Shown: positions 1-48,864 of the stretch, one piece after another
Position numbering within the stretch: the first letter of the stretch is position 1
Layout: the number at the start of each line of letters is the position of its first letter
IMG/VR virus record: IMGVR_UViG_3300025266_000002
Span: 1 to 48,864 of that record
Source of the DNA: a virus
Length of the DNA stretch: 48,864 nt
Reading direction: 5' to 3' (one strand)
Notes under the pieces: model-generated
Seen by the model: only the letters and a program-made list of their open reading frames with translations
What the model was told of the DNA's origin: nothing
The model's database searches: none
Position numbers and translations under genes: made by a program

Positions 1-127
1 CCGTTCGTCCTTCGTCACGTCGCCCGGATCCTTGTGCAGAATGCCGCCGGCGGTGATCTTGTAAAGGTCGTGGCCGACCCCGGCATCGAAATCACGGAAC
101 GCGTCGATCTTCCACATTTCGCCGGCG
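1..127. repeat. Left copy of the 127-bp terminal direct repeat
   Basis: These 127 bases are identical to the last 127 bases of the window (48738-48864). The repeat lies inside the DNA polymerase coding sequence and the reading frame continues exactly across the join. The simplest reading is a circular assembly with an overlap of one k-mer length (127 is a common maximum k) rather than a biological terminal repeat. Confidence 0.95.
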
Positions 128-1428
128 AGCCACGCCAGCACGCGGCCTTCGATGTTGGAATAGTCGGCCGCGATGATGCGGTGGCCGGGCGCGGCGATTA
201 AAAGACCGCGCAGGATGTCCGACACCGCGCTCAGTGGCTTCTCGTACATCATCGCCAGCATGTCGTGATCGCCGCTGGCCACCAGGTCGATCAGCGTGTC
301 TATGTCGAGTTCTTCGGGCCGTTTCAGGTTCTGCGGCTGGAAGCGGCGCCCGCCCCACCGGCCGGTGTTGGCGGCGTGGAACTGCAACAGCCCCTTGGCC
401 CGGTCATCCTCCGGCGACTTGCCGTTGAGCAGCGCGTCGATCTTGGCGACGGACGCTTTCGCGCTTTCCTGGCGCACCAGCAGCACGTCGCGCACGATCT
501 GCGGGATAGGATTATCTTCCTCTAGAAGCGTCTCCATCGCGGCCTTGTTGATGGAATCGCACTCAACACCATTCTCGCGAACGAACGTCACGATCTGGTT
601 GCGGTTCGAACACCGGCTGACCGCGTGGTTGGTCAGCGTGCGCATCCGCTCGTCGAGATCGGCCTGCGCCTGTTTGACGATGGTCTTCGCAGCGTTCGCC
701 AGCTGCTCGTCGACCAGAACTCCGCGGTCGTTTATCCGCTGATCGAGGTGCCATAGCTTCAATTCGAAATCCGAGAGTGGCCGGATCCGCTTGTCGAGAT
801 CGCGTTCGACGATCACATCGGTCTTGCAGTAGTCGATCAAGCGGGCCAGCTTCTCCGGATCGTCCCACCATGTGACAAGCGACCCCAACGCGCCGCACTT
901 TTTACAGTCGCGGTATTCAGTGTCGGTGTCGCCCCCATCGTTTGTCCCGACCACTACCACAACGAGCCCGGAGCCCCGGCAATCGGGGCACGTTTCGACT
1001 TTCCGTGGCTTCGCCATCTGCATCATCAGCCGGTGGCCGGTCTTGTCCTTGCTGACCTGCAGCGCAGCGGCGGCGCTCGCACCGTCGAGCGAACCCGGCA
1101 ATCCGTTGGCGTATGCCGTGACCATTGTGCATCTGAATTGCTCGACGTCTGGCTCCGGCCACCCATATCTCGGGCCGAGAATGTAATGCCAGATCGAGCG
1201 CTCGAACGCCGCATTGTGCGCGGTCACGGTGCCGCCCATCATGACGTGCTCGTAGACGTCTGCGGGGCACTCGTCGCCGGGCCGCCACACTTTCACCGGT
1301 TCCTCGCCGATGGCGTAGCATGCGCACCAGATGTCGGTCGTCGGATGCGCCGCGTAAGGATAGACGCCGGTCTTCTTCAGATCGGCGGCGGACCTCGTTT
1401 CGAAGTCGATGTGGAGCGTTTCGGTCAC
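1..1428 (-). CDS. polA: DNA polymerase I (family A), N-terminal part; continues at 48051-48737
   Basis: Replicative family A DNA polymerase with 3'-5' proofreading. Joined across the circle, the gene runs from 1428 down to 1 and then 48737 to 48051, giving 704 aa. The start is GTG at 1428, overlapping the upstream stop as GTGA. Exonuclease motifs are visible: Exo I D8-x-E10 (DFET), Exo II around H71-N72, and Exo III Y198-C-K-T-D202. Motif A (ADYSNIEGR) is at about residues 421-429. No 5'-3' exonuclease domain is present, as is usual in phage enzymes. An insertion in the exonuclease domain carries CPDC (145-148) and CKKC (173-176), which look like a zinc site and are unusual. It sits late in the leftward replication operon. 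Confidence 0.95.
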   Translation of the reverse strand, partial: MTETLHIDFETRSAADLKKTGVYPYAAHPTTDIWCACYAIGEEPVKVWRPGDECPADVYEHVMMGGTVTAHNAAFERSIWHYILGPRYGWPEPDVEQFRCTMVTAYANGLPGSLDGASAAAALQVSKDKTGHRLMMQMAKPRKVETCPDCRGSGLVVVVVGTNDGGDTDTEYRDCKKCGALGSLVTWWDDPEKLARLIDYCKTDVIVERDLDKRIRPLSDFELKLWHLDQRINDRGVLVDEQLANAAKTIVKQAQADLDERMRTLTNHAVSRCSNRNQIVTFVRENGVECDSINKAAMETLLEEDNPIPQIVRDVLLVRQESAKASVAKIDALLNGKSPEDDRAKGLLQFHAANTGRWGGRRFQPQNLKRPEELDIDTLIDLVASGDHDMLAMMYEKPLSAVSDILRGLLIAAPGHRIIAADYSNIEGRVLAWLAGEMWKIDAFRDFDAGVGHDLYKITAGGILHKDPGDVTKDER

Positions 1429-1724
1429 GCGTCCACCTTGACCGTCACGCGGTCGAGAATTGCTCGGATCATCTTCATGCCGGTTTCGGTGTGTTTGGGC
1501 TGGACAGGGCGGAAAGCGCGGGAGTCAAACCAAGCATCGAAGCCTTCGATTGTGACATAGACCGTATCCAAGAGCCCCTCGAACTCCCTCCCCGGAACGG
1601 CGATGAAAGTGTAAACTTCCCCCTTCTCGGGCACGGGCCACTGGTGCGACGGGTCGTTCGGCCTGAAGTCGTCACGAACACAAACCACCTTGTCACCGGC
1701 CTTTGCAGTCCTCCACCAGGTCAC
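1425..1724 (-). CDS. Hypothetical protein, possibly small beta-barrel
   Basis: A 99-aa protein starting at GTG (1724) that overlaps the upstream stop as GTGA; a longer reading from 1757 would overlap the previous gene by more. It overlaps the polymerase start by 4 bases, so translation is probably coupled. The N-terminal half (AGDKVVCVRDDF, GEVYTF) resembles an SH3/KOW-like barrel with alternating strands, but that is only a pattern impression. No catalytic motif is visible. Position suggests an accessory role in replication; the function is unknown. Confidence 0.75.
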   Translation of the reverse strand: MTWWRTAKAGDKVVCVRDDFRPNDPSHQWPVPEKGEVYTFIAVPGREFEGLLDTVYVTIEGFDAWFDSRAFRPVQPKHTETGMKMIRAILDRVTVKVDA

Positions 1725-2401
1725 GCGAAATCCTCGTCGAACACCGCGAGCCTCCACTTGCCGCCGTGCCTTGGCTTGCGTAGCACCTCAAGCGCCCCGC
1801 TTTTCTCGGCGTTGCGGATCAGCGTTGCGCCGCCGGTCGGCGATCCGATCGCGTGGGACAGTTCCCGCGACGTGATCTCGGCAACGCCGTCGACTGCGAT
1901 CGAGCGCAGGTGCGCGACCAGCTTGGCCCGGGCCTCGCCATGCGCCATGCCGTATCCGCCCCGCGGTGCGCCCGGCGTCACGATGACGTCGCCGCCCGTG
2001 CCTGCTACCGCCTCGCCGCCCATCGCGGCCTTGAGCGGTTCGACATCGTCGATGTAATATCCGGCACCCCAAAGCGTGCTGATCGTGATCGGGGTTGCGG
2101 CCAGCTTCTTGCGCAGCCTGCTGACATGAATGTCGATGATCTTCGGCTCGGGCAGATCGTGCTGATCGTCGTGCATCATGACGTTGTATGCGTCCTTGCT
2201 GTGCACTCGGCCATCGGCCATGCAGATCAGCAACCGCGCCTCGTTGGGCGACAGGCCGAAAACGCGCTGCAGGTTGGCCCGCGCATCGAGCGGCGTGCCT
2301 GGCTGCGACGCAATCACCCGTTCTTCGAGGCCCGCGGCGTAGTCGACAAGCTCGTCGCGGCTCATTGTGTCGAGGTCTGCGTTGCGACGGAACGACATCA
2401 T
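1721..2401 (-). CDS. Winged-helix protein resembling the CtrA output domain
   Basis: A 226-aa DNA-binding protein. Residues 10-30 form a short helical segment. About 48-118 match an OmpR/PhoB-type winged helix: LSPNEARLL, then PEPKIIDIHVSRLRKKL, then the wing ending in WGAGYYI. The EPKIIDxxxxxLRKKL stretch is close to the same part of the cell-cycle regulator CtrA (ELKIIDVFICKLRKKL, from memory). There is no receiver domain or phosphorylatable Asp. A second small HTH-like module follows at about 170-215. The ATG start at 2401 overlaps the previous stop (ATGA). It may regulate phage genes or compete at host CtrA sites; that role is inference. Confidence 0.85.
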   Translation of the reverse strand: MMSFRRNADLDTMSRDELVDYAAGLEERVIASQPGTPLDARANLQRVFGLSPNEARLLICMADGRVHSKDAYNVMMHDDQHDLPEPKIIDIHVSRLRKKLAATPITISTLWGAGYYIDDVEPLKAAMGGEAVAGTGGDVIVTPGAPRGGYGMAHGEARAKLVAHLRSIAVDGVAEITSRELSHAIGSPTGGATLIRNAEKSGALEVLRKPRHGGKWRLAVFDEDFA

Positions 2402-2703
2402 GCGCCCCCCAACAAAAGCCGGCGACGGTCGGACGGTAGCGGCGCGGACCCTGCCACCTGGCTCGTGCAGAGCTTTCCGAGCGGGTCACGGCACAGGGCC
2501 GCTTCGAATGAAATATGGTCCAACCGCATTCGGCTTTTGGTGGTTGACCCGTCTGCCATCAGGCGCACAAAGCCGCCCGACACCTTGGCGTAAAGATACC
2601 CGTCCCGGAGATACAGGGGGGTCTGTTTGTAAACGCCGTTCTCAACGAGAACAGCCGCCTCCCCTTCAACTTCCTGAAAGAACCCCATTTTGTCGATCTC
2701 CAT
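2398..2703 (-). CDS. Hypothetical conserved-looking phage protein
   Basis: A 101-aa protein starting at ATG 2703; an in-frame TTG lies three codons upstream. GAGAG just before the ATG may serve as ribosome site, and a copy of the dispersed 15-bp motif ends 5 bases upstream of the ATG. The N-terminal 60 residues look like a beta-rich domain (MGFFQEVEGEAAVLVENG); the C-terminus is basic. Overlaps the CtrA-like gene by 4 bases. I do not recognise a function. Confidence 0.75.
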   Translation of the reverse strand: MEIDKMGFFQEVEGEAAVLVENGVYKQTPLYLRDGYLYAKVSGGFVRLMADGSTTKSRMRLDHISFEAALCRDPLGKLCTSQVAGSAPLPSDRRRLLLGGA

Positions 2704-2707
2704 TTCT

Positions 2708-2722
2708 CTCAACTTTCAACAT
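2708..2722 (-). promoter_or_regulatory. Dispersed 15-bp motif, copy
   Basis: Minus-strand ATGTTGAAAGTTGAG, a 12/15-type match to the consensus TTGTYGAAACWTGAG. It abuts the start of the gene at 2703 and follows the gapR stop region, so it could separate expression of the downstream replication genes from the upstream part of the operon. Confidence 0.5.
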
Positions 2723-2756
2723 CGGCGACACGCGAATGCCGCCGATGTTGCTGTCG

Positions 2757-3008
2757 TCAGATCATGCCGAGTGCGTGCAGGTACGTGTCCAGCAAGGCTT
2801 CCTGCTCGGCAAGGTCGTTGGCGTCCTGCTTGCGCCGGGCAATGACCTTGCGGATCACCTTGGGGTCGTACCCCATCGCCTTCGTCTCGCCGTAGACGTC
2901 CTTGATGTCGTCGGCGATCGTCTTCTTTTCTTCCTCGAGCCGTTCGATGCGCTCGACAAAAGATTTCAGTTGATCGCCGGCGACGGAGTTGTGGCCGATC
3001 TCGCTCAT
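2757..3008 (-). CDS. gapR: GapR-like nucleoid-associated protein (DUF2312)
   Basis: An 83-aa protein that matches the whole GapR/DUF2312 family: [20 protein letters not shown], then [17 protein letters not shown], then IRKVIARRK and a [14 protein letters not shown] tail. In Caulobacter, GapR is a coiled-coil dimer/tetramer that encircles overtwisted AT-rich DNA ahead of replication and transcription. The start ATG at 3008 shares one base with the SSB stop (TGATG). Its place between SSB and polymerase fits a role at the phage replication fork. The family is essentially alphaproteobacterial, which points to the host. Confidence 0.93.
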
Positions 3009-3667
3009 CAGGCGAACTCGTCCGCGGATCCCATGTCTTCGAGGTCGACGCCTTCGACGGCATCGAACTCGGCAGACGCCTGCACCTTGCCGCCGGCCAT
3101 CGGGTCGTCGTGCCAGAGCAGCTGCACGTTGACCAGGCCGGGCGACACGCCAGGCAGACCGTCGTTCGGCGGATACCAGTACGGGTTGAGCGACACCCGG
3201 CCCCACCGGCCGTTGTAGGTCTCGTCGGCTTCCAGATCCGCAGGCACCGGATGGCCCTTGTGGTCGACAACGCCCGGTGCGGAGCGCGGCTTGCCGTCCT
3301 TCTGGAACGCCTTCGAGTTGGGCGACAGCGTGAACGGGTATTCGTCTGCGAAGCCCGCCAAGGATTGCACCTCGGATGTCTTTCGAACAGGGCTGCGCCA
3401 CTGCGTCGTTGCCCGCTTCTTCTCGGGCACGTTTTCCTCGAACAGACGCTGCGCTTCTTCTTCGAGCGCCGCGAGGTCTACTACGCCCGGTACCAAAAGC
3501 TTCAGGGCGTAGTGGAACTTCTTCTCGTTCGTCTCGCTCTTGGACGGCCGGGTGGCCGTGTACAATGATGCGTAGACCATGCGACCGACAACCAGCACGT
3601 TGCCGCTCTTTTCGGACAGAACGGCTTTTTTCATGCTGGCGGGAATTTTTTCAATAATCGGAGACAT
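3008..3667 (-). CDS. Single-stranded DNA-binding protein (DUF2815-like)
   Basis: A 219-aa protein of the phage DUF2815 type, an OB-fold ssDNA-binding family that substitutes for SSB. The diagnostic stretch is about 150-185 ([16 protein letters not shown], then [17 protein letters not shown]). The C-terminus is acidic ([20 protein letters not shown]), as in SSB tails that recruit partners. The start at 3667 has AAGGAAA seven bases upstream. It follows the nuclease gene and precedes gapR. Confidence 0.85.
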
Positions 3668-3695
3668 CGAGATTTCCTTATGTTCTCATGTTTAC

Positions 3696-4991
3696 TTACA
3701 TATCGACCTGATCGAAGTCGGCATTCGCGCCGACCTGCACCGCAGGCCGCGGGTCGTCCGCAGGCACCAGATTGACGCCTGAAGATTTCTTTTCGACGAG
3801 GTCGGCCATCGCCGCCTGCCGCTCTTTCGCGTTCTTGCCTGGCCACAGCTTTTCCAGCTGCGCGGGCGAACGCAATTTCGGCTCCGTCATGATTTCGTCC
3901 TTGCTGGCCTTGAGCTTCTTCAGCGCGGCCAGCGTTTCGGCCTCATCGATCCACTTGCGGTTGGCGCGCTTGGCCACCAGCTTGAAGCCTGCCGGCGTCT
4001 TGCCCGCCATCGCGGCGTCGTGCGCGGCCTGTTGCACCGCTTTGACGTACGACAGCATGCCGTCCGCTTCGCGCAGGACTTTCGCCTGTTGCTCGGGTGT
4101 CAAATTGCTCACCTCCGGGTAAATCGTGGGCTCGTTCAGGTCGATGTCGCCAAACTCGGCGCCGGCGTCCTCGAGACGGCGGGCGCGGTTGGCCGGGCAC
4201 ACACCCTGCAGCTTGCAGAACGAGTCGTGGCACCAGGGCCCGGGGTTGAACGGCGCGTCGTCCGCGTCTGTCGCAGCGGCGGCCTTCGCCAGCATGTCCT
4301 CGAATTCGAACAGGTCCAGCAGGTCGATCTCGAAAGTGCGGATCGGCCCTTTCGGATGCGGCGAACGGGGCTGCACGATATGCATCGTCAGCGTTTCGAT
4401 CTGCGCGTTGTGGTGGCGGCGCGCAGCGCCTGCCGCGTAGAGAAGGAGCTGCGGGTTGTCGTCAGCGTCGACCGCGATGCCCTTGCCGTATTTGAAGTCG
4501 ACGACATCAAGGTGGCGCCCGCCCACGTCAAAAACTGTCGCGTCACCGGTGCCAAAAATCTCAGGGTGCAGATGCGTCATGTCGAGCCGTTGTTCGACCT
4601 CGAGCAGCGTGTCGCCGTGCGCGCACGCAATTGCCTCCGGCGACAGAAGGCTGTTGACGTGGTCCGTGTACATCGTCACGCCGTCGACCATTTCCTCGTC
4701 GATCTCGAAAAAGCGCTGCGTGTCGTTGGTGTCTTCGGGCGTGTCAACGAACCGCTTCTTGGGATCCTTGGTCTTGATGTCGACGTACCGGCCAGCGTAG
4801 TCGGACGGGTCGGCGCCTGTTTCCAGGCAGATCGAACAAAGCTCGTGGGCCGCCGTGCCTTCGGCCGCCGCATCGCTGGTGCTGTCCGGCATGTCTTCGG
4901 TGGCCTTGACGCTGCCGGGGCAGTTGATCCAGCGTTTGGCAGCACTCGGCGCCAGTCGCGCATGGGCGCGTGTCGTGTGGGCTTGTGTCAT
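3696..4991 (-). CDS. PD-(D/E)XK nuclease, DUF2800 family
   Basis: A 431-aa nuclease, probably an exonuclease for recombination or host DNA turnover. The start ATG at 4991 follows GGTGAT and lies just after the stop of a membrane micropeptide; an in-frame ATG at 5048 would overlap it. The nuclease core is GTGDATVFD ... LDVVDFKYGKG (about residues 148-172). One Cys near the N-terminus (INCPGS) and three near 262-275 (CHDSFCKLQGVC) are laid out as in the Fe-S clusters of Cas4/AddB nucleases. It is adjacent to SSB, as expected for a recombination pair. Confidence 0.88.
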   Translation of the reverse strand: MTQAHTTRAHARLAPSAAKRWINCPGSVKATEDMPDSTSDAAAEGTAAHELCSICLETGADPSDYAGRYVDIKTKDPKKRFVDTPEDTNDTQRFFEIDEEMVDGVTMYTDHVNSLLSPEAIACAHGDTLLEVEQRLDMTHLHPEIFGTGDATVFDVGGRHLDVVDFKYGKGIAVDADDNPQLLLYAAGAARRHHNAQIETLTMHIVQPRSPHPKGPIRTFEIDLLDLFEFEDMLAKAAAATDADDAPFNPGPWCHDSFCKLQGVCPANRARRLEDAGAEFGDIDLNEPTIYPEVSNLTPEQQAKVLREADGMLSYVKAVQQAAHDAAMAGKTPAGFKLVAKRANRKWIDEAETLAALKKLKASKDEIMTEPKLRSPAQLEKLWPGKNAKERQAAMADLVEKKSSGVNLVPADDPRPAVQVGANADFDQVDM

Positions 4992-4996
4992 CCCGA

Positions 4997-5080
4997 TCAC
5001 CGCAGCCACAGCCACCAGGCGGCGACAAAGGTCGCACACCCAACGCAAAACTTCACGAGATCATACATTTCAGGGGTCAT
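4997..5080 (-). CDS. Single-helix membrane micropeptide (27 aa)
   Basis: The peptide starts MTPEMYDLVKF and ends in a hydrophobic helix with AAWWLWLR. Its ATG overlaps the previous stop as ATGA, and its own stop is 5 bases before the nuclease ATG. The chain of overlaps on both sides is the main evidence that it is translated. It is too short for family recognition; a membrane tether or small regulator is possible. Confidence 0.6.
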   Translation of the reverse strand: MTPEMYDLVKFCVGCATFVAAWWLWLR

Positions 5081-5148
5081 CGAAACACCATCCAGAGAAT
5101 GAAAAGGGTGGCCGCGGCGTACGCCGCGACCGGGACGAGCCGTGTCAT
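5077..5148 (-). CDS. Single-helix membrane micropeptide (23 aa)
   Basis: The peptide starts [14 protein letters not shown] and continues with a hydrophobic LFILWMVFR end, so nearly the whole peptide is one membrane helix. ATGA overlaps join it to the genes on both sides (5145 and 5080). It does not resemble the next peptide in sequence beyond hydrophobicity, so the two are not clearly duplicates. Confidence 0.6.
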   Translation of the reverse strand: MTRLVPVAAYAAATLFILWMVFR

Positions 5149-5402
5149 GCGGCCTGTTGTGCTTTGATCTTCGCGATCGTGCGCGCGTACGCCGCCCGTT
5201 TCCGGTCGCCACGCGTACGGCCCTGCGCGTCTACGCGCGAAGCTTTTGGAGGCACCCGGAAGCCCCTGCCCTGGGTGAGGCTGGCCATCGCGTTCATGCG
5301 GCGGCTCAACGCGGCGCCGTCTGCCGCGGGCTCTCCGAGCCGAAACGCGGCGTCCGCTTCGCGTCGCACGATTTTACGGAATGCTTCGGATAGGAACCTC
5401 AT
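5145..5402 (-). CDS. Hypothetical basic protein
   Basis: An 85-aa Arg/Lys- and Ala-rich, mostly helical protein ([17 protein letters not shown] ... [19 protein letters not shown]). It overlaps the genes on both sides by 4 bases (ATGA). The charge suggests nucleic acid contact, but no fold is recognised. Confidence 0.65.
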
Positions 5403-5875
5403 TTCGCAGCCGCCTTGATCCGCTTGTCGACTTCGGCCTTGAACGCGCCGATCTGGTCGTCCGGCAGGTCGCCGAGCTTCTCCAGCTTGAACTGGTCAAG
5501 CAGCGCGCGGAACTCGGTCTTCTGGTCCTCGATGCCCTTGAACGTCGGGGTCAGGTACTGGCTCAGCGTGTACTTGCGCAACTCGTCGACGGTCATGTCG
5601 GGCTCGTCGGCCACTTCCTCGACTTCCGGATCCTTGTCCTCGTCGGGCTTGTCTTCCTCTTTTGCCTCGTGCTCGATCACCTTGTCGGCTTTCTTCGGCG
5701 CGGGCTTGGGTTTCGTCTTCGGCTTTTCCTCGACGACTTCAACTTCAGCCTCGACAGGCGCTGCAGCTTCGGGCGACTTTGCGCCAACCTTCTGCTGGAT
5801 CAGCGAGCCCATGACGAGCAGTTGGGTGGCAACGTCCTGGGCGCTCTCGCCCACGATTTCGATCCTGATGGTCAC
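5399..5875 (-). CDS. Hypothetical protein with Glu/Lys/Pro linker
   Basis: A 158-aa protein starting at GTG 5875, chosen because AAGGAG lies about 9 bases upstream. Three parts are visible: residues 1-40 ([14 protein letters not shown], beta then helix), a low-complexity charged linker at about 45-95 ([16 protein letters not shown]), and a helical C-terminal part ending in [10 protein letters not shown]. The same frame stays open upstream through the whole methyltransferase gene, so a 565-aa reading exists; the GTG with a ribosome site argues for the short form. Function unknown. Confidence 0.7.
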
Positions 5876-5943
5876 TTTGGAAGACTCCTTCTTGGTGGTC
5901 TTATCGTTAACTGATTTGTCGGGTTTTGTCGAGAGTTTATTAA

Positions 5944-5958
5944 CGTATGTTTCAACAT
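5944..5958 (-). promoter_or_regulatory. Dispersed 15-bp motif, copy
   Basis: Minus-strand ATGTTGAAACATACG in the gap between the methyltransferase stop and the gene starting at 5875. The core ATGTTGAAACAT has perfect 5-base inverted arms around GA, and TTAATAAAC follows. This is the clearest dyad among the copies. Confidence 0.55.
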
Positions 5959-5963
5959 TTTCG

Positions 5964-7118
5964 TCAGAGTTCGAAGTACGCTTCGACGAAAGCTTGCGCC
6001 GCTTCCGCGACGATCGCGTTGCCGTAGGCGCGCAGTCGTCCCACACGGGAGGCAGCCCCATGAGCCAGCGGGAATGTGCCGGGTTCAACTGGCCGCCACT
6101 TTCCATCCCGGCAGAACAGCCAGTCAGCATCTCGCCAGAAGCCGTCAGTCGGGCCGGGCCTTCGTGCAATGTCTTCTTCGCGGCCAGCACCAGACACACG
6201 CACCCGTGCTTCGTTCCGTGGATTGATTTCTGTGTTTCCGACCGACCGCGTGTGTTGTGCGCTTGCGGAGTGGTCCAACCCGACAGCTCCACCGTCTTCC
6301 GGCTGCTGTCGTTGTTGCCCGCTGCGTTGTTCCCGTTCTGCGCGGGTGTCCCGGCCATCGGAGTCGGCCACCCCGCCAGAGACGGATCGCCCCTCGCCGG
6401 GTCGAAGTAGTCGATCACCTCTGTTGTCATCGACTTCTGCGAGCCCTTTTTTCCATTCCGCCTGTTCTGATAACCCAACCTCGGCTCGTGGGCTGTCGGG
6501 GTGCCCCAACCGGTCAGGTGTACCTCGCTCTCCGAGCGGGCCTTGCCGTCGAACGCCCGCTTGGCGTCCGCTTCCGAGCTGTTGGCGCTCGACACTCTGG
6601 TCGTCGGCCAACCTTTTCGCACCCCACCAGAGTCTTTGCCGGATGTGCGGAGCACCGAAGCCCGCAGCGCAGGTATCGAGTGCCCCGCTGGCGTAGCCCG
6701 TTCCTTCCAGGTCAGCTTGTACAAGGTCGAGCCAGCCAAGTCCGTCCTTGCTCGCAACCTGTTCGCCAAGGACGTCTGCAGGGCGGCACTGCGAGATGAG
6801 CCAGTGGAAGTGCGGCCACAAGTGCCGCTCGTCAGCCACCCCGCCGCCTTTGCCTGCCGCGCTGAAAGGTTGGCAGGGGCAGCTTCCCGTCCACACTTGA
6901 GCGTCATCCGGGACGCCAGCGCGACGCAGGGCGTAACTCCAAATTCCGATGCCAGCGAAGAAATGGCACTGTCGAAATCCTCCAAGGTCATCGGGCGTGA
7001 CATCTTCGATTGAACGTCGATCGACAACGCCGTCTGCAATATGTCCAGCGGCAATGAGGTTTTCGAGCCAGTCGGCTGCGTAAGGATCGATTTCATTGTA
7101 GTACGCTTTCACTCCCAT
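5964..7118 (-). CDS. C5-cytosine DNA methyltransferase
   Basis: A 384-aa Dcm-type enzyme that methylates cytosine C5, probably for protection from host restriction. SAM motif [17 protein letters not shown] is at about 53-68 and the catalytic SCPCQPF loop has C82. A later QRR-type motif reads [11 protein letters not shown], and the C-terminal motif is [11 protein letters not shown]. The N-terminal segment [12 protein letters not shown] is typical of phage homologues. The target-recognition part (about 170-320) is low in complexity, rich in D/R/G/Q, and lies over a long open frame with repeated GW-x-T-P motifs (see findings). The start ATG at 7118 lies 5 bases past the helicase stop. Confidence 0.92.
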
Positions 7119-7122
7119 GTTT

Positions 7123-8415
7123 CTACACCCCGTCCACGACTTTGGAGATCGAGGACATCTTGCGCATGCACGCGCGTTGGATGTCCTCATCGATCGAGCC
7201 CGCCAGCATCGCATAGCGCACCAGGCACGGTTCGGTCTGGCCGATGCGGTGGATCCGCTGCGCGGCCTGATCGTTTTCTGCCGGGACCCATGACGATTCA
7301 ACGAACAGCAGATCGCTTGCCGCGGTCAGCGTCAAGCCGACACCGGCCGCCGTGATCTGGCCGATGAACACACGCACCGACGGATCGTTCTGCATCCGGT
7401 CGACGGCGCGCTGGCGCTCGTCCTTCTTGATGTGGCCGTGGTACTGCACAGCCCGCGTGTGCAGCTTGTCGTACAGCGTATCCAGAACGTCATGGTGGTG
7501 CGCGAAGACCACGATCTTGCGATCCTCCGGCGTGCTGTCGAGCCAGGTGTTGATCCAGTCTGCGGCGGGCAAAGCCTTGGCCACTCCCGTCAAGCGACGC
7601 AGCTTGGCGACGCCGCCATCAAACGCCAGCTTGCGCAGGCCCGCGACGCCTTCCGTCTCCAGCACCTCGCGGATCGCGTCGGCGTCTTCCAGCTCCATGC
7701 CGTCGACATCGCCCTCGAGCCACAGTTCGGCGAACCGCATTGGTGGCAGATCCTTGAGCACATCGGCCTTGCGCCGGCGCAGCATGAAGCTTTTCAGTTT
7801 CCCGTTGAGCTTTTCCTCGTTGCGCGAGCCGACGATTGTCTGCCCGAAGCCCGTGTTGCGCATCTGGCAGTACGCGGCCTGGAACTGATAGAGTGTCCAG
7901 GGCAGCCCGGTCTTCTCCGACGACACCGTTTCCGGCGCCAGCGCCCGCAGGTGCGGGTACAGCTCGCTCGTGTTGTTTGGCATCGGCGTGCCGGTCAGCA
8001 GCCACACCTGTTGCGCCTTCCCGGCCACGGGGTAATCCTTCGGGCGCATCTCGGCGCGCTTGCCGTAAATGTTGGCCGTGCGTTTCGCCGAGATGCTTTT
8101 CAGGTAATGGGCCTCGTCGACGATCAACGCGCACCACTCCCGCGCGATCAGCGCCGCCCGGCCCGAGCCCATCGCCTTCTCGAACGACACGACAACGGCA
8201 GACCAATCGCCTTCGCGATGCGCCTTGATCTCGCGCTTCCAGTTCTCGACAACGCCCGCCGGACAGATGATCAGGACGTACAGCGCGCGGGCCTTGTCGC
8301 ACGCCTTGATTGCCTGGAAGGTCTTGCCAAGGCCCGGATCATCCGCCAGCAGCGCAGCCTTGCGCGATGCGAGGAAATCGATGCCCTCGATCTGGTACGG
8401 ATAGGCGGTGGTCAT
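7123..8415 (-). CDS. SNF2-family DNA helicase/translocase
   Basis: A 430-aa Swi2/Snf2-type ATPase (superfamily 2). Walker A DDPGLGKT (about 25-32), DEAH box at 100-103, motif III LLTGTPMPN, and helicase C-terminal motifs GVGLTLTAA and QAAQRIHRIGQ. The compact layout resembles SMARCAL1-type annealing helicases found in phages, which can rewind DNA or remodel forks. The start ATG at 8415 overlaps the RuvC stop by 4 bases. Confidence 0.95.
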   Translation of the reverse strand: MTTAYPYQIEGIDFLASRKAALLADDPGLGKTFQAIKACDKARALYVLIICPAGVVENWKREIKAHREGDWSAVVVSFEKAMGSGRAALIAREWCALIVDEAHYLKSISAKRTANIYGKRAEMRPKDYPVAGKAQQVWLLTGTPMPNNTSELYPHLRALAPETVSSEKTGLPWTLYQFQAAYCQMRNTGFGQTIVGSRNEEKLNGKLKSFMLRRRKADVLKDLPPMRFAELWLEGDVDGMELEDADAIREVLETEGVAGLRKLAFDGGVAKLRRLTGVAKALPAADWINTWLDSTPEDRKIVVFAHHHDVLDTLYDKLHTRAVQYHGHIKKDERQRAVDRMQNDPSVRVFIGQITAAGVGLTLTAASDLLFVESSWVPAENDQAAQRIHRIGQTEPCLVRYAMLAGSIDEDIQRACMRKMSSISKVVDGV

Positions 8416-8891
8416 GCGAAGTCGTCAGACAGCTCAGGGTTCAACCGTTTCGCGGCCAGGTCAAAGATCGCGATCGCGTCCGACTCGTTGTCATCCGCCG
8501 GCTTGAACCCGCGACGCTCGCACTCCGCGATCATCGCGTGCTTGTTGGCGTTGCCCTTGCCCGTCCAGTTTTTCTTGATCTCGCCGACCGGGATGCCTTC
8601 ATACGGGATGCCGTTGGTCTCGCACCATTCGGTCAGCGTCGCCATCAGCCCGCCATATACATGCGCGGCGGTAACGCCCTTGTGGTTGCGGACTTCTTCG
8701 AAGAACACCGCAGTGATCGGGAACGCCTTGTGCATCTCATCGAGCCGTGCGCGGAACTTGACGAAGCGCATGCCGCCCCCGTCAAACCGACCGGGCTTCA
8801 GCCCCCACACACCCGACACGATGTGGCCGATCGAGCCAACTGCAAAGCCAGTCGTTGTTCCTAAGTCCAATGCAAGAATGTTATGCGACAC
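8412..8891 (-). CDS. RuvC-like Holliday junction resolvase
   Basis: A 159-aa RNase H-fold nuclease. The first catalytic Asp is in LALDLGTTTGFAVG (about 6-19), a second acidic site in VFFEEV, and the C-terminal DNESDAIAIFDLA supplies the last carboxylates. The start is GTG at 8891 with GGGGGAAG upstream; the longer open frame above it is not supported. It would resolve branched DNA before packaging or during recombination, alongside the SNF2 helicase. Confidence 0.9.
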   Translation of the reverse strand: MSHNILALDLGTTTGFAVGSIGHIVSGVWGLKPGRFDGGGMRFVKFRARLDEMHKAFPITAVFFEEVRNHKGVTAAHVYGGLMATLTEWCETNGIPYEGIPVGEIKKNWTGKGNANKHAMIAECERRGFKPADDNESDAIAIFDLAAKRLNPELSDDFA

Positions 8892-8935
8892 GGTACTTCC
8901 CCCGAAATATTGAAAAAGCAGTCTCCGGCGTGGCC

Positions 8936-9394
8936 TTAGCCCTGCGCCACCTCCCCTGCACAGGCCGCGTAGCCTGCAGCATCGACGTAGTCGTCGACAT
9001 TCACCGCGCCCGACTGCGTGCGCGCGAGCTTCATCATCGCCATCATGCAACCGACGTCATGCGCGTCTAGCGGGCCTTCGACCTTGCGGATCGCGAGCCA
9101 CGCGTTCCACACCGTTGCGATGCGGGCGAAATTGTCTTCCTTAGCGCCATGTTGCCTGTCGCGATCGCCGCCCACCAGCTCCGCAGCCTTCGATGCGATG
9201 TCTGCGGCGCGCATGGTTTCCGGCAGCGGGCCGAAGGTTGTCGCGACCACGTCATCGTCGAAAGGGCGCGACCACCCGGATGCGGTGTGGCTCAGCACGT
9301 CTGTCTCGCAGAGCGGGCGGGTCGCGTTTACCTCAGCGTCCACTGGCTCCCCCTCGCTGGCGCCCTGTATCCGCTGCAACAGTTCTTCGCTCAT
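8936..9394 (-). CDS. DUF6378-type hypothetical protein
   Basis: A 152-aa protein. The C-terminal 85 residues match the phage DUF6378 pattern (ASKAAELVGGDRDRQHG, then NFARIATVWNAWL, then DVGCMMAMMKLAR). The N-terminal 60 residues look variable and unstructured. AGGAGATGG precedes the ATG at 9394, which overlaps the previous stop as ATGA. Biochemical function of the family is unknown to me. Confidence 0.8.
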   Translation of the reverse strand: MSEELLQRIQGASEGEPVDAEVNATRPLCETDVLSHTASGWSRPFDDDVVATTFGPLPETMRAADIASKAAELVGGDRDRQHGAKEDNFARIATVWNAWLAIRKVEGPLDAHDVGCMMAMMKLARTQSGAVNVDDYVDAAGYAACAGEVAQG

Positions 9395-9600
9395 AAGTCC
9401 ATCTCCTGAAGTATTGCCTCGATCTTCGCGATTGTGGCGCGATTGAACTTGCGACCGCGGCGCATCTTGAGGAAGAATGCGGGGTCGCCGAAGTGAACAT
9501 AGCCAAACTTTGTCTGGCTCATGTCCGACAACAAAAGCGCCTCTTCCAGGCGGGATGCCAAAGGGTCGAGATCGGGAGCGTCTGAATTATTCATATACAT
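9391..9600 (-). CDS. Small helix-turn-helix protein, first gene of the leftward operon
   Basis: A 69-aa protein with an XRE-like helical layout (LLLSDMSQTKFGYVHFGDP, then LKMRRGRKFNRATIAKIEAIL). Its place at the head of the early operon fits a Cro-like or autoregulatory role. Two start codons are possible, ATG 9600 and ATG 9594, and neither has a good ribosome site. Confidence 0.7.
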   Translation of the reverse strand: MYMNNSDAPDLDPLASRLEEALLLSDMSQTKFGYVHFGDPAFFLKMRRGRKFNRATIAKIEAILQEMDL

Positions 9601-9851
9601 CGTCTACTATTGCTTTTGTCGGTTTGCAAGAGTAATTGTCGTGTTGTGTCGAATTTTTGTTGAAACCACAAAACCCCGACATTCTCAAGAAAAGGAGACA
9701 AGGCATTGATAATCAATCTCGAATCTCCGACAGCTCCGGACACGCGGGTTTCGGCATGTGCCGTAACGGAACAGCAAGTCGCTTGCCAGCCGTGTTGAAA
9801 CTTGAGAGCATTGCCACCCCCTACATTCATGATTGAAAGGTGCACGGGACC
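9601..9851. promoter_or_regulatory. Divergent control region between early operon and primase
   Basis: A 250-bp gap between two diverging units, AT-richer than its surroundings. It holds two copies of the dispersed motif on the plus strand (TTGTTGAAACCACAA at 9657, GTGTTGAAACTTGAG at 9792), a CTTGCAA element on the minus strand (9624-9630), and several TTGTCG/GACA words. No confident -35/-10 pair is visible for either direction. A TTG-initiated 30-codon frame (9706-9798) with GGAG upstream is present but weak. Confidence 0.6.
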
Positions 9852-11861
9852 GTGAAAGTACAATCGGCTCTCGCGCTGGCGGCCTCCGGCTTCCGCGTAT
9901 TCCCCCTGATCCCGAACGCGAACAGACCTGCGTTCAAGCGATGGCAGGAGAAAGCAACAACAGACGAAAACACTCTCTCCGCCTGGTGGGCGGACGAGCC
10001 GAATTACAATATCGGTGTCGCGACTGGCCAAGGGCTTCTCGTCGTCGATGCGGATTGCAAGGACGGAAGGCCGGGCCTCGCGTCCCTCGATATGCTGGAC
10101 ATGTGCGGCCTACCCTCGTCATTCCGTGTCCGGACGCAATCAGGCGGCTGCCACGTCTACCTCACGACGGGCCAGCAGCACGCCAACCGCGTCGACACCA
10201 TCCCCGACTATCCAGGCATCGATATAAGGTCCGATGGCGGCTATGTCGTCGGCCCGGGCTCGACGATCAACGAAAACCCGTACACGATATCGTCAGGCAG
10301 CCCCAAGTCCATCAAACCATCCCCCACCTGGTGGGACAATCACCTTAACGCCACGGCCAGCAAGCACGTCGCCAAATCCGAGCACCCGTTGACTGACCTC
10401 GATCTGCCCGAGCACATCGACAAGGCAACGCATTATCTCGAAAACACCGCGCACGAGGCGGTCGAAGGCGCAGGCGGCAACGATGCGACGTACCGCGTTG
10501 CGACGGCGCTCAGAGATTACGCGATTTCCGAATCACTCGCGCTCGAGCTGATGCTTGAGCACTGGAATGAAACAAAAGCGTCACCGCCCTGGCAGCCCGA
10601 TGACCTCGCCACCATCATCAGCAACGCATTCAGCTATGCGACGGGCGGATGGGGCGCAAAGACCGCGGCTGCCGAGTTCGAAACGATCGACATCGATATT
10701 GGCGAACCGCCAAAAACACAAAAGTCTTTGGAGCCGCCCAAAAAAATTAAGATCATCAGAGCCAGTCAATTCGCCAGCCAACCGACACCAGAACGCGAAT
10801 TCCTGGTCAAGGATCTCATTCCCCACGCCAATGTCACCACGCTCGGCGGCGACGGCGCCACAGGCAAATCCCTTCTCGCAATGCAGCTGGCCATTGCCGT
10901 CGAACGAAACACCAAGTGGATCGGTCACGACATCGCGAAGCCAGGGCCAGTCCTCTACTTCTCGGCGGAAGATGACGAGAACGAAACCCACATCAGGCTC
11001 AAAGAGATCACCCACTCGGAACGCATACCGCTCGACGAGGTGAACGAGCTGCACATCGCTCTCATGGCGGGAGAGGACGCCCTTCTGGCAGTAGAAGACA
11101 CGGCGCAGGCCGCTGTGCTCAAGAAGACACCCTTATTTGAACGGCTCAGGCAATGGGCGAGCCACATCAAGCCCAAACTGATTATCCTCGACAACCTCGC
11201 CGACATCTTTGGCGGCAACGAGAATGCGAAGGCGCCGGCGCGCCAGTTCATCGGCATGTTGCGCGGCCTCGCGATCGAGTTCGACTGCGCGATCGTCATG
11301 CTGTCCCACCCATCGCTGACCGGCATGGCGTCCGGGTCCGGATCGTCGGGCAACGTGGCGTGGAACAACTCTGTGCGCTCCCGCCTCTATCTCACACGGG
11401 ATAAAGAGGCGGACGGCTCCGAGCTCAACCCGAACCGGCGCATGCTGACGAACGTCAAGGTCAATTACGGCCAGCAGGGCAACCAGTTCGAGCTGGAATG
11501 GTCGCAGGGCCGTTTCGTCGCCGTCGACATGCCTGACATGAGCGGGCTGGATGGTGTGGGTGATGACGGTACAGAAGGCGGGTCCGGCCACAAGATAGCG
11601 GATAGGGCGGGCAAGGCCAGGGGCGTATTCATGGACCTGATGCGGCGCTTCGAACACGGCAATGTGCGGCTGTCGCCATCGCCTGGCGCGAACTATGCGC
11701 CGGTCCGTTTCGCGACGCACCACCATGCGCGCGGCATCCGCAAAGCAGAGTTCGAGAAGGCCATGGACGAGCTTCTGACCGATGGCGAAATCGCCGTGGA
11801 AGAAGTCGGCCCGCCTAGTCGCAGGCTGCAGAAACTGGTGTGCAGGGAGCCGTTCGCGTGA
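9852..11861 (+). CDS. Primase-polymerase / AAA+ helicase fusion
   Basis: A 669-aa replication initiator. The N-terminal half is an archaeo-eukaryotic prim-pol domain: ALALAASGFRVFPL near the start, the metal-binding LLVVDADC (about 60-68), SGGCHVYL, and DIRSDGGYVVGPGS. The C-terminal half is a RecA/RepA-like ATPase: Walker A GGDGATGKSLLAMQLA at about 330-345 and Walker B LIILDNLADIFGG. GTG 9852 is preferred over GTG 9840 because AAGG sits 11 bases before it and family members begin close to the ALALA segment. The iteron array directly downstream makes it the probable origin-binding/unwinding protein. Confidence 0.92.
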   Translation: MKVQSALALAASGFRVFPLIPNANRPAFKRWQEKATTDENTLSAWWADEPNYNIGVATGQGLLVVDADCKDGRPGLASLDMLDMCGLPSSFRVRTQSGGCHVYLTTGQQHANRVDTIPDYPGIDIRSDGGYVVGPGSTINENPYTISSGSPKSIKPSPTWWDNHLNATASKHVAKSEHPLTDLDLPEHIDKATHYLENTAHEAVEGAGGNDATYRVATALRDYAISESLALELMLEHWNETKASPPWQPDDLATIISNAFSYATGGWGAKTAAAEFETIDIDIGEPPKTQKSLEPPKKIKIIRASQFASQPTPEREFLVKDLIPHANVTTLGGDGATGKSLLAMQLAIAVERNTKWIGHDIAKPGPVLYFSAEDDENETHIRLKEITHSERIPLDEVNELHIALMAGEDALLAVEDTAQAAVLKKTPLFERLRQWASHIKPKLIILDNLADIFGGNENAKAPARQFIGMLRGLAIEFDCAIVMLSHPSLTGMASGSGSSGNVAWNNSVRSRLYLTRDKEADGSELNPNRRMLTNVKVNYGQQGNQFELEWSQGRFVAVDMPDMSGLDGVGDDGTEGGSGHKIADRAGKARGVFMDLMRRFEHGNVRLSPSPGANYAPVRFATHHHARGIRKAEFEKAMDELLTDGEIAVEEVGPPSRRLQKLVCREPFA

Positions 11862-11951
11862 TGGTTTGGGGGGTTGCTCTTGCATTTCGCGGTTAGCGTG
11901 GCGTTCGTAGGGGTACGTGTTTGTTTTTGCAGCGATAATTTTGCAAGGGGA

Positions 11952-12118
11952 GCGTCTGAAGAAAAGGGCCTTCAGACGCCTTCAGACGGTTTTGCAAATT
12001 CGGTGCGTGTGAAGGTACAAACTGTTGAAATCATTGAGGAAATTTTCGGGCTTCAAACGCCATTTCTTCAGACGCATTCAAACGCGTTCAAACTATTGAT
12101 TTCATTCGATTCAGACGC
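11952..12118. repeat. Iteron array, probable replication origin
   Basis: The 363-bp gap after the primase-helicase holds repeats of TTCARACGC: plus-strand copies at 11971, 11981 (last base changed), 12052, 12067, 12077, 12087 (partial) and 12110, and inverted copies at 11952 and 12005 (one mismatch). Neighbours at 11971/11981 and 12067/12077/12087 are exactly 10 bp apart, so they face the same side of the helix. AT-rich segments at 12022-12050 and 12092-12110 could be the unwinding element. Tandem iterons beside an initiator gene are the usual plan of an origin; no binding data are available. Confidence 0.65.
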
Positions 12119-12133
12119 CTGTCCAAACCCCTT

Positions 12134-12189
12134 CTGTCCCTAAAGGACAGTCCGTGCGGGGCCTTGATGGGCCCCCCGCACTTAGGGAC
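12134..12189. other. Nested inverted repeats
   Basis: Two mutually exclusive folds are possible. CTGTCC (12134-12139) can pair with GGACAG just after it, or GTCCCTAA (12136-12143) can pair with TTAGGGAC (12182-12189) enclosing the stem GTGCGGGG/CCCCGCAC (12154-12161/12174-12181). This could be an attenuator for the genes at 12225 onward or a cruciform at the edge of the origin. There is no T-run, so it is not a standard terminator. Confidence 0.5.
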
Positions 12190-12224
12190 GGCCCGGCCTT
12201 CAAAAACGAGAAAGGAAATGTGGA

Positions 12225-12494
12225 ATGGCCAAACCTGAAAAAGACGAAGTGAGAATGGCGGCGGGGCAGCGGTACGTCTGCATCGGGTTCGAGCCGTGGG
12301 TGACGCGGTCCGGGGAGAACACAACCCTGGCCGTGTGGCGAACCCATTGTGCCGAATGCGGTCGCAGGTTTGATTTCATGTATTCGACGCGGACAGAGAA
12401 GTTTGCACCGAGCCGACGATGCAGCGAGCACAGCAGGCCCGGCGTGCAGGTGGGGCGGAAGAAGCGAAAGCGGGCGCCTCGGAAAAAGAAATGA
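12225..12494 (+). CDS. Small protein with CxxC motif and basic tail
   Basis: An 89-aa protein with a good ribosome site (AAAGGAAA) before ATG 12225. THCAECGRRF and a later C (RRCSEH) suggest a single zinc-binding site, and the C-terminus is a Lys/Arg run (GRKKRKRAPRKKK), so nucleic acid binding is plausible. Family not recognised. Confidence 0.7.
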   Translation: MAKPEKDEVRMAAGQRYVCIGFEPWVTRSGENTTLAVWRTHCAECGRRFDFMYSTRTEKFAPSRRCSEHSRPGVQVGRKKRKRAPRKKK

Positions 12495-12525
12495 CCCCGA
12501 CTTTTTGGAGCAGGTGAAAAAAGAT

Positions 12526-13023
12526 ATGGCAAAACCGTTCGACATGACCGCGATCCAGCGGAAGCATATCGAGAGGGCATTGGCCCGGCTCGAGCAGACC
12601 AAACGGAACCGGGCGGAGCGCGCAAACCGCAAGGCGATCGAAACGCGCAACCGGCGACAGAAAGAGCAGCGCGAGGCGAAGGCGGCGAAACGGAAACGGC
12701 CGAGTATGGGCACGAATGCCGAACGGCAAAAGCTCGCCTTGCCTGGATGGCAAGTGCTGATTGCGCGGATGGATGACGATGCCTGGCACACAATGGGCGA
12801 AATGCGCGCGCTGGTGCCGGAGTACGCAAAAGGCACGGTCAAGGGGTGGGTGCAGATCAAGCTGCCAAACAACGGATGGATGGAGCGCGCCGGCAATCCC
12901 GACTTTGACGACAGCGACCCGGCGAAAGCGATGGCAACGGGATTGATGCTTTATCGGCTGACACCGAAAGCGCTCAGAATGGCTCAGGAATGGCGGGAAG
13001 CGTTGGGCGAGGCAAATCCATAG
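12526..13023 (+). CDS. Hypothetical protein, basic coiled coil plus winged-helix-like domain
   Basis: A 165-aa protein. ATG 12526 is preferred, with AGGTGA about 9 bases upstream; the frame is open further back but overlaps the previous gene. Residues 10-60 are a strongly basic helix (RKHIERALARLEQTKRNRAERANRK). Residues 75-160 (WHTMGEMRALVPEYAKGTVKGWVQIKLPNNGWMERAG) read like a winged helix with a hinge. It could be a DNA-binding regulator of the replication module; this is inference. Confidence 0.7.
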   Translation: MAKPFDMTAIQRKHIERALARLEQTKRNRAERANRKAIETRNRRQKEQREAKAAKRKRPSMGTNAERQKLALPGWQVLIARMDDDAWHTMGEMRALVPEYAKGTVKGWVQIKLPNNGWMERAGNPDFDDSDPAKAMATGLMLYRLTPKALRMAQEWREALGEANP

Positions 13024-13033
13024 CCGAGACACG

Positions 13034-13056
13034 AAAAAGCGCGCCGACGGCGCGCT
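13034..13056 (-). terminator. Intrinsic terminator for the minus-strand small-gene cluster
   Basis: AGCGCGCC (13038-13045) pairs perfectly with GGCGCGCT (13049-13056) around a 3-base loop. On the minus strand the stem is followed by TTTTT, so it ends the leftward cluster at 13089-15252; on the plus strand there is no T-run. Confidence 0.8.
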
Positions 13057-13088
13057 CTGTCGATTTGTGGAGGTATTTGTCGGGCTTG

Positions 13089-13172
13089 TTAGGTCGCATA
13101 AGCCGACAATAGGAGCGAAAACACGAAAATCATGCAGAAGATCCGGGTCAGGAGGCTGGAAAGCATGATCAT
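13089..13172 (-). CDS. Single-helix membrane micropeptide (27 aa)
   Basis: Starts MIMLSSLLTRIFCMIF and is hydrophobic to the end (SAYAT). The ATG overlaps the stop of the preceding gene as ATGA, and the terminator lies about 30 bases past its stop, so it would be the last gene of the cluster. No family known. Confidence 0.5.
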   Translation of the reverse strand: MIMLSSLLTRIFCMIFVFSLLLSAYAT

Positions 13173-13459
13173 GCGGCGCGCCTCGCCTCTGGCCAATCCG
13201 CCAGCACTTTCGCTTTTGCGCTTGCGCGGTCAAACGCTCTGAAAAATTGCGTGTTACCGTCCGGGTCGCAAACACAATAGAGTGGCTGGCCTAGCCCCCA
13301 ATAAGCGCCCCCTGAATCATAACCCCCCGAATTGATCGGCACGCGGAAAAGCTGCAACTTGCCCTCGCTTGTTTCGAGATAGTTCGGGCCAGTGTGGCGG
13401 CCCATCGGCGCGCCGTAGCGGCTGGATACATTCGGTGCGGCATCCTGGATAGTGGTCAT
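13169..13459 (-). CDS. Hypothetical conserved phage protein
   Basis: A 96-aa protein with the distinctive stretch PINSGGYDSGGAYWGLGQPLYC followed by FRAFDRASAKAKV. I recall very similar small proteins in many tailed phages and prophages, always without a known function. The ATG at 13459 overlaps the previous stop. Confidence 0.8.
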   Translation of the reverse strand: MTTIQDAAPNVSSRYGAPMGRHTGPNYLETSEGKLQLFRVPINSGGYDSGGAYWGLGQPLYCVCDPDGNTQFFRAFDRASAKAKVLADWPEARRAA

Positions 13460-13818
13460 GAGCTTGCCTCCGATGCGAGCGAATACACCACGCGGCCCGT
13501 GTTCTTCAGTTCCGCCAGGTCGTCGCGGGTCGCATATTCGCCAAAATACCAGAAATCGCCGTCTATCTTAGCGTCTCCATTATCTGCGTAATCCATGGTT
13601 TCCGCGATGCATGGCGCGCTGGACAGCCCGACAAACGGGTTTGCGTCTCCAGCGTCGAAATGCGTGTACGACCCGTTACAGGAATAGCTTTCAAACAGGT
13701 CCGCCATGATCGCCCAATAGCTACGCCCATGAAACAACATGTCGGCGATTTCGTTGCGGGTTTCGTTGTCGGCGGTCAGTTTCAAATCACCATTGGCGAG
13801 TCGTGTTGCGGTCAACAT
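13456..13818 (-). CDS. Hypothetical conserved phage protein
   Basis: A 120-aa acidic protein (ETRNEIADMLFHGRS ... LFESYSCNGSYTHF ... GLSSAPCIAE ... ELKNTGRVVYSLAS). The pattern is shared with small accessory proteins of many phages; the role is unknown. The ATG at 13818 follows the leader TCGGAGAACGACAAATG, a variant of the leader used by the neighbouring units. Confidence 0.78.
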   Translation of the reverse strand: MLTATRLANGDLKLTADNETRNEIADMLFHGRSYWAIMADLFESYSCNGSYTHFDAGDANPFVGLSSAPCIAETMDYADNGDAKIDGDFWYFGEYATRDDLAELKNTGRVVYSLASEASS

Positions 13819-13837
13819 TTGTCGTTCTCCGATTTCA

Positions 13838-13852
13838 AGTTAGTTTCTACAT
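13838..13852 (-). promoter_or_regulatory. Dispersed 15-bp motif, weak copy
   Basis: Minus-strand ATGTAGAAACTAACT, 20 bases upstream of the start at 13818. It overlaps the last codon and TAG stop of the micropeptide at 13847. Retained because of its position; the match is poorer than others. Confidence 0.35.
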
Positions 13853-13933
13853 GCTGGACAAAAGAAAAGCCCAGAGAAGGAAGCAACCGGCGAAAGCGGC
13901 GATTGCCAGGACTTCACAGATGGTTTTGATCAT
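13847..13933 (-). CDS. Single-helix membrane micropeptide (28 aa)
   Basis: Starts MIKTICEVLAIAAFAG and continues through a hydrophobic LLWAFLLSSM end, one membrane helix. The ATG is two bases after the stop of the gene at 13936. It resembles the 13089 peptide only in size, charge pattern and the MI start. Confidence 0.5.
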   Translation of the reverse strand: MIKTICEVLAIAAFAGCFLLWAFLLSSM

Positions 13934-13935
13934 GG

Positions 13936-14286
13936 TCAAATCACCTGGAACACGGTAAAGCCTGCGTCTTCAACAGTCCGGCGCCAGTCCGTTCCGTCCC
14001 GGGCTGCGGCAAATGCGGCTTTGAGCGTCTTGACATTGGCGGCGCCATCGCCGGTCAGGCTACCAGCATGTTTTAAGACCGCGTTTGCGGCGGCAGCGCT
14101 TGCCTTGTCGTATCCGCCACCATCGGCGATGCCTTTCGACATACTGGCACCGAATATGTGGAAAAAGCAGGTGCAGCGCGCCCGATGGCGAAATGTGACG
14201 CGTCCGGTCAATGCGCCATCCTTGACGATGGCGAAAGCGGATATTTCCCGAAACATGGTGTCATGTTGTGCGAAAACGTCGGCCAT
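13936..14286 (-). CDS. Hypothetical phage protein
   Basis: A 116-aa protein starting at ATG 14286, which shares one base with the previous stop (TGATG). Central part GASMSKGIADGGGYDKASAAAANAVLKHAG has a Gly-rich loop followed by a helix, and the end is GTDWRRTVEDAGFTVFQVI. The pattern is familiar from accessory regions of phages; the function is not known. Confidence 0.75.
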   Translation of the reverse strand: MADVFAQHDTMFREISAFAIVKDGALTGRVTFRHRARCTCFFHIFGASMSKGIADGGGYDKASAAAANAVLKHAGSLTGDGAANVKTLKAAFAAARDGTDWRRTVEDAGFTVFQVI

Positions 14287-14405
14287 CAGTTCAACTCCCG
14301 TGTTGCGTTCAAAAACATGGCCTTGCGGGCAATCGCGTTGCGTCGCGTGGTGCGCCTGATTTGGCCTTCGGTGCGCTTGGCGAATGGTGCGTGGTGGTTT
14401 TTCAT
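14286..14405 (-). CDS. Small basic protein (39 aa)
   Basis: Starts MKNHHAPFAKRTEGQIRR and is rich in Arg/Lys and His. CCGGAGAACCACC just before the ATG is a strong ribosome site of the same type as its neighbours, and the stop overlaps the next start. Function unknown. Confidence 0.6.
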   Translation of the reverse strand: MKNHHAPFAKRTEGQIRRTTRRNAIARKAMFLNATRELN

Positions 14406-14428
14406 GGTGGTTCTCCGGTTTTGTGTGG

Positions 14429-15049
14429 TTAGAAGCGGTTGCCGAGTCCATCGAACTCGTATTCGTTGCAACGAATGTTTTCATCGACACATTCGGCCGA
14501 ATAGAGCCAATCGTTTTCTTGATTGAGTTGCTTGTAAAACCAGTGCATCAGGTCGCGCAGAAGTTCGATCAACTCGTTTTCGTCGACGGCATCGATTCCG
14601 CGATATTCGTCGCGCCGGTCGGTGACTTCGACGCGCGTGCAACCGGCGTGGCAGTAGCGGCCCGAGTGAACGACCAACGCAGACAGTGAATAGAAATATC
14701 GGGCCTGAAGCTTTTGCAGTTCGCGGGCGATGCGCCGCAAAGTGTCGTCATGTGGCGCGTAAGCCTGGATCGCTTTGACGGACCCTTTTGTGTAAGAATA
14801 CGAGCCCTCAAAGCAAGCGCCATCGCCTTGCGAGCTAAAGCCGGACCAGTATAGCGCAGGCCGATGGCCGTAAGCGTCTGTTTTCAGGTCTACACCGATT
14901 AGTTTGCAGACCTCTTTCATGTACTCGACGGGTCCGTCGAAGTCGTAAGTGTCGATGCAACCGCGGTACCAATCACGGGCTTTTTCTTTTGCGCTATCAT
15001 CAAGTTCATCGAACTCGAAAATCTCTTTCACGATTGTTTCGGTGCGCAT
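14429..15049 (-). CDS. Conserved phage protein of accessory regions
   Basis: A 206-aa protein with IFEFDELDDSAKEKARDWY at the N-terminus, then FSSQGDGACFEGSYSY, KAIQAYAPHDDTLRRIA, and a C-terminal ELIELLRDLMHWFYKQL ... CNEYEFDGLG. This combination recurs in a widespread phage family that is sometimes labelled antitoxin-like, without evidence I can confirm. The ATG at 15049 follows the CCGGAGAAAGACAA leader. Confidence 0.82.
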   Translation of the reverse strand: MRTETIVKEIFEFDELDDSAKEKARDWYRGCIDTYDFDGPVEYMKEVCKLIGVDLKTDAYGHRPALYWSGFSSQGDGACFEGSYSYTKGSVKAIQAYAPHDDTLRRIARELQKLQARYFYSLSALVVHSGRYCHAGCTRVEVTDRRDEYRGIDAVDENELIELLRDLMHWFYKQLNQENDWLYSAECVDENIRCNEYEFDGLGNRF

Positions 15050-15068
15050 TTGTCTTTCTCCGGTTTGA

Positions 15069-15083
15069 CGTAAGTTTTAACAG
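15069..15083 (-). promoter_or_regulatory. Dispersed 15-bp motif, copy
   Basis: Minus-strand CTGTTAAAACTTACG, 20 bases upstream of the start at 15049 and just past the stop of the 55-aa gene. The distance to the ATG and the following CCGGAG leader match the other units of this cluster. Confidence 0.45.
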
Positions 15084-15084
15084 G

Positions 15085-15252
15085 TTAGGCGGGCAATGTG
15101 AGCGCGTAATGGGTCACGCGGCCTCTGTGGTCGCGCACAGCTTCAATGCGCGGATCCTCTCCGGGAAAGATATCGCCCGACGCAAAACAGTCTTCCAGCA
15201 ATAGCTCAAGGGCGATGCGGGTTTTGCGGGTGGCGTAGGTGAAGCGGGCCAT
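15085..15252 (-). CDS. Hypothetical small protein (55 aa)
   Basis: Starts MARFTYATRKTRIALELLLE, then an acidic middle, and ends DHRGRVTHYALTLPA. The ATG follows exactly the CCGGAGAAAGACAA leader shared with the gene at 15049, which decides this frame over a 60-aa frame that overlaps it. Reads as one helix followed by two strands. Unknown function. Confidence 0.7.
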   Translation of the reverse strand: MARFTYATRKTRIALELLLEDCFASGDIFPGEDPRIEAVRDHRGRVTHYALTLPA

Positions 15253-15281
15253 TTGTCTTTCTCCGGTTGATTTGTCGTGTT

Positions 15282-15296
15282 AATGTCTTTCAACAA
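15282..15296 (-). promoter_or_regulatory. Dispersed 15-bp motif, copy
   Basis: Minus-strand TTGTTGAAAGACATT followed by AACACG, 30 bases upstream of the first gene of the leftward small-gene cluster. It lies in the divergent gap (15253-15338) with the terminase small subunit. Confidence 0.5.
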
Positions 15297-15338
15297 TTAC
15301 ACGCTAAAACCACGCCAAATAAATTGCAAGGAAAAAAT

Positions 15339-15881
15339 ATGGTTAAGGGAAAGGAAACGGGCGTTGGGGGCCGAAAAAACGAGGCTATGACGCCCGCGAA
15401 AGTCTCGAAAGCCATTGAAAACGCTGGACTTAGCCTCACAGAAAAACAAATTCGTATCTTGCAGTTCTACATTGGTGGGATGAGCAAATCAGCGGCATGC
15501 GAAGCCGCCGGGTTTCCTCCGACGCTATCATGGAGCGCGTTCAATCACCCTAAAATGGCCGCTGCAGTGGGCGCGGTTGTCGACCAATTCTTGACTGTGG
15601 AAGCAGCGCCAGCGGCGCTCAGACTGCTGTATAAGGTCGTCGACGACGACAAAATGGCCGCTGGCGTCCGAGTACAAGCAGCGAATAGCCTCCTGGATCG
15701 CGCGGGCTTCACTGCGAAACGCCATGAGAAACAGGACGATAACACGCGGGACGTCAGCACCATGTCGGCCGACGAATTGCGCGCGCAGATCGCCAAGCTT
15801 GAGGCCGAAATGCAGGACGTTACGCCCGATAGCGATGCAGTTAGCGGCGCAATAGATAGCTATGATGCTGATTTTGCTTGA
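15339..15881 (+). CDS. terS: Terminase small subunit
   Basis: A 180-aa protein that should recognise phage DNA for packaging. The N-terminal HTH-type segment is LSLTEKQIRILQFYIGGMSKSAACEAAGF (about 31-59). A helical part follows (VDQFLTVEAAPAALRLLYKVVDD, VRVQAANSLLDRAGF), then an acidic coiled C-terminus for oligomerisation (SADELRAQIAKLEAEM). The pattern fits podovirus TerS. ATG 15339 has AAGGAA before it; the open frame reaches further back without a start signal. It is 6.2 kb from TerL, an unusual separation. Confidence 0.82.
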   Translation: MVKGKETGVGGRKNEAMTPAKVSKAIENAGLSLTEKQIRILQFYIGGMSKSAACEAAGFPPTLSWSAFNHPKMAAAVGAVVDQFLTVEAAPAALRLLYKVVDDDKMAAGVRVQAANSLLDRAGFTAKRHEKQDDNTRDVSTMSADELRAQIAKLEAEMQDVTPDSDAVSGAIDSYDADFA

Positions 15882-15886
15882 TGTTC

Positions 15887-15905
15887 ACTGCCTTAACAAG
15901 GCAGT
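15887..15905 (+). terminator. Hairpin just after terS
   Basis: ACTGCCTT and AAGGCAGT form a perfect 8-bp stem with loop AAC six bases past the stop. There is no T-run, so it may stabilise the 3' end or pause rather than end transcription. A second stem, GCACCCC/GGGGTGC, lies at 15933-15954. Confidence 0.45.
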
Positions 15906-16023
15906 AGCACGCCTCGATCGGCTCGCCGACCCGCACCCCGCCCCCTGGGGGTGCCTGGCGCCGGCGCAGTGCGAAGCCTGCAGGGCCGCTCTACTAAATT
16001 TTGCAAATTCCAGCACTTTTGCT

Positions 16024-16052
16024 CTTGCATTTGTCGAAACATGCGACTAACT
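16024..16052 (+). promoter_or_regulatory. Promoter CTTGCA-N17-CTAACT carrying a dispersed motif
   Basis: A -35 CTTGCA (16024-16029) and -10 CTAACT (16047-16052) are 17 bases apart, the same form as the repressor promoter. The spacer contains the dispersed motif TTGTCGAAACATGCG (16031-16045), so a protein bound there would block the polymerase. It would drive the folded region at 16091-16412 and the two genes after it. Confidence 0.5.
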
Positions 16053-16090
16053 TCCGAACGACAGCGCATGACACGCTGTTTTCTCCGGAC

Positions 16091-16412
16091 CGCGCCGCGG
16101 GCAGGCTTTGTACCTTTCACTGCCCGCGGCGCGACTGGAAAAACAAGTTCTTCTGATATCAGCCGGTGCGCCGGGCGGGTCACTCCTCCCTATCTTCCCG
16201 CACTCGCCGCAGCCCCTTCCCCGCAGGGCGAGACCGGCGCACCTGCTGATACCAGAATTGGCCAGTTCCGCTGGCCTCCGAGCAGGGGGTTTCGTTTGAC
16301 TGACGAAACGCGCCGTCAGGATTAGTCACCTGTGCGGCACCCCGCGAAACAAATGTCCGGCCTGACCTACCGGACACCGCGCGGGCCGTTAGACCCAAAG
16401 TCCGGCCCGCGC
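16091..16412 (+). ncRNA. Candidate structured RNA with three-way junction
   Basis: The 564-bp gap between terS and the gene at 16446 has no convincing gene. Hairpins follow one another: H1 16091-16104/16120-16133 (14 bp perfect); a three-way junction with P1 16157-16174/16234-16251 (17 of 18 pairs), P2 16175-16179/16197-16201 and P3 16203-16208/16227-16232, with only two unpaired junction bases; H4 GGCCAG/CTGGCC 16260-16276; H5 GTTTCGT/ACGAAAC 16289-16309; H6 TGTCCGG/CCGGACA 16354-16376; H7 GCGCGGGCC/GGCCCGCGC 16379-16412. It could be a free RNA, a leader controlling the genes at 16446, or a packaging site next to terS. The strand is inferred from the promoter. Confidence 0.5.
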
Positions 16413-16445
16413 ACCCTTCTTAAAACCACGAAAGGAGAAAAACCC

Positions 16446-16670
16446 ATGACCAGAAAAGCAACTCGTGCGGACATAGTGGCTCGGATCATTCGCGACGCGC
16501 TTTTGATGCACGACCGCGTCAACCAGCCTGCGGCGAATGTGATCCTGGGTGAGTGTGCGACTGTCGGAGACCGGCTCGTACGCGAAGCCGGCCTGTGGCC
16601 CGACCCAAAGATTGCGATCAGCAACGAAGACCGGGCCGCGTTGCTCGAGACAATTGCCCGAGGCGCATAG
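16446..16670 (+). CDS. Hypothetical small protein (74 aa)
   Basis: Starts MTRKATRADIVARIIRDALL with AAAGGAG nine bases upstream, which decides this start within a longer open frame that runs back into the folded region. Mostly helical; ends NEDRAALLETIARGA. First gene after the structured RNA candidate; unknown function. Confidence 0.7.
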   Translation: MTRKATRADIVARIIRDALLMHDRVNQPAANVILGECATVGDRLVREAGLWPDPKIAISNEDRAALLETIARGA

Positions 16671-16674
16671 AACC

Positions 16675-16908
16675 ATGTTCGAATGGATCGCAAGCGCATT
16701 GAGCTTTTGGGCCAACCCAATGGCCCACCACCTAACCGAGAACGGATATCCGCGCCGCAAACCGTGCCCCGAATGCGGAAAACCGCTGTTTGTGGACGCG
16801 GACGGGTGGGTGTCGTGCCCACGTCAGCAACTGCCGACCGATTGTTTCTACGCGAAGAAGCGGTCGCACCCTGGCCCGAGCCATCCCGGATACACCGATG
16901 GGGTCTGA
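16675..16908 (+). CDS. Small zinc-ribbon-like protein
   Basis: A 77-aa protein, start ATG 16675 five bases past the previous stop. An aromatic amphipathic N-terminus (MFEWIASALSFWANPMAHHL) is followed by a ribbon: CPECGKPLFVDADGWVSC, then a further Cys. The two knuckles resemble rubredoxin-like ribbons of small phage proteins. It ends two bases before the stop of the convergent peptidase gene. Confidence 0.68.
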   Translation: MFEWIASALSFWANPMAHHLTENGYPRRKPCPECGKPLFVDADGWVSCPRQQLPTDCFYAKKRSHPGPSHPGYTDGV

Positions 16909-16910
16909 GA

Positions 16911-17609
16911 TCAGCCCAATGATGGCCTTTTTGAAAGCCCCATCAATCGCTCTATGTCTGGCATCAGCGCGGACTGCAGCTGCCCGGCTGCTTGAGAACC
17001 GGCTGCCGCGTTCATCGACGCGCCAGCCGGATCCGAAGCCATTGGCCGAGGCTGCGCCGGTGTGGGCGCTGCTTGGGGCTGCGCGACCGGCGCCATCGAC
17101 GAAAGCATTTGCGCGACGGGGCTCCGCGCGGGTTCCGGTGGTGCTCCTGCCGACATCGCCGGCATCTGCGGGGCTCCTTGTGGCGCTGGCGAAAGCTGAG
17201 CGGTCGGCCCTCCCCTGCTCCCCATCATCTCTACATGCCAGTCTTCGTTAGACAGCGGAAAGTGCAGGCCGAACTGGTTTGCGTTTTCGTGCGCCCATGC
17301 CCTCGCCGCGTCGTCGAGGTATTTCAGGTCGACAGCGCCGCCCTTGTTGTGATGTGACTTTCCGGGCGGGGCGACCCACTTCCTCGCGACTTCCGGCGAC
17401 CCGTATTTGGCCAGCGCGCCTTCCCACAATTCGGCCTGTTTCTCGGGCGACCGGTATCCTGACGTGATCCGGAGCGTGTTCTGGATTTCAGGCGGGGCGC
17501 CAGCCACCATCGACTGAAGCGCGTTGAGAAATTGAGGGTCCAGGCCGGTGAAACTGTCGGGGCGATGCGCACCGCCGACTGCGAACTGCGAAAGGTCAAT
17601 CTGAGCCAT
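16911..17609 (-). CDS. M15-type D-Ala-D-Ala carboxypeptidase (peptidoglycan hydrolase)
   Basis: A 232-aa zinc peptidase that cuts peptide cross-links in peptidoglycan. The M15 motifs are ITSGYRSPEKQAELW (about 48-62), SHHNKGGAVDLKY (His/Asp zinc ligands, about 85-97) and EDWHVEM (last His). The C-terminal 100 residues are Pro/Ala/Gln-rich (AQPQAAPTPAQPRPM) and end in a short helix, which suggests attachment to the virion rather than a soluble lysin. The CGGAGC ribosome site precedes ATG 17609. It is the only minus-strand gene in the late region; the endolysin of the lysis cassette is separate. Confidence 0.85.
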   Translation of the reverse strand: MAQIDLSQFAVGGAHRPDSFTGLDPQFLNALQSMVAGAPPEIQNTLRITSGYRSPEKQAELWEGALAKYGSPEVARKWVAPPGKSHHNKGGAVDLKYLDDAARAWAHENANQFGLHFPLSNEDWHVEMMGSRGGPTAQLSPAPQGAPQMPAMSAGAPPEPARSPVAQMLSSMAPVAQPQAAPTPAQPRPMASDPAGASMNAAAGSQAAGQLQSALMPDIERLMGLSKRPSLG

Positions 17610-17650
17610 GATTTGCGCTCCGAGGGCTGTTAGGACGATTTTCCTGTCCT

Positions 17651-17695
17651 GTTATACGTCAAAACCTTGCTCGACAAAAGCTCTCATGATAAAAC
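17651..17695. promoter_or_regulatory. Possible back-to-back promoters between peptidase and fibre genes
   Basis: On the plus strand CTTGCT (17666-17671) and TAAAAC (17690-17695) are 18 bases apart, a fair promoter for the late operon. On the minus strand TTGTCG (17672-17677) and TATAAC (17651-17656) are only 15 apart, a poorer pair for the peptidase. Confidence 0.35.
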
Positions 17696-17752
17696 GGCGA
17701 GCAGACCGGCGTATTGGGCCTTCGCGGCGCCCCCAACATGGTGTTCCGCCCC

Positions 17753-18916
17753 ATGGCACAGCCCACTGCATACGATCGGCTCTTCAATTTCGCCAATTAT
17801 CAGGCCGAAAACCCCGCCACGCCGCTGCCTGCGACGCGGCTGGATCAGGAGTTCGCTGCGGTCAAGCTGACCCTCGACGAGATCCGCCAGAACCTGGCCG
17901 TGATCCAGCGCGACGACACCGCGATAGCAAATCGTTCGGTAGGGTACGACCAGTTCAAGACGGAAATCGAGATCGGCGTGAACCCGCCGTCGACATGGGC
18001 GACTGCGACGAACTACGTGGTCCGCGACACGGTGTTCCGGTCTCAGAAGTTCTACATTTGCCTCGAAAGCCACGTTTCCGGCACGTTTTCGACCGATCTC
18101 GCGGCGGATAAATGGGAGGAAGTGGCCGATTTCACCGCCGCGCAGACCGCGACGCTGGTCACATACGACAACAGCACGTCCGGGCTGACCGCAGAGAACA
18201 TGCAGGACGCGATGGACGAGCTGGTTGCGTCGGTGAACGTGACCAGTGTGTTCGGGCGGTCCGGAGCGGTGACTGCTGCGGCGAGCGACTACGACGCGGA
18301 TCAGGTGGACTTTGATCCAGCCGACACGGACAACACCGACGCGACGGATTTGCAGGAAGCGATCGAAGACCTCGACACCGCGATCACCGGCAAGGCGGCG
18401 TCTACGCACACGCACGGCCAGAGCGACATAACCGGTTTGGTCGCTGCGTTGTCAGGCAAGGTTGCGACATCGCGGTCCGTCTCGGCGGCCGGCCTGGCGA
18501 CCGGGGGTGGCAATTTCACCGCGGACCGCACGATAACGGTCACGGAAGCGTCGAAAGCGGAGATGGAAGCGGGCACAGCGAGCACCGTCGTGGTGACGCC
18601 ACGCCGGGTGATTTCGTCGGACGGCGTGGCGAAGGCGTCCGTATCGTTCAACGCGACCAGCGCGCACATCAACGCAGGGCACAATGTGTCCAGCGTGACG
18701 ATCAACAGCCCAGGCAATTTCACGATTAACTTTTCGACCGCGATGTCGTCCGTGAACTACGTGGTTTCGATCACGCCATATCTGTCGGGCACCACCCGGC
18801 TATTCCCATACCTCATCAGCAAGGCCACCGGCTCGGTGCGGGTCGGCGTGGTGGACACCGCGGGCAACTCCGCAGTGGTCACGTCGATGGATGTCCTCGT
18901 GTTCGGAGATCAGTAA
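17753..18916 (+). CDS. Tail fibre protein (short paralogue)
   Basis: A 387-aa virion protein from ATG 17753 (MAQPTAYDR), chosen because the next gene's product begins MAQPTPYNR; the frame is open back to 17714 without a ribosome site. Residues 1-145 (VGYDQFKTEIEIG, TNYVVRDTVFRSQKFYICLESHVSGTFSTDLAADKWEEVADF) are shared with the following fibre and form the presumed virion-attachment domain. The rest is beta-rich with short repeats (ATSRSVSAAGLATGGGNFTADRTITVTEAS) typical of fibre shafts, and a beta-sandwich-like tip. Confidence 0.85.
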   Translation: MAQPTAYDRLFNFANYQAENPATPLPATRLDQEFAAVKLTLDEIRQNLAVIQRDDTAIANRSVGYDQFKTEIEIGVNPPSTWATATNYVVRDTVFRSQKFYICLESHVSGTFSTDLAADKWEEVADFTAAQTATLVTYDNSTSGLTAENMQDAMDELVASVNVTSVFGRSGAVTAAASDYDADQVDFDPADTDNTDATDLQEAIEDLDTAITGKAASTHTHGQSDITGLVAALSGKVATSRSVSAAGLATGGGNFTADRTITVTEASKAEMEAGTASTVVVTPRRVISSDGVAKASVSFNATSAHINAGHNVSSVTINSPGNFTINFSTAMSSVNYVVSITPYLSGTTRLFPYLISKATGSVRVGVVDTAGNSAVVTSMDVLVFGDQ

Positions 18917-21900
18917 TGGCGCAGCCCACCCCTTACAATCGTGACTTCGATTTCGAAGGTTTTCAGTCGGGGCATCCGACGACACCTTTGCCAGGCGACA
19001 AGGTGAATGACGAGTTCGACCTGGTCGACGGTGTGGTCGGCGAGATCCTGGCCCGGATCGCGCTGCTGCAGGAGGACGACCTGGCTCTGAAGCGCGGGTC
19101 GGTCGGATATGACCAGCTGGCGCCCGAGATCGACATCGGGTTCCAGCCCCCCACCACATGGCTGACCGACACGGCGTATATCGCCCGCGACACTGTTTTT
19201 GCCAACAACAACTTCTACCGGTGCGAAGAGTCGCACACGTCCGGCACGTTTTCGACCGATCTCGCCGCAGGCAAATGGGAACTCGTGGCCGATTTCACAG
19301 GCGCGACCGCTGCTGCGGAAGATGCGCAGGCGGCCGCCGAGGCGGCGCAGGCCGCAGCGGAATCTGCATCGTCGACGGCAACGACACAAGCCGGCAACGC
19401 CGCGACGTCGGCGAACGCGGCATCGGTGTCCGCGGGCGCAGCCTCCGACAGCGCAGGCGAGGCCGAGGTGTCATTGAACGCGGCGCTGGTGGCGCAGGCT
19501 GCGGCGGAAGCTGCGGTGGCTCCGGCCGAAGCTGCGCAGACTGCTGCGGAGACCGCTGAGACAGGAGCGGAAGCCGCACAAGCCGCCGCCGAGGCTGCAC
19601 TCGCATCAATCGGGGCGACGTTGGTGGACTATGACCTTTTCAGCGCCAGTGGCGCTGAAGGTGACGCGACGACAGATGACACGGCTGCGGTTGCGGCGCT
19701 CGAGGCTGTCGCCAAGGGCCTCGACATCCACACTTTCGGACGAGTGTACAAGGTCGACGCGGTCCCGACTTCGAACAACTATTATGGCGGCGGTGGGTTC
19801 AAGGTCGGCGATACGATCACCTGGATGCCGAAGCGGTTGCGCGAGCACCCGCTCGACGGCGCGAACTACATCCTGGAGCAGCCTGCCGACTTCAACTATA
19901 CCGGCGCGATTTTCTACACTTCGACAGAAGCCCGCTGGCACCGTACCCGCGCGATCGGATGCAGCCACGCCCAGCCAGAGGGCATGCTTCTGATCTACGA
20001 ATACTCGGAGGACGGTGGCGCGACATGGAAGGGCGGCAAGTCCATTCATGGCCGGGAAACCGGGGCGATATCAGGCTCGACCGGCATCGTCATGGGGTCC
20101 GGTCGGCTCGGCGTTTTGTTTGCGGAAATCGTCTCCGGGACAAGCACATGGTACTTCACATACTCGGACGACAACGGATCGACCTGGAGCGCTGCCGCGA
20201 GCACGGGCGTTACGTCCGTGTTCCCATACGGGCCGATGTACCCCTGGCCTACTGCTGCCGGCGGTGACGACACCAACGGCTTCATCACCTACGCATACGC
20301 GGAAGGGCAAATATATTCCATCCGGACGGCCAACAACGGCACCAGCTGGACAAGGGCTGTTTTGTTCGACGGTCGCTCGTCCGGCACGGCGTCTGCGGGC
20401 AGCAGCACCACGATCACCGTCACGCCGGGGGATGTGAACTCCAATTTCTACCCCGATGAAGACCTTCTTGTGAACGTCAATATCAGCACCACTGGGGGCA
20501 CAGGCTCGGGCCAGACCAAGCGCATTGTGAGCGCGGACCTTACAAGCGGCGTGATCACCATAAGCGGCACATTCAGCCCGGCACCGGACGGGACCACCAC
20601 ATGGTCGATCGAAGGCCCGACAGAGGTTGCTGTCGCCCGCGTGAACGACGAGAACAAATGGCTGATCTTCGCTCGTGGCGCTACCAATTTCATGGCCCAC
20701 AAGACCACCACCCTGACAAGCGTAACAGGCGCTTGGTCCGACACCGGCGTTACAAACCGGGGGTCGGTAGGCGGCACGGCGACTGTCGGAGACAGCCCTG
20801 TTGCGTTCACCAAATGGGGGAAGACTTATCTTGTCGTCCCTCGCCGGGAGGACTGGACAGGCGATACGGCCAACGAAAACGCGCTTATGGCGTGGGAACA
20901 AGAGGCCACGAGCCTTTACGACGCGAGCGGCGTGTTCACATATTCCGCTGGGCGGAACTGGATGTCGCTACCAGACCGCCCGACATCGCTCCCGGTCTTT
21001 GCGGAAGGCCCGCAGGGCCTCATGATGTGCATGCGCGTCGGCGAAACCAGCTACGCTTCATCGAGTTCGCAAGGCACACGCAACCAGCTTTTGACCATCG
21101 GCATGGGTGTCCCACCTGCGCGCCGGGACATCGCGCCCAACCTCCTGGAAAATTACAAGTTTGATTTCGCACAACGAGGCACATCGTTCACCTCGATCAC
21201 AGCGGACCAGACGAAGATCCTCGACCGGTGGAAGCTCCATTGTTCCGCTTCGGGCGGGGGCGCGACCTTTGACGCTTCGCAAGTAGACGTGGACCTGAAT
21301 CTAAGCCGCATCATGCCGCACAGGCCGTCGAAGGCTCTGCGGCTGGACAGTTCCTCGTCGCCCGAAGCTTTCAGCGGCTTCGAACAGGTCTTCTACGGCC
21401 CTGAGTTTCTTCACCGAATAGCTGACAGATACGTTGCCTTCCAGATTTACGGGTCGGGTGTGCGCCCCGCGACAGTGCGCGCGTATATTGGTTTTGACTA
21501 CGGAACGTCGGGGTCGGGAGACACATCCGAGATAGTTGGCTTCACTGTCCCGGTTTATCCATCGGGCGGTCTGTGGTGGTGCACTGCCATCATGTCTACA
21601 CCGACGATCCTTGATAAGACGATTGATACATCTGACTGCAAAGTGACGATCCGCTTCGATAACGGTTCGGGGACCGACAAATGGGATTGCGACATCTTCG
21701 GGGCGAAGATGGAAATAAACGAAACCTACAGCCGGTTCGACCCGACACCCTACCATCTGGACCGGGCGGCTTGCCTGGCAGAAGTGCACACGATCGGGGC
21801 ACTCCAGTCCGCCATGGCGGTCGTTGGCCGGACCGACACGGAAACCGCGAAGGGCACCATCCACTACGCGCAGATGCCAAGAACGCCGACGATCTCGCTT

Positions 21901-22089
21901 GTCGGGTCTGTGAGCGACCTTCGAATAGAGGGCAAGTCCGGCCTTGTGACGCCCACTGCTGTGGCGTTCTCCAAAGAAGGAGCAGGCACTGCGCTCGTCA
22001 CATTAACGCACGCGACCACTTCCGGATACGAAGCGGCCCCCTTCTACTCGGTCAGCGACAGCACGTACTTCATTGCCGACGCAGGATGA
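18916..22089 (+). CDS. Tail fibre/spike with coiled coil and sialidase-like propeller
   Basis: A 1057-aa receptor-binding protein. Residues 1-130 are the paralogous attachment domain. About 130-232 is an Ala/Glu-rich heptad stretch (AAEDAQAAAEAAQAAAES) likely to form a trimeric coiled coil. About 330-760 contains Asp-box-like motifs SEDGGATW, SDDNGSTW and NNGTSW spaced about 55 residues apart, as in sialidase-type six-bladed propellers; I cannot confirm the catalytic Arg triad. The C-terminal 300 residues are beta-rich, with a segment resembling phage carbohydrate-binding tips (FDPTPYHLD). The start overlaps the previous stop by one base. Confidence 0.85.
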   Translation: MAQPTPYNRDFDFEGFQSGHPTTPLPGDKVNDEFDLVDGVVGEILARIALLQEDDLALKRGSVGYDQLAPEIDIGFQPPTTWLTDTAYIARDTVFANNNFYRCEESHTSGTFSTDLAAGKWELVADFTGATAAAEDAQAAAEAAQAAAESASSTATTQAGNAATSANAASVSAGAASDSAGEAEVSLNAALVAQAAAEAAVAPAEAAQTAAETAETGAEAAQAAAEAALASIGATLVDYDLFSASGAEGDATTDDTAAVAALEAVAKGLDIHTFGRVYKVDAVPTSNNYYGGGGFKVGDTITWMPKRLREHPLDGANYILEQPADFNYTGAIFYTSTEARWHRTRAIGCSHAQPEGMLLIYEYSEDGGATWKGGKSIHGRETGAISGSTGIVMGSGRLGVLFAEIVSGTSTWYFTYSDDNGSTWSAAASTGVTSVFPYGPMYPWPTAAGGDDTNGFITYAYAEGQIYSIRTANNGTSWTRAVLFDGRSSGTASAGSSTTITVTPGDVNSNFYPDEDLLVNVNISTTGGTGSGQTKRIVSADLTSGVITISGTFSPAPDGTTTWSIEGPTEVAVARVNDENKWLIFARGATNFMAHKTTTLTSVTGAWSDTGVTNRGSVGGTATVGDSPVAFTKWGKTYLVVPRREDWTGDTANENALMAWEQEATSLYDASGVFTYSAGRNWMSLPDRPTSLPVFAEGPQGLMMCMRVGETSYASSSSQGTRNQLLTIGMGVPPARRDIAPNLLENYKFDFAQRGTSFTSITADQTKILDRWKLHCSASGGGATFDASQVDVDLNLSRIMPHRPSKALRLDSSSSPEAFSGFEQVFYGPEFLHRIADRYVAFQIYGSGVRPATVRAYIGFDYGTSGSGDTSEIVGFTVPVYPSGGLWWCTAIMSTPTILDKTIDTSDCKVTIRFDNGSGTDKWDCDIFGAKMEINETYSRFDPTPYHLDRAACLAEVHTIGALQSAMAVVGRTDTETAKGTIHYAQMPRTPTISLVGSVSDLRIEGKSGLVTPTAVAFSKEGAGTALVTLTHATTSGYEAAPFYSVSDSTYFIADAG

Positions 22090-22094
22090 CGCCA

Positions 22095-22109
22095 TTGTCG
22101 AAACCTGAG
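22095..22109 (+). promoter_or_regulatory. Dispersed 15-bp motif, best-type copy before terL
   Basis: TTGTCGAAACCTGAG lies in the 40-base gap between the fibre stop and the TerL ATG at 22130. A TATTTA sequence begins 17 bases after TTGTCG, so this copy could also work as a promoter. Confidence 0.55.
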
Positions 22110-22129
22110 ATTTCCTGTATTTAGGAATT

Positions 22130-23761
22130 ATGTCCCAAACCCTGACGGCACAGCAGACCCTGATCCGCCTGAAGAAGCGCCAGCTCGCGCTGCTTGACGC
22201 GAAGGACAGCCTGTTGCGTTACTGCGAGATGCAGATGCCGGACCCGGCGGATTTCGACGATTCCGACCTGACCCGGTTCGTCGCAACACCGCAGGCGCGT
22301 CTGCTGTGCCAGATCATGGAAAAGGTCGAAGCCGGCAAGATGAAGCGCGTGGCTGTGTCCATTGGGCCGCAGCTTGGCAAATCGCAGATCCTGTCCCGTG
22401 CGTTCCCGGCGTGGTGCACCGGCCGGAACCCGTACCGGAACCTGATGCTAGGCACATACAACCAGACCTTCGCCGAAGAATTCGGTGGCGAAGTGCGTGG
22501 CATGATCGAAACGTCGCTGCACCAGTCTGTGTTTCCCGAGCACCGCCTGGGCAAAAGCGCGCTCGATCTGATGATCACGGAGCAAGGCGGTAAAACCGCG
22601 TTTGTCGGCGTCGGCGGTTCCGGCACAGGTAAGCCGGCCGACTTTTTCGTGGTCGACGATCCGATCCGGTCGGACGACGACGCTCAGAGTCAGCTGTACC
22701 GCGACCGCATCTGGAAGTGGTTCAACTCCGTGGTGTTCACCCGGTGCCACTCCAAATCCGGCATTGTGGTGGTCCATACGAGGTGGCATGAAGATGACCT
22801 TATCGGTCGACTTTGCGATCCAAACCACCCGGAGCGCAACAAGGAATACGCCGGCATCGCCGACGACTGGACGTACATCAACATTCCGGCCGTGGTCGAA
22901 GACCCGAAACTGGCCGAAGACTTGGGCTTGACGCTCGAGGTTCCGACGTCGCCCCGGATCATCGACCAGTTTGGCGACAGGCCCATGAGCGCCTTGTGGC
23001 CCGAGCGGAAGGGGCTCGACTTTCTGTCCGAAGCCAAGCGCATGGACCCGCGCACTTTCCAGGCGCTCTACATGGGCCAGCCGACCCGAGAGGACGGCGA
23101 GTATTTCAAGGCCGAGCACATCGTCGAGTACGAAGCGGGCGAGCTGCCTCTCGATCTGAAGAAATACGGGGCGTCGGATCACGCGGTGTCCACCAAACAG
23201 GAGCGCGACCCGTCTGTGCTCGGCTGTGTCGGCGTAGACGACAATGACGACATTTGGGTGCTTCCGGATTTGGTGTGGCGTCGGATGGAGACCGACAAGA
23301 CCGTCGAAGAACTGCTGATGCAGTTCAAGATACACAAGCCCGAGCTGTGGTGGATGGAAAGCGAGTTGATCTCCAAGTCCTTCGGTCCGTTTTTGCACAA
23401 ACGAATGCTAGAGGAACGGGTGTACACCACGATCGACCCGGTATCCCCCACCAAGGACAAACAGACCCGTGCGCGAGCCATCCAAGGCCGGATGAGCATG
23501 CGCAAGGTGCACTTCCCCCGCTTTGCGCCGTGGTTCGCGGACGCCAAGCGCGAAATGCTGCGGTTTCCGTACGGAACGCACGACGATTTCGTCGACTGGC
23601 TGTCCCACATCGGCATGGGGCTGGTCCGGGCCCGCGGCATGAAACGGCAGCCCGCGAACGACGACAGCGTGGCCGCGACCGGATCAATTCAGTGGATCAT
23701 GCAATCCGCGCTCAAACGCGCGCAACAGGAGCAGCGGGCCAAGTCCGTTGAAGGCTGGTGA
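22130..23761 (+). CDS. terL: Terminase large subunit
   Basis: A 543-aa packaging motor. The ATPase Walker A is GPQLGKS at 79-85 and Walker B FFVVDDP at 172-178. A coupling/TRWH segment follows (VVVHTRWHEDDLIGRL, about 203-218). The C-terminal nuclease domain includes WWMESE and a late DDFVDWLSH. The length is normal for the family. AGGAA precedes ATG 22130. The separation from terS is unusual; the downstream order (HExxH protein, portal, scaffold, capsid) is standard apart from the inserted gene. Confidence 0.95.
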   Translation: MSQTLTAQQTLIRLKKRQLALLDAKDSLLRYCEMQMPDPADFDDSDLTRFVATPQARLLCQIMEKVEAGKMKRVAVSIGPQLGKSQILSRAFPAWCTGRNPYRNLMLGTYNQTFAEEFGGEVRGMIETSLHQSVFPEHRLGKSALDLMITEQGGKTAFVGVGGSGTGKPADFFVVDDPIRSDDDAQSQLYRDRIWKWFNSVVFTRCHSKSGIVVVHTRWHEDDLIGRLCDPNHPERNKEYAGIADDWTYINIPAVVEDPKLAEDLGLTLEVPTSPRIIDQFGDRPMSALWPERKGLDFLSEAKRMDPRTFQALYMGQPTREDGEYFKAEHIVEYEAGELPLDLKKYGASDHAVSTKQERDPSVLGCVGVDDNDDIWVLPDLVWRRMETDKTVEELLMQFKIHKPELWWMESELISKSFGPFLHKRMLEERVYTTIDPVSPTKDKQTRARAIQGRMSMRKVHFPRFAPWFADAKREMLRFPYGTHDDFVDWLSHIGMGLVRARGMKRQPANDDSVAATGSIQWIMQSALKRAQQEQRAKSVEGW

Positions 23762-24522
23762 TGTGTTTTGGTATGGGAAAAGACGCGCCCAATGTAACGC
23801 TCGCGCCGCCTTTGGCCGAGTACCCGTCTTCAGATGACGCGGCCTTCGCGCGAGATGTGGGTGCGTTCTACGGTACCGGGGTCGAGCCTTTCGCCACGGG
23901 GCAGGCCGCCGTGATGTTTGGCGACGCCAACGGGCCGGCACCCGGACAGGGGCAGTATCTGAGCACATTGACCGATCCTGCGTACGCGGTTGCGACGGAG
24001 TCACCGGATGTGCCGAACGCCGGGGCGATACCGGACACGTACGCCCGTGCGGGTCTCGCCGCAAACAGATCCGCCATAGTGGGCTTGGGCTACGACCCCC
24101 GAAAATTCTCGATGGATGGGTACACGGACCAAGGGAGCGCCAACGTCGGAGGGGCGTATTCCCCAAGCAAGGACCACGGTTTCGTCATACCCGGCGAGTC
24201 TGCCGACGCGGCGAGCACTATGGCGCACGAAAGCATTCACCGCGGATTGAAAATTCTGCGCGACGAAGGGGCGATGCCCCCTGTTCCGGGCGCGGACAGG
24301 CTCGCCGCGACAGATGAGGAAAGCATAGTGCGCCTGATTATGGAGCGCGCGATGGGCAACCCGGAGATGAGCCCGTCGGCCATCGCACAAAAGAGCAGTG
24401 CAAAAAACCAGTTCTTCTTGCGGGACGGCATGTCGGGCTCGGACATCAAGGATTACGTCGCAGCTATTGAAGCCGCGGCCGCACAGAGTGTGGCGCGCAG
24501 GAGGCCAGGAGGCCCACGATAA
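23761..24522 (+). CDS. Hypothetical protein with HExxH metal motif
   Basis: A 253-aa protein between TerL and portal, overlapping both by one base. The N-terminus MCFGMGKD resembles the MCFGGG start of an internal virion protein in this genome. Residues about 140-165 (SADAASTMAHESIHRGLKIL) contain an HExxH zincin-like site, with a possible third ligand Glu in DEESIVRLIMERAM. It could be a metallopeptidase that acts in head maturation or after ejection; this is inference. The C-terminus is helical and basic. Confidence 0.75.
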   Translation: MCFGMGKDAPNVTLAPPLAEYPSSDDAAFARDVGAFYGTGVEPFATGQAAVMFGDANGPAPGQGQYLSTLTDPAYAVATESPDVPNAGAIPDTYARAGLAANRSAIVGLGYDPRKFSMDGYTDQGSANVGGAYSPSKDHGFVIPGESADAASTMAHESIHRGLKILRDEGAMPPVPGADRLAATDEESIVRLIMERAMGNPEMSPSAIAQKSSAKNQFFLRDGMSGSDIKDYVAAIEAAAAQSVARRRPGGPR

Positions 24523-26552
24523 TGGAAAACGAAGCCCCGCAGGAAGTCGACACCGAAGCCACGGAAAAGCCCGAAGTGCCGGAAAGCCGCGCCGCGCTCG
24601 CTGCGCAGTGGCTCGGCAAGATCGAGCGCGCGAAAAAGCACCACGAGCATGTGTTCAAGGCGATGAAGACGTCGCAGGACTTCGCGATGCGGGGCTCGAC
24701 CAAAGAGTGGCGCGATGCAGGCAAGTACACCGTGCCGATCCTGCCCCGCTACATCAACCAGACGGTGTCGACGCTCTACGCCCGGAACCCGAAAACAATA
24801 TTCAAACGCCGCAAACGGCTGGACTACAAGCTGTGGGACGGCAGGCAGGACACGCTGCAGGCGTCCATGGAAATGGCGCAGATGGGCGACCCCAACGCGA
24901 TGGCGTTGCTGCAGGAAGTGCTCGCCGTTCGGCAGAAGGACATGATGCTGGACCGCATGGGCGAAACGCTTCAGATCCTGTGGCAATACTACCTCGATGA
25001 GCAGGGCGCCAACTACAAGCAGCAGCTCAAGGCGGCGGTGCGCCGCGCAAAAACCTGCAAGGTGGCCTGGATCAAGCTCGGATACCAGCGTGTGCTGGAA
25101 ATGCGCCCCGAGACAGTGGGCCAGATCGACGACGAAACGAGCAAAATCGCTAATGTCGAGGCGGCGCTTGCCAAGATGGCGGAAGGTGACGAGAAATACA
25201 GCGAGACGTCCGCGGAGCTGGAGCAGTTGCGGCTCAACCTCGCGGATCTGCAGAACAACCAGTTCCTGACCGCGCGCGAAGGCCCGGTGCTCGATTTCCC
25301 GAAATCGGACCAGATCATCGTCGACCCAAGATGCACGCACTTGAAATCGCTTTCGGGCGCAGGATGGGTCGCGCACCAGTACGAAATGGAGCCCTGCGAC
25401 ATTCAGAAGGTGTGGCAGGTCGACGTCGGCAAGGACTTCACGGAGTACTCCACGACTGCCGGCGAAAGCCCGGACGGCGAGAAAAAAGGCTGCGCGCGGG
25501 TCTACGAGATTTGGGACAAGGCCAACCGCCAGGTGCTGGTGGTGTGTGAAGGATACAAGGACTTCGTCAAAGAGCCCGCGACGCCCGAAATCTGGACGGA
25601 ACGCTTCTGGCCGTTTTTCGCGATCGTGTTCAACGAGATCGAGCACGAAGACGAAATATACCCACTGTCCGATGTCGAGCAGGCCCGCGACATCCAGGAA
25701 GAATACAATCGATCCCGCGAGGCGTTGCGCGAGCACCGCATCGCCGCGCGCCCGTATTGGGTGGAAGGCGCGGGCATGGAGGCCGATGAGAAGAAAAAGC
25801 TGTCAACGCACGCGGCCCACGAAGTGCTCAGTCTTCCAACACTCGGCACCAACCAGAAGATCGAGGACATCCTGCAGCGCGGGCCGACCGCGCCCATCGA
25901 CCCGAACCTGTACGAGCTGGAATCGCATTTTCAGGATCTGCTGCGCGTCGTCGGGTATCAGGAAGCGCAGATCGGCGCGACGTCCGGGTCGACCGCCACC
26001 GAAAGCTCGATCGCGCAGCAGGCGCAATCCGCCAGCCAGTCCGACAACGTCGACGATCTCGACGAGGTGTTGGGCGAGTTGGCACGGGCCGCCGGTCAGG
26101 TCATGCTCTTGAACGTCCAGCTCGACACCGTGATAGAGTGCGTCGGCGAAGGCGCAGTGTGGCCCGACACGGAAACGACACGGGAAGCCGCGGCGAAAGA
26201 GCTGCAGCTTGAAGTCGAGGCCAACAGCAGCGGGCGGCCAAACAAGGCCGCTGACCTCGCCAACATGGAGCGAGGCATGCCGTACCTCATGCAAATGCCG
26301 GGCTTGAACCCCGCCCCGATCAGCAAGAAGTACCTGGCCCTGCTCGACATCGATGTGGACGAAGCGGTGGCGGAAGGTATGCCGTCGATCACCGCGATCA
26401 ACGCCATGATGGCGAAGGCTGGCGCGAACCCCGGCGGCCAGCCAACCGGCGATCCCGGAACCGACCCGAACAGCCAGGGAGACGCCGGCGCACAGAACGC
26501 ACCGAACCCCCAAAGCAACGAACCGGGGCCGCAGCCGGGCTATCCGGCTTGA
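24522..26552 (+). CDS. Portal protein
   Basis: A 676-aa head-tail portal subunit, expected as a 12-mer at the packaging vertex. The N-terminal RYINQTVSTLYARNPKTIFKRR, the central WDKANRQVLVVCEG ... ETRSRE-like helix region (QARDIQEEYNRSREALREHRIAARPYW) and the barrel helix QEAQIGATSGSTATESSIAQQAQ match large podovirus portals. A coiled segment at about 195-250 carries paired Glu/Lys. A Pro/Gly/Asn-rich tail ends the protein. It follows the HExxH gene with a one-base overlap and precedes the scaffold. Confidence 0.9.
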   Translation: MENEAPQEVDTEATEKPEVPESRAALAAQWLGKIERAKKHHEHVFKAMKTSQDFAMRGSTKEWRDAGKYTVPILPRYINQTVSTLYARNPKTIFKRRKRLDYKLWDGRQDTLQASMEMAQMGDPNAMALLQEVLAVRQKDMMLDRMGETLQILWQYYLDEQGANYKQQLKAAVRRAKTCKVAWIKLGYQRVLEMRPETVGQIDDETSKIANVEAALAKMAEGDEKYSETSAELEQLRLNLADLQNNQFLTAREGPVLDFPKSDQIIVDPRCTHLKSLSGAGWVAHQYEMEPCDIQKVWQVDVGKDFTEYSTTAGESPDGEKKGCARVYEIWDKANRQVLVVCEGYKDFVKEPATPEIWTERFWPFFAIVFNEIEHEDEIYPLSDVEQARDIQEEYNRSREALREHRIAARPYWVEGAGMEADEKKKLSTHAAHEVLSLPTLGTNQKIEDILQRGPTAPIDPNLYELESHFQDLLRVVGYQEAQIGATSGSTATESSIAQQAQSASQSDNVDDLDEVLGELARAAGQVMLLNVQLDTVIECVGEGAVWPDTETTREAAAKELQLEVEANSSGRPNKAADLANMERGMPYLMQMPGLNPAPISKKYLALLDIDVDEAVAEGMPSITAINAMMAKAGANPGGQPTGDPGTDPNSQGDAGAQNAPNPQSNEPGPQPGYPA

Positions 26553-26557
26553 CTTGA

Positions 26558-26572
26558 ATGTCGAAACATGAG
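26558..26572 (+). promoter_or_regulatory. Dispersed 15-bp motif before the scaffold gene
   Basis: ATGTCGAAACATGAG, with ATGT/ACAT inverted arms, directly followed by AATTAATACC. It lies in the 71-base gap between portal and scaffold. Confidence 0.55.
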
Positions 26573-26623
26573 AATTAATACCTATCGGCACAAATCAACA
26601 AAGTGCCATTGGAGTTTTGACGT

Positions 26624-27661
26624 ATGACCGACTCGTCGACGGTAGAAGGTGCCGAAAGCGCCGTAGATACCCAGGATGTAAACGCAGAGTCATCCGCTGC
26701 GGTAGAAGACAAGGCGCAAGGTTCTCTCGAGGATGCGGTTTCCGCGGCTCTCGTTTCAGAAGAACCGGAGGCAACGCCGGCCCCCGAGGAACAGGATTCG
26801 AAAGAACCTGAAACTGATTCCGCCGAAGATGCGAAATCCGAGGAAGAAGCCTCCGACGAGGAAATTTCCGAGGAAGAAATCAATCGTACTTCGGAGCGCA
26901 CGCAGCGTCGCATTCGCGAGCTGGTGGAGCAACGCAAGTCCGCTGAGACAAAGGCCGTCGAGATCGAGCAAGAACTCGAAAGCCTGAAGCCGAAAGCGGC
27001 ACAAATGGACCAACTCACGGGATATATGCGCGAGCGCAACATCCTGCCAGAGCATCTGGACAACGCCCTTGGCCTCACGGCCATGATCAACGGCGGCGAT
27101 TACGAGAAGGCCCTGCCAGTCTTGGAAAACCTGTTGAACCAGGTTCGAAACGCAGCTGGCGAAACGCTCCCCAACGACTTGCAGCAGCAGGTCGGCCTTG
27201 GCTACATCACCGAGGCGCATGCGAAGGAACTGCATAAGGCCCGGCTCGGCAAGGAACGCGCCGAAGGCAAGATGCAGGAAGACCGCCAGCGGGCCGATGC
27301 CGAACGGTCTCAGCGCGAGACCCAAAGCATGGTCAACACCGTGGTGCAGACCGCGGAAGCTTGGAACCAGGAACAGGCGACGACGGATCCGGATTGGAAC
27401 CTGAAGCGCGACCGCGTTGTGGACGCGATGGAATTGGAACTGCGAAGACTCGGCCCTGATGGATACCCACGCACCGACAAGGCGGCGCGCGAACTTCTCG
27501 GCAAGATCAAGCAGAAGGTTGAAACCGACATCAAGAAGTTTCAGCCCAAACCCAAGCCCATCGACCCCTCGCCCACCGGTGGTAGCGCTTCGCCCCGCTC
27601 GAAAGCGAAGCCCGCATCCGTGATGGACGCAGTTACACAGGCTTTGGCTGCGAGCGATTGA
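26624..27661 (+). CDS. Scaffolding protein
   Basis: A 345-aa protein expected to guide capsid assembly and then leave the prohead. Residues 1-90 are very acidic (SEEEASDEEISEEEINR). About 90-125 is a coiled coil (RRIRELVEQRKSAETKAVEIEQ). The middle is helical, and the end is basic with a short helix (SVMDAVTQALAASD) as in capsid-binding scaffold tails. GGAG lies about 10 bases before ATG 26624. Its position directly before the capsid gene supports the call. Confidence 0.88.
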   Translation: MTDSSTVEGAESAVDTQDVNAESSAAVEDKAQGSLEDAVSAALVSEEPEATPAPEEQDSKEPETDSAEDAKSEEEASDEEISEEEINRTSERTQRRIRELVEQRKSAETKAVEIEQELESLKPKAAQMDQLTGYMRERNILPEHLDNALGLTAMINGGDYEKALPVLENLLNQVRNAAGETLPNDLQQQVGLGYITEAHAKELHKARLGKERAEGKMQEDRQRADAERSQRETQSMVNTVVQTAEAWNQEQATTDPDWNLKRDRVVDAMELELRRLGPDGYPRTDKAARELLGKIKQKVETDIKKFQPKPKPIDPSPTGGSASPRSKAKPASVMDAVTQALAASD

Positions 27662-27679
27662 TCCTGAAGGATTATCGCA

Positions 27680-28723
27680 ATGCCTTTTACCGCTGCAGAA
27701 GTCGAAAACGTCGGCCAGGCCGTCCTCGACTACCACATGAACACCCCAACTGTTCGCGCACAGTCGCTGCAGGATCGTCCGCTTCTCAAAGCCATGATGG
27801 CCGCGGAGAGTTCGTTCCCTGGCGGCAAGGACGCCATCACGGTTCGCGTCAAGGGTGAATACACCACCACGATCCAGGGCTTTGAGCACGACGACAGTGT
27901 CGGATACTCCAACCCGGCCAACATCAAGACTGCGACGTACCCGTGGAAGCTCGTCCACTCGGGCATCCAGTTCACCATGCACGAGATGCTGAAAGCCGGC
28001 ATTTCGATCACCGACTCGACCACCGGCAAGGGCGAGACCCGCCACACCGAGAACGAGAAGATCGTTCTGGCCGACCTGCTGAAGGACAAGGTCGAGGATA
28101 TGGTGGAGGGCACCGACCGCGGCATGAACGAAATGTTCTGGCGCGACGGCACGCAGGACGCCAAGGTCGTTCCGGGCCTGACATCGTTCATCCTCAACGA
28201 TCCAACCTCCGCCACCGTGGTGGCCGGGATCGACCAGAGCGCGAACACCTGGTGGCGGAACCGGGCTTCGCTCAATCTCGCGACAACCACACCGTCAGAC
28301 TTGGCGATCCTCACCAAACTGCAGAACGAATGGCGCCAGTTGCGCCGCTACGGCGGTCGGCCCAACCTCGTGCTGTGCGGCTCCGACTTCATCGAAGCGA
28401 TGGAAAACGAGCTGCGTTCCAAGGGCAACTTCACCCTGGAAGGCTGGACGTCCAAGAAGGCGACAGATGGCTCGCTGGCAGACATCACATTCAAGGGTGT
28501 GAACTTCCAGTACGACCCGACCCTCGACGATATGTCCAAGTCGAAATACTGCTATGTGCTCGACACTCGCCGGATCCACCCGAAGGTGATCCAGGGCGAG
28601 AACGGCAAGGACCACCGCCCCGCCCGTCCGGAGAACAAATACGTGTTCTACCGTGCGCGCACCTGGGTCGGCGGCCTTGTTTGCACGCAGCGCAACGCGC
28701 AGGGCGTTTATACGATCGCCTGA
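27680..28723 (+). CDS. Major capsid protein (HK97-like fold)
   Basis: A 347-aa capsid subunit. The N-arm MPFTAAEVENVGQAVLDYH is followed by GGKDAITVRVKGEYTT (E-loop region) and the A-domain segment LRRYGGRPNLVLCGSDFIEAMENEL, typical of podovirus-type capsid proteins. Length fits without a cleaved delta domain, consistent with a separate scaffold. AAGGAT precedes ATG 27680. A terminator-like hairpin follows the gene, a common way to raise capsid mRNA. Confidence 0.93.
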   Translation: MPFTAAEVENVGQAVLDYHMNTPTVRAQSLQDRPLLKAMMAAESSFPGGKDAITVRVKGEYTTTIQGFEHDDSVGYSNPANIKTATYPWKLVHSGIQFTMHEMLKAGISITDSTTGKGETRHTENEKIVLADLLKDKVEDMVEGTDRGMNEMFWRDGTQDAKVVPGLTSFILNDPTSATVVAGIDQSANTWWRNRASLNLATTTPSDLAILTKLQNEWRQLRRYGGRPNLVLCGSDFIEAMENELRSKGNFTLEGWTSKKATDGSLADITFKGVNFQYDPTLDDMSKSKYCYVLDTRRIHPKVIQGENGKDHRPARPENKYVFYRARTWVGGLVCTQRNAQGVYTIA

Positions 28724-28732
28724 TTTCCAGCT

Positions 28733-28762
28733 CCGGCTTTCGAGCCGGGGCCTCTCGTTTTT
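28733..28762 (+). terminator. Terminator after the capsid gene
   Basis: CCGGCT (28733-28738) pairs with AGCCGG (28743-28748) around a TTCG loop, followed after nine bases by TTTTT. Probably partial, since late genes continue downstream. Confidence 0.65.
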
Positions 28763-28786
28763 GTGAAATCACAGGAGACTTGGACA

Positions 28787-29449
28787 ATGTCCAGCTTTGA
28801 CATCATCGAACTCACCCCATCGGCGGCAGTAGACACCGACGATACCATGACTTTTACATACCCCTCTGGCAACGCATCCCGGTACGCTCAGTCCGGCGAA
28901 AAGCTGATTGTCAGCGGGCTTATGAACACGCTCGACCAGGCGGCAGACACATTCACGCTCGTGTATGGGGCTTCGTCCGTGGTAGTCACGTACAAGGACG
29001 ATACCTCGATCCCGGCGGGCACGAAGGTGACGATCCAGCTTCCGCTTTCCGAGAAAGTCGGCGTGCACATCGTCCCGCTGTACGTCAACCTGGCCGAAAT
29101 CGCGGCCAACGGCGACGTTCTGACCGGATACGTGCCGGGCTTCAACGGCAAGGTTCTCTCGCTCGACTTCAACGTCATCGCACCGGTCACTACCGCTTCG
29201 AAACGCGCCGACTTCAACCTCGAGATTGGCACGACCGACGTGACCGGTGGCGTGGTCAGCGTGACGTCGGCAGCGGCGACCCCACAGGGCACCGTTATCG
29301 CAGGCTCGGCAGTCACTGCCGCGAACGAGTTTACCGCTACCGATGCGCTCTCGCTCGAGGCCGCGAGTGTCACAGCGCACGCCGAAGGCAGTGGGTGGCT
29401 CTTGCTGAAGCTGCAGAACCTCGACACGCTCAACGAGTATAGCGCTTAA
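28787..29449 (+). CDS. Putative head decoration protein
   Basis: A 220-aa, Thr/Val/Ala-rich, all-beta protein with no charged coil. AGGAGA precedes ATG 28787, eight bases away. Position right after the capsid gene between two terminators, and beta-sandwich-like composition (GKVLSLDFNVIAPVT, EFTATDALSLEAASV), suggest a capsid decoration or cement protein. I do not recognise a named family. Confidence 0.65.
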   Translation: MSSFDIIELTPSAAVDTDDTMTFTYPSGNASRYAQSGEKLIVSGLMNTLDQAADTFTLVYGASSVVVTYKDDTSIPAGTKVTIQLPLSEKVGVHIVPLYVNLAEIAANGDVLTGYVPGFNGKVLSLDFNVIAPVTTASKRADFNLEIGTTDVTGGVVSVTSAAATPQGTVIAGSAVTAANEFTATDALSLEAASVTAHAEGSGWLLLKLQNLDTLNEYSA

Positions 29450-29468
29450 ACAAGCGACATCTCGACAT

Positions 29469-29483
29469 CCCATGTTTCAACAT
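29469..29483 (-). promoter_or_regulatory. Dispersed motif with near-perfect palindrome
   Basis: On the minus strand ATGTTGAAACATGGG. The plus-strand word CATGTTTCAACATG has 6-base inverted arms around TC and is followed by GGTATAC. It lies between the decoration gene and the terminator at 29491. Confidence 0.45.
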
Positions 29484-29490
29484 GGTATAC

Positions 29491-29520
29491 AAAGGGGGTC
29501 GGCGCTGCCGATCCCCTTTT
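29491..29520 (+). terminator. Intrinsic terminator after the decoration gene
   Basis: GGGGGTCGGC (29494-29503) pairs with GCCGATCCCC (29507-29516), 9 pairs plus one G-U, with a 3-base loop and flanking AAA/TTTT. A strong factor-independent terminator ahead of the gene at 29539. Confidence 0.85.
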
Positions 29521-29538
29521 CGTTTGAAGGAACAACCC

Positions 29539-29940
29539 ATGCAACTCTACTCATGCGTCGTCCGCAACAGCGGCTCCATGCTGAACGAAGTGCCGAAGTT
29601 CGACGTGACCGCCGCCGAGATCGCAGTGCTCCGTGCGATCCACCAAGGGCCGGAAGCCGGCGTCGAAGCTATCCGCGAGATCAAGGCCACCGGTCAGGAC
29701 AAGCGCACAGATCGTGAAGAACGCGCCCGGCTGGAAGATGTCTACGGCGCAGGGCTGCGCACCAATGAGCGCCTGCGCAATCTGGACGCCATCCTTGGCC
29801 ATGCGAGCACGCCGCTTCCCGACCGGATTGACGGCGTCAACGCGGCGCCCCCTCCCCGTTCGGGCCGTCGCGCCAAGCCGGCGCCGGACGTCGTCGAGCC
29901 CGTGGTCGATGCGGCCGCCGAAGAACCCGAGTTCACGTAA
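29539..29940 (+). CDS. Hypothetical virion-region protein
   Basis: A 133-aa protein starting at ATG 29539 with GAAGGA nine bases upstream; an in-frame ATG at 29482 lies before the terminator and is rejected. The N-terminal 60 residues (SGSMLNEVPKFDVTAAEIAVLRAIHQ) read as a small mixed alpha/beta domain. The C-terminus is Pro/Ala/Glu-rich and likely flexible (VVEPVVDAAAEEPEFT). Position suggests a role in head completion. Confidence 0.7.
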   Translation: MQLYSCVVRNSGSMLNEVPKFDVTAAEIAVLRAIHQGPEAGVEAIREIKATGQDKRTDREERARLEDVYGAGLRTNERLRNLDAILGHASTPLPDRIDGVNAAPPPRSGRRAKPAPDVVEPVVDAAAEEPEFT

Positions 29941-29949
29941 GGGCGCGAC

Positions 29950-30657
29950 ATGGCACGCGGCGCAACACTCTCCCAAATGATTTCGGATCTGCGCGACGAG
30001 TTGCGCCGCGCCAATTCGTCATCCGCAGGGCCTGACGATGTCGGCTCGCTGCGAAGGACACTCAACCACGTATACCGGCTGCTTTACTATAGCCACGACT
30101 GGTCCTTCCTGAAGACCCGGTTCCCCGCGATCACGTTCAACACCGGTCAGCGGTATTACGATTTCCCGGCCGGGCTCGACCCCGACCGCATCACGGACGT
30201 GAAACTGGCCTGGTCTGGAAACTTCGTCGACATCGAGCGCGGTATCGACATCGCGGATTTCAACGCCTTCGATCCGGAAGCTGACGAACGCACCAGCCCC
30301 GCCATCAAGTGGGATGTCACGTTCACCGGCACCAAAGAGCAAATCGAGATATGGCCTTTGCCGGACAGCACCGCGCAATCGCTGCGGTTCACGGGGGTTT
30401 ACGCCTGTAGCGAGCTGATCGACAACGACGACCGCTGCCGGTTGGAAAGCGAACTTGTGGTGCTGTTCGCTGCAGCCGAACTGCTCAAGGCGCAAAAGAG
30501 CGAAGACGCGGACGCGAAGCTGGCGCAGGCACAAAGCTTGCTGAGCCTGATCAAGCTTCGGTCGACGTCGGCAGGCGGAAAGAGTTACCGCGTCGGGCTA
30601 GGCTCCGGCGAACCGGAGAAACTCAACCCACGCACAACCGTTCGCATCGGGGGCTGA
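29950..30657 (+). CDS. Head-tail adaptor / tail tubular protein A-like
   Basis: A 235-aa protein resembling podovirus adaptor proteins that dock on the portal. Helical N-terminus TLNHVYRLLYYSHDWSFLKTRFP, then a beta domain (TFNTGQRYYDFPAGLDPDRITDV) and a helical C-terminal part (LVVLFAAAELLKAQKSEDADAKLAQAQ). This order is typical of T7 gp11/P22 gp4-type adaptors. It is followed directly by the tubular B-like gene. Confidence 0.8.
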   Translation: MARGATLSQMISDLRDELRRANSSSAGPDDVGSLRRTLNHVYRLLYYSHDWSFLKTRFPAITFNTGQRYYDFPAGLDPDRITDVKLAWSGNFVDIERGIDIADFNAFDPEADERTSPAIKWDVTFTGTKEQIEIWPLPDSTAQSLRFTGVYACSELIDNDDRCRLESELVVLFAAAELLKAQKSEDADAKLAQAQSLLSLIKLRSTSAGGKSYRVGLGSGEPEKLNPRTTVRIGG

Positions 30658-30660
30658 CCC

Positions 30661-33051
30661 TTGGCCTACACTGCCATTTCGGATTTCAAATACGGCATGG
30701 ACCGTCGGCGCCCGCAGGACTCCGGTGTGCCCGGAACCCTGTGGTTGCTGAAAAACGCGGTGATCACCCGTGGTGGCGACATCGAGCGCGCCAAGAAATT
30801 CGTCGAGGTGTTCGCACTCCCGACCGGGACGTTCGGCTTGTTTTCGGTCCGCAGGCAGCGGTACGTCTTCGGGTCGGGCAGCACACCTGCCGGGATGCCT
30901 GTCGGCGTCCGCTACCAGCAGTTGGCGTCCCCAAGCGCTGCCGACATGACCGCGATGCTGGACGCGCGGGGGTTCGACGGCAAAGTGTACGCGGTGGCGT
31001 CCTACGCCGACGGCAACGTGCATCATTTCTACGACGGCGTCCGTGTGACCGCGTGGGATGGTATTGCAGACAGCGCAGCCACGTTCACGTCGGTGGCCGC
31101 TCGCCTGGCCGATTTGATCGACGCTGAATCGGCATATTCGGCGCAGGCTTTCGGCGACACGGTGGAAATCACCGCTGCGGTGCCTGGCACCACATTCACT
31201 GCGGTCCCTTCCGCGACAGACAACGGCGCCACCACGAACCCGACCGCAGTCGGCACAGAAGTACAGGCCAATGTTGCGGCAGTCGCAGAAGTTCGGGCCA
31301 CCGGTTCCGTGGAGATAACGGGCGGAACTGCCGGTGCGGGGGCCAACCGCGTCACGTCGGTGACGGTGGACAGCGCGGAGCTGTTGGCCACTGCTGTGAA
31401 CTGGGTGGGCAGCCACGCGAGCACGGCGAACGCGCTTGCGGTGGAGATCAACAACAACACGGTAACGCACGGGTTCTCGGCGAGCGCCGCGAGCGGCGTG
31501 GTCACAATCACGGCGGCCATCGGCACAGGCGCGACCCCCAACACCGATGTGGTGGCGTCAACGGTATCGGGCGACGTCACAACCTCAGACACAGACATGA
31601 GTGGCGGGGTCGACGCCGTGGCCGCCGTAGCCCGCATATACACGGTCGACATCGGCGCCGACGAAAAAGCGGCGGGCACCGTCACTGTCACAGGCGGCAC
31701 GTCCAGCGCCGGCGTGAACAAGACGTCGTCGATCACCATTGCGGGCGAAGAACTGTTGTCTGCGTCGGTCGACTGGACGACGTCGCACGACGACACTGCA
31801 ACCGCGATCGCAGCCGACATCAGCAGTGGCGCAGGAACGCACGGCTTCACCGCCGCGGCCATCGGAGCCGTCGTCACGATCACGTCAGCGGATGGCGAGG
31901 GGCGCACACTGGACGAAACCGTGATCACGGTAACGAACGCCGGAGACGTCACGACCACCGAGACAGACATGGCGTTCATCAATCACGCCGACGACCTGTG
32001 GAAAATCACGCTTGACGGCGATGCGTACCAGACGACGGGCCGCGGCTCGGCGACAGGCACATCCGCCAACGTTGGCGGAAACCGAGTGTTCGCGGTCGCG
32101 GGCACCTTGCTCCGGTACTGCAAGATCAACGACCCCCTGGACTGGACGGACACGTCACCGTCCAGTGGCGCGGGCTTCATCAACATCGCAAACCAGGCCG
32201 AAGGTGCGGACACCTTGGTCGGCGCGGCCAAGTACGAACAACTGACCGCGATCTTTGCGCGCAACGCGATCGTGACATACGATCTGCAGGCCGACATGAC
32301 GCTGAGCGCCATCGCGCAAACGCTGGACAACACCGGCACGAGCGCGCCCCGCAGCATTGTTTCATATGGCGCCAATGACGTGTACTACCTTGACGAAACC
32401 GGGGTTCGATCCCTTCGCACGCGGAGCGCTATCGACTCGGCCTATGCGTCGGACGTCGGCAGCGCGCTGGATCCGTTCGTGCAGGGTTTGATTGCAGAAG
32501 TCGGTGCCGGAGTTGCGGCCAAGGCGTGCGCGGTGATCGAGGCGATTGACGGCCGGTTTATGCTGGCCCTCGGCAGGTATATTGTCGTGCTGTCGCAGTT
32601 CCCATCGTCGAACATTGTGGCGTGGAGCTACATCGATTTCGGGGCCGAGATTTCCGACCTGGTCCGTGTCGACAGGGCCATTTACCTGCGTTCCGGCGAC
32701 AAGATTTACGCGTATGGCGGCGTGGACGGCACGGTGTATCCCGATGCGGACGAGTTCACTGTCGAGGCGGTGACGCCTTTCATTTCGGCGAAAGATCCAG
32801 CCGGCACCAAGATGATCGAAGGTCTGGACATCGCCGCGACGAACACGTGGAAAGTGCGCGTCTTGCCGGACCCGAACTACCCGGAGCAATTCATCGACGG
32901 CGGGACGATCAACGGCACGAACTACCATCTCCCGGCGAACAAGCTCACGGGGAAGACGTCGCACTACGCCCTGCAACTGACCTGCTCGGCGGCCGGGTAC
33001 GCTCGGCTGAGTTCGACTGCGGTCCACCACGCCACCACATGGAAAGACTGA
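30661..33051 (+). CDS. Tail tubular protein B-like nozzle with inserted tandem repeats
   Basis: A 796-aa nozzle protein. The N-terminus FKYGMDRRRPQDSGVPGTLWLLKNAVITRGGDIE and the C-terminal propeller-like segments (YYLDETGVRSLRTRSA, DGRFMLALGRYIVVLS, TWKVRVLPDPNYPEQF) match the T7 gp12/P22 gp10 type. About 213-440 holds two tandem copies of a roughly 120-residue beta module (first begins SVEITGGTAGAGANRVTSV, second TVTVTGGTSSAGVNKTSSI), each ending with DVTTxxTDM. The start is TTG 30661 with GGGGG upstream; ATG 30697 is an alternative. Confidence 0.82.
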   Translation: MAYTAISDFKYGMDRRRPQDSGVPGTLWLLKNAVITRGGDIERAKKFVEVFALPTGTFGLFSVRRQRYVFGSGSTPAGMPVGVRYQQLASPSAADMTAMLDARGFDGKVYAVASYADGNVHHFYDGVRVTAWDGIADSAATFTSVAARLADLIDAESAYSAQAFGDTVEITAAVPGTTFTAVPSATDNGATTNPTAVGTEVQANVAAVAEVRATGSVEITGGTAGAGANRVTSVTVDSAELLATAVNWVGSHASTANALAVEINNNTVTHGFSASAASGVVTITAAIGTGATPNTDVVASTVSGDVTTSDTDMSGGVDAVAAVARIYTVDIGADEKAAGTVTVTGGTSSAGVNKTSSITIAGEELLSASVDWTTSHDDTATAIAADISSGAGTHGFTAAAIGAVVTITSADGEGRTLDETVITVTNAGDVTTTETDMAFINHADDLWKITLDGDAYQTTGRGSATGTSANVGGNRVFAVAGTLLRYCKINDPLDWTDTSPSSGAGFINIANQAEGADTLVGAAKYEQLTAIFARNAIVTYDLQADMTLSAIAQTLDNTGTSAPRSIVSYGANDVYYLDETGVRSLRTRSAIDSAYASDVGSALDPFVQGLIAEVGAGVAAKACAVIEAIDGRFMLALGRYIVVLSQFPSSNIVAWSYIDFGAEISDLVRVDRAIYLRSGDKIYAYGGVDGTVYPDADEFTVEAVTPFISAKDPAGTKMIEGLDIAATNTWKVRVLPDPNYPEQFIDGGTINGTNYHLPANKLTGKTSHYALQLTCSAAGYARLSSTAVHHATTWKD

Positions 33052-33470
33052 TGAAGATCCGCCCCGGTCAACTGACCGACATCGACGACATCCTGGCCCG
33101 GTTGTCGGACCAGCATCGCGCCGAGTTCGCCAAGGTCGGCTTTCCGGGCGATCTGTTTCAGCTTCGGATGATGCGGTTTCTCGCCGCCGGCGACACTGCG
33201 GTGCTGGAATTTGACGGAGCGCCCCAGGCTCTCTTGTCCATCGGCCCCGGGGGCAACGGAACGTGGCTCATGGTGACGCGGGAGTTCTTCGATAAAGGCT
33301 TGGCGTCGATCCGCGCCGCGCGGCGGCACATGACGGAGAAAGCCCAAACGTACGGGACCATCGTGGCCTACGTCGGGTCGGAGCATCCCCAAGCCATCCG
33401 GTGGATGGAGGCCATCGGGTTCACATATGTGGGCGCGGTCGATGGATTGAAAATATTCCTATACCGATAG
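33051..33470 (+). CDS. GNAT-fold internal virion protein (T7 gp13-like)
   Basis: A 139-aa protein with a GNAT-like layout: MKIRPGQLTDIDDILARL, a central strand pair, and HPQAIRWMEAIGFTYVG at the end. Small GNAT-like proteins in this position correspond to T7 gp13-type virion proteins (DUF2833-like). The usual acetyl-CoA loop (Q/RxxGxG/A) is not evident, so catalysis is doubtful. The ATG overlaps the previous stop by one base. The 80-base gap after it holds CCCGTTTTTTG without a stem. Confidence 0.78.
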   Translation: MKIRPGQLTDIDDILARLSDQHRAEFAKVGFPGDLFQLRMMRFLAAGDTAVLEFDGAPQALLSIGPGGNGTWLMVTREFFDKGLASIRAARRHMTEKAQTYGTIVAYVGSEHPQAIRWMEAIGFTYVGAVDGLKIFLYR

Positions 33471-33550
33471 CCCGTTTTTTGTTATTGTCGCGACAGCGAG
33501 CGTGACGTCGCCGGAGTTCGCTGCGCCGGTCTCTGCATTTGAGGCAAGCC

Positions 33551-34378
33551 ATGTGTTTTGGCGGCGGCGGAAGCTCCCAATATAATTCATATTCATCTGG
33601 CGATTATGACCGGTGGAAAGCGGCGTTCGATCAGAAAGCCGCGATCGAGACGGCATTGGCCAAAGGCGAGATCGACCAGGCGACCGCCGACGCGCGGTTG
33701 GGCGAAGGCTCGACATACACGCACACTAATGTCTGGGGCGCCCCCATCACGACGAAAACCGGCACATCCGAGCTGGACTCGCTCGCCAACCGGGTAAAGC
33801 AAGACCCGTCGGGCGGCATGGAGCTGCGCGAGATCATGCGGCAGCACGACGTCGACCTTGGCCGCATCGGCATCGACAAGGCGTTCACGAGCTTCGACGA
33901 CGATTACTACAAAGGATACCAGGACGACTACGCCGGGTTTTACAACCCGCAGCTCGACCGCCAATTCGGCGAGGTGGTGGACAAGACGACATCCGCGCTC
34001 GCAGGGCGCGGGATGCTTGAATCGTCCGTCGGCGCGAACACGTACGCGGACCTGGGCCGTCAGCAGACCGAAGCGCGCACGAACATCGCCAACGAGGCGG
34101 TCGACGCATCCAACAAGCTGCGCGGCACGGTCGAAAACTCGAAATCCAGTCTTTACAGTTTGAATGAGGCGTCGGCCAACCCTCAAGCGGTCAACGCGCA
34201 GGCGATCGGTCAAGCGTCTGCGCTGGTGGCCCCGCCCACGTATGACCCACTCGGTCAGGTGTTTGCCAGCGCTCTTGGGTCACTGAGCAACTACCAATCC
34301 GCCCGGCAGAATTCGCCGACCAAGACCTACTCGAGCCCGTACTCATCGGGCTACGGCTCCGGAAAGGTGTATAACTGA
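33551..34378 (+). CDS. Internal virion protein (DNA ejection), first of the set
   Basis: A 275-aa protein starting MCFGGGGSS after GAGGC; the MCFGGGG start is common in podovirus internal proteins. It is Ser/Tyr/Ala-rich, with repeated aromatic residues (DDDYYKGYQDDYAGFYNP) and an Ala/Gln helical part (QQTEARTNIANEAVD). It probably forms part of the ejected core that builds a channel through the envelope. Overlaps the next start by one base. Confidence 0.72.
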   Translation: MCFGGGGSSQYNSYSSGDYDRWKAAFDQKAAIETALAKGEIDQATADARLGEGSTYTHTNVWGAPITTKTGTSELDSLANRVKQDPSGGMELREIMRQHDVDLGRIGIDKAFTSFDDDYYKGYQDDYAGFYNPQLDRQFGEVVDKTTSALAGRGMLESSVGANTYADLGRQQTEARTNIANEAVDASNKLRGTVENSKSSLYSLNEASANPQAVNAQAIGQASALVAPPTYDPLGQVFASALGSLSNYQSARQNSPTKTYSSPYSSGYGSGKVYN

Positions 34379-35064
34379 TGTGCACGGGTGTTGAACTTCT
34401 GATGCTGGCGGGCAGCGGCATGGGCATGGTCGGGTCAGGGATCCAGCAACGCGAAGCCAACGCGAACCAGGAACGAATGGCCGAAGCGCGGAACAACGAA
34501 CTGCGCCGCACGCTCGCCAAGAACGACGAGCTGGCGCAAAAGAGTCGCGAGGCATTCAACGAACGCCAGCAGAACACAACCGCCGACGCGTTGGCGCAAG
34601 ACCAGGAAGACGCGACGCAGAAACGCGACGACACGCTGCAGGAGGCAGTGGCCGAGACGCCAAGTCCGGTCGCGAACGTCAGCCTTTCCGGTTCCGCGCC
34701 ACAGGTTGTCCAGTCCGAGCTGGCTGGCCGCATGAAGGAAGCGATGTCGGACGGCAAGAAGCAGGCCCAAAACCTGTCCAAGTTGAACGGATACGGCGAC
34801 ACTTGGCTCAACCAGGGTTTTGCGGATGTCGAGACAGGGCGCGACATCGCGCAGGACGCCAACTTTGCATCGGGCAACCTCGCGATCATGCCCTACCAGC
34901 AGGATATTGCGGAAACAAGGGCGTACAAGCCCATCTCGCCGCTTGGCGGGCTGCTGCAGGGCGCGGGCAGCATGCTCGGTTCCTACGCGGGCGGCAGCGG
35001 CGGCCTGCCCAAGAAATCGCTAACCGACCCGTGGGCCGGGATGCGCAGCGCGAGCTACATCTGA
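34378..35064 (+). CDS. Internal virion protein, gp14-like
   Basis: A 228-aa protein. MCTGVELLMLAGSGMGMVGSG is a hydrophobic Gly-rich start, followed by a long charged helix (QREANANQERMAEARNNELRR, then KNDELAQKSREAFNERQQN), as in T7 gp14-type proteins that insert in the outer membrane during ejection. The C-terminus is Gly/Ser-rich (LQGAGSMLGSYAGGSGG). TGATG overlaps join it to both neighbours. Confidence 0.72.
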   Translation: MCTGVELLMLAGSGMGMVGSGIQQREANANQERMAEARNNELRRTLAKNDELAQKSREAFNERQQNTTADALAQDQEDATQKRDDTLQEAVAETPSPVANVSLSGSAPQVVQSELAGRMKEAMSDGKKQAQNLSKLNGYGDTWLNQGFADVETGRDIAQDANFASGNLAIMPYQQDIAETRAYKPISPLGGLLQGAGSMLGSYAGGSGGLPKKSLTDPWAGMRSASYI

Positions 35065-36503
35065 TGGTGAAAGTCTTCAACTCCTTCGGCGGCGACAACC
35101 CTATCGCGCAGACTTTGGATAGCCTGGGCAAACAGATGTTCGGCAACAACACTGCGAACGCGCTCAACAGCGAAAAGCTGTACGCAGCGCAGCGGGCCAA
35201 TCAGGAGACAGACAACCTGATGTCCCGCGCGGCGCAGATGGGCGTTCAATCCATGGCCGCCGACCCGGTGGCGCAGGCGTTGCTGATCGGGTCGGGGTAC
35301 GCTCCGAAGGATTTCGGGCAGATTGGCCTGATGGGTGCAGCGTCTGAGTTCGGCGCGGCGTCTCCGCAAGCACAGAACTGGCAGGTCGGCACGGGCCAAA
35401 GCTACAACAACACCGCGGACGCGTTCGGATCGAAACTCGCGGAGACCGCACGCAACAACAATATGGTCAGCTCAGATCGCCGGTACGGCGTGGATCAGAG
35501 CATCGGGCAGCAGCGCTACGAGTTCGACAACAAACCCGTCGGCGTGCTCGGCGCAGACATGCAGCCGACGTTCGGCGCGCAAGGCTCGCTTGCCGGCAGC
35601 GACATGCAGCCGATCATGTCGGACACGGACCGCAAAGGCACGCTGGTTGGCCAGCACTTCGGCGGCATGGGCGCGCTGCCAAGCGCAGAACAGAATTACA
35701 TGGGCGCGGACGGCAAGAGCCAGTCGCCAAAGAACTACGTCCTGCCGAACGGACAGAGCCTGATCACGTACGACGGCGTGACCGACGCGCAAACCGGCCA
35801 GCCGCTGCCTCCGGGCGGCGTGATCGGCACGGTACAGGGTGGCGCGAAAGACGTGGGGCTGACCAACTCGACGCAAAGCGGTGTCCAGCAAAACATCTTG
35901 GCGAACAACAAGTTCACCAATCTTCTTGAGATGACACGCGAAGCCGCGATGAAGGACCCGAACAACTTCGGCGTGCCCGGCTTTGTCAAGGGCATGGCGC
36001 AAGACTTGACGCAGATCACACAGGGGCTGGCGACCGGGTTCGGGTATCGGGACGCGCAGGAGTACCTGACGTCTGCGCAACGCGACATCGCACAGAGCGG
36101 CGTGGATCCGAACCTTTTGAGCGGCGTCTTCGACCCGAACCTCGACGAGCTGCGCACGCTGGCCGACCTGATGGTGTACTCGGCGGCCGAAGCCTTGGCC
36201 GGGCAGTCTGGCCGAAGCGTGTCTGACAAAGACGTGCAGTTCTTCAAATCGATCGTCGGCGATCCGCAGTCGTGGATCATGAACCAAGAGAAATACCTAG
36301 CCAAGATCAATCAGATTTCTCGTATCGTGGACATGAATCAGGGCACGCTGCAGGACGCACAGCAGAACGGCGCGGTGCCGTCTGCGGGGCCGCAGGCGCC
36401 TGCCGCGCCACAAGGCGGGCCAGTGGCCGGCACGGTTGAAGACGGTTTCGTGTTCAAGGGCGGCGACCCGGCTGATCCGGCCAACTGGCAGCAGGTGCAG
36501 TGA
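35064..36503 (+). CDS. Internal virion protein, gp15-like position
   Basis: A 479-aa, Gln/Asn/Gly-rich protein from ATG 35064; the longer frame upstream overlaps the previous gene and is rejected. The middle (LPNGQSLITYDGVTDAQTG) and the helical C-terminal half (FKSIVGDPQSWIMNQEKYLAKINQISRIV) fit an ejection protein. The last 45 residues end in a motif EDGFVFKGGDPADPANWQQV that recurs in phage structural proteins. Identity is inferred from order and composition. Confidence 0.7.
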   Translation: MVKVFNSFGGDNPIAQTLDSLGKQMFGNNTANALNSEKLYAAQRANQETDNLMSRAAQMGVQSMAADPVAQALLIGSGYAPKDFGQIGLMGAASEFGAASPQAQNWQVGTGQSYNNTADAFGSKLAETARNNNMVSSDRRYGVDQSIGQQRYEFDNKPVGVLGADMQPTFGAQGSLAGSDMQPIMSDTDRKGTLVGQHFGGMGALPSAEQNYMGADGKSQSPKNYVLPNGQSLITYDGVTDAQTGQPLPPGGVIGTVQGGAKDVGLTNSTQSGVQQNILANNKFTNLLEMTREAAMKDPNNFGVPGFVKGMAQDLTQITQGLATGFGYRDAQEYLTSAQRDIAQSGVDPNLLSGVFDPNLDELRTLADLMVYSAAEALAGQSGRSVSDKDVQFFKSIVGDPQSWIMNQEKYLAKINQISRIVDMNQGTLQDAQQNGAVPSAGPQAPAAPQGGPVAGTVEDGFVFKGGDPADPANWQQVQ

Positions 36504-39418
36504 TGGCAGGCCCTTGGGAGAAATACCAGCAGGCTCCGGCCGCGGCAGGCCCATGGCAGAAGTACCAGTCGGCCCCCGCCCCACAGGCAGCAGCGCCGCA
36601 GCCCGAAGACGTGCGCGGCGCAACAGGCGTGCCCGGTGGCGTCGCAGAAACCCCTGCCCCGGCGCCGCCAGCAGCTCCGGTCAATCAGGGTAACGACGCG
36701 CCGGTGTACGCCGCGCAGCAGACCAGCCGCGGCGTTGCCGATGTGCTTGGCGCTCCGGTCGATCTGATGTCAATGGCCGTCAACATGGGGCTGGTTGGTG
36801 CAGACAAGATGGCCGAGCTATTCGGCGGCAATCTCGACGCCCGCGTGCAGAACCCGATCGGTGGCTCGGACTGGATCGCGGACAAGGCGTCCAGCGCATA
36901 CGAAGGCATAGGCGGGCGCGTTGTGCCGCCCGAAGCTGTTTCGCCCGGTGTGCGGCTCGCTGGCGCCGGTGCGCGTGGCCTGTCCAGCGCGGTCATCCCC
37001 GGCATGGCGCTGGCGAGCAAGCCTGCGCAAGTCGCAGCGCAGGCCGGAAAAATGGGGTCCGTTGGCCGCGTCATGGCGCAGCCCTACGCATCCCGCCCCG
37101 GTTCGACGCTGGTGCACGATGCCGCGGCAGGTGTCGGCGCGGGCATGGGCGCTCAGAGCGTTGACGAGTATGCGCCTGAATCAGTGCAGGACTCATTCGC
37201 AGGGCCATTGCTCAAGGCGGGCGCGGCCCTTGCGGGCGGCGTGGGCGGCTCGGGCCTCGCCAGTGTGGCGGAAGGCTCTGCGCGTGGCGTCGGCAACATG
37301 GCGCGGAACATGGTCAAAGGTAAAGGCGACCCGAATGCGCCGGTCAACCCGGCCACAGGGCAACCGTTCACGCGCACAGAGATGGATCGTGCGGCCTACG
37401 TTGCGCAGCAGATGCCGACCGACAAGGCGCAGGCGCTCGACAACATCGACACCGGCGCGAAGGAATTCCGCCAGTTCGCCGGCGACAACGAGATGCCCAC
37501 GGTCGGCATGCTCGCCGACGACATCGGCATGGCCAGCCAAGAAAACGTGCTCCGTGCGCGTGACCCGCAGCGGTTCGCCGAACGGGACGCGGCACGCAGA
37601 TCGCTCGCAAGCCAGCGTGTCGATGCATCTGCGCCCCGCGGCGCGGACGGCCGCAATTTCACCAACGAGGCGGCCCGGCAGCACGACGACGCGTTGAGGG
37701 CCGCCAGTGCCCAGGTCGACGACGTTGCGGCCAGACAGGCCGCGGCACAGGCCGACGTACGTCGCCAGAACACAGACCTGGAAGCGTACCGGGCGCAACA
37801 GCCCGAAGCGTCCAGCGCCATGGCCAGCGACTACGAGGCGGCGCGCAAGGCTGCGCGGTCGCAGAAAAACGCTTTGTACGATGCTGCGGACCCGAAGACG
37901 CCGGTCGATGGCCGGTTCCTCGACGAGGCGGTCAAACGTATCGACGACGAGATGCCTGCGATGGAAAAGGCAGCCGGCGGTCCGTATTCCGTTATCGCGA
38001 ACCGGGTGCGCAACCGGCTCGCGAGCGAGGATCCGGTCACATATGGCGACCTGAAAGCGCTCCGCGCACAGATTTCCGAAGCAAGAAAGGCCGCGGTGTG
38101 GGCGTCGGGCCAATCCGTGGCCGGGTCCGGCGCGGATGTGCAGCGCCTCGATCAGCTCGGCAAGGTGGTTGACCATCTAACCGACAAGGTAAATCCGGAA
38201 GCCGCGCGCTTTTATAGCGAGGAATACGCCCCGCGGTTCAAGGAAGGCAAGTCGGGCGAATACGGCGCTGCGCTTGATCGCGCTGCGAGAACTGGTGGCG
38301 ACTCGTCAGCGACCCGCCCGAGCGAGTTCGGCGACAAGTTCTTGCGCAAGCCGGAAGACGCGGCGAGCCTGAAGAAGGCGGCGACCCCGATCCGCGGACC
38401 GAACGACAAAACAGCGCTGCCCGGCCCGGAAGCCAGCGGCCCGCCGACGGCTTCCAGGCCTGATCAGGCCACTGTCGCGAATGCGAAGAACTGGATGCTT
38501 GGCGATTTGGCCAAGTCTGGTGTGCTGACCGACGACGCCGGAATTCGCTTCGACAAATTCAAGCAGTGGGCCGACAAGAACCGCAAGACGATCGACCAGT
38601 TCCCGGAGATCGCGGAGACGGTGGATACCGAGTTGGCCAAGGCTCAGCGGGGCGGCGCGCTGTCCCGTCAGCTCGGCAAGGAAATTGCCGAAGCAAAAGC
38701 CGCCATGAAATCCACCGAAGCCGAAATGCGCTCGAGTGCGTTGCGCAACGCCATCGGCCGCAATCCGGCGAACGCCGTCGACGGTATCATGTCGAGCGGC
38801 GATCCGGAGAAGCAGATGGTCGAAATGGTCACGAGGCTATCCGGCAACAAGGACGCGACGGACGGGCTCAAGGCCGGTGTGCGTGACTGGATCAAAACCA
38901 AGGCCGGACTGACCAGCAAGATCGTCGGCGACCCCGACGCGGTGCGGCTTAGCCGGGCCAAGGTGGAAAATCTGTTTCAGAAGCACGAGAAGACGCTCGC
39001 CAGTGTCTACAGCCCCGACGAGATGAACGCGCTGCGCCAGGCGCACAAGCTGCTCGACGCCGAAGCGAAGTTGGACGTGCGGGCGACATCCGGTTCGAAC
39101 ACCTTCGACAAGATCAAGGCCGGCCAGAAGGCCAGCGCCACGCAGAACAAGCGGCTGATGGAAGCAGCGCTGAAGGCCAAGTTCGGCGTGCTCAAGGGCG
39201 GCGGCATCTTCCGAACGATGAACCTGTTCCTCGAATCGCTGCCTGACGGCAGTCGCGGCTTGGACGACATTCTGTTCGACATGCAGTTCAACCCGGACCT
39301 CGCCAAGCATTTGCTGACACGGCCGGTCAAGGACGTCGGCTCGCCGGACTGGAACTCGAAGCTCAACTCGCTCTTGGCGGTCGCGACAGGCGCCCGCGAG
39401 TCTGTGGGCGCGGACTAG
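36503..39418 (+). CDS. Large internal virion protein
   Basis: A 971-aa protein, the largest internal component. It begins with repeats GPWEKYQ and GPWQKYQ, a motif seen at the start of large podovirus internal proteins. Residues 70-250 are Gly/Ala-rich helices likely to contact membrane (AGVRLAGAGARGLSSAVIPGM type). The remainder is long charged helices (AEAKAAMKSTEAEMRSSALRN). No lytic transglycosylase motif of the T7 gp16 type is seen, so cell-wall cutting may fall to the M15 peptidase. Its stop overlaps the stop of the convergent gene by 4 bases, and there is no hairpin between them. Confidence 0.75.
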   Translation: MAGPWEKYQQAPAAAGPWQKYQSAPAPQAAAPQPEDVRGATGVPGGVAETPAPAPPAAPVNQGNDAPVYAAQQTSRGVADVLGAPVDLMSMAVNMGLVGADKMAELFGGNLDARVQNPIGGSDWIADKASSAYEGIGGRVVPPEAVSPGVRLAGAGARGLSSAVIPGMALASKPAQVAAQAGKMGSVGRVMAQPYASRPGSTLVHDAAAGVGAGMGAQSVDEYAPESVQDSFAGPLLKAGAALAGGVGGSGLASVAEGSARGVGNMARNMVKGKGDPNAPVNPATGQPFTRTEMDRAAYVAQQMPTDKAQALDNIDTGAKEFRQFAGDNEMPTVGMLADDIGMASQENVLRARDPQRFAERDAARRSLASQRVDASAPRGADGRNFTNEAARQHDDALRAASAQVDDVAARQAAAQADVRRQNTDLEAYRAQQPEASSAMASDYEAARKAARSQKNALYDAADPKTPVDGRFLDEAVKRIDDEMPAMEKAAGGPYSVIANRVRNRLASEDPVTYGDLKALRAQISEARKAAVWASGQSVAGSGADVQRLDQLGKVVDHLTDKVNPEAARFYSEEYAPRFKEGKSGEYGAALDRAARTGGDSSATRPSEFGDKFLRKPEDAASLKKAATPIRGPNDKTALPGPEASGPPTASRPDQATVANAKNWMLGDLAKSGVLTDDAGIRFDKFKQWADKNRKTIDQFPEIAETVDTELAKAQRGGALSRQLGKEIAEAKAAMKSTEAEMRSSALRNAIGRNPANAVDGIMSSGDPEKQMVEMVTRLSGNKDATDGLKAGVRDWIKTKAGLTSKIVGDPDAVRLSRAKVENLFQKHEKTLASVYSPDEMNALRQAHKLLDAEAKLDVRATSGSNTFDKIKAGQKASATQNKRLMEAALKAKFGVLKGGGIFRTMNLFLESLPDGSRGLDDILFDMQFNPDLAKHLLTRPVKDVGSPDWNSKLNSLLAVATGARESVGAD

Positions 39419-39672
39419 TCCTCCTGTTGTCGAGGCTTGACCTCAGTGTATCCACCAGGCCCGGCCAGCGCGGCAGCTATGCGCTGTGCTGCACCATAGT
39501 CGAAGCACTCCGCAATATTGTTCCCGTCATCAAGGATTGAATATTTGAAGCAGCAATGCGCGGTTTCAGATCCGTGGTGCAGCGCGATCCCCGTCAGATC
39601 TTCGGAGTTGTACGTCTGCCACGTAATCCCCTTGTCTCCGGTTCGCATGTATTCAAAGTCGCAATCGGACAT
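39415..39672 (-). CDS. Hypothetical small protein (85 aa)
   Basis: Start ATG 39672 chosen because AAGGAGCAACTC precedes it; in-frame ATG 39729 would add 19 residues and has GGAG 14 bases away. Reads MSDCDFEYMRTGDKGITWQ with two Cys-rich turns (HCCFKYS, ECFDYG). No family recognised. Confidence 0.65.
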   Translation of the reverse strand: MSDCDFEYMRTGDKGITWQTYNSEDLTGIALHHGSETAHCCFKYSILDDGNNIAECFDYGAAQRIAAALAGPGGYTEVKPRQQED

Positions 39673-39743
39673 GAGTTGCTCCTTATCCAGTCCTTGCGCC
39701 GTGGGATAAGCGCCAAAATCTGATGCCATGTCATCGGGAACTC

Positions 39744-39926
39744 CTATTGTTTGCGGTGATATTTCGCGACAAGATCGAGAAGCTGGCCATACGTCATATT
39801 GCCTGGGATGCAGTCACGGAGAGGCGCATCCCGAGTTATGGCGAGCGGCGCATTCATGTTCACGACCCGCGTGAAAGGGTCTACCGGGTCTTTGTCGTCG
39901 CCGCCAAGTTTGTAAGCTTGTGCCAT
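39744..39926 (-). CDS. Hypothetical small protein (60 aa)
   Basis: Starts MAQAYKLGGDDKDPVDPF with AGGAG nine bases upstream and ends NMTYGQLLDLVAKYHRKQ, probably a strand region and a final helix. It ends in CAATAGGAG, one of the repeated stop-plus-ribosome-site joints of this region. Confidence 0.65.
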   Translation of the reverse strand: MAQAYKLGGDDKDPVDPFTRVVNMNAPLAITRDAPLRDCIPGNMTYGQLLDLVAKYHRKQ

Positions 39927-39944
39927 CGTTCATTGCTCCTTCGA

Positions 39945-40121
39945 TTACGGTGTGAATGTCCCGCCGCAGGACTTGCATCGGTAGCCGTCAAAGACGGGGT
40001 CCGGGTGCGGCTCCCAATCCGGTTTCTTGCACGATCGCTCACGGCATGTGCGGATCATATAGCTTCGTGACATAGCCACTTCCATTTCAGCTTCATAAAG
40101 GTCATCTGCTGCATCGCCCAT
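39945..40121 (-). CDS. Small zinc-ribbon protein (58 aa)
   Basis: Two Cys pairs, CRERSC (26-31) and CKSC (49-52), frame a short beta region and would bind one zinc. Starts MGDAADDLYEAEMEVAM, an acidic helix. GGAGTGAACA precedes the ATG. Adjacent genes lie within 20 bases, in line with an operon. Confidence 0.65.
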   Translation of the reverse strand: MGDAADDLYEAEMEVAMSRSYMIRTCRERSCKKPDWEPHPDPVFDGYRCKSCGGTFTP

Positions 40122-40137
40122 TGTTCACTCCTTCGAT

Positions 40138-40338
40138 TTATGAGTGGCGGTCCAAGGCATCAACAATCCATTCTTCAGGTGGGCTGTTGTTTGCCTGTTC
40201 AAATTCGGCCCGCAGGTTGTCGCAATTTTCATGCGGGCTGCACCGGCCACCGCTCGCGCCGCAGCCATAGCCTCGGGTGATCATCCGGGGCATACCTTTC
40301 ACGAAGTACGCAAGCGGACATGTTGGGTCTTCGGTCAT
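40138..40338 (-). CDS. Hypothetical Cys-containing small protein (66 aa)
   Basis: Starts MTEDPTCPLAYFVKGMPRM with AACAGGAGC upstream, then GCGASGGRCSPHENC, a small Cys cluster that may bind metal. Similar cysteine-rich small proteins occur in phage accessory regions; no function known. Confidence 0.65.
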   Translation of the reverse strand: MTEDPTCPLAYFVKGMPRMITRGYGCGASGGRCSPHENCDNLRAEFEQANNSPPEEWIVDALDRHS

Positions 40339-40351
40339 GCCAGTGCTCCTG

Positions 40352-40795
40352 TTATTTGCGGGCGAACCGCGTTTTCAATTGGCCGCGCGACAGGCGCACC
40401 CCGGTTTCAATTTCGATGCGATCCGCCACCTGCTGCCGGGTCAGCGATCCATTGTCGTACAGCGCTTGCGCCCATTCCATCTTGTCGGCGGGGATCTCAC
40501 CCTTGAGCTTCGGCCCGCGCTTCTGCAACTCTTTCTGCGGCACATGAACCCTTGCGCCCGCTGCCTCAATGGCCTTGCGCATCTGGTTGGCTTTGGCTCC
40601 TGGGCCTAGATCACTCAACTGGATCATGACCACGACCACGCCGGGGCGGCACGTCGCCAGCATGGCGTTAAGCTCCATGCGGTCGGTGCTCTTGCTGTCA
40701 ATAAAGACCTTCCCCTTTTCAAACTCAAAGCCGAGCTTTCTAAGTTCGCGGTCGCTGCGATTGTACCCGTAGGCGATGTAAGCATCTTTTGTCAT
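40352..40795 (-). CDS. Resolvase/invertase-like protein with HTH, catalytically doubtful
   Basis: A 147-aa protein with the layout of small serine recombinases: AYIAYGYNRSDRELRKLG, VFIDSKSTDRMELNAML, GVVVVMIQLSDLGPG and a C-terminal HTH (DKMEWAQALYDNGSLTRQQVADRI). The nucleophile normally lies in YxRVS; here YNRSD has one residue fewer, and the second Arg motif (LDRLxR) reads LSDLGPG, so it is probably a regulator or a degenerate enzyme. It is the first gene of the leftward small cluster, facing the folded element at 40950. Confidence 0.65.
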   Translation of the reverse strand: MTKDAYIAYGYNRSDRELRKLGFEFEKGKVFIDSKSTDRMELNAMLATCRPGVVVVMIQLSDLGPGAKANQMRKAIEAAGARVHVPQKELQKRGPKLKGEIPADKMEWAQALYDNGSLTRQQVADRIEIETGVRLSRGQLKTRFARK

Positions 40796-40949
40796 GCGCC
40801 CGTTGTACGCTATTTATGTTCATATTTTCAATAGCACGATGTTTATGGTCGTGTCTATAATTATGTCGGCGTAATGCACGTATTAACTGTTGACTTATGC
40901 GCGAATTTCTGGCGGTATGGTTCTCAGAATAGAAATCATGCAAGGGACG

Positions 40950-41071
40950 ATGGGGTTCGGCGAGCGCTGCCGGAGCAATAGTAAGCGAGGCGCGGCCCAT
41001 TAGCGGGACAGCGATCCGGTCGGCCAACCGGAGCCAGATAAACGCCGCAAGCAGCGTTCACCGAACCCCAT
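40950..41071 (+). ncRNA. Candidate structured RNA or leader, 122 nt
   Basis: In the 299-bp divergent gap, ATGGGGTTCGG (from 40950) begins a 21-base arm that pairs with 41051-41071 (19 Watson-Crick pairs, one G-U, one mismatch). Inside, GCGGC (40992-40996) pairs with GCCGC (41044-41048), and TCCGGT (41015-41020) with ACCGGA (41027-41032) around CGGCCA. The nested, almost unbroken pairing resembles a riboswitch or small RNA, but no known class is recognised. The gene at 41095 follows with a normal ribosome site. TTGACT at about 40891 may be part of its promoter; the -10 is poor. Confidence 0.4.
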
Positions 41072-41094
41072 AAATCAAAAGGGAGACCAGCGAC

Positions 41095-41322
41095 ATGGAA
41101 GAGTCCAACCGCAAAGTCAGGATCGAGATGCATTTGATCGGTATCGAGCGCCAGCTCAAGACCAATGAGGCTTACGTGAAGGACGGCGGTGGCGATGTCA
41201 CAATGGCCGAAATTGGCAACTCCCATGTGCGAGATGCCATCGCAGAAATCCGCAAGGAATTGGCCGGCGAGGTGACGTATCCAGATCCGTTTCTGATGAT
41301 AAAGTCACCGGCATTTAACTAG
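41095..41322 (+). CDS. Hypothetical small protein (75 aa)
   Basis: Starts MEESNRKVRIEMHLIGIERQ with AAGGGAG upstream; helical and charged, ending YPDPFLMIKSPAFN. First gene of the rightward accessory set 41095-42710, whose genes are separated by 10-20 bases and share stop-plus-AGGGA joints. Unknown function. Confidence 0.7.
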   Translation: MEESNRKVRIEMHLIGIERQLKTNEAYVKDGGGDVTMAEIGNSHVRDAIAEIRKELAGEVTYPDPFLMIKSPAFN

Positions 41323-41343
41323 AACATTTAGGGGACGAACCCG

Positions 41344-41589
41344 ATGAGCATGATGCCGACTGGCGACAAGGGGCAGCGCTATGAAGTCAGCGCCACCGGA
41401 TACCCGCTGAAAGACGAGCCCTGCATCATCGGATGGGTGGACCAGATCGATGGTGCGAAGCGCATGGCGCTGAGTATCGCGAAGGCTCCCGGCTGCGTGT
41501 CTTGGACGATCCGCGATCGGTGGAACAAAACCCCGGAATGGCCGGGCGGAAAATACACTCAAATGGTTGGCGCGGGTGGTCTGCGCTAA
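41344..41589 (+). CDS. Hypothetical small protein (81 aa)
   Basis: Starts MSMMPTGDKGQRYEVSATGY after AGGGGACGAACC. A beta-rich protein (VSWTIRDRWNKTPEWPGGKY). Strand pattern suggests a small barrel. It ends next to the repeat joint AACAATAGGGACGATG. Confidence 0.7.
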   Translation: MSMMPTGDKGQRYEVSATGYPLKDEPCIIGWVDQIDGAKRMALSIAKAPGCVSWTIRDRWNKTPEWPGGKYTQMVGAGGLR

Positions 41590-41613
41590 CCGCAAACAAT
41601 AGGGACGATGACC

Positions 41614-41829
41614 ATGGGACAGAAGATTGACAAAGCTGCACTCGCTGTTGCGGTGAAGAAGACGGCGAAGCTTCGGGTTGAGGATGTCGGCGGGCGAAAA
41701 GAGCGCCCTGCCGAGACGGTCGCAAGCTGCCTCAATCGTGGCTTTGGCGACCTCGGATCGCCGGAAGGGATTGAGTACATTTTGCGCCACGCCATCAAGT
41801 ATTACTTGGCCGAAACCACCAACATCTAA
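41614..41829 (+). CDS. Hypothetical small protein (71 aa)
   Basis: ATG 41614 is preferred to ATG 41608 because AGGG is nine bases away. Reads MGQKIDKAALAVAVKKTAKL then VASCLNRGFGDLGSPEGIEYI and a helical end. No recognised family. Confidence 0.65.
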   Translation: MGQKIDKAALAVAVKKTAKLRVEDVGGRKERPAETVASCLNRGFGDLGSPEGIEYILRHAIKYYLAETTNI

Positions 41830-41841
41830 AGGACATCAGGC

Positions 41842-42189
41842 ATGACCAAATTCGCAACGCACGGCGTCTTGGGCGCATCAACCGGCATCCTCATGGGCGA
41901 CATCGGCGACCTCTACAAGGTCGTTTCGTTTCTGCTCGGGCGACCTGCTCACACGCATGACCTCGCCCACTACGGCAAGCGTGTCGCAGATGCTTTGATC
42001 ATCTGCCATCCCGAATTGCCAGACGATGCGCCCGATGGGACGTGGGAAAAGGTCCGCGATGCGTTCACCTCAAAATGGGGTGATGAAATGGAACTTGACC
42101 CGGCGCTTGACGCGGTCTTGGCCGACGACAGAAACCCCATCGAAACGCTCCGAGATATGGGCTTCGGTGGCAAGATCACAACTCTGTAA
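41842..42189 (+). CDS. Conserved phage protein (DUF7736-like, tentative)
   Basis: A 115-aa protein: ATHGVLGASTGILMGDIGDLYKVVSFLLGRPAHTHDL, then HPELPDDAPDGTWEKV. The arrangement of GILMGDIGDLY and a TH-x-L motif is familiar from accessory phage proteins. AAAGGACATC precedes the ATG. No known activity. Confidence 0.72.
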   Translation: MTKFATHGVLGASTGILMGDIGDLYKVVSFLLGRPAHTHDLAHYGKRVADALIICHPELPDDAPDGTWEKVRDAFTSKWGDEMELDPALDAVLADDRNPIETLRDMGFGGKITTL

Positions 42190-42206
42190 TTCAAGGGACC
42201 AAACCA

Positions 42207-42374
42207 ATGGCCGATGAACTAAAGACTATCGATGATCTGGTCGCTCTCGACCGTGACGACATGGTTGACGAGATCGAGGAAGTGATCTCAGAAAGCTTCG
42301 ATATCGATTGGACAGCGAGGGTAGGCGCGGAACGCATCGCGGACTACCTAATCAAGCTTTCAAAAACCGCGTAA
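42207..42374 (+). CDS. Hypothetical acidic protein (55 aa)
   Basis: Starts MADELKTIDDLVALDRDD and is strongly acidic throughout (VDEIEEVISESFDIDW). AAGGGACC precedes the ATG. It may be a small inhibitor or DNA mimic by charge, but that is only a possibility. Confidence 0.6.
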   Translation: MADELKTIDDLVALDRDDMVDEIEEVISESFDIDWTARVGAERIADYLIKLSKTA

Positions 42375-42389
42375 CAATAGGGAAGTCCG

Positions 42390-42710
42390 ATGGAAACGAA
42401 GCCAACAGAGCACGGCTTTGCGCTTGGCAAGTTCACCGACGCATACAATGTGCCGTGCTCGATCCAAGAGAGCAGCAAGTGCGCAAACGATGACGGCGAA
42501 AGCTACATCTGGCTTGGTTGTGATGAACTCGGGTTGAAGCAATTCATGCCGAACGGCAATCCCGCTTGGCGCGATGTCGACTTGCACGAAGCATTCCCCG
42601 CCGCTGAGTATTTCAGCCACAATACGCGGATGCACCTCACTCAATCACAGGTCCGCGCTTTGCTGCCTCAGTTGCAGTATTTTGCAGACCACGGAACACT
42701 GAAACAATAG
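42390..42710 (+). CDS. Conserved phage protein of accessory regions
   Basis: A 106-aa protein with FTDAYNVPCSIQESSKC, IWLGCDELGLK and the C-terminal MHLTQSQVRALLPQLQYF. This combination is common in small phage proteins that I have seen called hypothetical. ACAATAGGGAAG precedes it. It is the last gene of the rightward accessory set. Confidence 0.75.
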   Translation: METKPTEHGFALGKFTDAYNVPCSIQESSKCANDDGESYIWLGCDELGLKQFMPNGNPAWRDVDLHEAFPAAEYFSHNTRMHLTQSQVRALLPQLQYFADHGTLKQ

Positions 42711-42794
42711 GGACGATTGCCAAGGGCCGCAAGAAATGCAACTTAAACTGAATTTTGCGCCGACCTAACGTGGCGATTGAAAAGGGAGATCATT

Positions 42795-43613
42795 ATGCAA
42801 AATGTAAACGTTAAAGAATTTTGGGAAAAAGGGTATTTGATAATCCCCAACGTGTTCACGCCCGAAGAGATTGAGCAGTATCGCCAAGCCGCGCTTGCAA
42901 CGAAGGCGACAGGTGGCGACCTTCTTCTGCGGCCCGGTTTCAGCGGCATCATCACGGATGGCCGGCTGGCGTCAGTGGCGCGGCAGCTACTTGGTGTTGA
43001 GGATATCCTCTATGCCGGTGACAGCTCGCTAACAATAAACTCCAGCCAGCACGGTTGGCACAAGGACAACGCCGACCGCATGGATGCCGATGCACCTGAT
43101 TGGCAGGGGCGCTATACCCAGCTCCGCTTTGGGGTCTATCTTCAAGACCACCACCAGCACAGCGGCGGGCTTAACCTGCGTGAAGGATCGCACGACATCG
43201 TGGATCTTGCGCGCGGCAAGTGCTTGTACATCCGAACAACGCCCGGCGATCTCGCTGTCTGGAATATGCGGATCACGCACTCTGGCAATGGGGCAATTCT
43301 CAAAGACCCGAATGCGCCTGCGCCGACGCCTGGAGAACTGCCCAAGATTCCTCCAGAGCAACTGGCCCCACTCCACGAGCACCGGATGTCCATATTCGCG
43401 CACCTCGGGGCGAACGACAGCCACGGGGCCAGATATGTGGATTATCTGAAGACTCGAACATACATCGTCAACATGTGGCGTCGTCAGGGCTACAGCGATG
43501 AAGTGCGCCAAGAAGTAAAGCGGGCCGGTATCACGCTTCGGGACATGCCTGCGGAAGTCGCAAACGACCCATCGGCTGGGCTTAATGAAGGCTGGGCACC
43601 CCTTCCGTATTGA
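42795..43613 (+). CDS. Phytanoyl-CoA dioxygenase-family (PhyH) Fe(II)/2-oxoglutarate oxygenase
   Basis: A 272-aa non-haem iron oxygenase. The metal site is HKD at 89-91 (QHGWHKDNAD) with the distal His at about 162 (RITHSGNG), inside a double-stranded beta-helix pattern (YTQLRFGVYLQDHHQHSGGLNLREGSHD). Substrate cannot be told: lipid, small metabolite, or nucleic acid are all possible. ATG 42795 follows AAGGGAGATCATT. The first 60 codons are AT-rich against the surrounding genes, which suggests recent transfer. It sits between the accessory set and the integrase, the usual place for lysogenic cargo. Confidence 0.85.
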   Translation: MQNVNVKEFWEKGYLIIPNVFTPEEIEQYRQAALATKATGGDLLLRPGFSGIITDGRLASVARQLLGVEDILYAGDSSLTINSSQHGWHKDNADRMDADAPDWQGRYTQLRFGVYLQDHHQHSGGLNLREGSHDIVDLARGKCLYIRTTPGDLAVWNMRITHSGNGAILKDPNAPAPTPGELPKIPPEQLAPLHEHRMSIFAHLGANDSHGARYVDYLKTRTYIVNMWRRQGYSDEVRQEVKRAGITLRDMPAEVANDPSAGLNEGWAPLPY

Positions 43614-43618
43614 TTAAT

Positions 43619-43656
43619 CGGGTCATGTGCCCGCATATTTTAGGGCACATGACCCG
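43619..43656. terminator. Bidirectional hairpin between PhyH and integrase
   Basis: CGGGTCATGTGCCC (43619-43632) pairs perfectly with GGGCACATGACCCG (43643-43656), 14 bp, around an AT-rich 10-base loop. It lies between convergent genes, 5 bases past the PhyH stop and 2 before the integrase stop. No clear T-run; termination in both directions is likely from its position. Confidence 0.7.
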
Positions 43657-43658
43657 CG

Positions 43659-44714
43659 TCACATCTCCAATCGCGCCGCCAGGCTCTCCGCAGAGTGGTG
43701 GCCGTACACGCGGTCGACCGTCGTCGCCGTATCTCCCAATAGCTTCCCCACATCGTAGATCGAAACGCCGTCCTGCAGCAAGTGTGTCGCGCGAGAGTGC
43801 CGGATGATGTGCAGGTGCTGCTTGCCTTCCGGCAGACCGACCGCCCTCGCCAGCTTGCGGACGCGCCGGTAGTAATCGGGGTATTGAAACAGCCGGTCGT
43901 CGCCGCCCGTCTCCAGCAATGCCGACACGACCGGCTCCATGGCCTTGAGTATCGGCACGATCGGCTGCCTCTTCTTGGTGGCCTTTTTGTCGGCCGGCTT
44001 CAGGATAATGCGTCGCTCGCGCCAGCGGACCTGGCCACGGGTCAGGTTCTCGATCGAGCGGCGCCGGGCGCCGGTCAAATACAGCAGCCGCAGAAACAGG
44101 CCGACATCACCTTCTGCGTTGTCAGCCGCCGCGAAAAGCGCCTCTAGCTCATCGTGCGCCAGGTACGACACCTCGTCGTCCCGCCCGCCCCCGACCGAAG
44201 GCAGCTCGACGTCGACCGGCACAGCACCGGGCTTACGGTTCTTGACGGCGTGATTGGCCGCGGCGACGAGCACCGTCAGCTCGCGGCGGATCGTCGATGC
44301 GCCAACCGGTTTGTTCCGCCCAGGGCCGCCGCCTACGCGGCCCGCAGCTCTGCCGGCGGCGTACGCTTTGCTGGCCGCGATGTCCGCATCGCGCACCGGC
44401 ATCTCGCCATAGTATTGCTTCAGGGGGTATATCGCGAACTCGTTGCGCTCTGGCGCTGCGCATTTGGCGCGCACGTGTTCGTCCATATATCCATCGAGCA
44501 CCTGCCCGACGGTCAACACACCGTCGCCCTTGGGCTTGCGAAGCTCGCGCCCGTTGATTAAGAACTCGCCGAACCTAAGCTCCGCTTGATCTTTGTCTCG
44601 CGTACGAAGGCTGATGCTTCTTGTTGTGCGCGCGCTCTCGTCGTACCAGAACGCGTAAAAGATTCCGTTATCGCGCGTGTCGAGCCACGGGGTCGTCCTC
44701 TTGGGTCTCGCCAT
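43659..44714 (-). CDS. int: Tyrosine-family integrase
   Basis: A 351-aa site-specific recombinase. N-terminal arm-binding region (NGIFYAFWYDESARTTRSISLRTRD), core-binding helices (about 65-170) and the catalytic domain: R217 in LTGARRRSIENL, H302-x-x-R305 in LHIIRHSRAT, and nucleophile Y337 in VDRVYGHH. The position normally holding LGH reads LLGD. GGGGAG precedes ATG 44714. It should insert the phage at tRNA-Val(CAC), using attP at 47437-47486. The start overlaps the excisionase-like gene by about 150 bases. Confidence 0.93.
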   Translation of the reverse strand: MARPKRTTPWLDTRDNGIFYAFWYDESARTTRSISLRTRDKDQAELRFGEFLINGRELRKPKGDGVLTVGQVLDGYMDEHVRAKCAAPERNEFAIYPLKQYYGEMPVRDADIAASKAYAAGRAAGRVGGGPGRNKPVGASTIRRELTVLVAAANHAVKNRKPGAVPVDVELPSVGGGRDDEVSYLAHDELEALFAAADNAEGDVGLFLRLLYLTGARRRSIENLTRGQVRWRERRIILKPADKKATKKRQPIVPILKAMEPVVSALLETGGDDRLFQYPDYYRRVRKLARAVGLPEGKQHLHIIRHSRATHLLQDGVSIYDVGKLLGDTATTVDRVYGHHSAESLAARLEM

Positions 44715-44863
44715 ATGTTTTTGAACTCCCCTACCTTCCCGATTCCGAAGCGCATGTGCCCGCCTTCGGTTCGGCTGCTTGGCTCGAACTTCCCTTCGTT
44801 CACATAGCGAGTGACCGTGCGGACCGACACGCCGACTTTTTTGGCGAACTCACCGATCTGCAT
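44558..44863 (-). CDS. MerR-type HTH protein, probable excisionase
   Basis: A 101-aa protein. Residues 1-50 are a MerR/Xis winged helix (MQIGEFAKKVGVSVRTVTRYVNEGK, then GGHMRFGIGKV). The C-terminal half is basic and lies in a different frame over the first 157 bases of int. AGGAGC precedes ATG 44863, and TGATG couples it to the preceding gene. Position before int and the HTH type support an excisionase role; a regulator is the alternative. Confidence 0.75.
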   Translation of the reverse strand: MQIGEFAKKVGVSVRTVTRYVNEGKFEPSSRTEGGHMRFGIGKVGEFKNIWRDPRGRPRGSTRAITESFTRSGTTRARAQQEASAFVRETKIKRSLGSASS

Positions 44864-45081
44864 CAATGCTCCTGTTCCTTGACCGCGGACGCGCGGTCAG
44901 AAGACGCGTACGGATTGCGATGTTCGGGGTCCACTTCTTTGCGGCCTTCGTGCCATTCGTACTGCTCCATCGAACCTAGCGTTTCTAAAAACGCGGTATC
45001 GTCGTCCCGCCCTGCTTGGCGGACCTTATCTCGCCGAGGCTGCATGTCTTTCCACCACTGTTGGTCGCGCACCCGAGTCAT
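44863..45081 (-). CDS. Hypothetical basic/acidic small protein (72 aa)
   Basis: Starts MTRVRDQQWWKDMQPRRDK and is highly charged. AGGAGCACTAATTC precedes the ATG. It lies between the repressor and the excisionase-like gene and may modulate the lysogeny switch. No family recognised. Confidence 0.65.
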   Translation of the reverse strand: MTRVRDQQWWKDMQPRRDKVRQAGRDDDTAFLETLGSMEQYEWHEGRKEVDPEHRNPYASSDRASAVKEQEH

Positions 45082-45084
45082 GAA

Positions 45085-45531
45085 TTAGTGCTCCTGTTCC
45101 TTGCTCTTACGCAGGATGGCCAGGATCTCCATGGCGTCTGCCCAATCGAGCGGTTGGTTCACGCGCAGCCAAACTCGGCCGTCGCCCATGTCCTTCAGAT
45201 CCATGTCGGAAGCCATCGCGCCTCGTGCGGTCACGCCGCGGGCCGGCAACAGGTCTTCCTTGGCCACATCGAGCGCAGCCGCCAGCGCGTCAAGGCGCAC
45301 CGGGTTCGGCATGTTGCGGGCGTTCACATATTGGGAGATGGAATCGCGGTTGATGCTGCCTTCGGGCATGTGTTTGGTCGCAGCACGCGCGAGGTCGCTC
45401 TGATTCCAGCCGCGCTTCACCATCTCAGCCTGCAGTTTCCTGGCGAACTCCAGGGCCACGGCATCCCGCGGCGCTGATTTCGGCAGATCGCCATGCGGCT
45501 CTGTGTGTATGGTAAGTCGTCTTTTGGGCAT
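45085..45531 (-). CDS. XRE-family repressor (CI-like)
   Basis: A 148-aa regulator with one HTH: LEFARKLQAEMVKRGWNQSDLARAATKHM, then SINRDSISQYVNARNMPNPVRLDALAAAL. The C-terminal 55 residues (MDLKDMGDGRVWLRVNQPLDWADAMEILAIL) probably dimerise; there is no LexA-type peptidase Ser/Lys pair, so it is not a self-cleaving repressor. ATG 45531 has GGGGGAAC upstream; GTG 45549 is possible. It is read from a promoter whose -35 lies in an inverted repeat (45617-45641), so it probably represses itself. Confidence 0.85.
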   Translation of the reverse strand: MPKRRLTIHTEPHGDLPKSAPRDAVALEFARKLQAEMVKRGWNQSDLARAATKHMPEGSINRDSISQYVNARNMPNPVRLDALAAALDVAKEDLLPARGVTARGAMASDMDLKDMGDGRVWLRVNQPLDWADAMEILAILRKSKEQEH

Positions 45532-45595
45532 CTCAAGTTCCCCCAACACCGGTTCGCTCTCCTTCCGTCCACTATCGTTCTTGCTATATTAACAA

Positions 45596-45641
45596 AGATA
45601 GGTGCCTGTCCTCCGATTTGCAAGAGGCTTTGTCTTGCAAA
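45596..45641 (-). promoter_or_regulatory. Repressor promoter and overlapping operator
   Basis: On the minus strand, -35 CTTGCA (45619-45624) and -10 CTATCT (45596-45601) are 17 apart. The -35 is half of an inverted repeat, TTTGCAAGA (45617-45625) and TCTTGCAAA (45633-45641), a typical self-regulation operator. Beyond it, to 45680, TTTCGACA/TGTCGAAA half-sites related to the dispersed motif occur on both strands, and GCGGGC/GCCCGC forms a small hairpin near 45680. The rest up to 45754 shows no gene. Confidence 0.65.
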
Positions 45642-45754
45642 ATCGAAACTTGTCGGAAAAAGAAGGTTTCGACACATGCGGGCACCGCCCGCGGCGCGCT
45701 TATGCGCGATTTGCGACCGGTTGTCGAGGTGGGGTGCTAAATTTCGAAGGGGGT

Positions 45755-46054
45755 CTAGTCTTTGTTTTTCGTGATCATGTGGGATATCAGCATGTTGAGT
45801 TGCCCTTGCATCGCGGTCAAAGAACCTTCGACCCGCGACCAATGTGACACCATGTCGCTTTCCTTCATCATCTCGTCCCGCGTTCTGTTGACCCGCTCGT
45901 GAAGGGTGGCCACTTCCTTGTCGCAATGATCTCGGGCTTTTGATGTCTTGTGTTCGATGGTGGCGTGGATCTGTCTGTCGCGCACGATGGCGCCGCCTAC
46001 AATCGTCACCAGGGTGGCCGCAATCCCCAACAGCCCTACGACATCTGTGTTCAT
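45755..46054 (-). CDS. Small membrane protein, possible holin
   Basis: A 99-aa protein with one N-terminal membrane helix (VVGLLGIAATLVTIVGGAIV, about 5-24), then a long charged coiled coil (HKTSKARDHCDKEVATLHERVNRTRDEMM). ATG 46054 overlaps the Rz1 stop (ATGA). Location in the lysis cassette suggests a holin or holin regulator, but a single helix with a long soluble coil would be unusual; role uncertain. Confidence 0.65.
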   Translation of the reverse strand: MNTDVVGLLGIAATLVTIVGGAIVRDRQIHATIEHKTSKARDHCDKEVATLHERVNRTRDEMMKESDMVSHWSRVEGSLTAMQGQLNMLISHMITKNKD

Positions 46055-46272
46055 GACCAGCAGCCTTGTTTCTTGCCGAACTCGTCCGTGGATACGACCC
46101 ACCGCGACAACGCCGCTTCTTCCTTCGCCATGCGCACCGGGCTATTCGCCCTGGGTGGCTTTTTCCACCCCGCGCAGTTCGTCGCATTCGTCTGGCAGCC
46201 CGCCAAGACCAATGCAGACATCACGACGGCTGCGGGAGCCCACATCGTTATCGATCGTGTTTCGGGTTTCAT
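46051..46272 (-). CDS. Outer-membrane spanin lipoprotein (Rz1-like)
   Basis: A 73-aa lipoprotein: a short basic start (MKPETRSIT), a hydrophobic segment, and a lipobox LVLAGC at about 22-27, so the mature form begins at Cys. It lies mostly inside the Rz gene in another frame, the classic Rz/Rz1 arrangement. With Rz it fuses inner and outer membranes at the end of lysis. ATG 46272 is the first start that gives a signal peptide. Confidence 0.8.
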   Translation of the reverse strand: MKPETRSITMWAPAAVVMSALVLAGCQTNATNCAGWKKPPRANSPVRMAKEEAALSRWVVSTDEFGKKQGCWS

Positions 46273-46420
46273 GGGCCTCCACCGTGTCCTTGAGTCGTTC
46301 GTTGTCTGTGGCCGTAGAGCTGGCCCAATAGCCTGCGCCGTAGACTGCCGCGCCGACGAGCGAGACCGCGACAAGCACAGCGGCCGCGCGCCCGAGCGGA
46401 GTGGCCAGGAGCGCGATCAC
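46142..46420 (-). CDS. Inner-membrane spanin (Rz-like)
   Basis: A 92-aa protein with an N-terminal anchor (AAAVLVAVSLVGAAVYGAGYW, about 12-32) and a short periplasmic helix (DNERLKDTVEAHETRN). Start GTG 46420 overlaps the endolysin stop as GTGA. Shorter than typical Rz, but the nested Rz1 supports the call. Confidence 0.8.
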   Translation of the reverse strand: MIALLATPLGRAAAVLVAVSLVGAAVYGAGYWASSTATDNERLKDTVEAHETRNTIDNDVGSRSRRDVCIGLGGLPDECDELRGVEKATQGE

Positions 46421-47220
46421 GAGATTTCCGCAATCGCAGAGCGTGCGTTCGACTTCTTCTTGCGGCGATCATAGACGATGTACCCGGCCACTCCGGCGAT
46501 CACGAGCGCCAGCAAGACCCACGGGCCGAAACTGATGAATGTCGCGCTGGTTTCCTTGACGGCTTCTGCCGCCTCTTTCGCCGCCATAGCTGTGCCGGCC
46601 ACGCCGGTGCACGCGGTGCCGACTTCGGTGACGGACACCCTGCCTTCCGCGGCGACGTTCTTGACGACCTGCTCCGTTGCGGGCGGAAGCGCGGCTTTGT
46701 CGAGCCCGCGATGCCGGCGCTGCACTTCTGTGAGCGCTGCGTGCACCTGCGCCACCGACACGCTCGCGCGTTGGCCGCCATAGTGGCCTCTGCCATCCGT
46801 GTTGGGCAATGACGCCCACTCTCGAGCGAGGTTGTTGACGAGGGTGTCGAGCTTCAGCCGCCCGGCCAGCCATTTGTCGATGCCGCGGCCGCCGAGAAGG
46901 TAGCACGCCATGCGGTCCTGCATGTCGCGGTCGAACATGGCGCTGGGGCTGTTGCGCAGCGCGACGTCTATCTTGCGCCGGGTCGTGCGGACGATCTGGT
47001 ACCGACCGAGCGCGGACGAATTGAACGAGTTGCGCGGATGCGCGAGCATGCGCGACTGCAGCGTGTCGATCTGCGCCAGCGTCATGCCCACCAGGTTGAC
47101 GTCGCCGCCGGTGTACGCGCCATAGGCCAGCGTTTCGTTGTAGCCGTCGCCTTTGTCGGTGCCTTCGGACGTCCCGATCAGGTCGAGCATCGGTCGGTAC
47201 ACATAATACTTATCGGGCAT
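46417..47220 (-). CDS. Endolysin (lysozyme-like, GH104-type) with C-terminal membrane helix
   Basis: A 267-aa muralytic enzyme. The catalytic half is of the type seen in alphaproteobacterial phages: LDLIGTSEGTDKGDGYNETLAYGAYTGG (Glu in SEGTDKG the probable acid), SSALGRYQIV, DRMACYLLGGRGIDKWLAGR and GRGHYGGQR. The C-terminal 40 residues hold a membrane helix (WVLLALVIAGVAGYIVY) followed by KKKS, so the protein is anchored at the C-terminus, unlike a SAR endolysin. ATG 47220 has AAAAGGACA upstream; the open frame to 47286 runs through regulatory motifs. Confidence 0.88.
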   Translation of the reverse strand: MPDKYYVYRPMLDLIGTSEGTDKGDGYNETLAYGAYTGGDVNLVGMTLAQIDTLQSRMLAHPRNSFNSSALGRYQIVRTTRRKIDVALRNSPSAMFDRDMQDRMACYLLGGRGIDKWLAGRLKLDTLVNNLAREWASLPNTDGRGHYGGQRASVSVAQVHAALTEVQRRHRGLDKAALPPATEQVVKNVAAEGRVSVTEVGTACTGVAGTAMAAKEAAEAVKETSATFISFGPWVLLALVIAGVAGYIVYDRRKKKSNARSAIAEIS

Positions 47221-47233
47221 CGACACTGTCCTT

Positions 47234-47277
47234 TTGTCGAAACTTGAACGTAGGAATGTTGTCTCATCTTTCAACAA
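47234..47277. promoter_or_regulatory. Two opposed copies of the dispersed motif before the endolysin
   Basis: TTGTCGAAACTTGAA on the plus strand (47234-47248) faces TTGTTGAAAGATGAG on the minus strand (47263-47277), 14 bases apart and 14-57 bases upstream of the endolysin start. The only head-to-head pair in the genome. Confidence 0.55.
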
Positions 47278-47312
47278 GTATGGCAAGACCTGCCTCTGAA
47301 AAGCATGTCGAG

Positions 47313-47348
47313 GATTGCTCCGTTAACTGCGCAGTTAACGGAGCAATC
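47313..47348. other. Perfect 36-bp palindrome
   Basis: GATTGCTCCGTTAACTGC (47313-47330) is followed at once by its exact reverse complement (47331-47348), so there is no loop. It sits 90 bases from attP between the end of the replication operon and the lysis genes. It lacks a T-run for termination. Possible roles: site for a dimeric protein, replication or integration control, or end of the early transcript. Confidence 0.8.
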
Positions 47349-47436
47349 TGTCGCGTTTCTCAGGTTTCACGATGCCGATAAGAGCAATGTTTTCAGCAAA
47401 ACTTTGTCGAATGTTGTCAGTTTTTAGGTTCGAAAA

Positions 47437-47486
47437 CTGCCTTCACACGGCAGGGGTCACAGGTTCAATCCCTGTCGCGCCCACCA
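47437..47486 (+). other. attP: attP core: 3' half of a tRNA-Val(CAC) gene
   Basis: The 50 bases fold as the 3' part of a tRNA: anticodon stem CTGCC/GGCAG (47437-47441/47449-47453) with loop TTCACAC (anticodon CAC at 47444-47446), variable GGGTC, T-arm ACAGG/CCTGT with loop TTCAATC, acceptor strand CGCGCCC, A, and encoded CCA (47484-47486). The 5' half is absent. Carrying the tRNA 3' end is the normal way for an integrase to rebuild the target gene after insertion. Confidence 0.88.
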
Positions 47487-47500
47487 CCTAAACCACTGAA

Positions 47501-47755
47501 TTAGCTTCGAAAATTAACATACGCGACATTGTCGGTTCGACAACTTTCGCGATGCACTGCTCCGCTAAAAGCCATATTCAGTTTGGCAACCCTGGCCACG
47601 GCGGAATTTAATTCCGCAAGCGATTCAAGGCTCTGTTGTCGAAAGAACGCACCGGCTGCGCGTTCGAGCTCGCCTGCGGCAAAAAGATACTCCGGCAGCC
47701 CGCCGTAGCGTTCTGACGTGTCGCGGAGACTGTTTGTGATCTGTGCTATGTTCAT
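47501..47755 (-). CDS. Hypothetical protein, last gene of the replication operon
   Basis: An 84-aa, mainly helical protein (MNIAQITNSLRDTSERYGGLP, then AAGAFFRQQSLESLAELNSAVARV). ATG 47755 overlaps the previous stop as ATGA. It ends 15 bases from attP, so it would be the prophage's terminal gene on that side. Unknown function. Confidence 0.7.
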   Translation of the reverse strand: MNIAQITNSLRDTSERYGGLPEYLFAAGELERAAGAFFRQQSLESLAELNSAVARVAKLNMAFSGAVHRESCRTDNVAYVNFRS

Positions 47756-48054
47756 TTGCGCCACGAGCCTTTCTTCACGTCGAACCCATTCAGACGGTTC
47801 GCGTCCTTCAATTCCGTCAGCTTGTCCCGAAAACAGCCTTCCGGATCGTTTTTGAGTTCGAACTGCTTGATCTGCACGCCCACATGCACCGGGCCTTCGA
47901 TTTTTGCGTACTGCGGGTTTCCGGGCGCGTTCCACACTGCGGCCAGCGTCAAATCCGCACCCGTTGGCATGCGGACGACGCGATCAGCCGACTTGCACAG
48001 GTTGCGGAACTGCGTTTCGAAAAGACGAGCGTAGCGCCCAAGTTTCGTGGTCAT
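47752..48054 (-). CDS. Hypothetical protein downstream of DNA polymerase
   Basis: A 100-aa protein from ATG 48054 (MTTKLGRYARLFETQFRN), which overlaps the polymerase stop as ATGA with AGGAA before it. Beta-rich middle (HVGVQIKQFELKNDPEG). It contains no known motif; coupling suggests an accessory to replication. Confidence 0.7.
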   Translation of the reverse strand: MTTKLGRYARLFETQFRNLCKSADRVVRMPTGADLTLAAVWNAPGNPQYAKIEGPVHVGVQIKQFELKNDPEGCFRDKLTELKDANRLNGFDVKKGSWRK

Positions 48055-48864
48055 TTCCTGTACCTCTCTCCTTCGAAGCCTTCGGCGGCCACCGGAAGAC
48101 CGGCAGCCCACGCAGGCAAATCACACATGATTTCTTCCATCTCGCCAACAGACCCGTGGCCGCCCGGCACTTCGCAGACCACTTCGTCGTGGACCGTCAA
48201 AATTATCGGGTAGCCCGCCGCTTCGAGCCGCGGCATCGCGTCAGCCAACACATCGCGGGCGACGGCCTGCGTGGCATTTTCCGCGAGCATTCCGCCATAG
48301 GTCTTGATCCGCGCCCATGTCGGGCTGTTGCGCTCGTCCTCGACGATCTTCTTTTTCTTCGACACGTCGATCGTCGAGAAATATGTCAGGCCCTCTTTCG
48401 TACCGCCCCACGGCACTTCGAACTCGCGCACTTCGGGGAACGGGTACATCATGAACCGGCCGCTCGGCAGCCGCATGAACAGGAACGATCCGGCGCATTT
48501 GAAGACGATCCGGCCCGCGCGATGGATCGAGCCTGGCGCGCGCACCGCGGACACCGCCGCGTTCTCCATGTCGTACCAGAACTGCTTGATGGCCGGGTGC
48601 TTCTCGCGCCAACCGTCGCGGATGGCTTCGATCTCAGGCACGTCAAGGTTCACGCCATAGGCTTCGGCCATCGTTGAGAACGCGCCGACACCGCCCTGAT
48701 ACCCAAGGGCCAGCTCCGGCACCTTGCCGTGGCTCTGCCGTTCGTCCTTCGTCACGTCGCCCGGATCCTTGTGCAGAATGCCGCCGGCGGTGATCTTGTA
48801 AAGGTCGTGGCCGACCCCGGCATCGAAATCACGGAACGCGTCGATCTTCCACATTTCGCCGGCG
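48051..48864 (-). CDS. polA: DNA polymerase I (family A), C-terminal part; continues from 1-1428
   Basis: Palm and fingers of the polymerase described at 1-1428. Motif B region GKVPELALGYQGG (Lys at about residue 481, Tyr at 489 of the joined protein) and motif C TVHDEVV with HDE at about 659-661 are intact, so the enzyme should be active. The stop overlaps the next start (ATGA). Bases 48738-48864 duplicate 1-127. Confidence 0.95.
   Translation of the reverse strand, partial: AGEMWKIDAFRDFDAGVGHDLYKITAGGILHKDPGDVTKDERQSHGKVPELALGYQGGVGAFSTMAEAYGVNLDVPEIEAIRDGWREKHPAIKQFWYDMENAAVSAVRAPGSIHRAGRIVFKCAGSFLFMRLPSGRFMMYPFPEVREFEVPWGGTKEGLTYFSTIDVSKKKKIVEDERNSPTWARIKTYGGMLAENATQAVARDVLADAMPRLEAAGYPIILTVHDEVVCEVPGGHGSVGEMEEIMCDLPAWAAGLPVAAEGFEGERYRK
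48738..48864. repeat. Right copy of the 127-bp terminal direct repeat
   Basis: Identical to bases 1-127; counted once, the genome is 48,737 bp. See the left copy. Confidence 0.95.

Follow-up and report, generated by a model that had tools for sequence, protein, structure and literature searches.

A strongly folded non-coding region behind terS in a temperate phage, a possible regulatory RNA

The window analysed here, a DNA stretch of 48,864 nucleotides, comes from a temperate phage of a type found in alphaproteobacteria, with bases 1–127 identical to the last 127 bases (48738–48864), which fits a circular assembly. An integrase is encoded at 43659–44714 on the minus strand, and a possible attP of the same phage lies at 47420–47495, the end of which (GGTTCAATCCCTGTCGCGCCCACCA) resembles the 3′ end of a tRNA gene. 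The region under study, 16024–16445, sits between terS, encoding the small terminase subunit (15318–15881, plus strand; PHROG 2538 and 51), and two small ORFs on the plus strand, starting at 16446 and 16675. The first of these (16446–16670, 74 aa, codon score +0.12) is a possible gene downstream of the folded region, with a product that has no PHROG or Pfam family and no match in phages; weak matches to this product cover only 28–37 residues, and were rejected as relatives. The second (16675–16908, 77 aa) is zinc-ribbon-like but below the Pfam cut-off, and its codon score, near 0, is ambiguous.

TerL searches returned relatives from IMG/VR as well as from genomes with the labels Mycoplana and Chelatococcus, with profile matches to terS in 46 distinct loci, a set from which copies were removed and in which the window is counted. 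A TerL search of ~790 sampled host genomes gave four more genomes with a relative, with terS present in the surrounding DNA of two of these, followed by other cargo. Across the relatives, the slot after terS holds HNH genes, small ORFs, or hairpins. In a Nitratireductor soli prophage (L125:2037), a 13-bp hairpin with the loop AACATCCTCCC and a T-run lies downstream of terS, and is possibly another small RNA. Despite a similar TerS, phage tf was rejected as a relative of comparable layout, with a lysozyme directly after its TerS gene.

Between terS and the folded region lies a bipartite DNA element, composed of the palindrome CCCCCTGGGGG (15941–15951, assigned to neither strand) and a CTAAATTTTG box (15994–16003, plus strand). 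Its general form is a CCCCC(T/C)GGGGG-like palindrome followed, mostly at a spacing of 53–56 nt, by a box around AAATTT, and such a pair stands directly after terS in 31 of the 46 loci, compared with a mean of 1.9 and a maximum of 5 in shuffles. Microcystis phage Mae-Yong1326-1, which is more distant, also has the element, box included. Neither its record nor that of RHph_N65 terminates at this element, which is neutral with regard to a cos site. The widely conserved element at 15941–16003 is a good candidate for a packaging site, a role that the first-pass annotation had considered for the folded region, but which better fits this upstream element.

A putative promoter, TTGCAT-N17-TAACTT, is located at 16025–16053 on the plus strand, with TTGTCGAAACATGCGAC in its spacer. 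It is weak by consensus, with three of six bases matching in each box, and a strict promoter scan found none at this site. The position is nonetheless kept in the relatives L005, L010, and L009, with TTGCAN-N17-TACANA at the equivalent place; the CTCTTGCA box is common to these three and the window, whilst the second box is TACA-type in the three relatives. The spacer motif is indeed dispersed, as had been claimed, with eight copies of TTGTYGAAANNTGAGA (two mismatches or fewer) at 2707, 9792, 16031, 22095, 26558, 29468, 47234, and 47262, compared with 0.45 expected. Several copies lie upstream of genes, terL among them, and a binding site for a phage regulator is their likely identity. As a means of finding relatives, the DNA pattern CGCTCTACTAAATTTTG was rejected, having returned only L005 and L010 again plus an unrelated gene, and the matches listed for a looser pattern with CTCTTGCA added no further relatives.

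On the plus strand, the minimum free energy of 16024–16445 is −199.6 kcal/mol, compared with −144.3 kcal/mol (sd 5.3) for shuffles (z −10.4), with 0 of 100 shuffles folding as well, and the region ranks first of 1218 in a genome-wide fold scan using 160-nt windows on both strands. As a sequence feature, the structured region is real. The minus strand also folds (z −7.2), and because only 5 of the 124 pairs of the plus-strand fold are G-U, the plus strand was assigned mainly from its better z-score and the promoter. Outside this region, one of the best-folding stretches is 47313–47348, a perfect inverted repeat (GATTGCTCCGTTAACT-GCGC-AGTTAACGGAGCAATC) that adjoins the possible attP.

The predicted plus-strand fold begins with a 5′ hairpin (16061–16079), followed by a two-tier hairpin (16084–16139; z −6.3 for 16060–16145) with a 5-bp outer stem, a 14-bp inner stem, and the 15-nt loop GCUUUGUACCUUUCA. 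The inner stem, at 16091–16104/16120–16133, is perfect, as the first-pass annotation had it. A three-way junction follows at 16151–16257 (z −5.9 for 16146–16262), with inner helices of 5 bp (16175–16179/16197–16201) and 6 bp (16203–16208/16227–16232), and with bases 16202 and 16233 as its only unpaired junction bases. The helices abut as described earlier, but the outer one (16157–16174/16234–16251), previously given as 17 bp, consists of 7 + 10 bp around one mismatch, and is lengthened by a further 5 bp (16151–16155/16253–16257). Downstream hairpins are formed at 16260–16276, 16282–16345 (within which lie hairpins at 16289–16309 and 16312–16338), and 16354–16376, with a GC-rich hairpin at 16379–16412.

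A convincing coding signal was not found in the region, in line with the view of the first-pass annotation that no credible gene is present. The inner ORFs score −0.07 to −0.30, whereas real genes average +0.31, the one exception being a 38-codon stretch of an inner ORF (16332–16445) with an ambiguous +0.08. No gathering-level match to any Rfam family was found in the window, or in L005, L009, L010, L016, L028, L132, and L133, and matches obtained at a permissive E-value in 15850–16700, to microRNA and archaeal models, are weak and unrelated, and were judged to be chance. No DNA-level match to the folded RNA was found in phage and plasmid collections, and the collections searched did not yield a copy that could be aligned, not even from phages whose TerL is 76% identical. 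By this comparison, the RNA is not conserved in sequence, and the search gave no homologue suited to a covariation analysis; an alignment of three sequences was uninformative. The description of the region as a new phage RNA thus holds insofar as it is structured, non-coding, and without an Rfam match, whilst the folded stretch is only probably transcribed.

One loop of the three-way junction, UCACUCCUCCCUAUCUU at 16180–16196, contains the anti-Shine-Dalgarno octamer CUCCUCCC (16183–16190) with an unpaired probability of 1.00. The octamer occurs once in the window, both strands considered, and CTCCTCCC is found on either strand of the window only at this loop. The second junction loop, CCCUUCCCC (16214–16222), is pyrimidine-rich, as are the other large loops, which lack the motif. 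Among the window and its five nearest relatives, CTCCTCC, complementary to the Shine-Dalgarno sequence, occurs within 700 nt of terS and on the terS strand in four of the six (the window, L005, L010, and L133), with no occurrence on the opposite strand of the same stretches in the six loci, and these sites are mostly unpaired (0.82–1.00). Fixed 700-nt stretches were used because an earlier motif count had employed segments of L132 and L133 picked around the motif, and because the L132 copy, since dropped, lies inside a probable gene. Shuffles reach four of six loci with a frequency of 0.001, a value to be read with the motif having been chosen after the loops were seen, and with other 7-mers being equally widespread among the six phages. 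Across the full set of 46 loci, CTCCTCC is not in significant excess (0.125). In L133, two hairpin loops carry the exact nonamer (CCUCCUCCC, CCTCCTCCC). When hairpins with a motif-bearing loop were sought more widely in these regions, seven were found on the terS strand compared with four on the other, a modest bias.

Behind the promoter of L005 and L010 come, in this order, a two-tier hairpin, a GGGGGTG..CACCCCC stem with a T-run, and a convergent endolysin. On sequence grounds, such an arrangement is that of a small RNA standing on its own, and the corresponding RNA of these two phages appears to end at the terminator-like hairpin. No terminator-like site was found in the window between the folded region and the gene at 16446, and readthrough into this gene is therefore possible. 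This would suit a 5′ leader acting in cis on the small-gene operon 16446–16908, in which the fold would control access to the RBS AAAGGAG, for example through pairing of UUUUCUCC (near 16080–16087) or of a loop with GGAGAAAA. The RBS of 16446 is partly covered by a small hairpin (16416–16437, plus strand; mean pair probability 0.66), and the duplex between the UUUUCUCC segment and the RBS region has an energy of −10.5 kcal/mol, stronger than in 93% of shuffles; however, no duplex passes 5% against shuffles, and a convincing relative of the 16446 gene was not found. The regulatory leader suggested by the first-pass annotation is thus possible in the window, but in L005 and L010 the hairpin RNA apparently ends first, with no gene to lead, and we regard this explanation as rather doubtful, ranking it second.

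Our first choice is an anti-Shine-Dalgarno regulatory RNA of the phage, working in the manner of the alpha-r14 and cuckoo sRNAs without having their membership features, to which we assign a probability of roughly 40%. Its computed basis is the fold, the absence of a convincing coding signal, the common promoter position, and the terminator-like ends in L005 and L010. A non-coding, structured RNA gene would be transcribed from the promoter behind terS and the terminase-linked DNA element, and its loops, above all UCACUCCUCCCUAUCUU of the three-way junction, would pair with the purine-rich Shine-Dalgarno sequences of mRNAs, lowering the translation of the targets as with the alphaproteobacterial alpha-r14 sRNAs. 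In the window phage, the RNA may also share a transcript with the two small genes downstream.

In the alpha-r14 sRNAs, hairpins that diverge in their stems present CCUCCUCCC in their loops, by means of which mRNAs are silenced (PMC3927594, PMC10746234). Like alpha-r14 (NfeR1 and SmelA075/SmelA099 of the Rhizobiales) and the related cuckoo/CcsR RNAs, the window RNA combines several hairpins of divergent stem sequence with an unpaired loop that holds an anti-Shine-Dalgarno sequence, and has a possible sigma-70-like promoter (weak by consensus in the window, but kept in position) and an alphaproteobacterial setting, with relatives in the Mycoplana- and Chelatococcus-labelled genomes. Unlike alpha-r14, it is phage-borne, ~380 nt long, and contains a three-way junction; it also lacks an Rfam match, although Rfam may hold no alpha-r14 model. 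Against the anti-Shine-Dalgarno reading, each of the three alpha-r14 hairpins exposes CCUCCUCCC in an unpaired loop, whereas the window has one match, at 8 of 9 positions, rather than one in every hairpin, and the lack of a terminator-like site in the window argues against an sRNA. Compared by description only, the phage-encoded sRNAs AsxR and AgvB are likewise phage-carried non-coding RNAs acting by base pairing, as proposed for the window RNA, but are described as sponges of host sRNAs (PMC12559287).

It is unlikely that the region is simply a variable cargo slot, a lineage-specific insert after terS with a function apart from anti-Shine-Dalgarno loops or neighbouring genes; the mixed contents of this slot in relatives are in keeping with such an insert, but in the nearest phages the promoter position is common and pyrimidine-rich loops recur, which speaks against it. 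The phi29 pRNA is a structured phage RNA linked with packaging; the window RNA differs in having no Rfam match, with the packaging-like conserved signal being a DNA element outside the fold. Although the structured region adjoins terS and starts ~60 nt after the bipartite element, its own participation in packaging, as DNA cruciforms or as RNA, is improbable, with the folded part not conserved, whereas the upstream element is, and with unrelated genes occupying its place in relatives.

Extending the anti-Shine-Dalgarno regulatory RNA to a rapidly diverging family of hairpin RNAs behind terS in alphaproteobacterial temperate phages, dampening host translation in infection or lysogeny, is a speculative step that we consider unlikely. 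If the bipartite element is a packaging site, it would serve as a sequence signature by which packaging could be recognised in a large group of phages, most of them uncultivated. If the loops act as proposed, these phages would have acquired, or evolved anew, a type of translation-blocking sRNA that is known from their hosts.

Follow-up and report, generated by a model that had tools for sequence, protein, structure and literature searches.

A probable attachment site formed by the 3' part of tRNA-Val(CAC) in a circular phage genome

Introduction

Is a truncated tRNA gene in the genome of an uncultivated phage the site through which that phage enters a bacterial chromosome, or is it the remains of something else? 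The question arises in a circular phage genome of 48,864 nt from the virus record IMGVR_UViG_3300025266_000002, analysed here over its whole length and referred to as the window. An answer fixes the predicted integration site of the phage to one tRNA gene. Phages that integrate into tRNA genes usually possess a core of 30–45 bp that includes the 3' half of the target and rebuilds the tRNA at one junction, according to the available sections of two papers (PMC10865867, PMC3706429). In another source, available in part, 3919 islands were mapped and 3760 of them had 3' fragments (PMC4383910).

The element is very probably the attP common core of a temperate tailed phage, itself probably alphaproteobacterial, whose integrase uses the 3' part of the host tRNA-Val(CAC) gene in such a way that the tRNA is preserved. 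The identity and its limits, the single tyrosine integrase, the in-silico rebuilding of the tRNA and the recurrence of this signature in relatives, one chromosomal prophage included, are established. Temperate phages that target tRNA genes commonly have such an attP core, and the kind is well known; its separation from the integrase gene is uncommon.

The core and its limits

Read directly, positions 47437-47453 form an anticodon arm (stem CTGCC, loop TTCACAC with anticodon CAC, stem GGCAG). On its 3' side follow GGGTC, the T stem and loop (ACAGG-TTCAATC-CCTGT), CGCGCCC, the discriminator A and a CCA that ends at 47486. Positions 47436-47486 match nucleotides 26-76 of bacterial tRNA-Val(CAC) genes without a mismatch: they are the final two thirds of the gene, with the D arm and the 5' acceptor strand missing. 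An earlier note on this DNA had placed the 3' half of tRNA-Val(CAC) at 47437-47486, and both the arm-by-arm reading and the bacterial identity bear this out. Its statement that the anticodon arm, T arm, acceptor strand and CCA are intact and the 5' half absent is likewise correct, and ARAGORN finds no complete tRNA in the whole window. The proposed length of 50 bases needs a small amendment: the 50-mer identity holds, but the shared stretch is 51 nt long, as the identity between tRNA and phage usually takes in A26, one base 5' of the 50-mer, and ends at the CCA.

The Rfam tRNA model scores the core below threshold (27.4 bits, threshold 29). A covariance model trained on 13 tRNA 3' halves, the window's own half among the 13, gives it 60.7 bits (E 1.2e-11) and has no other match in the window at E <= 0.05. 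Neither model detects a second tRNA-like fragment in the window.

Genome setting

The features of the region are collected in Table 1. The window carries an exact 127-bp terminal repeat (1-127 and 48738-48864), which is probably the assembler overlap of a circular genome. Assemblers often use a maximum k-mer of 127, and the repeat is therefore no evidence for a packaging repeat. The core lies between two phage genes, those for DNA polymerase A and for an endolysin-like protein. Since the record is circular and there are phage genes on either side, the site is read as an attP, and an attR left at a contig end was rejected.

Table 1. Coordinates of the core and of features near it in the window
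Feature	Position	Strand	Basis or remark
Tyrosine integrase, 351 aa	43659..44714	-	sole PF00589 match in window
HTH repressor-like protein, 154 aa	45085..45549	-	between endolysin and integrase genes
Endolysin-like protein (phrog_90)	46417..47286	-	between attP and integrase block
Candidate arm-type integrase site TTGTCGAA	47234..47241	+	repeat
Candidate arm-type site TTGTCGAA	47404..47411	+	repeat
attP core (very probable)	47436..47486	+	identity to nt 26-76 of bacterial tRNA-Val(CAC) gene
Candidate arm-type site, reverse of TTGTCGAA	47536..47543	-	repeat
Candidate arm-type site TTGTCGAA	47636..47643	+	repeat
DNA polymerase A, C-terminal part	48051..48854	-	gene crosses circular join; other side of attP

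The window as a whole has a GC content of 61% and the attP flank one of 49%, a difference in favour of the attP reading. A perfect, spacer-free palindrome of 36 bp with 18-nt arms (47313-47348) separates attP from the start of the endolysin gene; a 61-nt stretch that contains it has a folding energy of -27.5 kcal/mol, whereas shuffled sequences average -11.9, and an operator, a terminator or a recombination accessory site are candidate roles. Elsewhere in the genome, directly after the primase-helicase gene (11955-12120), there are about eight repeats resembling CTTCAGACGC/TTCAAACGC and an IHF-like site at 12089, a cluster that looks like the iterons of a replication origin.

Integrase and candidate arm-type sites

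The integrase matches PF00589 at 1.4e-13, and a search with this profile reveals no second integrase in the window. It retains the catalytic R, HxxR and Y, and the third-box His is replaced by Asp. Asn or Asp occupies the third-box position in most relatives, including an integrated prophage discussed below (G462).

The 8-mer TTGTCGAA occurs nine times in the window, and four of the nine copies fall within 47234-47643. This is the sole four-copy 8-mer cluster of the lysogeny region, and it sits at attP. The cluster is only moderately rare, which counts against the attP reading: four copies of some 8-mer were reached in 27 of 5000 shuffles of the attP region and in 31 of 967 genome windows. The repeats are plausible arm sites of the window integrase. 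No IHF consensus site was found in the attP region, a further point against that reading.

Integration model

In the proposed scheme, attB is the stretch of a host tRNA-Val(CAC) gene, at its 3' end, that is identical to the attP core. The window's tyrosine integrase would recombine the two, strand exchange probably taking place near the anticodon loop. The resulting prophage would be bounded by an intact tRNA-Val gene with a phage-borne 3' part (attL) and by a bare 3' half (attR); attL would rebuild the tRNA, and the host would keep it. The predicted attL junction is tRNA-Val(CAC) followed by CCTAAACCACTGAATTAG, and the predicted attR junction is CAGTTTTTAGGTTCGAAAA followed by the core.

When the phage core was joined in silico to six bacterial loci from different groups, ARAGORN recognized a complete tRNA-Val in attB and attL in 6/6 cases, and in all six attR was a fragment in which no tRNA was detected. 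The earlier note had held that the core predicts the bacterial insertion site exactly: the tRNA-Val(CAC) 3' half stands as the predicted target, and all six joins behave as predicted, but an integrated copy of the window phage was not found in the genomes searched.

Position of attP relative to the integrase gene

An attP site usually, though not obligatorily, adjoins the integrase gene, a feature missing in the window: here 2.7 kb separate attP from the start of the integrase gene, and the site is on the 5' side of that gene and on the opposite strand. Twelve records could be compared (the window, Mae-Yong1326-1, RHph_N65, G001, G018, G019, G020, G021, G024, G030, L002 and G462); outside this comparison of distances are G007, G010 and G012, which have a tRNA match and no integrase match, and the records that have no tRNA match. 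In ten of the twelve, with G001 counted by its integrase intB, the half is found 0.1-0.8 kb past the integrase 3' end and on the same strand. The exceptions are the window and Mae-Yong1326-1 (12.4 kb), in both of which the half is 5' of the integrase gene, on the opposite strand and downstream of the polymerase.

The sister integrase-repressor block of G001 is convergent toward the polymerase end, whereas the block of the window reads away from the polymerase; an inversion of the repressor-integrase block would give the layout of the window. With attP positioned directly after the DNA polymerase gene both in Mae-Yong1326-1 and in the window, the chances seem about even that the attachment site can uncouple from the integrase gene in this lineage. 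Were this true, the integrase gene would fall within the prophage and not at its edge. The separation counsels caution against seeking attP solely beside the integrase gene. Literature searches gave, among the entries listed, no matching description of a separated attP and integrase, which does not in itself show that none has been published.

Which enzyme uses the site

The distance and the opposite strand raise the possibility that the half once served as attP for an integrase since lost, and that the present enzyme uses another, unrecognised site. G001 lends this some weight: its tRNA-Val(CAC) half lies 0.6 kb past a distant second integrase, intB, and 13.2 kb from intA, and the half could therefore be the site of an intB-type enzyme. 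In a maximum-likelihood tree, however, the window integrase and G001 intA are sisters (100/100), and the same clade takes in the integrase of L002 (92/90), whose gene stops 105 bp short of a tRNA-Val(CAC) half that does not differ from the window's. Since this clade-mate pairs with the identical half, use of the window half by the window enzyme is favoured. Moreover, the 51 nt are free of mismatches, whereas an unused sequence would decay; the window offers neither a second integrase nor a second tRNA-like fragment; and the only four-copy 8-mer cluster of the lysogeny region is located at the core. A relic site is thus improbable, albeit the most serious of the alternatives, and the window's own integrase presumably acts at 47436-47486.

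Much less probable still is a tRNA gene of the phage itself that has decayed, or a tRNA-like RNA with some other purpose. The Rfam tRNA model does loosely pair the upstream GTTCGAAAAC as a D arm, yet a D arm and a 5' acceptor strand proper are absent, decay would not be expected to leave 51 bases identical to the host gene and sharply bounded at nucleotide 26, and similar halves adjoin integrases in relatives; a relic tRNA gene was rejected. Tyrosine integrase and tRNA target are both also present in tRNA-dependent lysogeny, in which the host tRNA is disrupted on integration and one encoded by the phage takes over, but that system is described, in the available part of the source, with a core of about 10 bp and a complete phage tRNA (PMC10865867), whereas the window core is 51 bp, rebuilds the tRNA and is accompanied by no complete tRNA gene: with both defining features missing, a short non-rebuilding core and a phage-encoded tRNA of matching type, this reading was rejected as extremely unlikely.

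Relatives and their tRNA halves

Comparisons of portal, polymerase and integrase link the window to Rhizobium phage RHph_N65, to phage Mae-Yong1326-1 and to IMG/VR contigs. Single-protein scans of viral contigs disclosed no integrase or endolysin relatives, and a megablast of 36000-48864 among phages gave no match. Counting the window itself, the covariance model of 3' halves has a match at E <= 0.05 in 14 of 36 records. Two matches, in G029 and at 7514 in G019, were dropped from the attP count as complete tRNA-Pro genes, Pro(cgg) and a Pro(tgg) per ARAGORN.

Eleven relatives harbour equivalent halves, of tRNA-Val, tRNA-Thr or tRNA-Ala. With isotypes assigned by eye from the anticodon, halves of tRNA-Val(CAC) are found in the window, L002 and G001, and of tRNA-Val(GAC) in G018, G024 and G012; tRNA-Thr(GGT) is represented in Mae-Yong1326-1, G019, G020 and G021, and tRNA-Thr(CGT) in RHph_N65 and G030. 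The members of this small lineage (the window, RHph_N65, Mae-Yong1326-1 and metagenomic relatives) thus use tRNA 3' halves, which annotation overlooks: none is annotated in the records of RHph_N65 or Mae-Yong1326-1.

The G462 chromosome, placed in the family of Nisaea nitritireducens (L122, also listed as G085), displays the predicted end state for a relative. A related prophage whose interior includes integrase and portal lies between an intact tRNA-Ala(GGC) and an identical half of 49 bp, 47.6 kb apart. Prophage relatives integrated elsewhere had been named in the earlier note as evidence against the proposed site; other tRNAs are indeed used (tRNA-Thr, tRNA-Val(GAC), tRNA-Ala), but they are still entered at their 3' halves.

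RHph_N65 (MN988536) resembles the window in its portal, terminase, polymerase, integrase and repressor. Its unannotated tRNA-Thr(CGT) 3' half (11799-11848) derives from a different tRNA and lies 0.77 kb past the integrase gene on the same strand, and it has GACCTACA repeats where the window has TTGTCGAA. G001 (IMG/VR 3300037313_000674, loci L127 and L294) has the polymerase nearest to that of the window, with 70% identity across its C-terminal part, as well as the sister integrase and a tRNA-Val(CAC) half; it differs in encoding two tyrosine integrases (L294 5389-6339 and L127 17960-18823), and the half adjoins the one unlike that of the window. Among characterized phages, mycobacteriophage Omega (Cluster J) offers a parallel, as far as the available text of PMC3706429 goes: a tyrosine integrase and a tRNA 3'-half core, of 44 bp from the anticodon loop on, with paired arm-type repeats on both sides, where the window has candidate TTGTCGAA repeats. 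The Omega attP is about 100 bp past the integrase 3' end, unlike the inverted site on the 5' side in the window, and the hosts differ (PMC3706429).

The 'Microcystis' phage Mae-Yong1326-1 (OP028995) shares related core proteins and, as noted, the position of its half with the window; its core begins in the anticodon loop. The unannotated tRNA-Thr(GGT) 3' half with CCA (L126, OP028995.1, 22966-23015) is followed by TCTTTTCAAGCACTT, a flank that resembles those after tRNA-Val in Roseococcus. The tRNA-Thr core plus flank was found in 0/250 genomes of the order of a Roseococcus, and the core at <=1 mismatch in 0/115 alphaproteobacterial class genomes. The available sections of the paper on this phage report no tRNA, a GC content of 71.8% and Magnetospirillum as the best integrase match (PMC9503304). 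The Roseococcus-like flank, this GC content and this match make it doubtful that Microcystis is the natural lysogenic host.

Host range and other elements at tRNA-Val(CAC)

The core had been expected to provide a handle for finding the host. This expectation is not borne out, and the core is a weak handle: bacterial contig stretches with the exact 50-mer number at least 120, they come from several groups of Alphaproteobacteria as well as from some Gammaproteobacteria, and the sequence is too common to name a host. Carriers among the matches listed include Roseococcus, Gluconobacter, Hoeflea, Afifella, Rhodospirillales MAGs and gammaproteobacterial Chromatiaceae. A genome scan (matches listed) and a viral scan together yielded 123 loci with the exact 50-mer (L002-L124); their 125 copies, among the matches listed, comprise 112 full tRNA-Val genes, ten bare halves and three cut by contig ends. 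The 51-mer occurs in three of 115 class genomes, the chosen centre being one of the three. The host is probably alphaproteobacterial, because of the relatives RHph_N65 and G462 and the tRNA sequence.

The earlier note had also proposed a search for identical tRNA-Val(CAC) 3' ends and for prophages ending there. Identical 3' ends and elements ending at them were found, but no prophage of the window phage was among them. An intact gene and a displaced half share a contig in Gluconobacter kondonii (81.5 kb apart), G. cadivus (45.7 kb) and an alphaproteobacterial MAG (12 kb), elements known from the positions of gene and half and from integrase matches, which does not imply kinship to the window phage. 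A profile search for a related portal gave 0/49 core-holding genomes, 1/385 class genomes and 1/36 family genomes, the latter two being the same genome. Across 385 genomes neither an integrated copy of the window phage nor its host flank was found: the window integrase had no match at E <= 1e-25 (with no more than five candidates per genome given a score, among the matches listed), and the 3' flank pattern of the core had none at <=3 mismatches.

On a contig of Hoeflea halophila (L123, L124), tRNA-Val(CAC) occurs three times in a span of 5 kb, at 350683, 350878 and 355373, with an integrase-like gene among them, possibly the outcome of tandem or residual integration at this tRNA.
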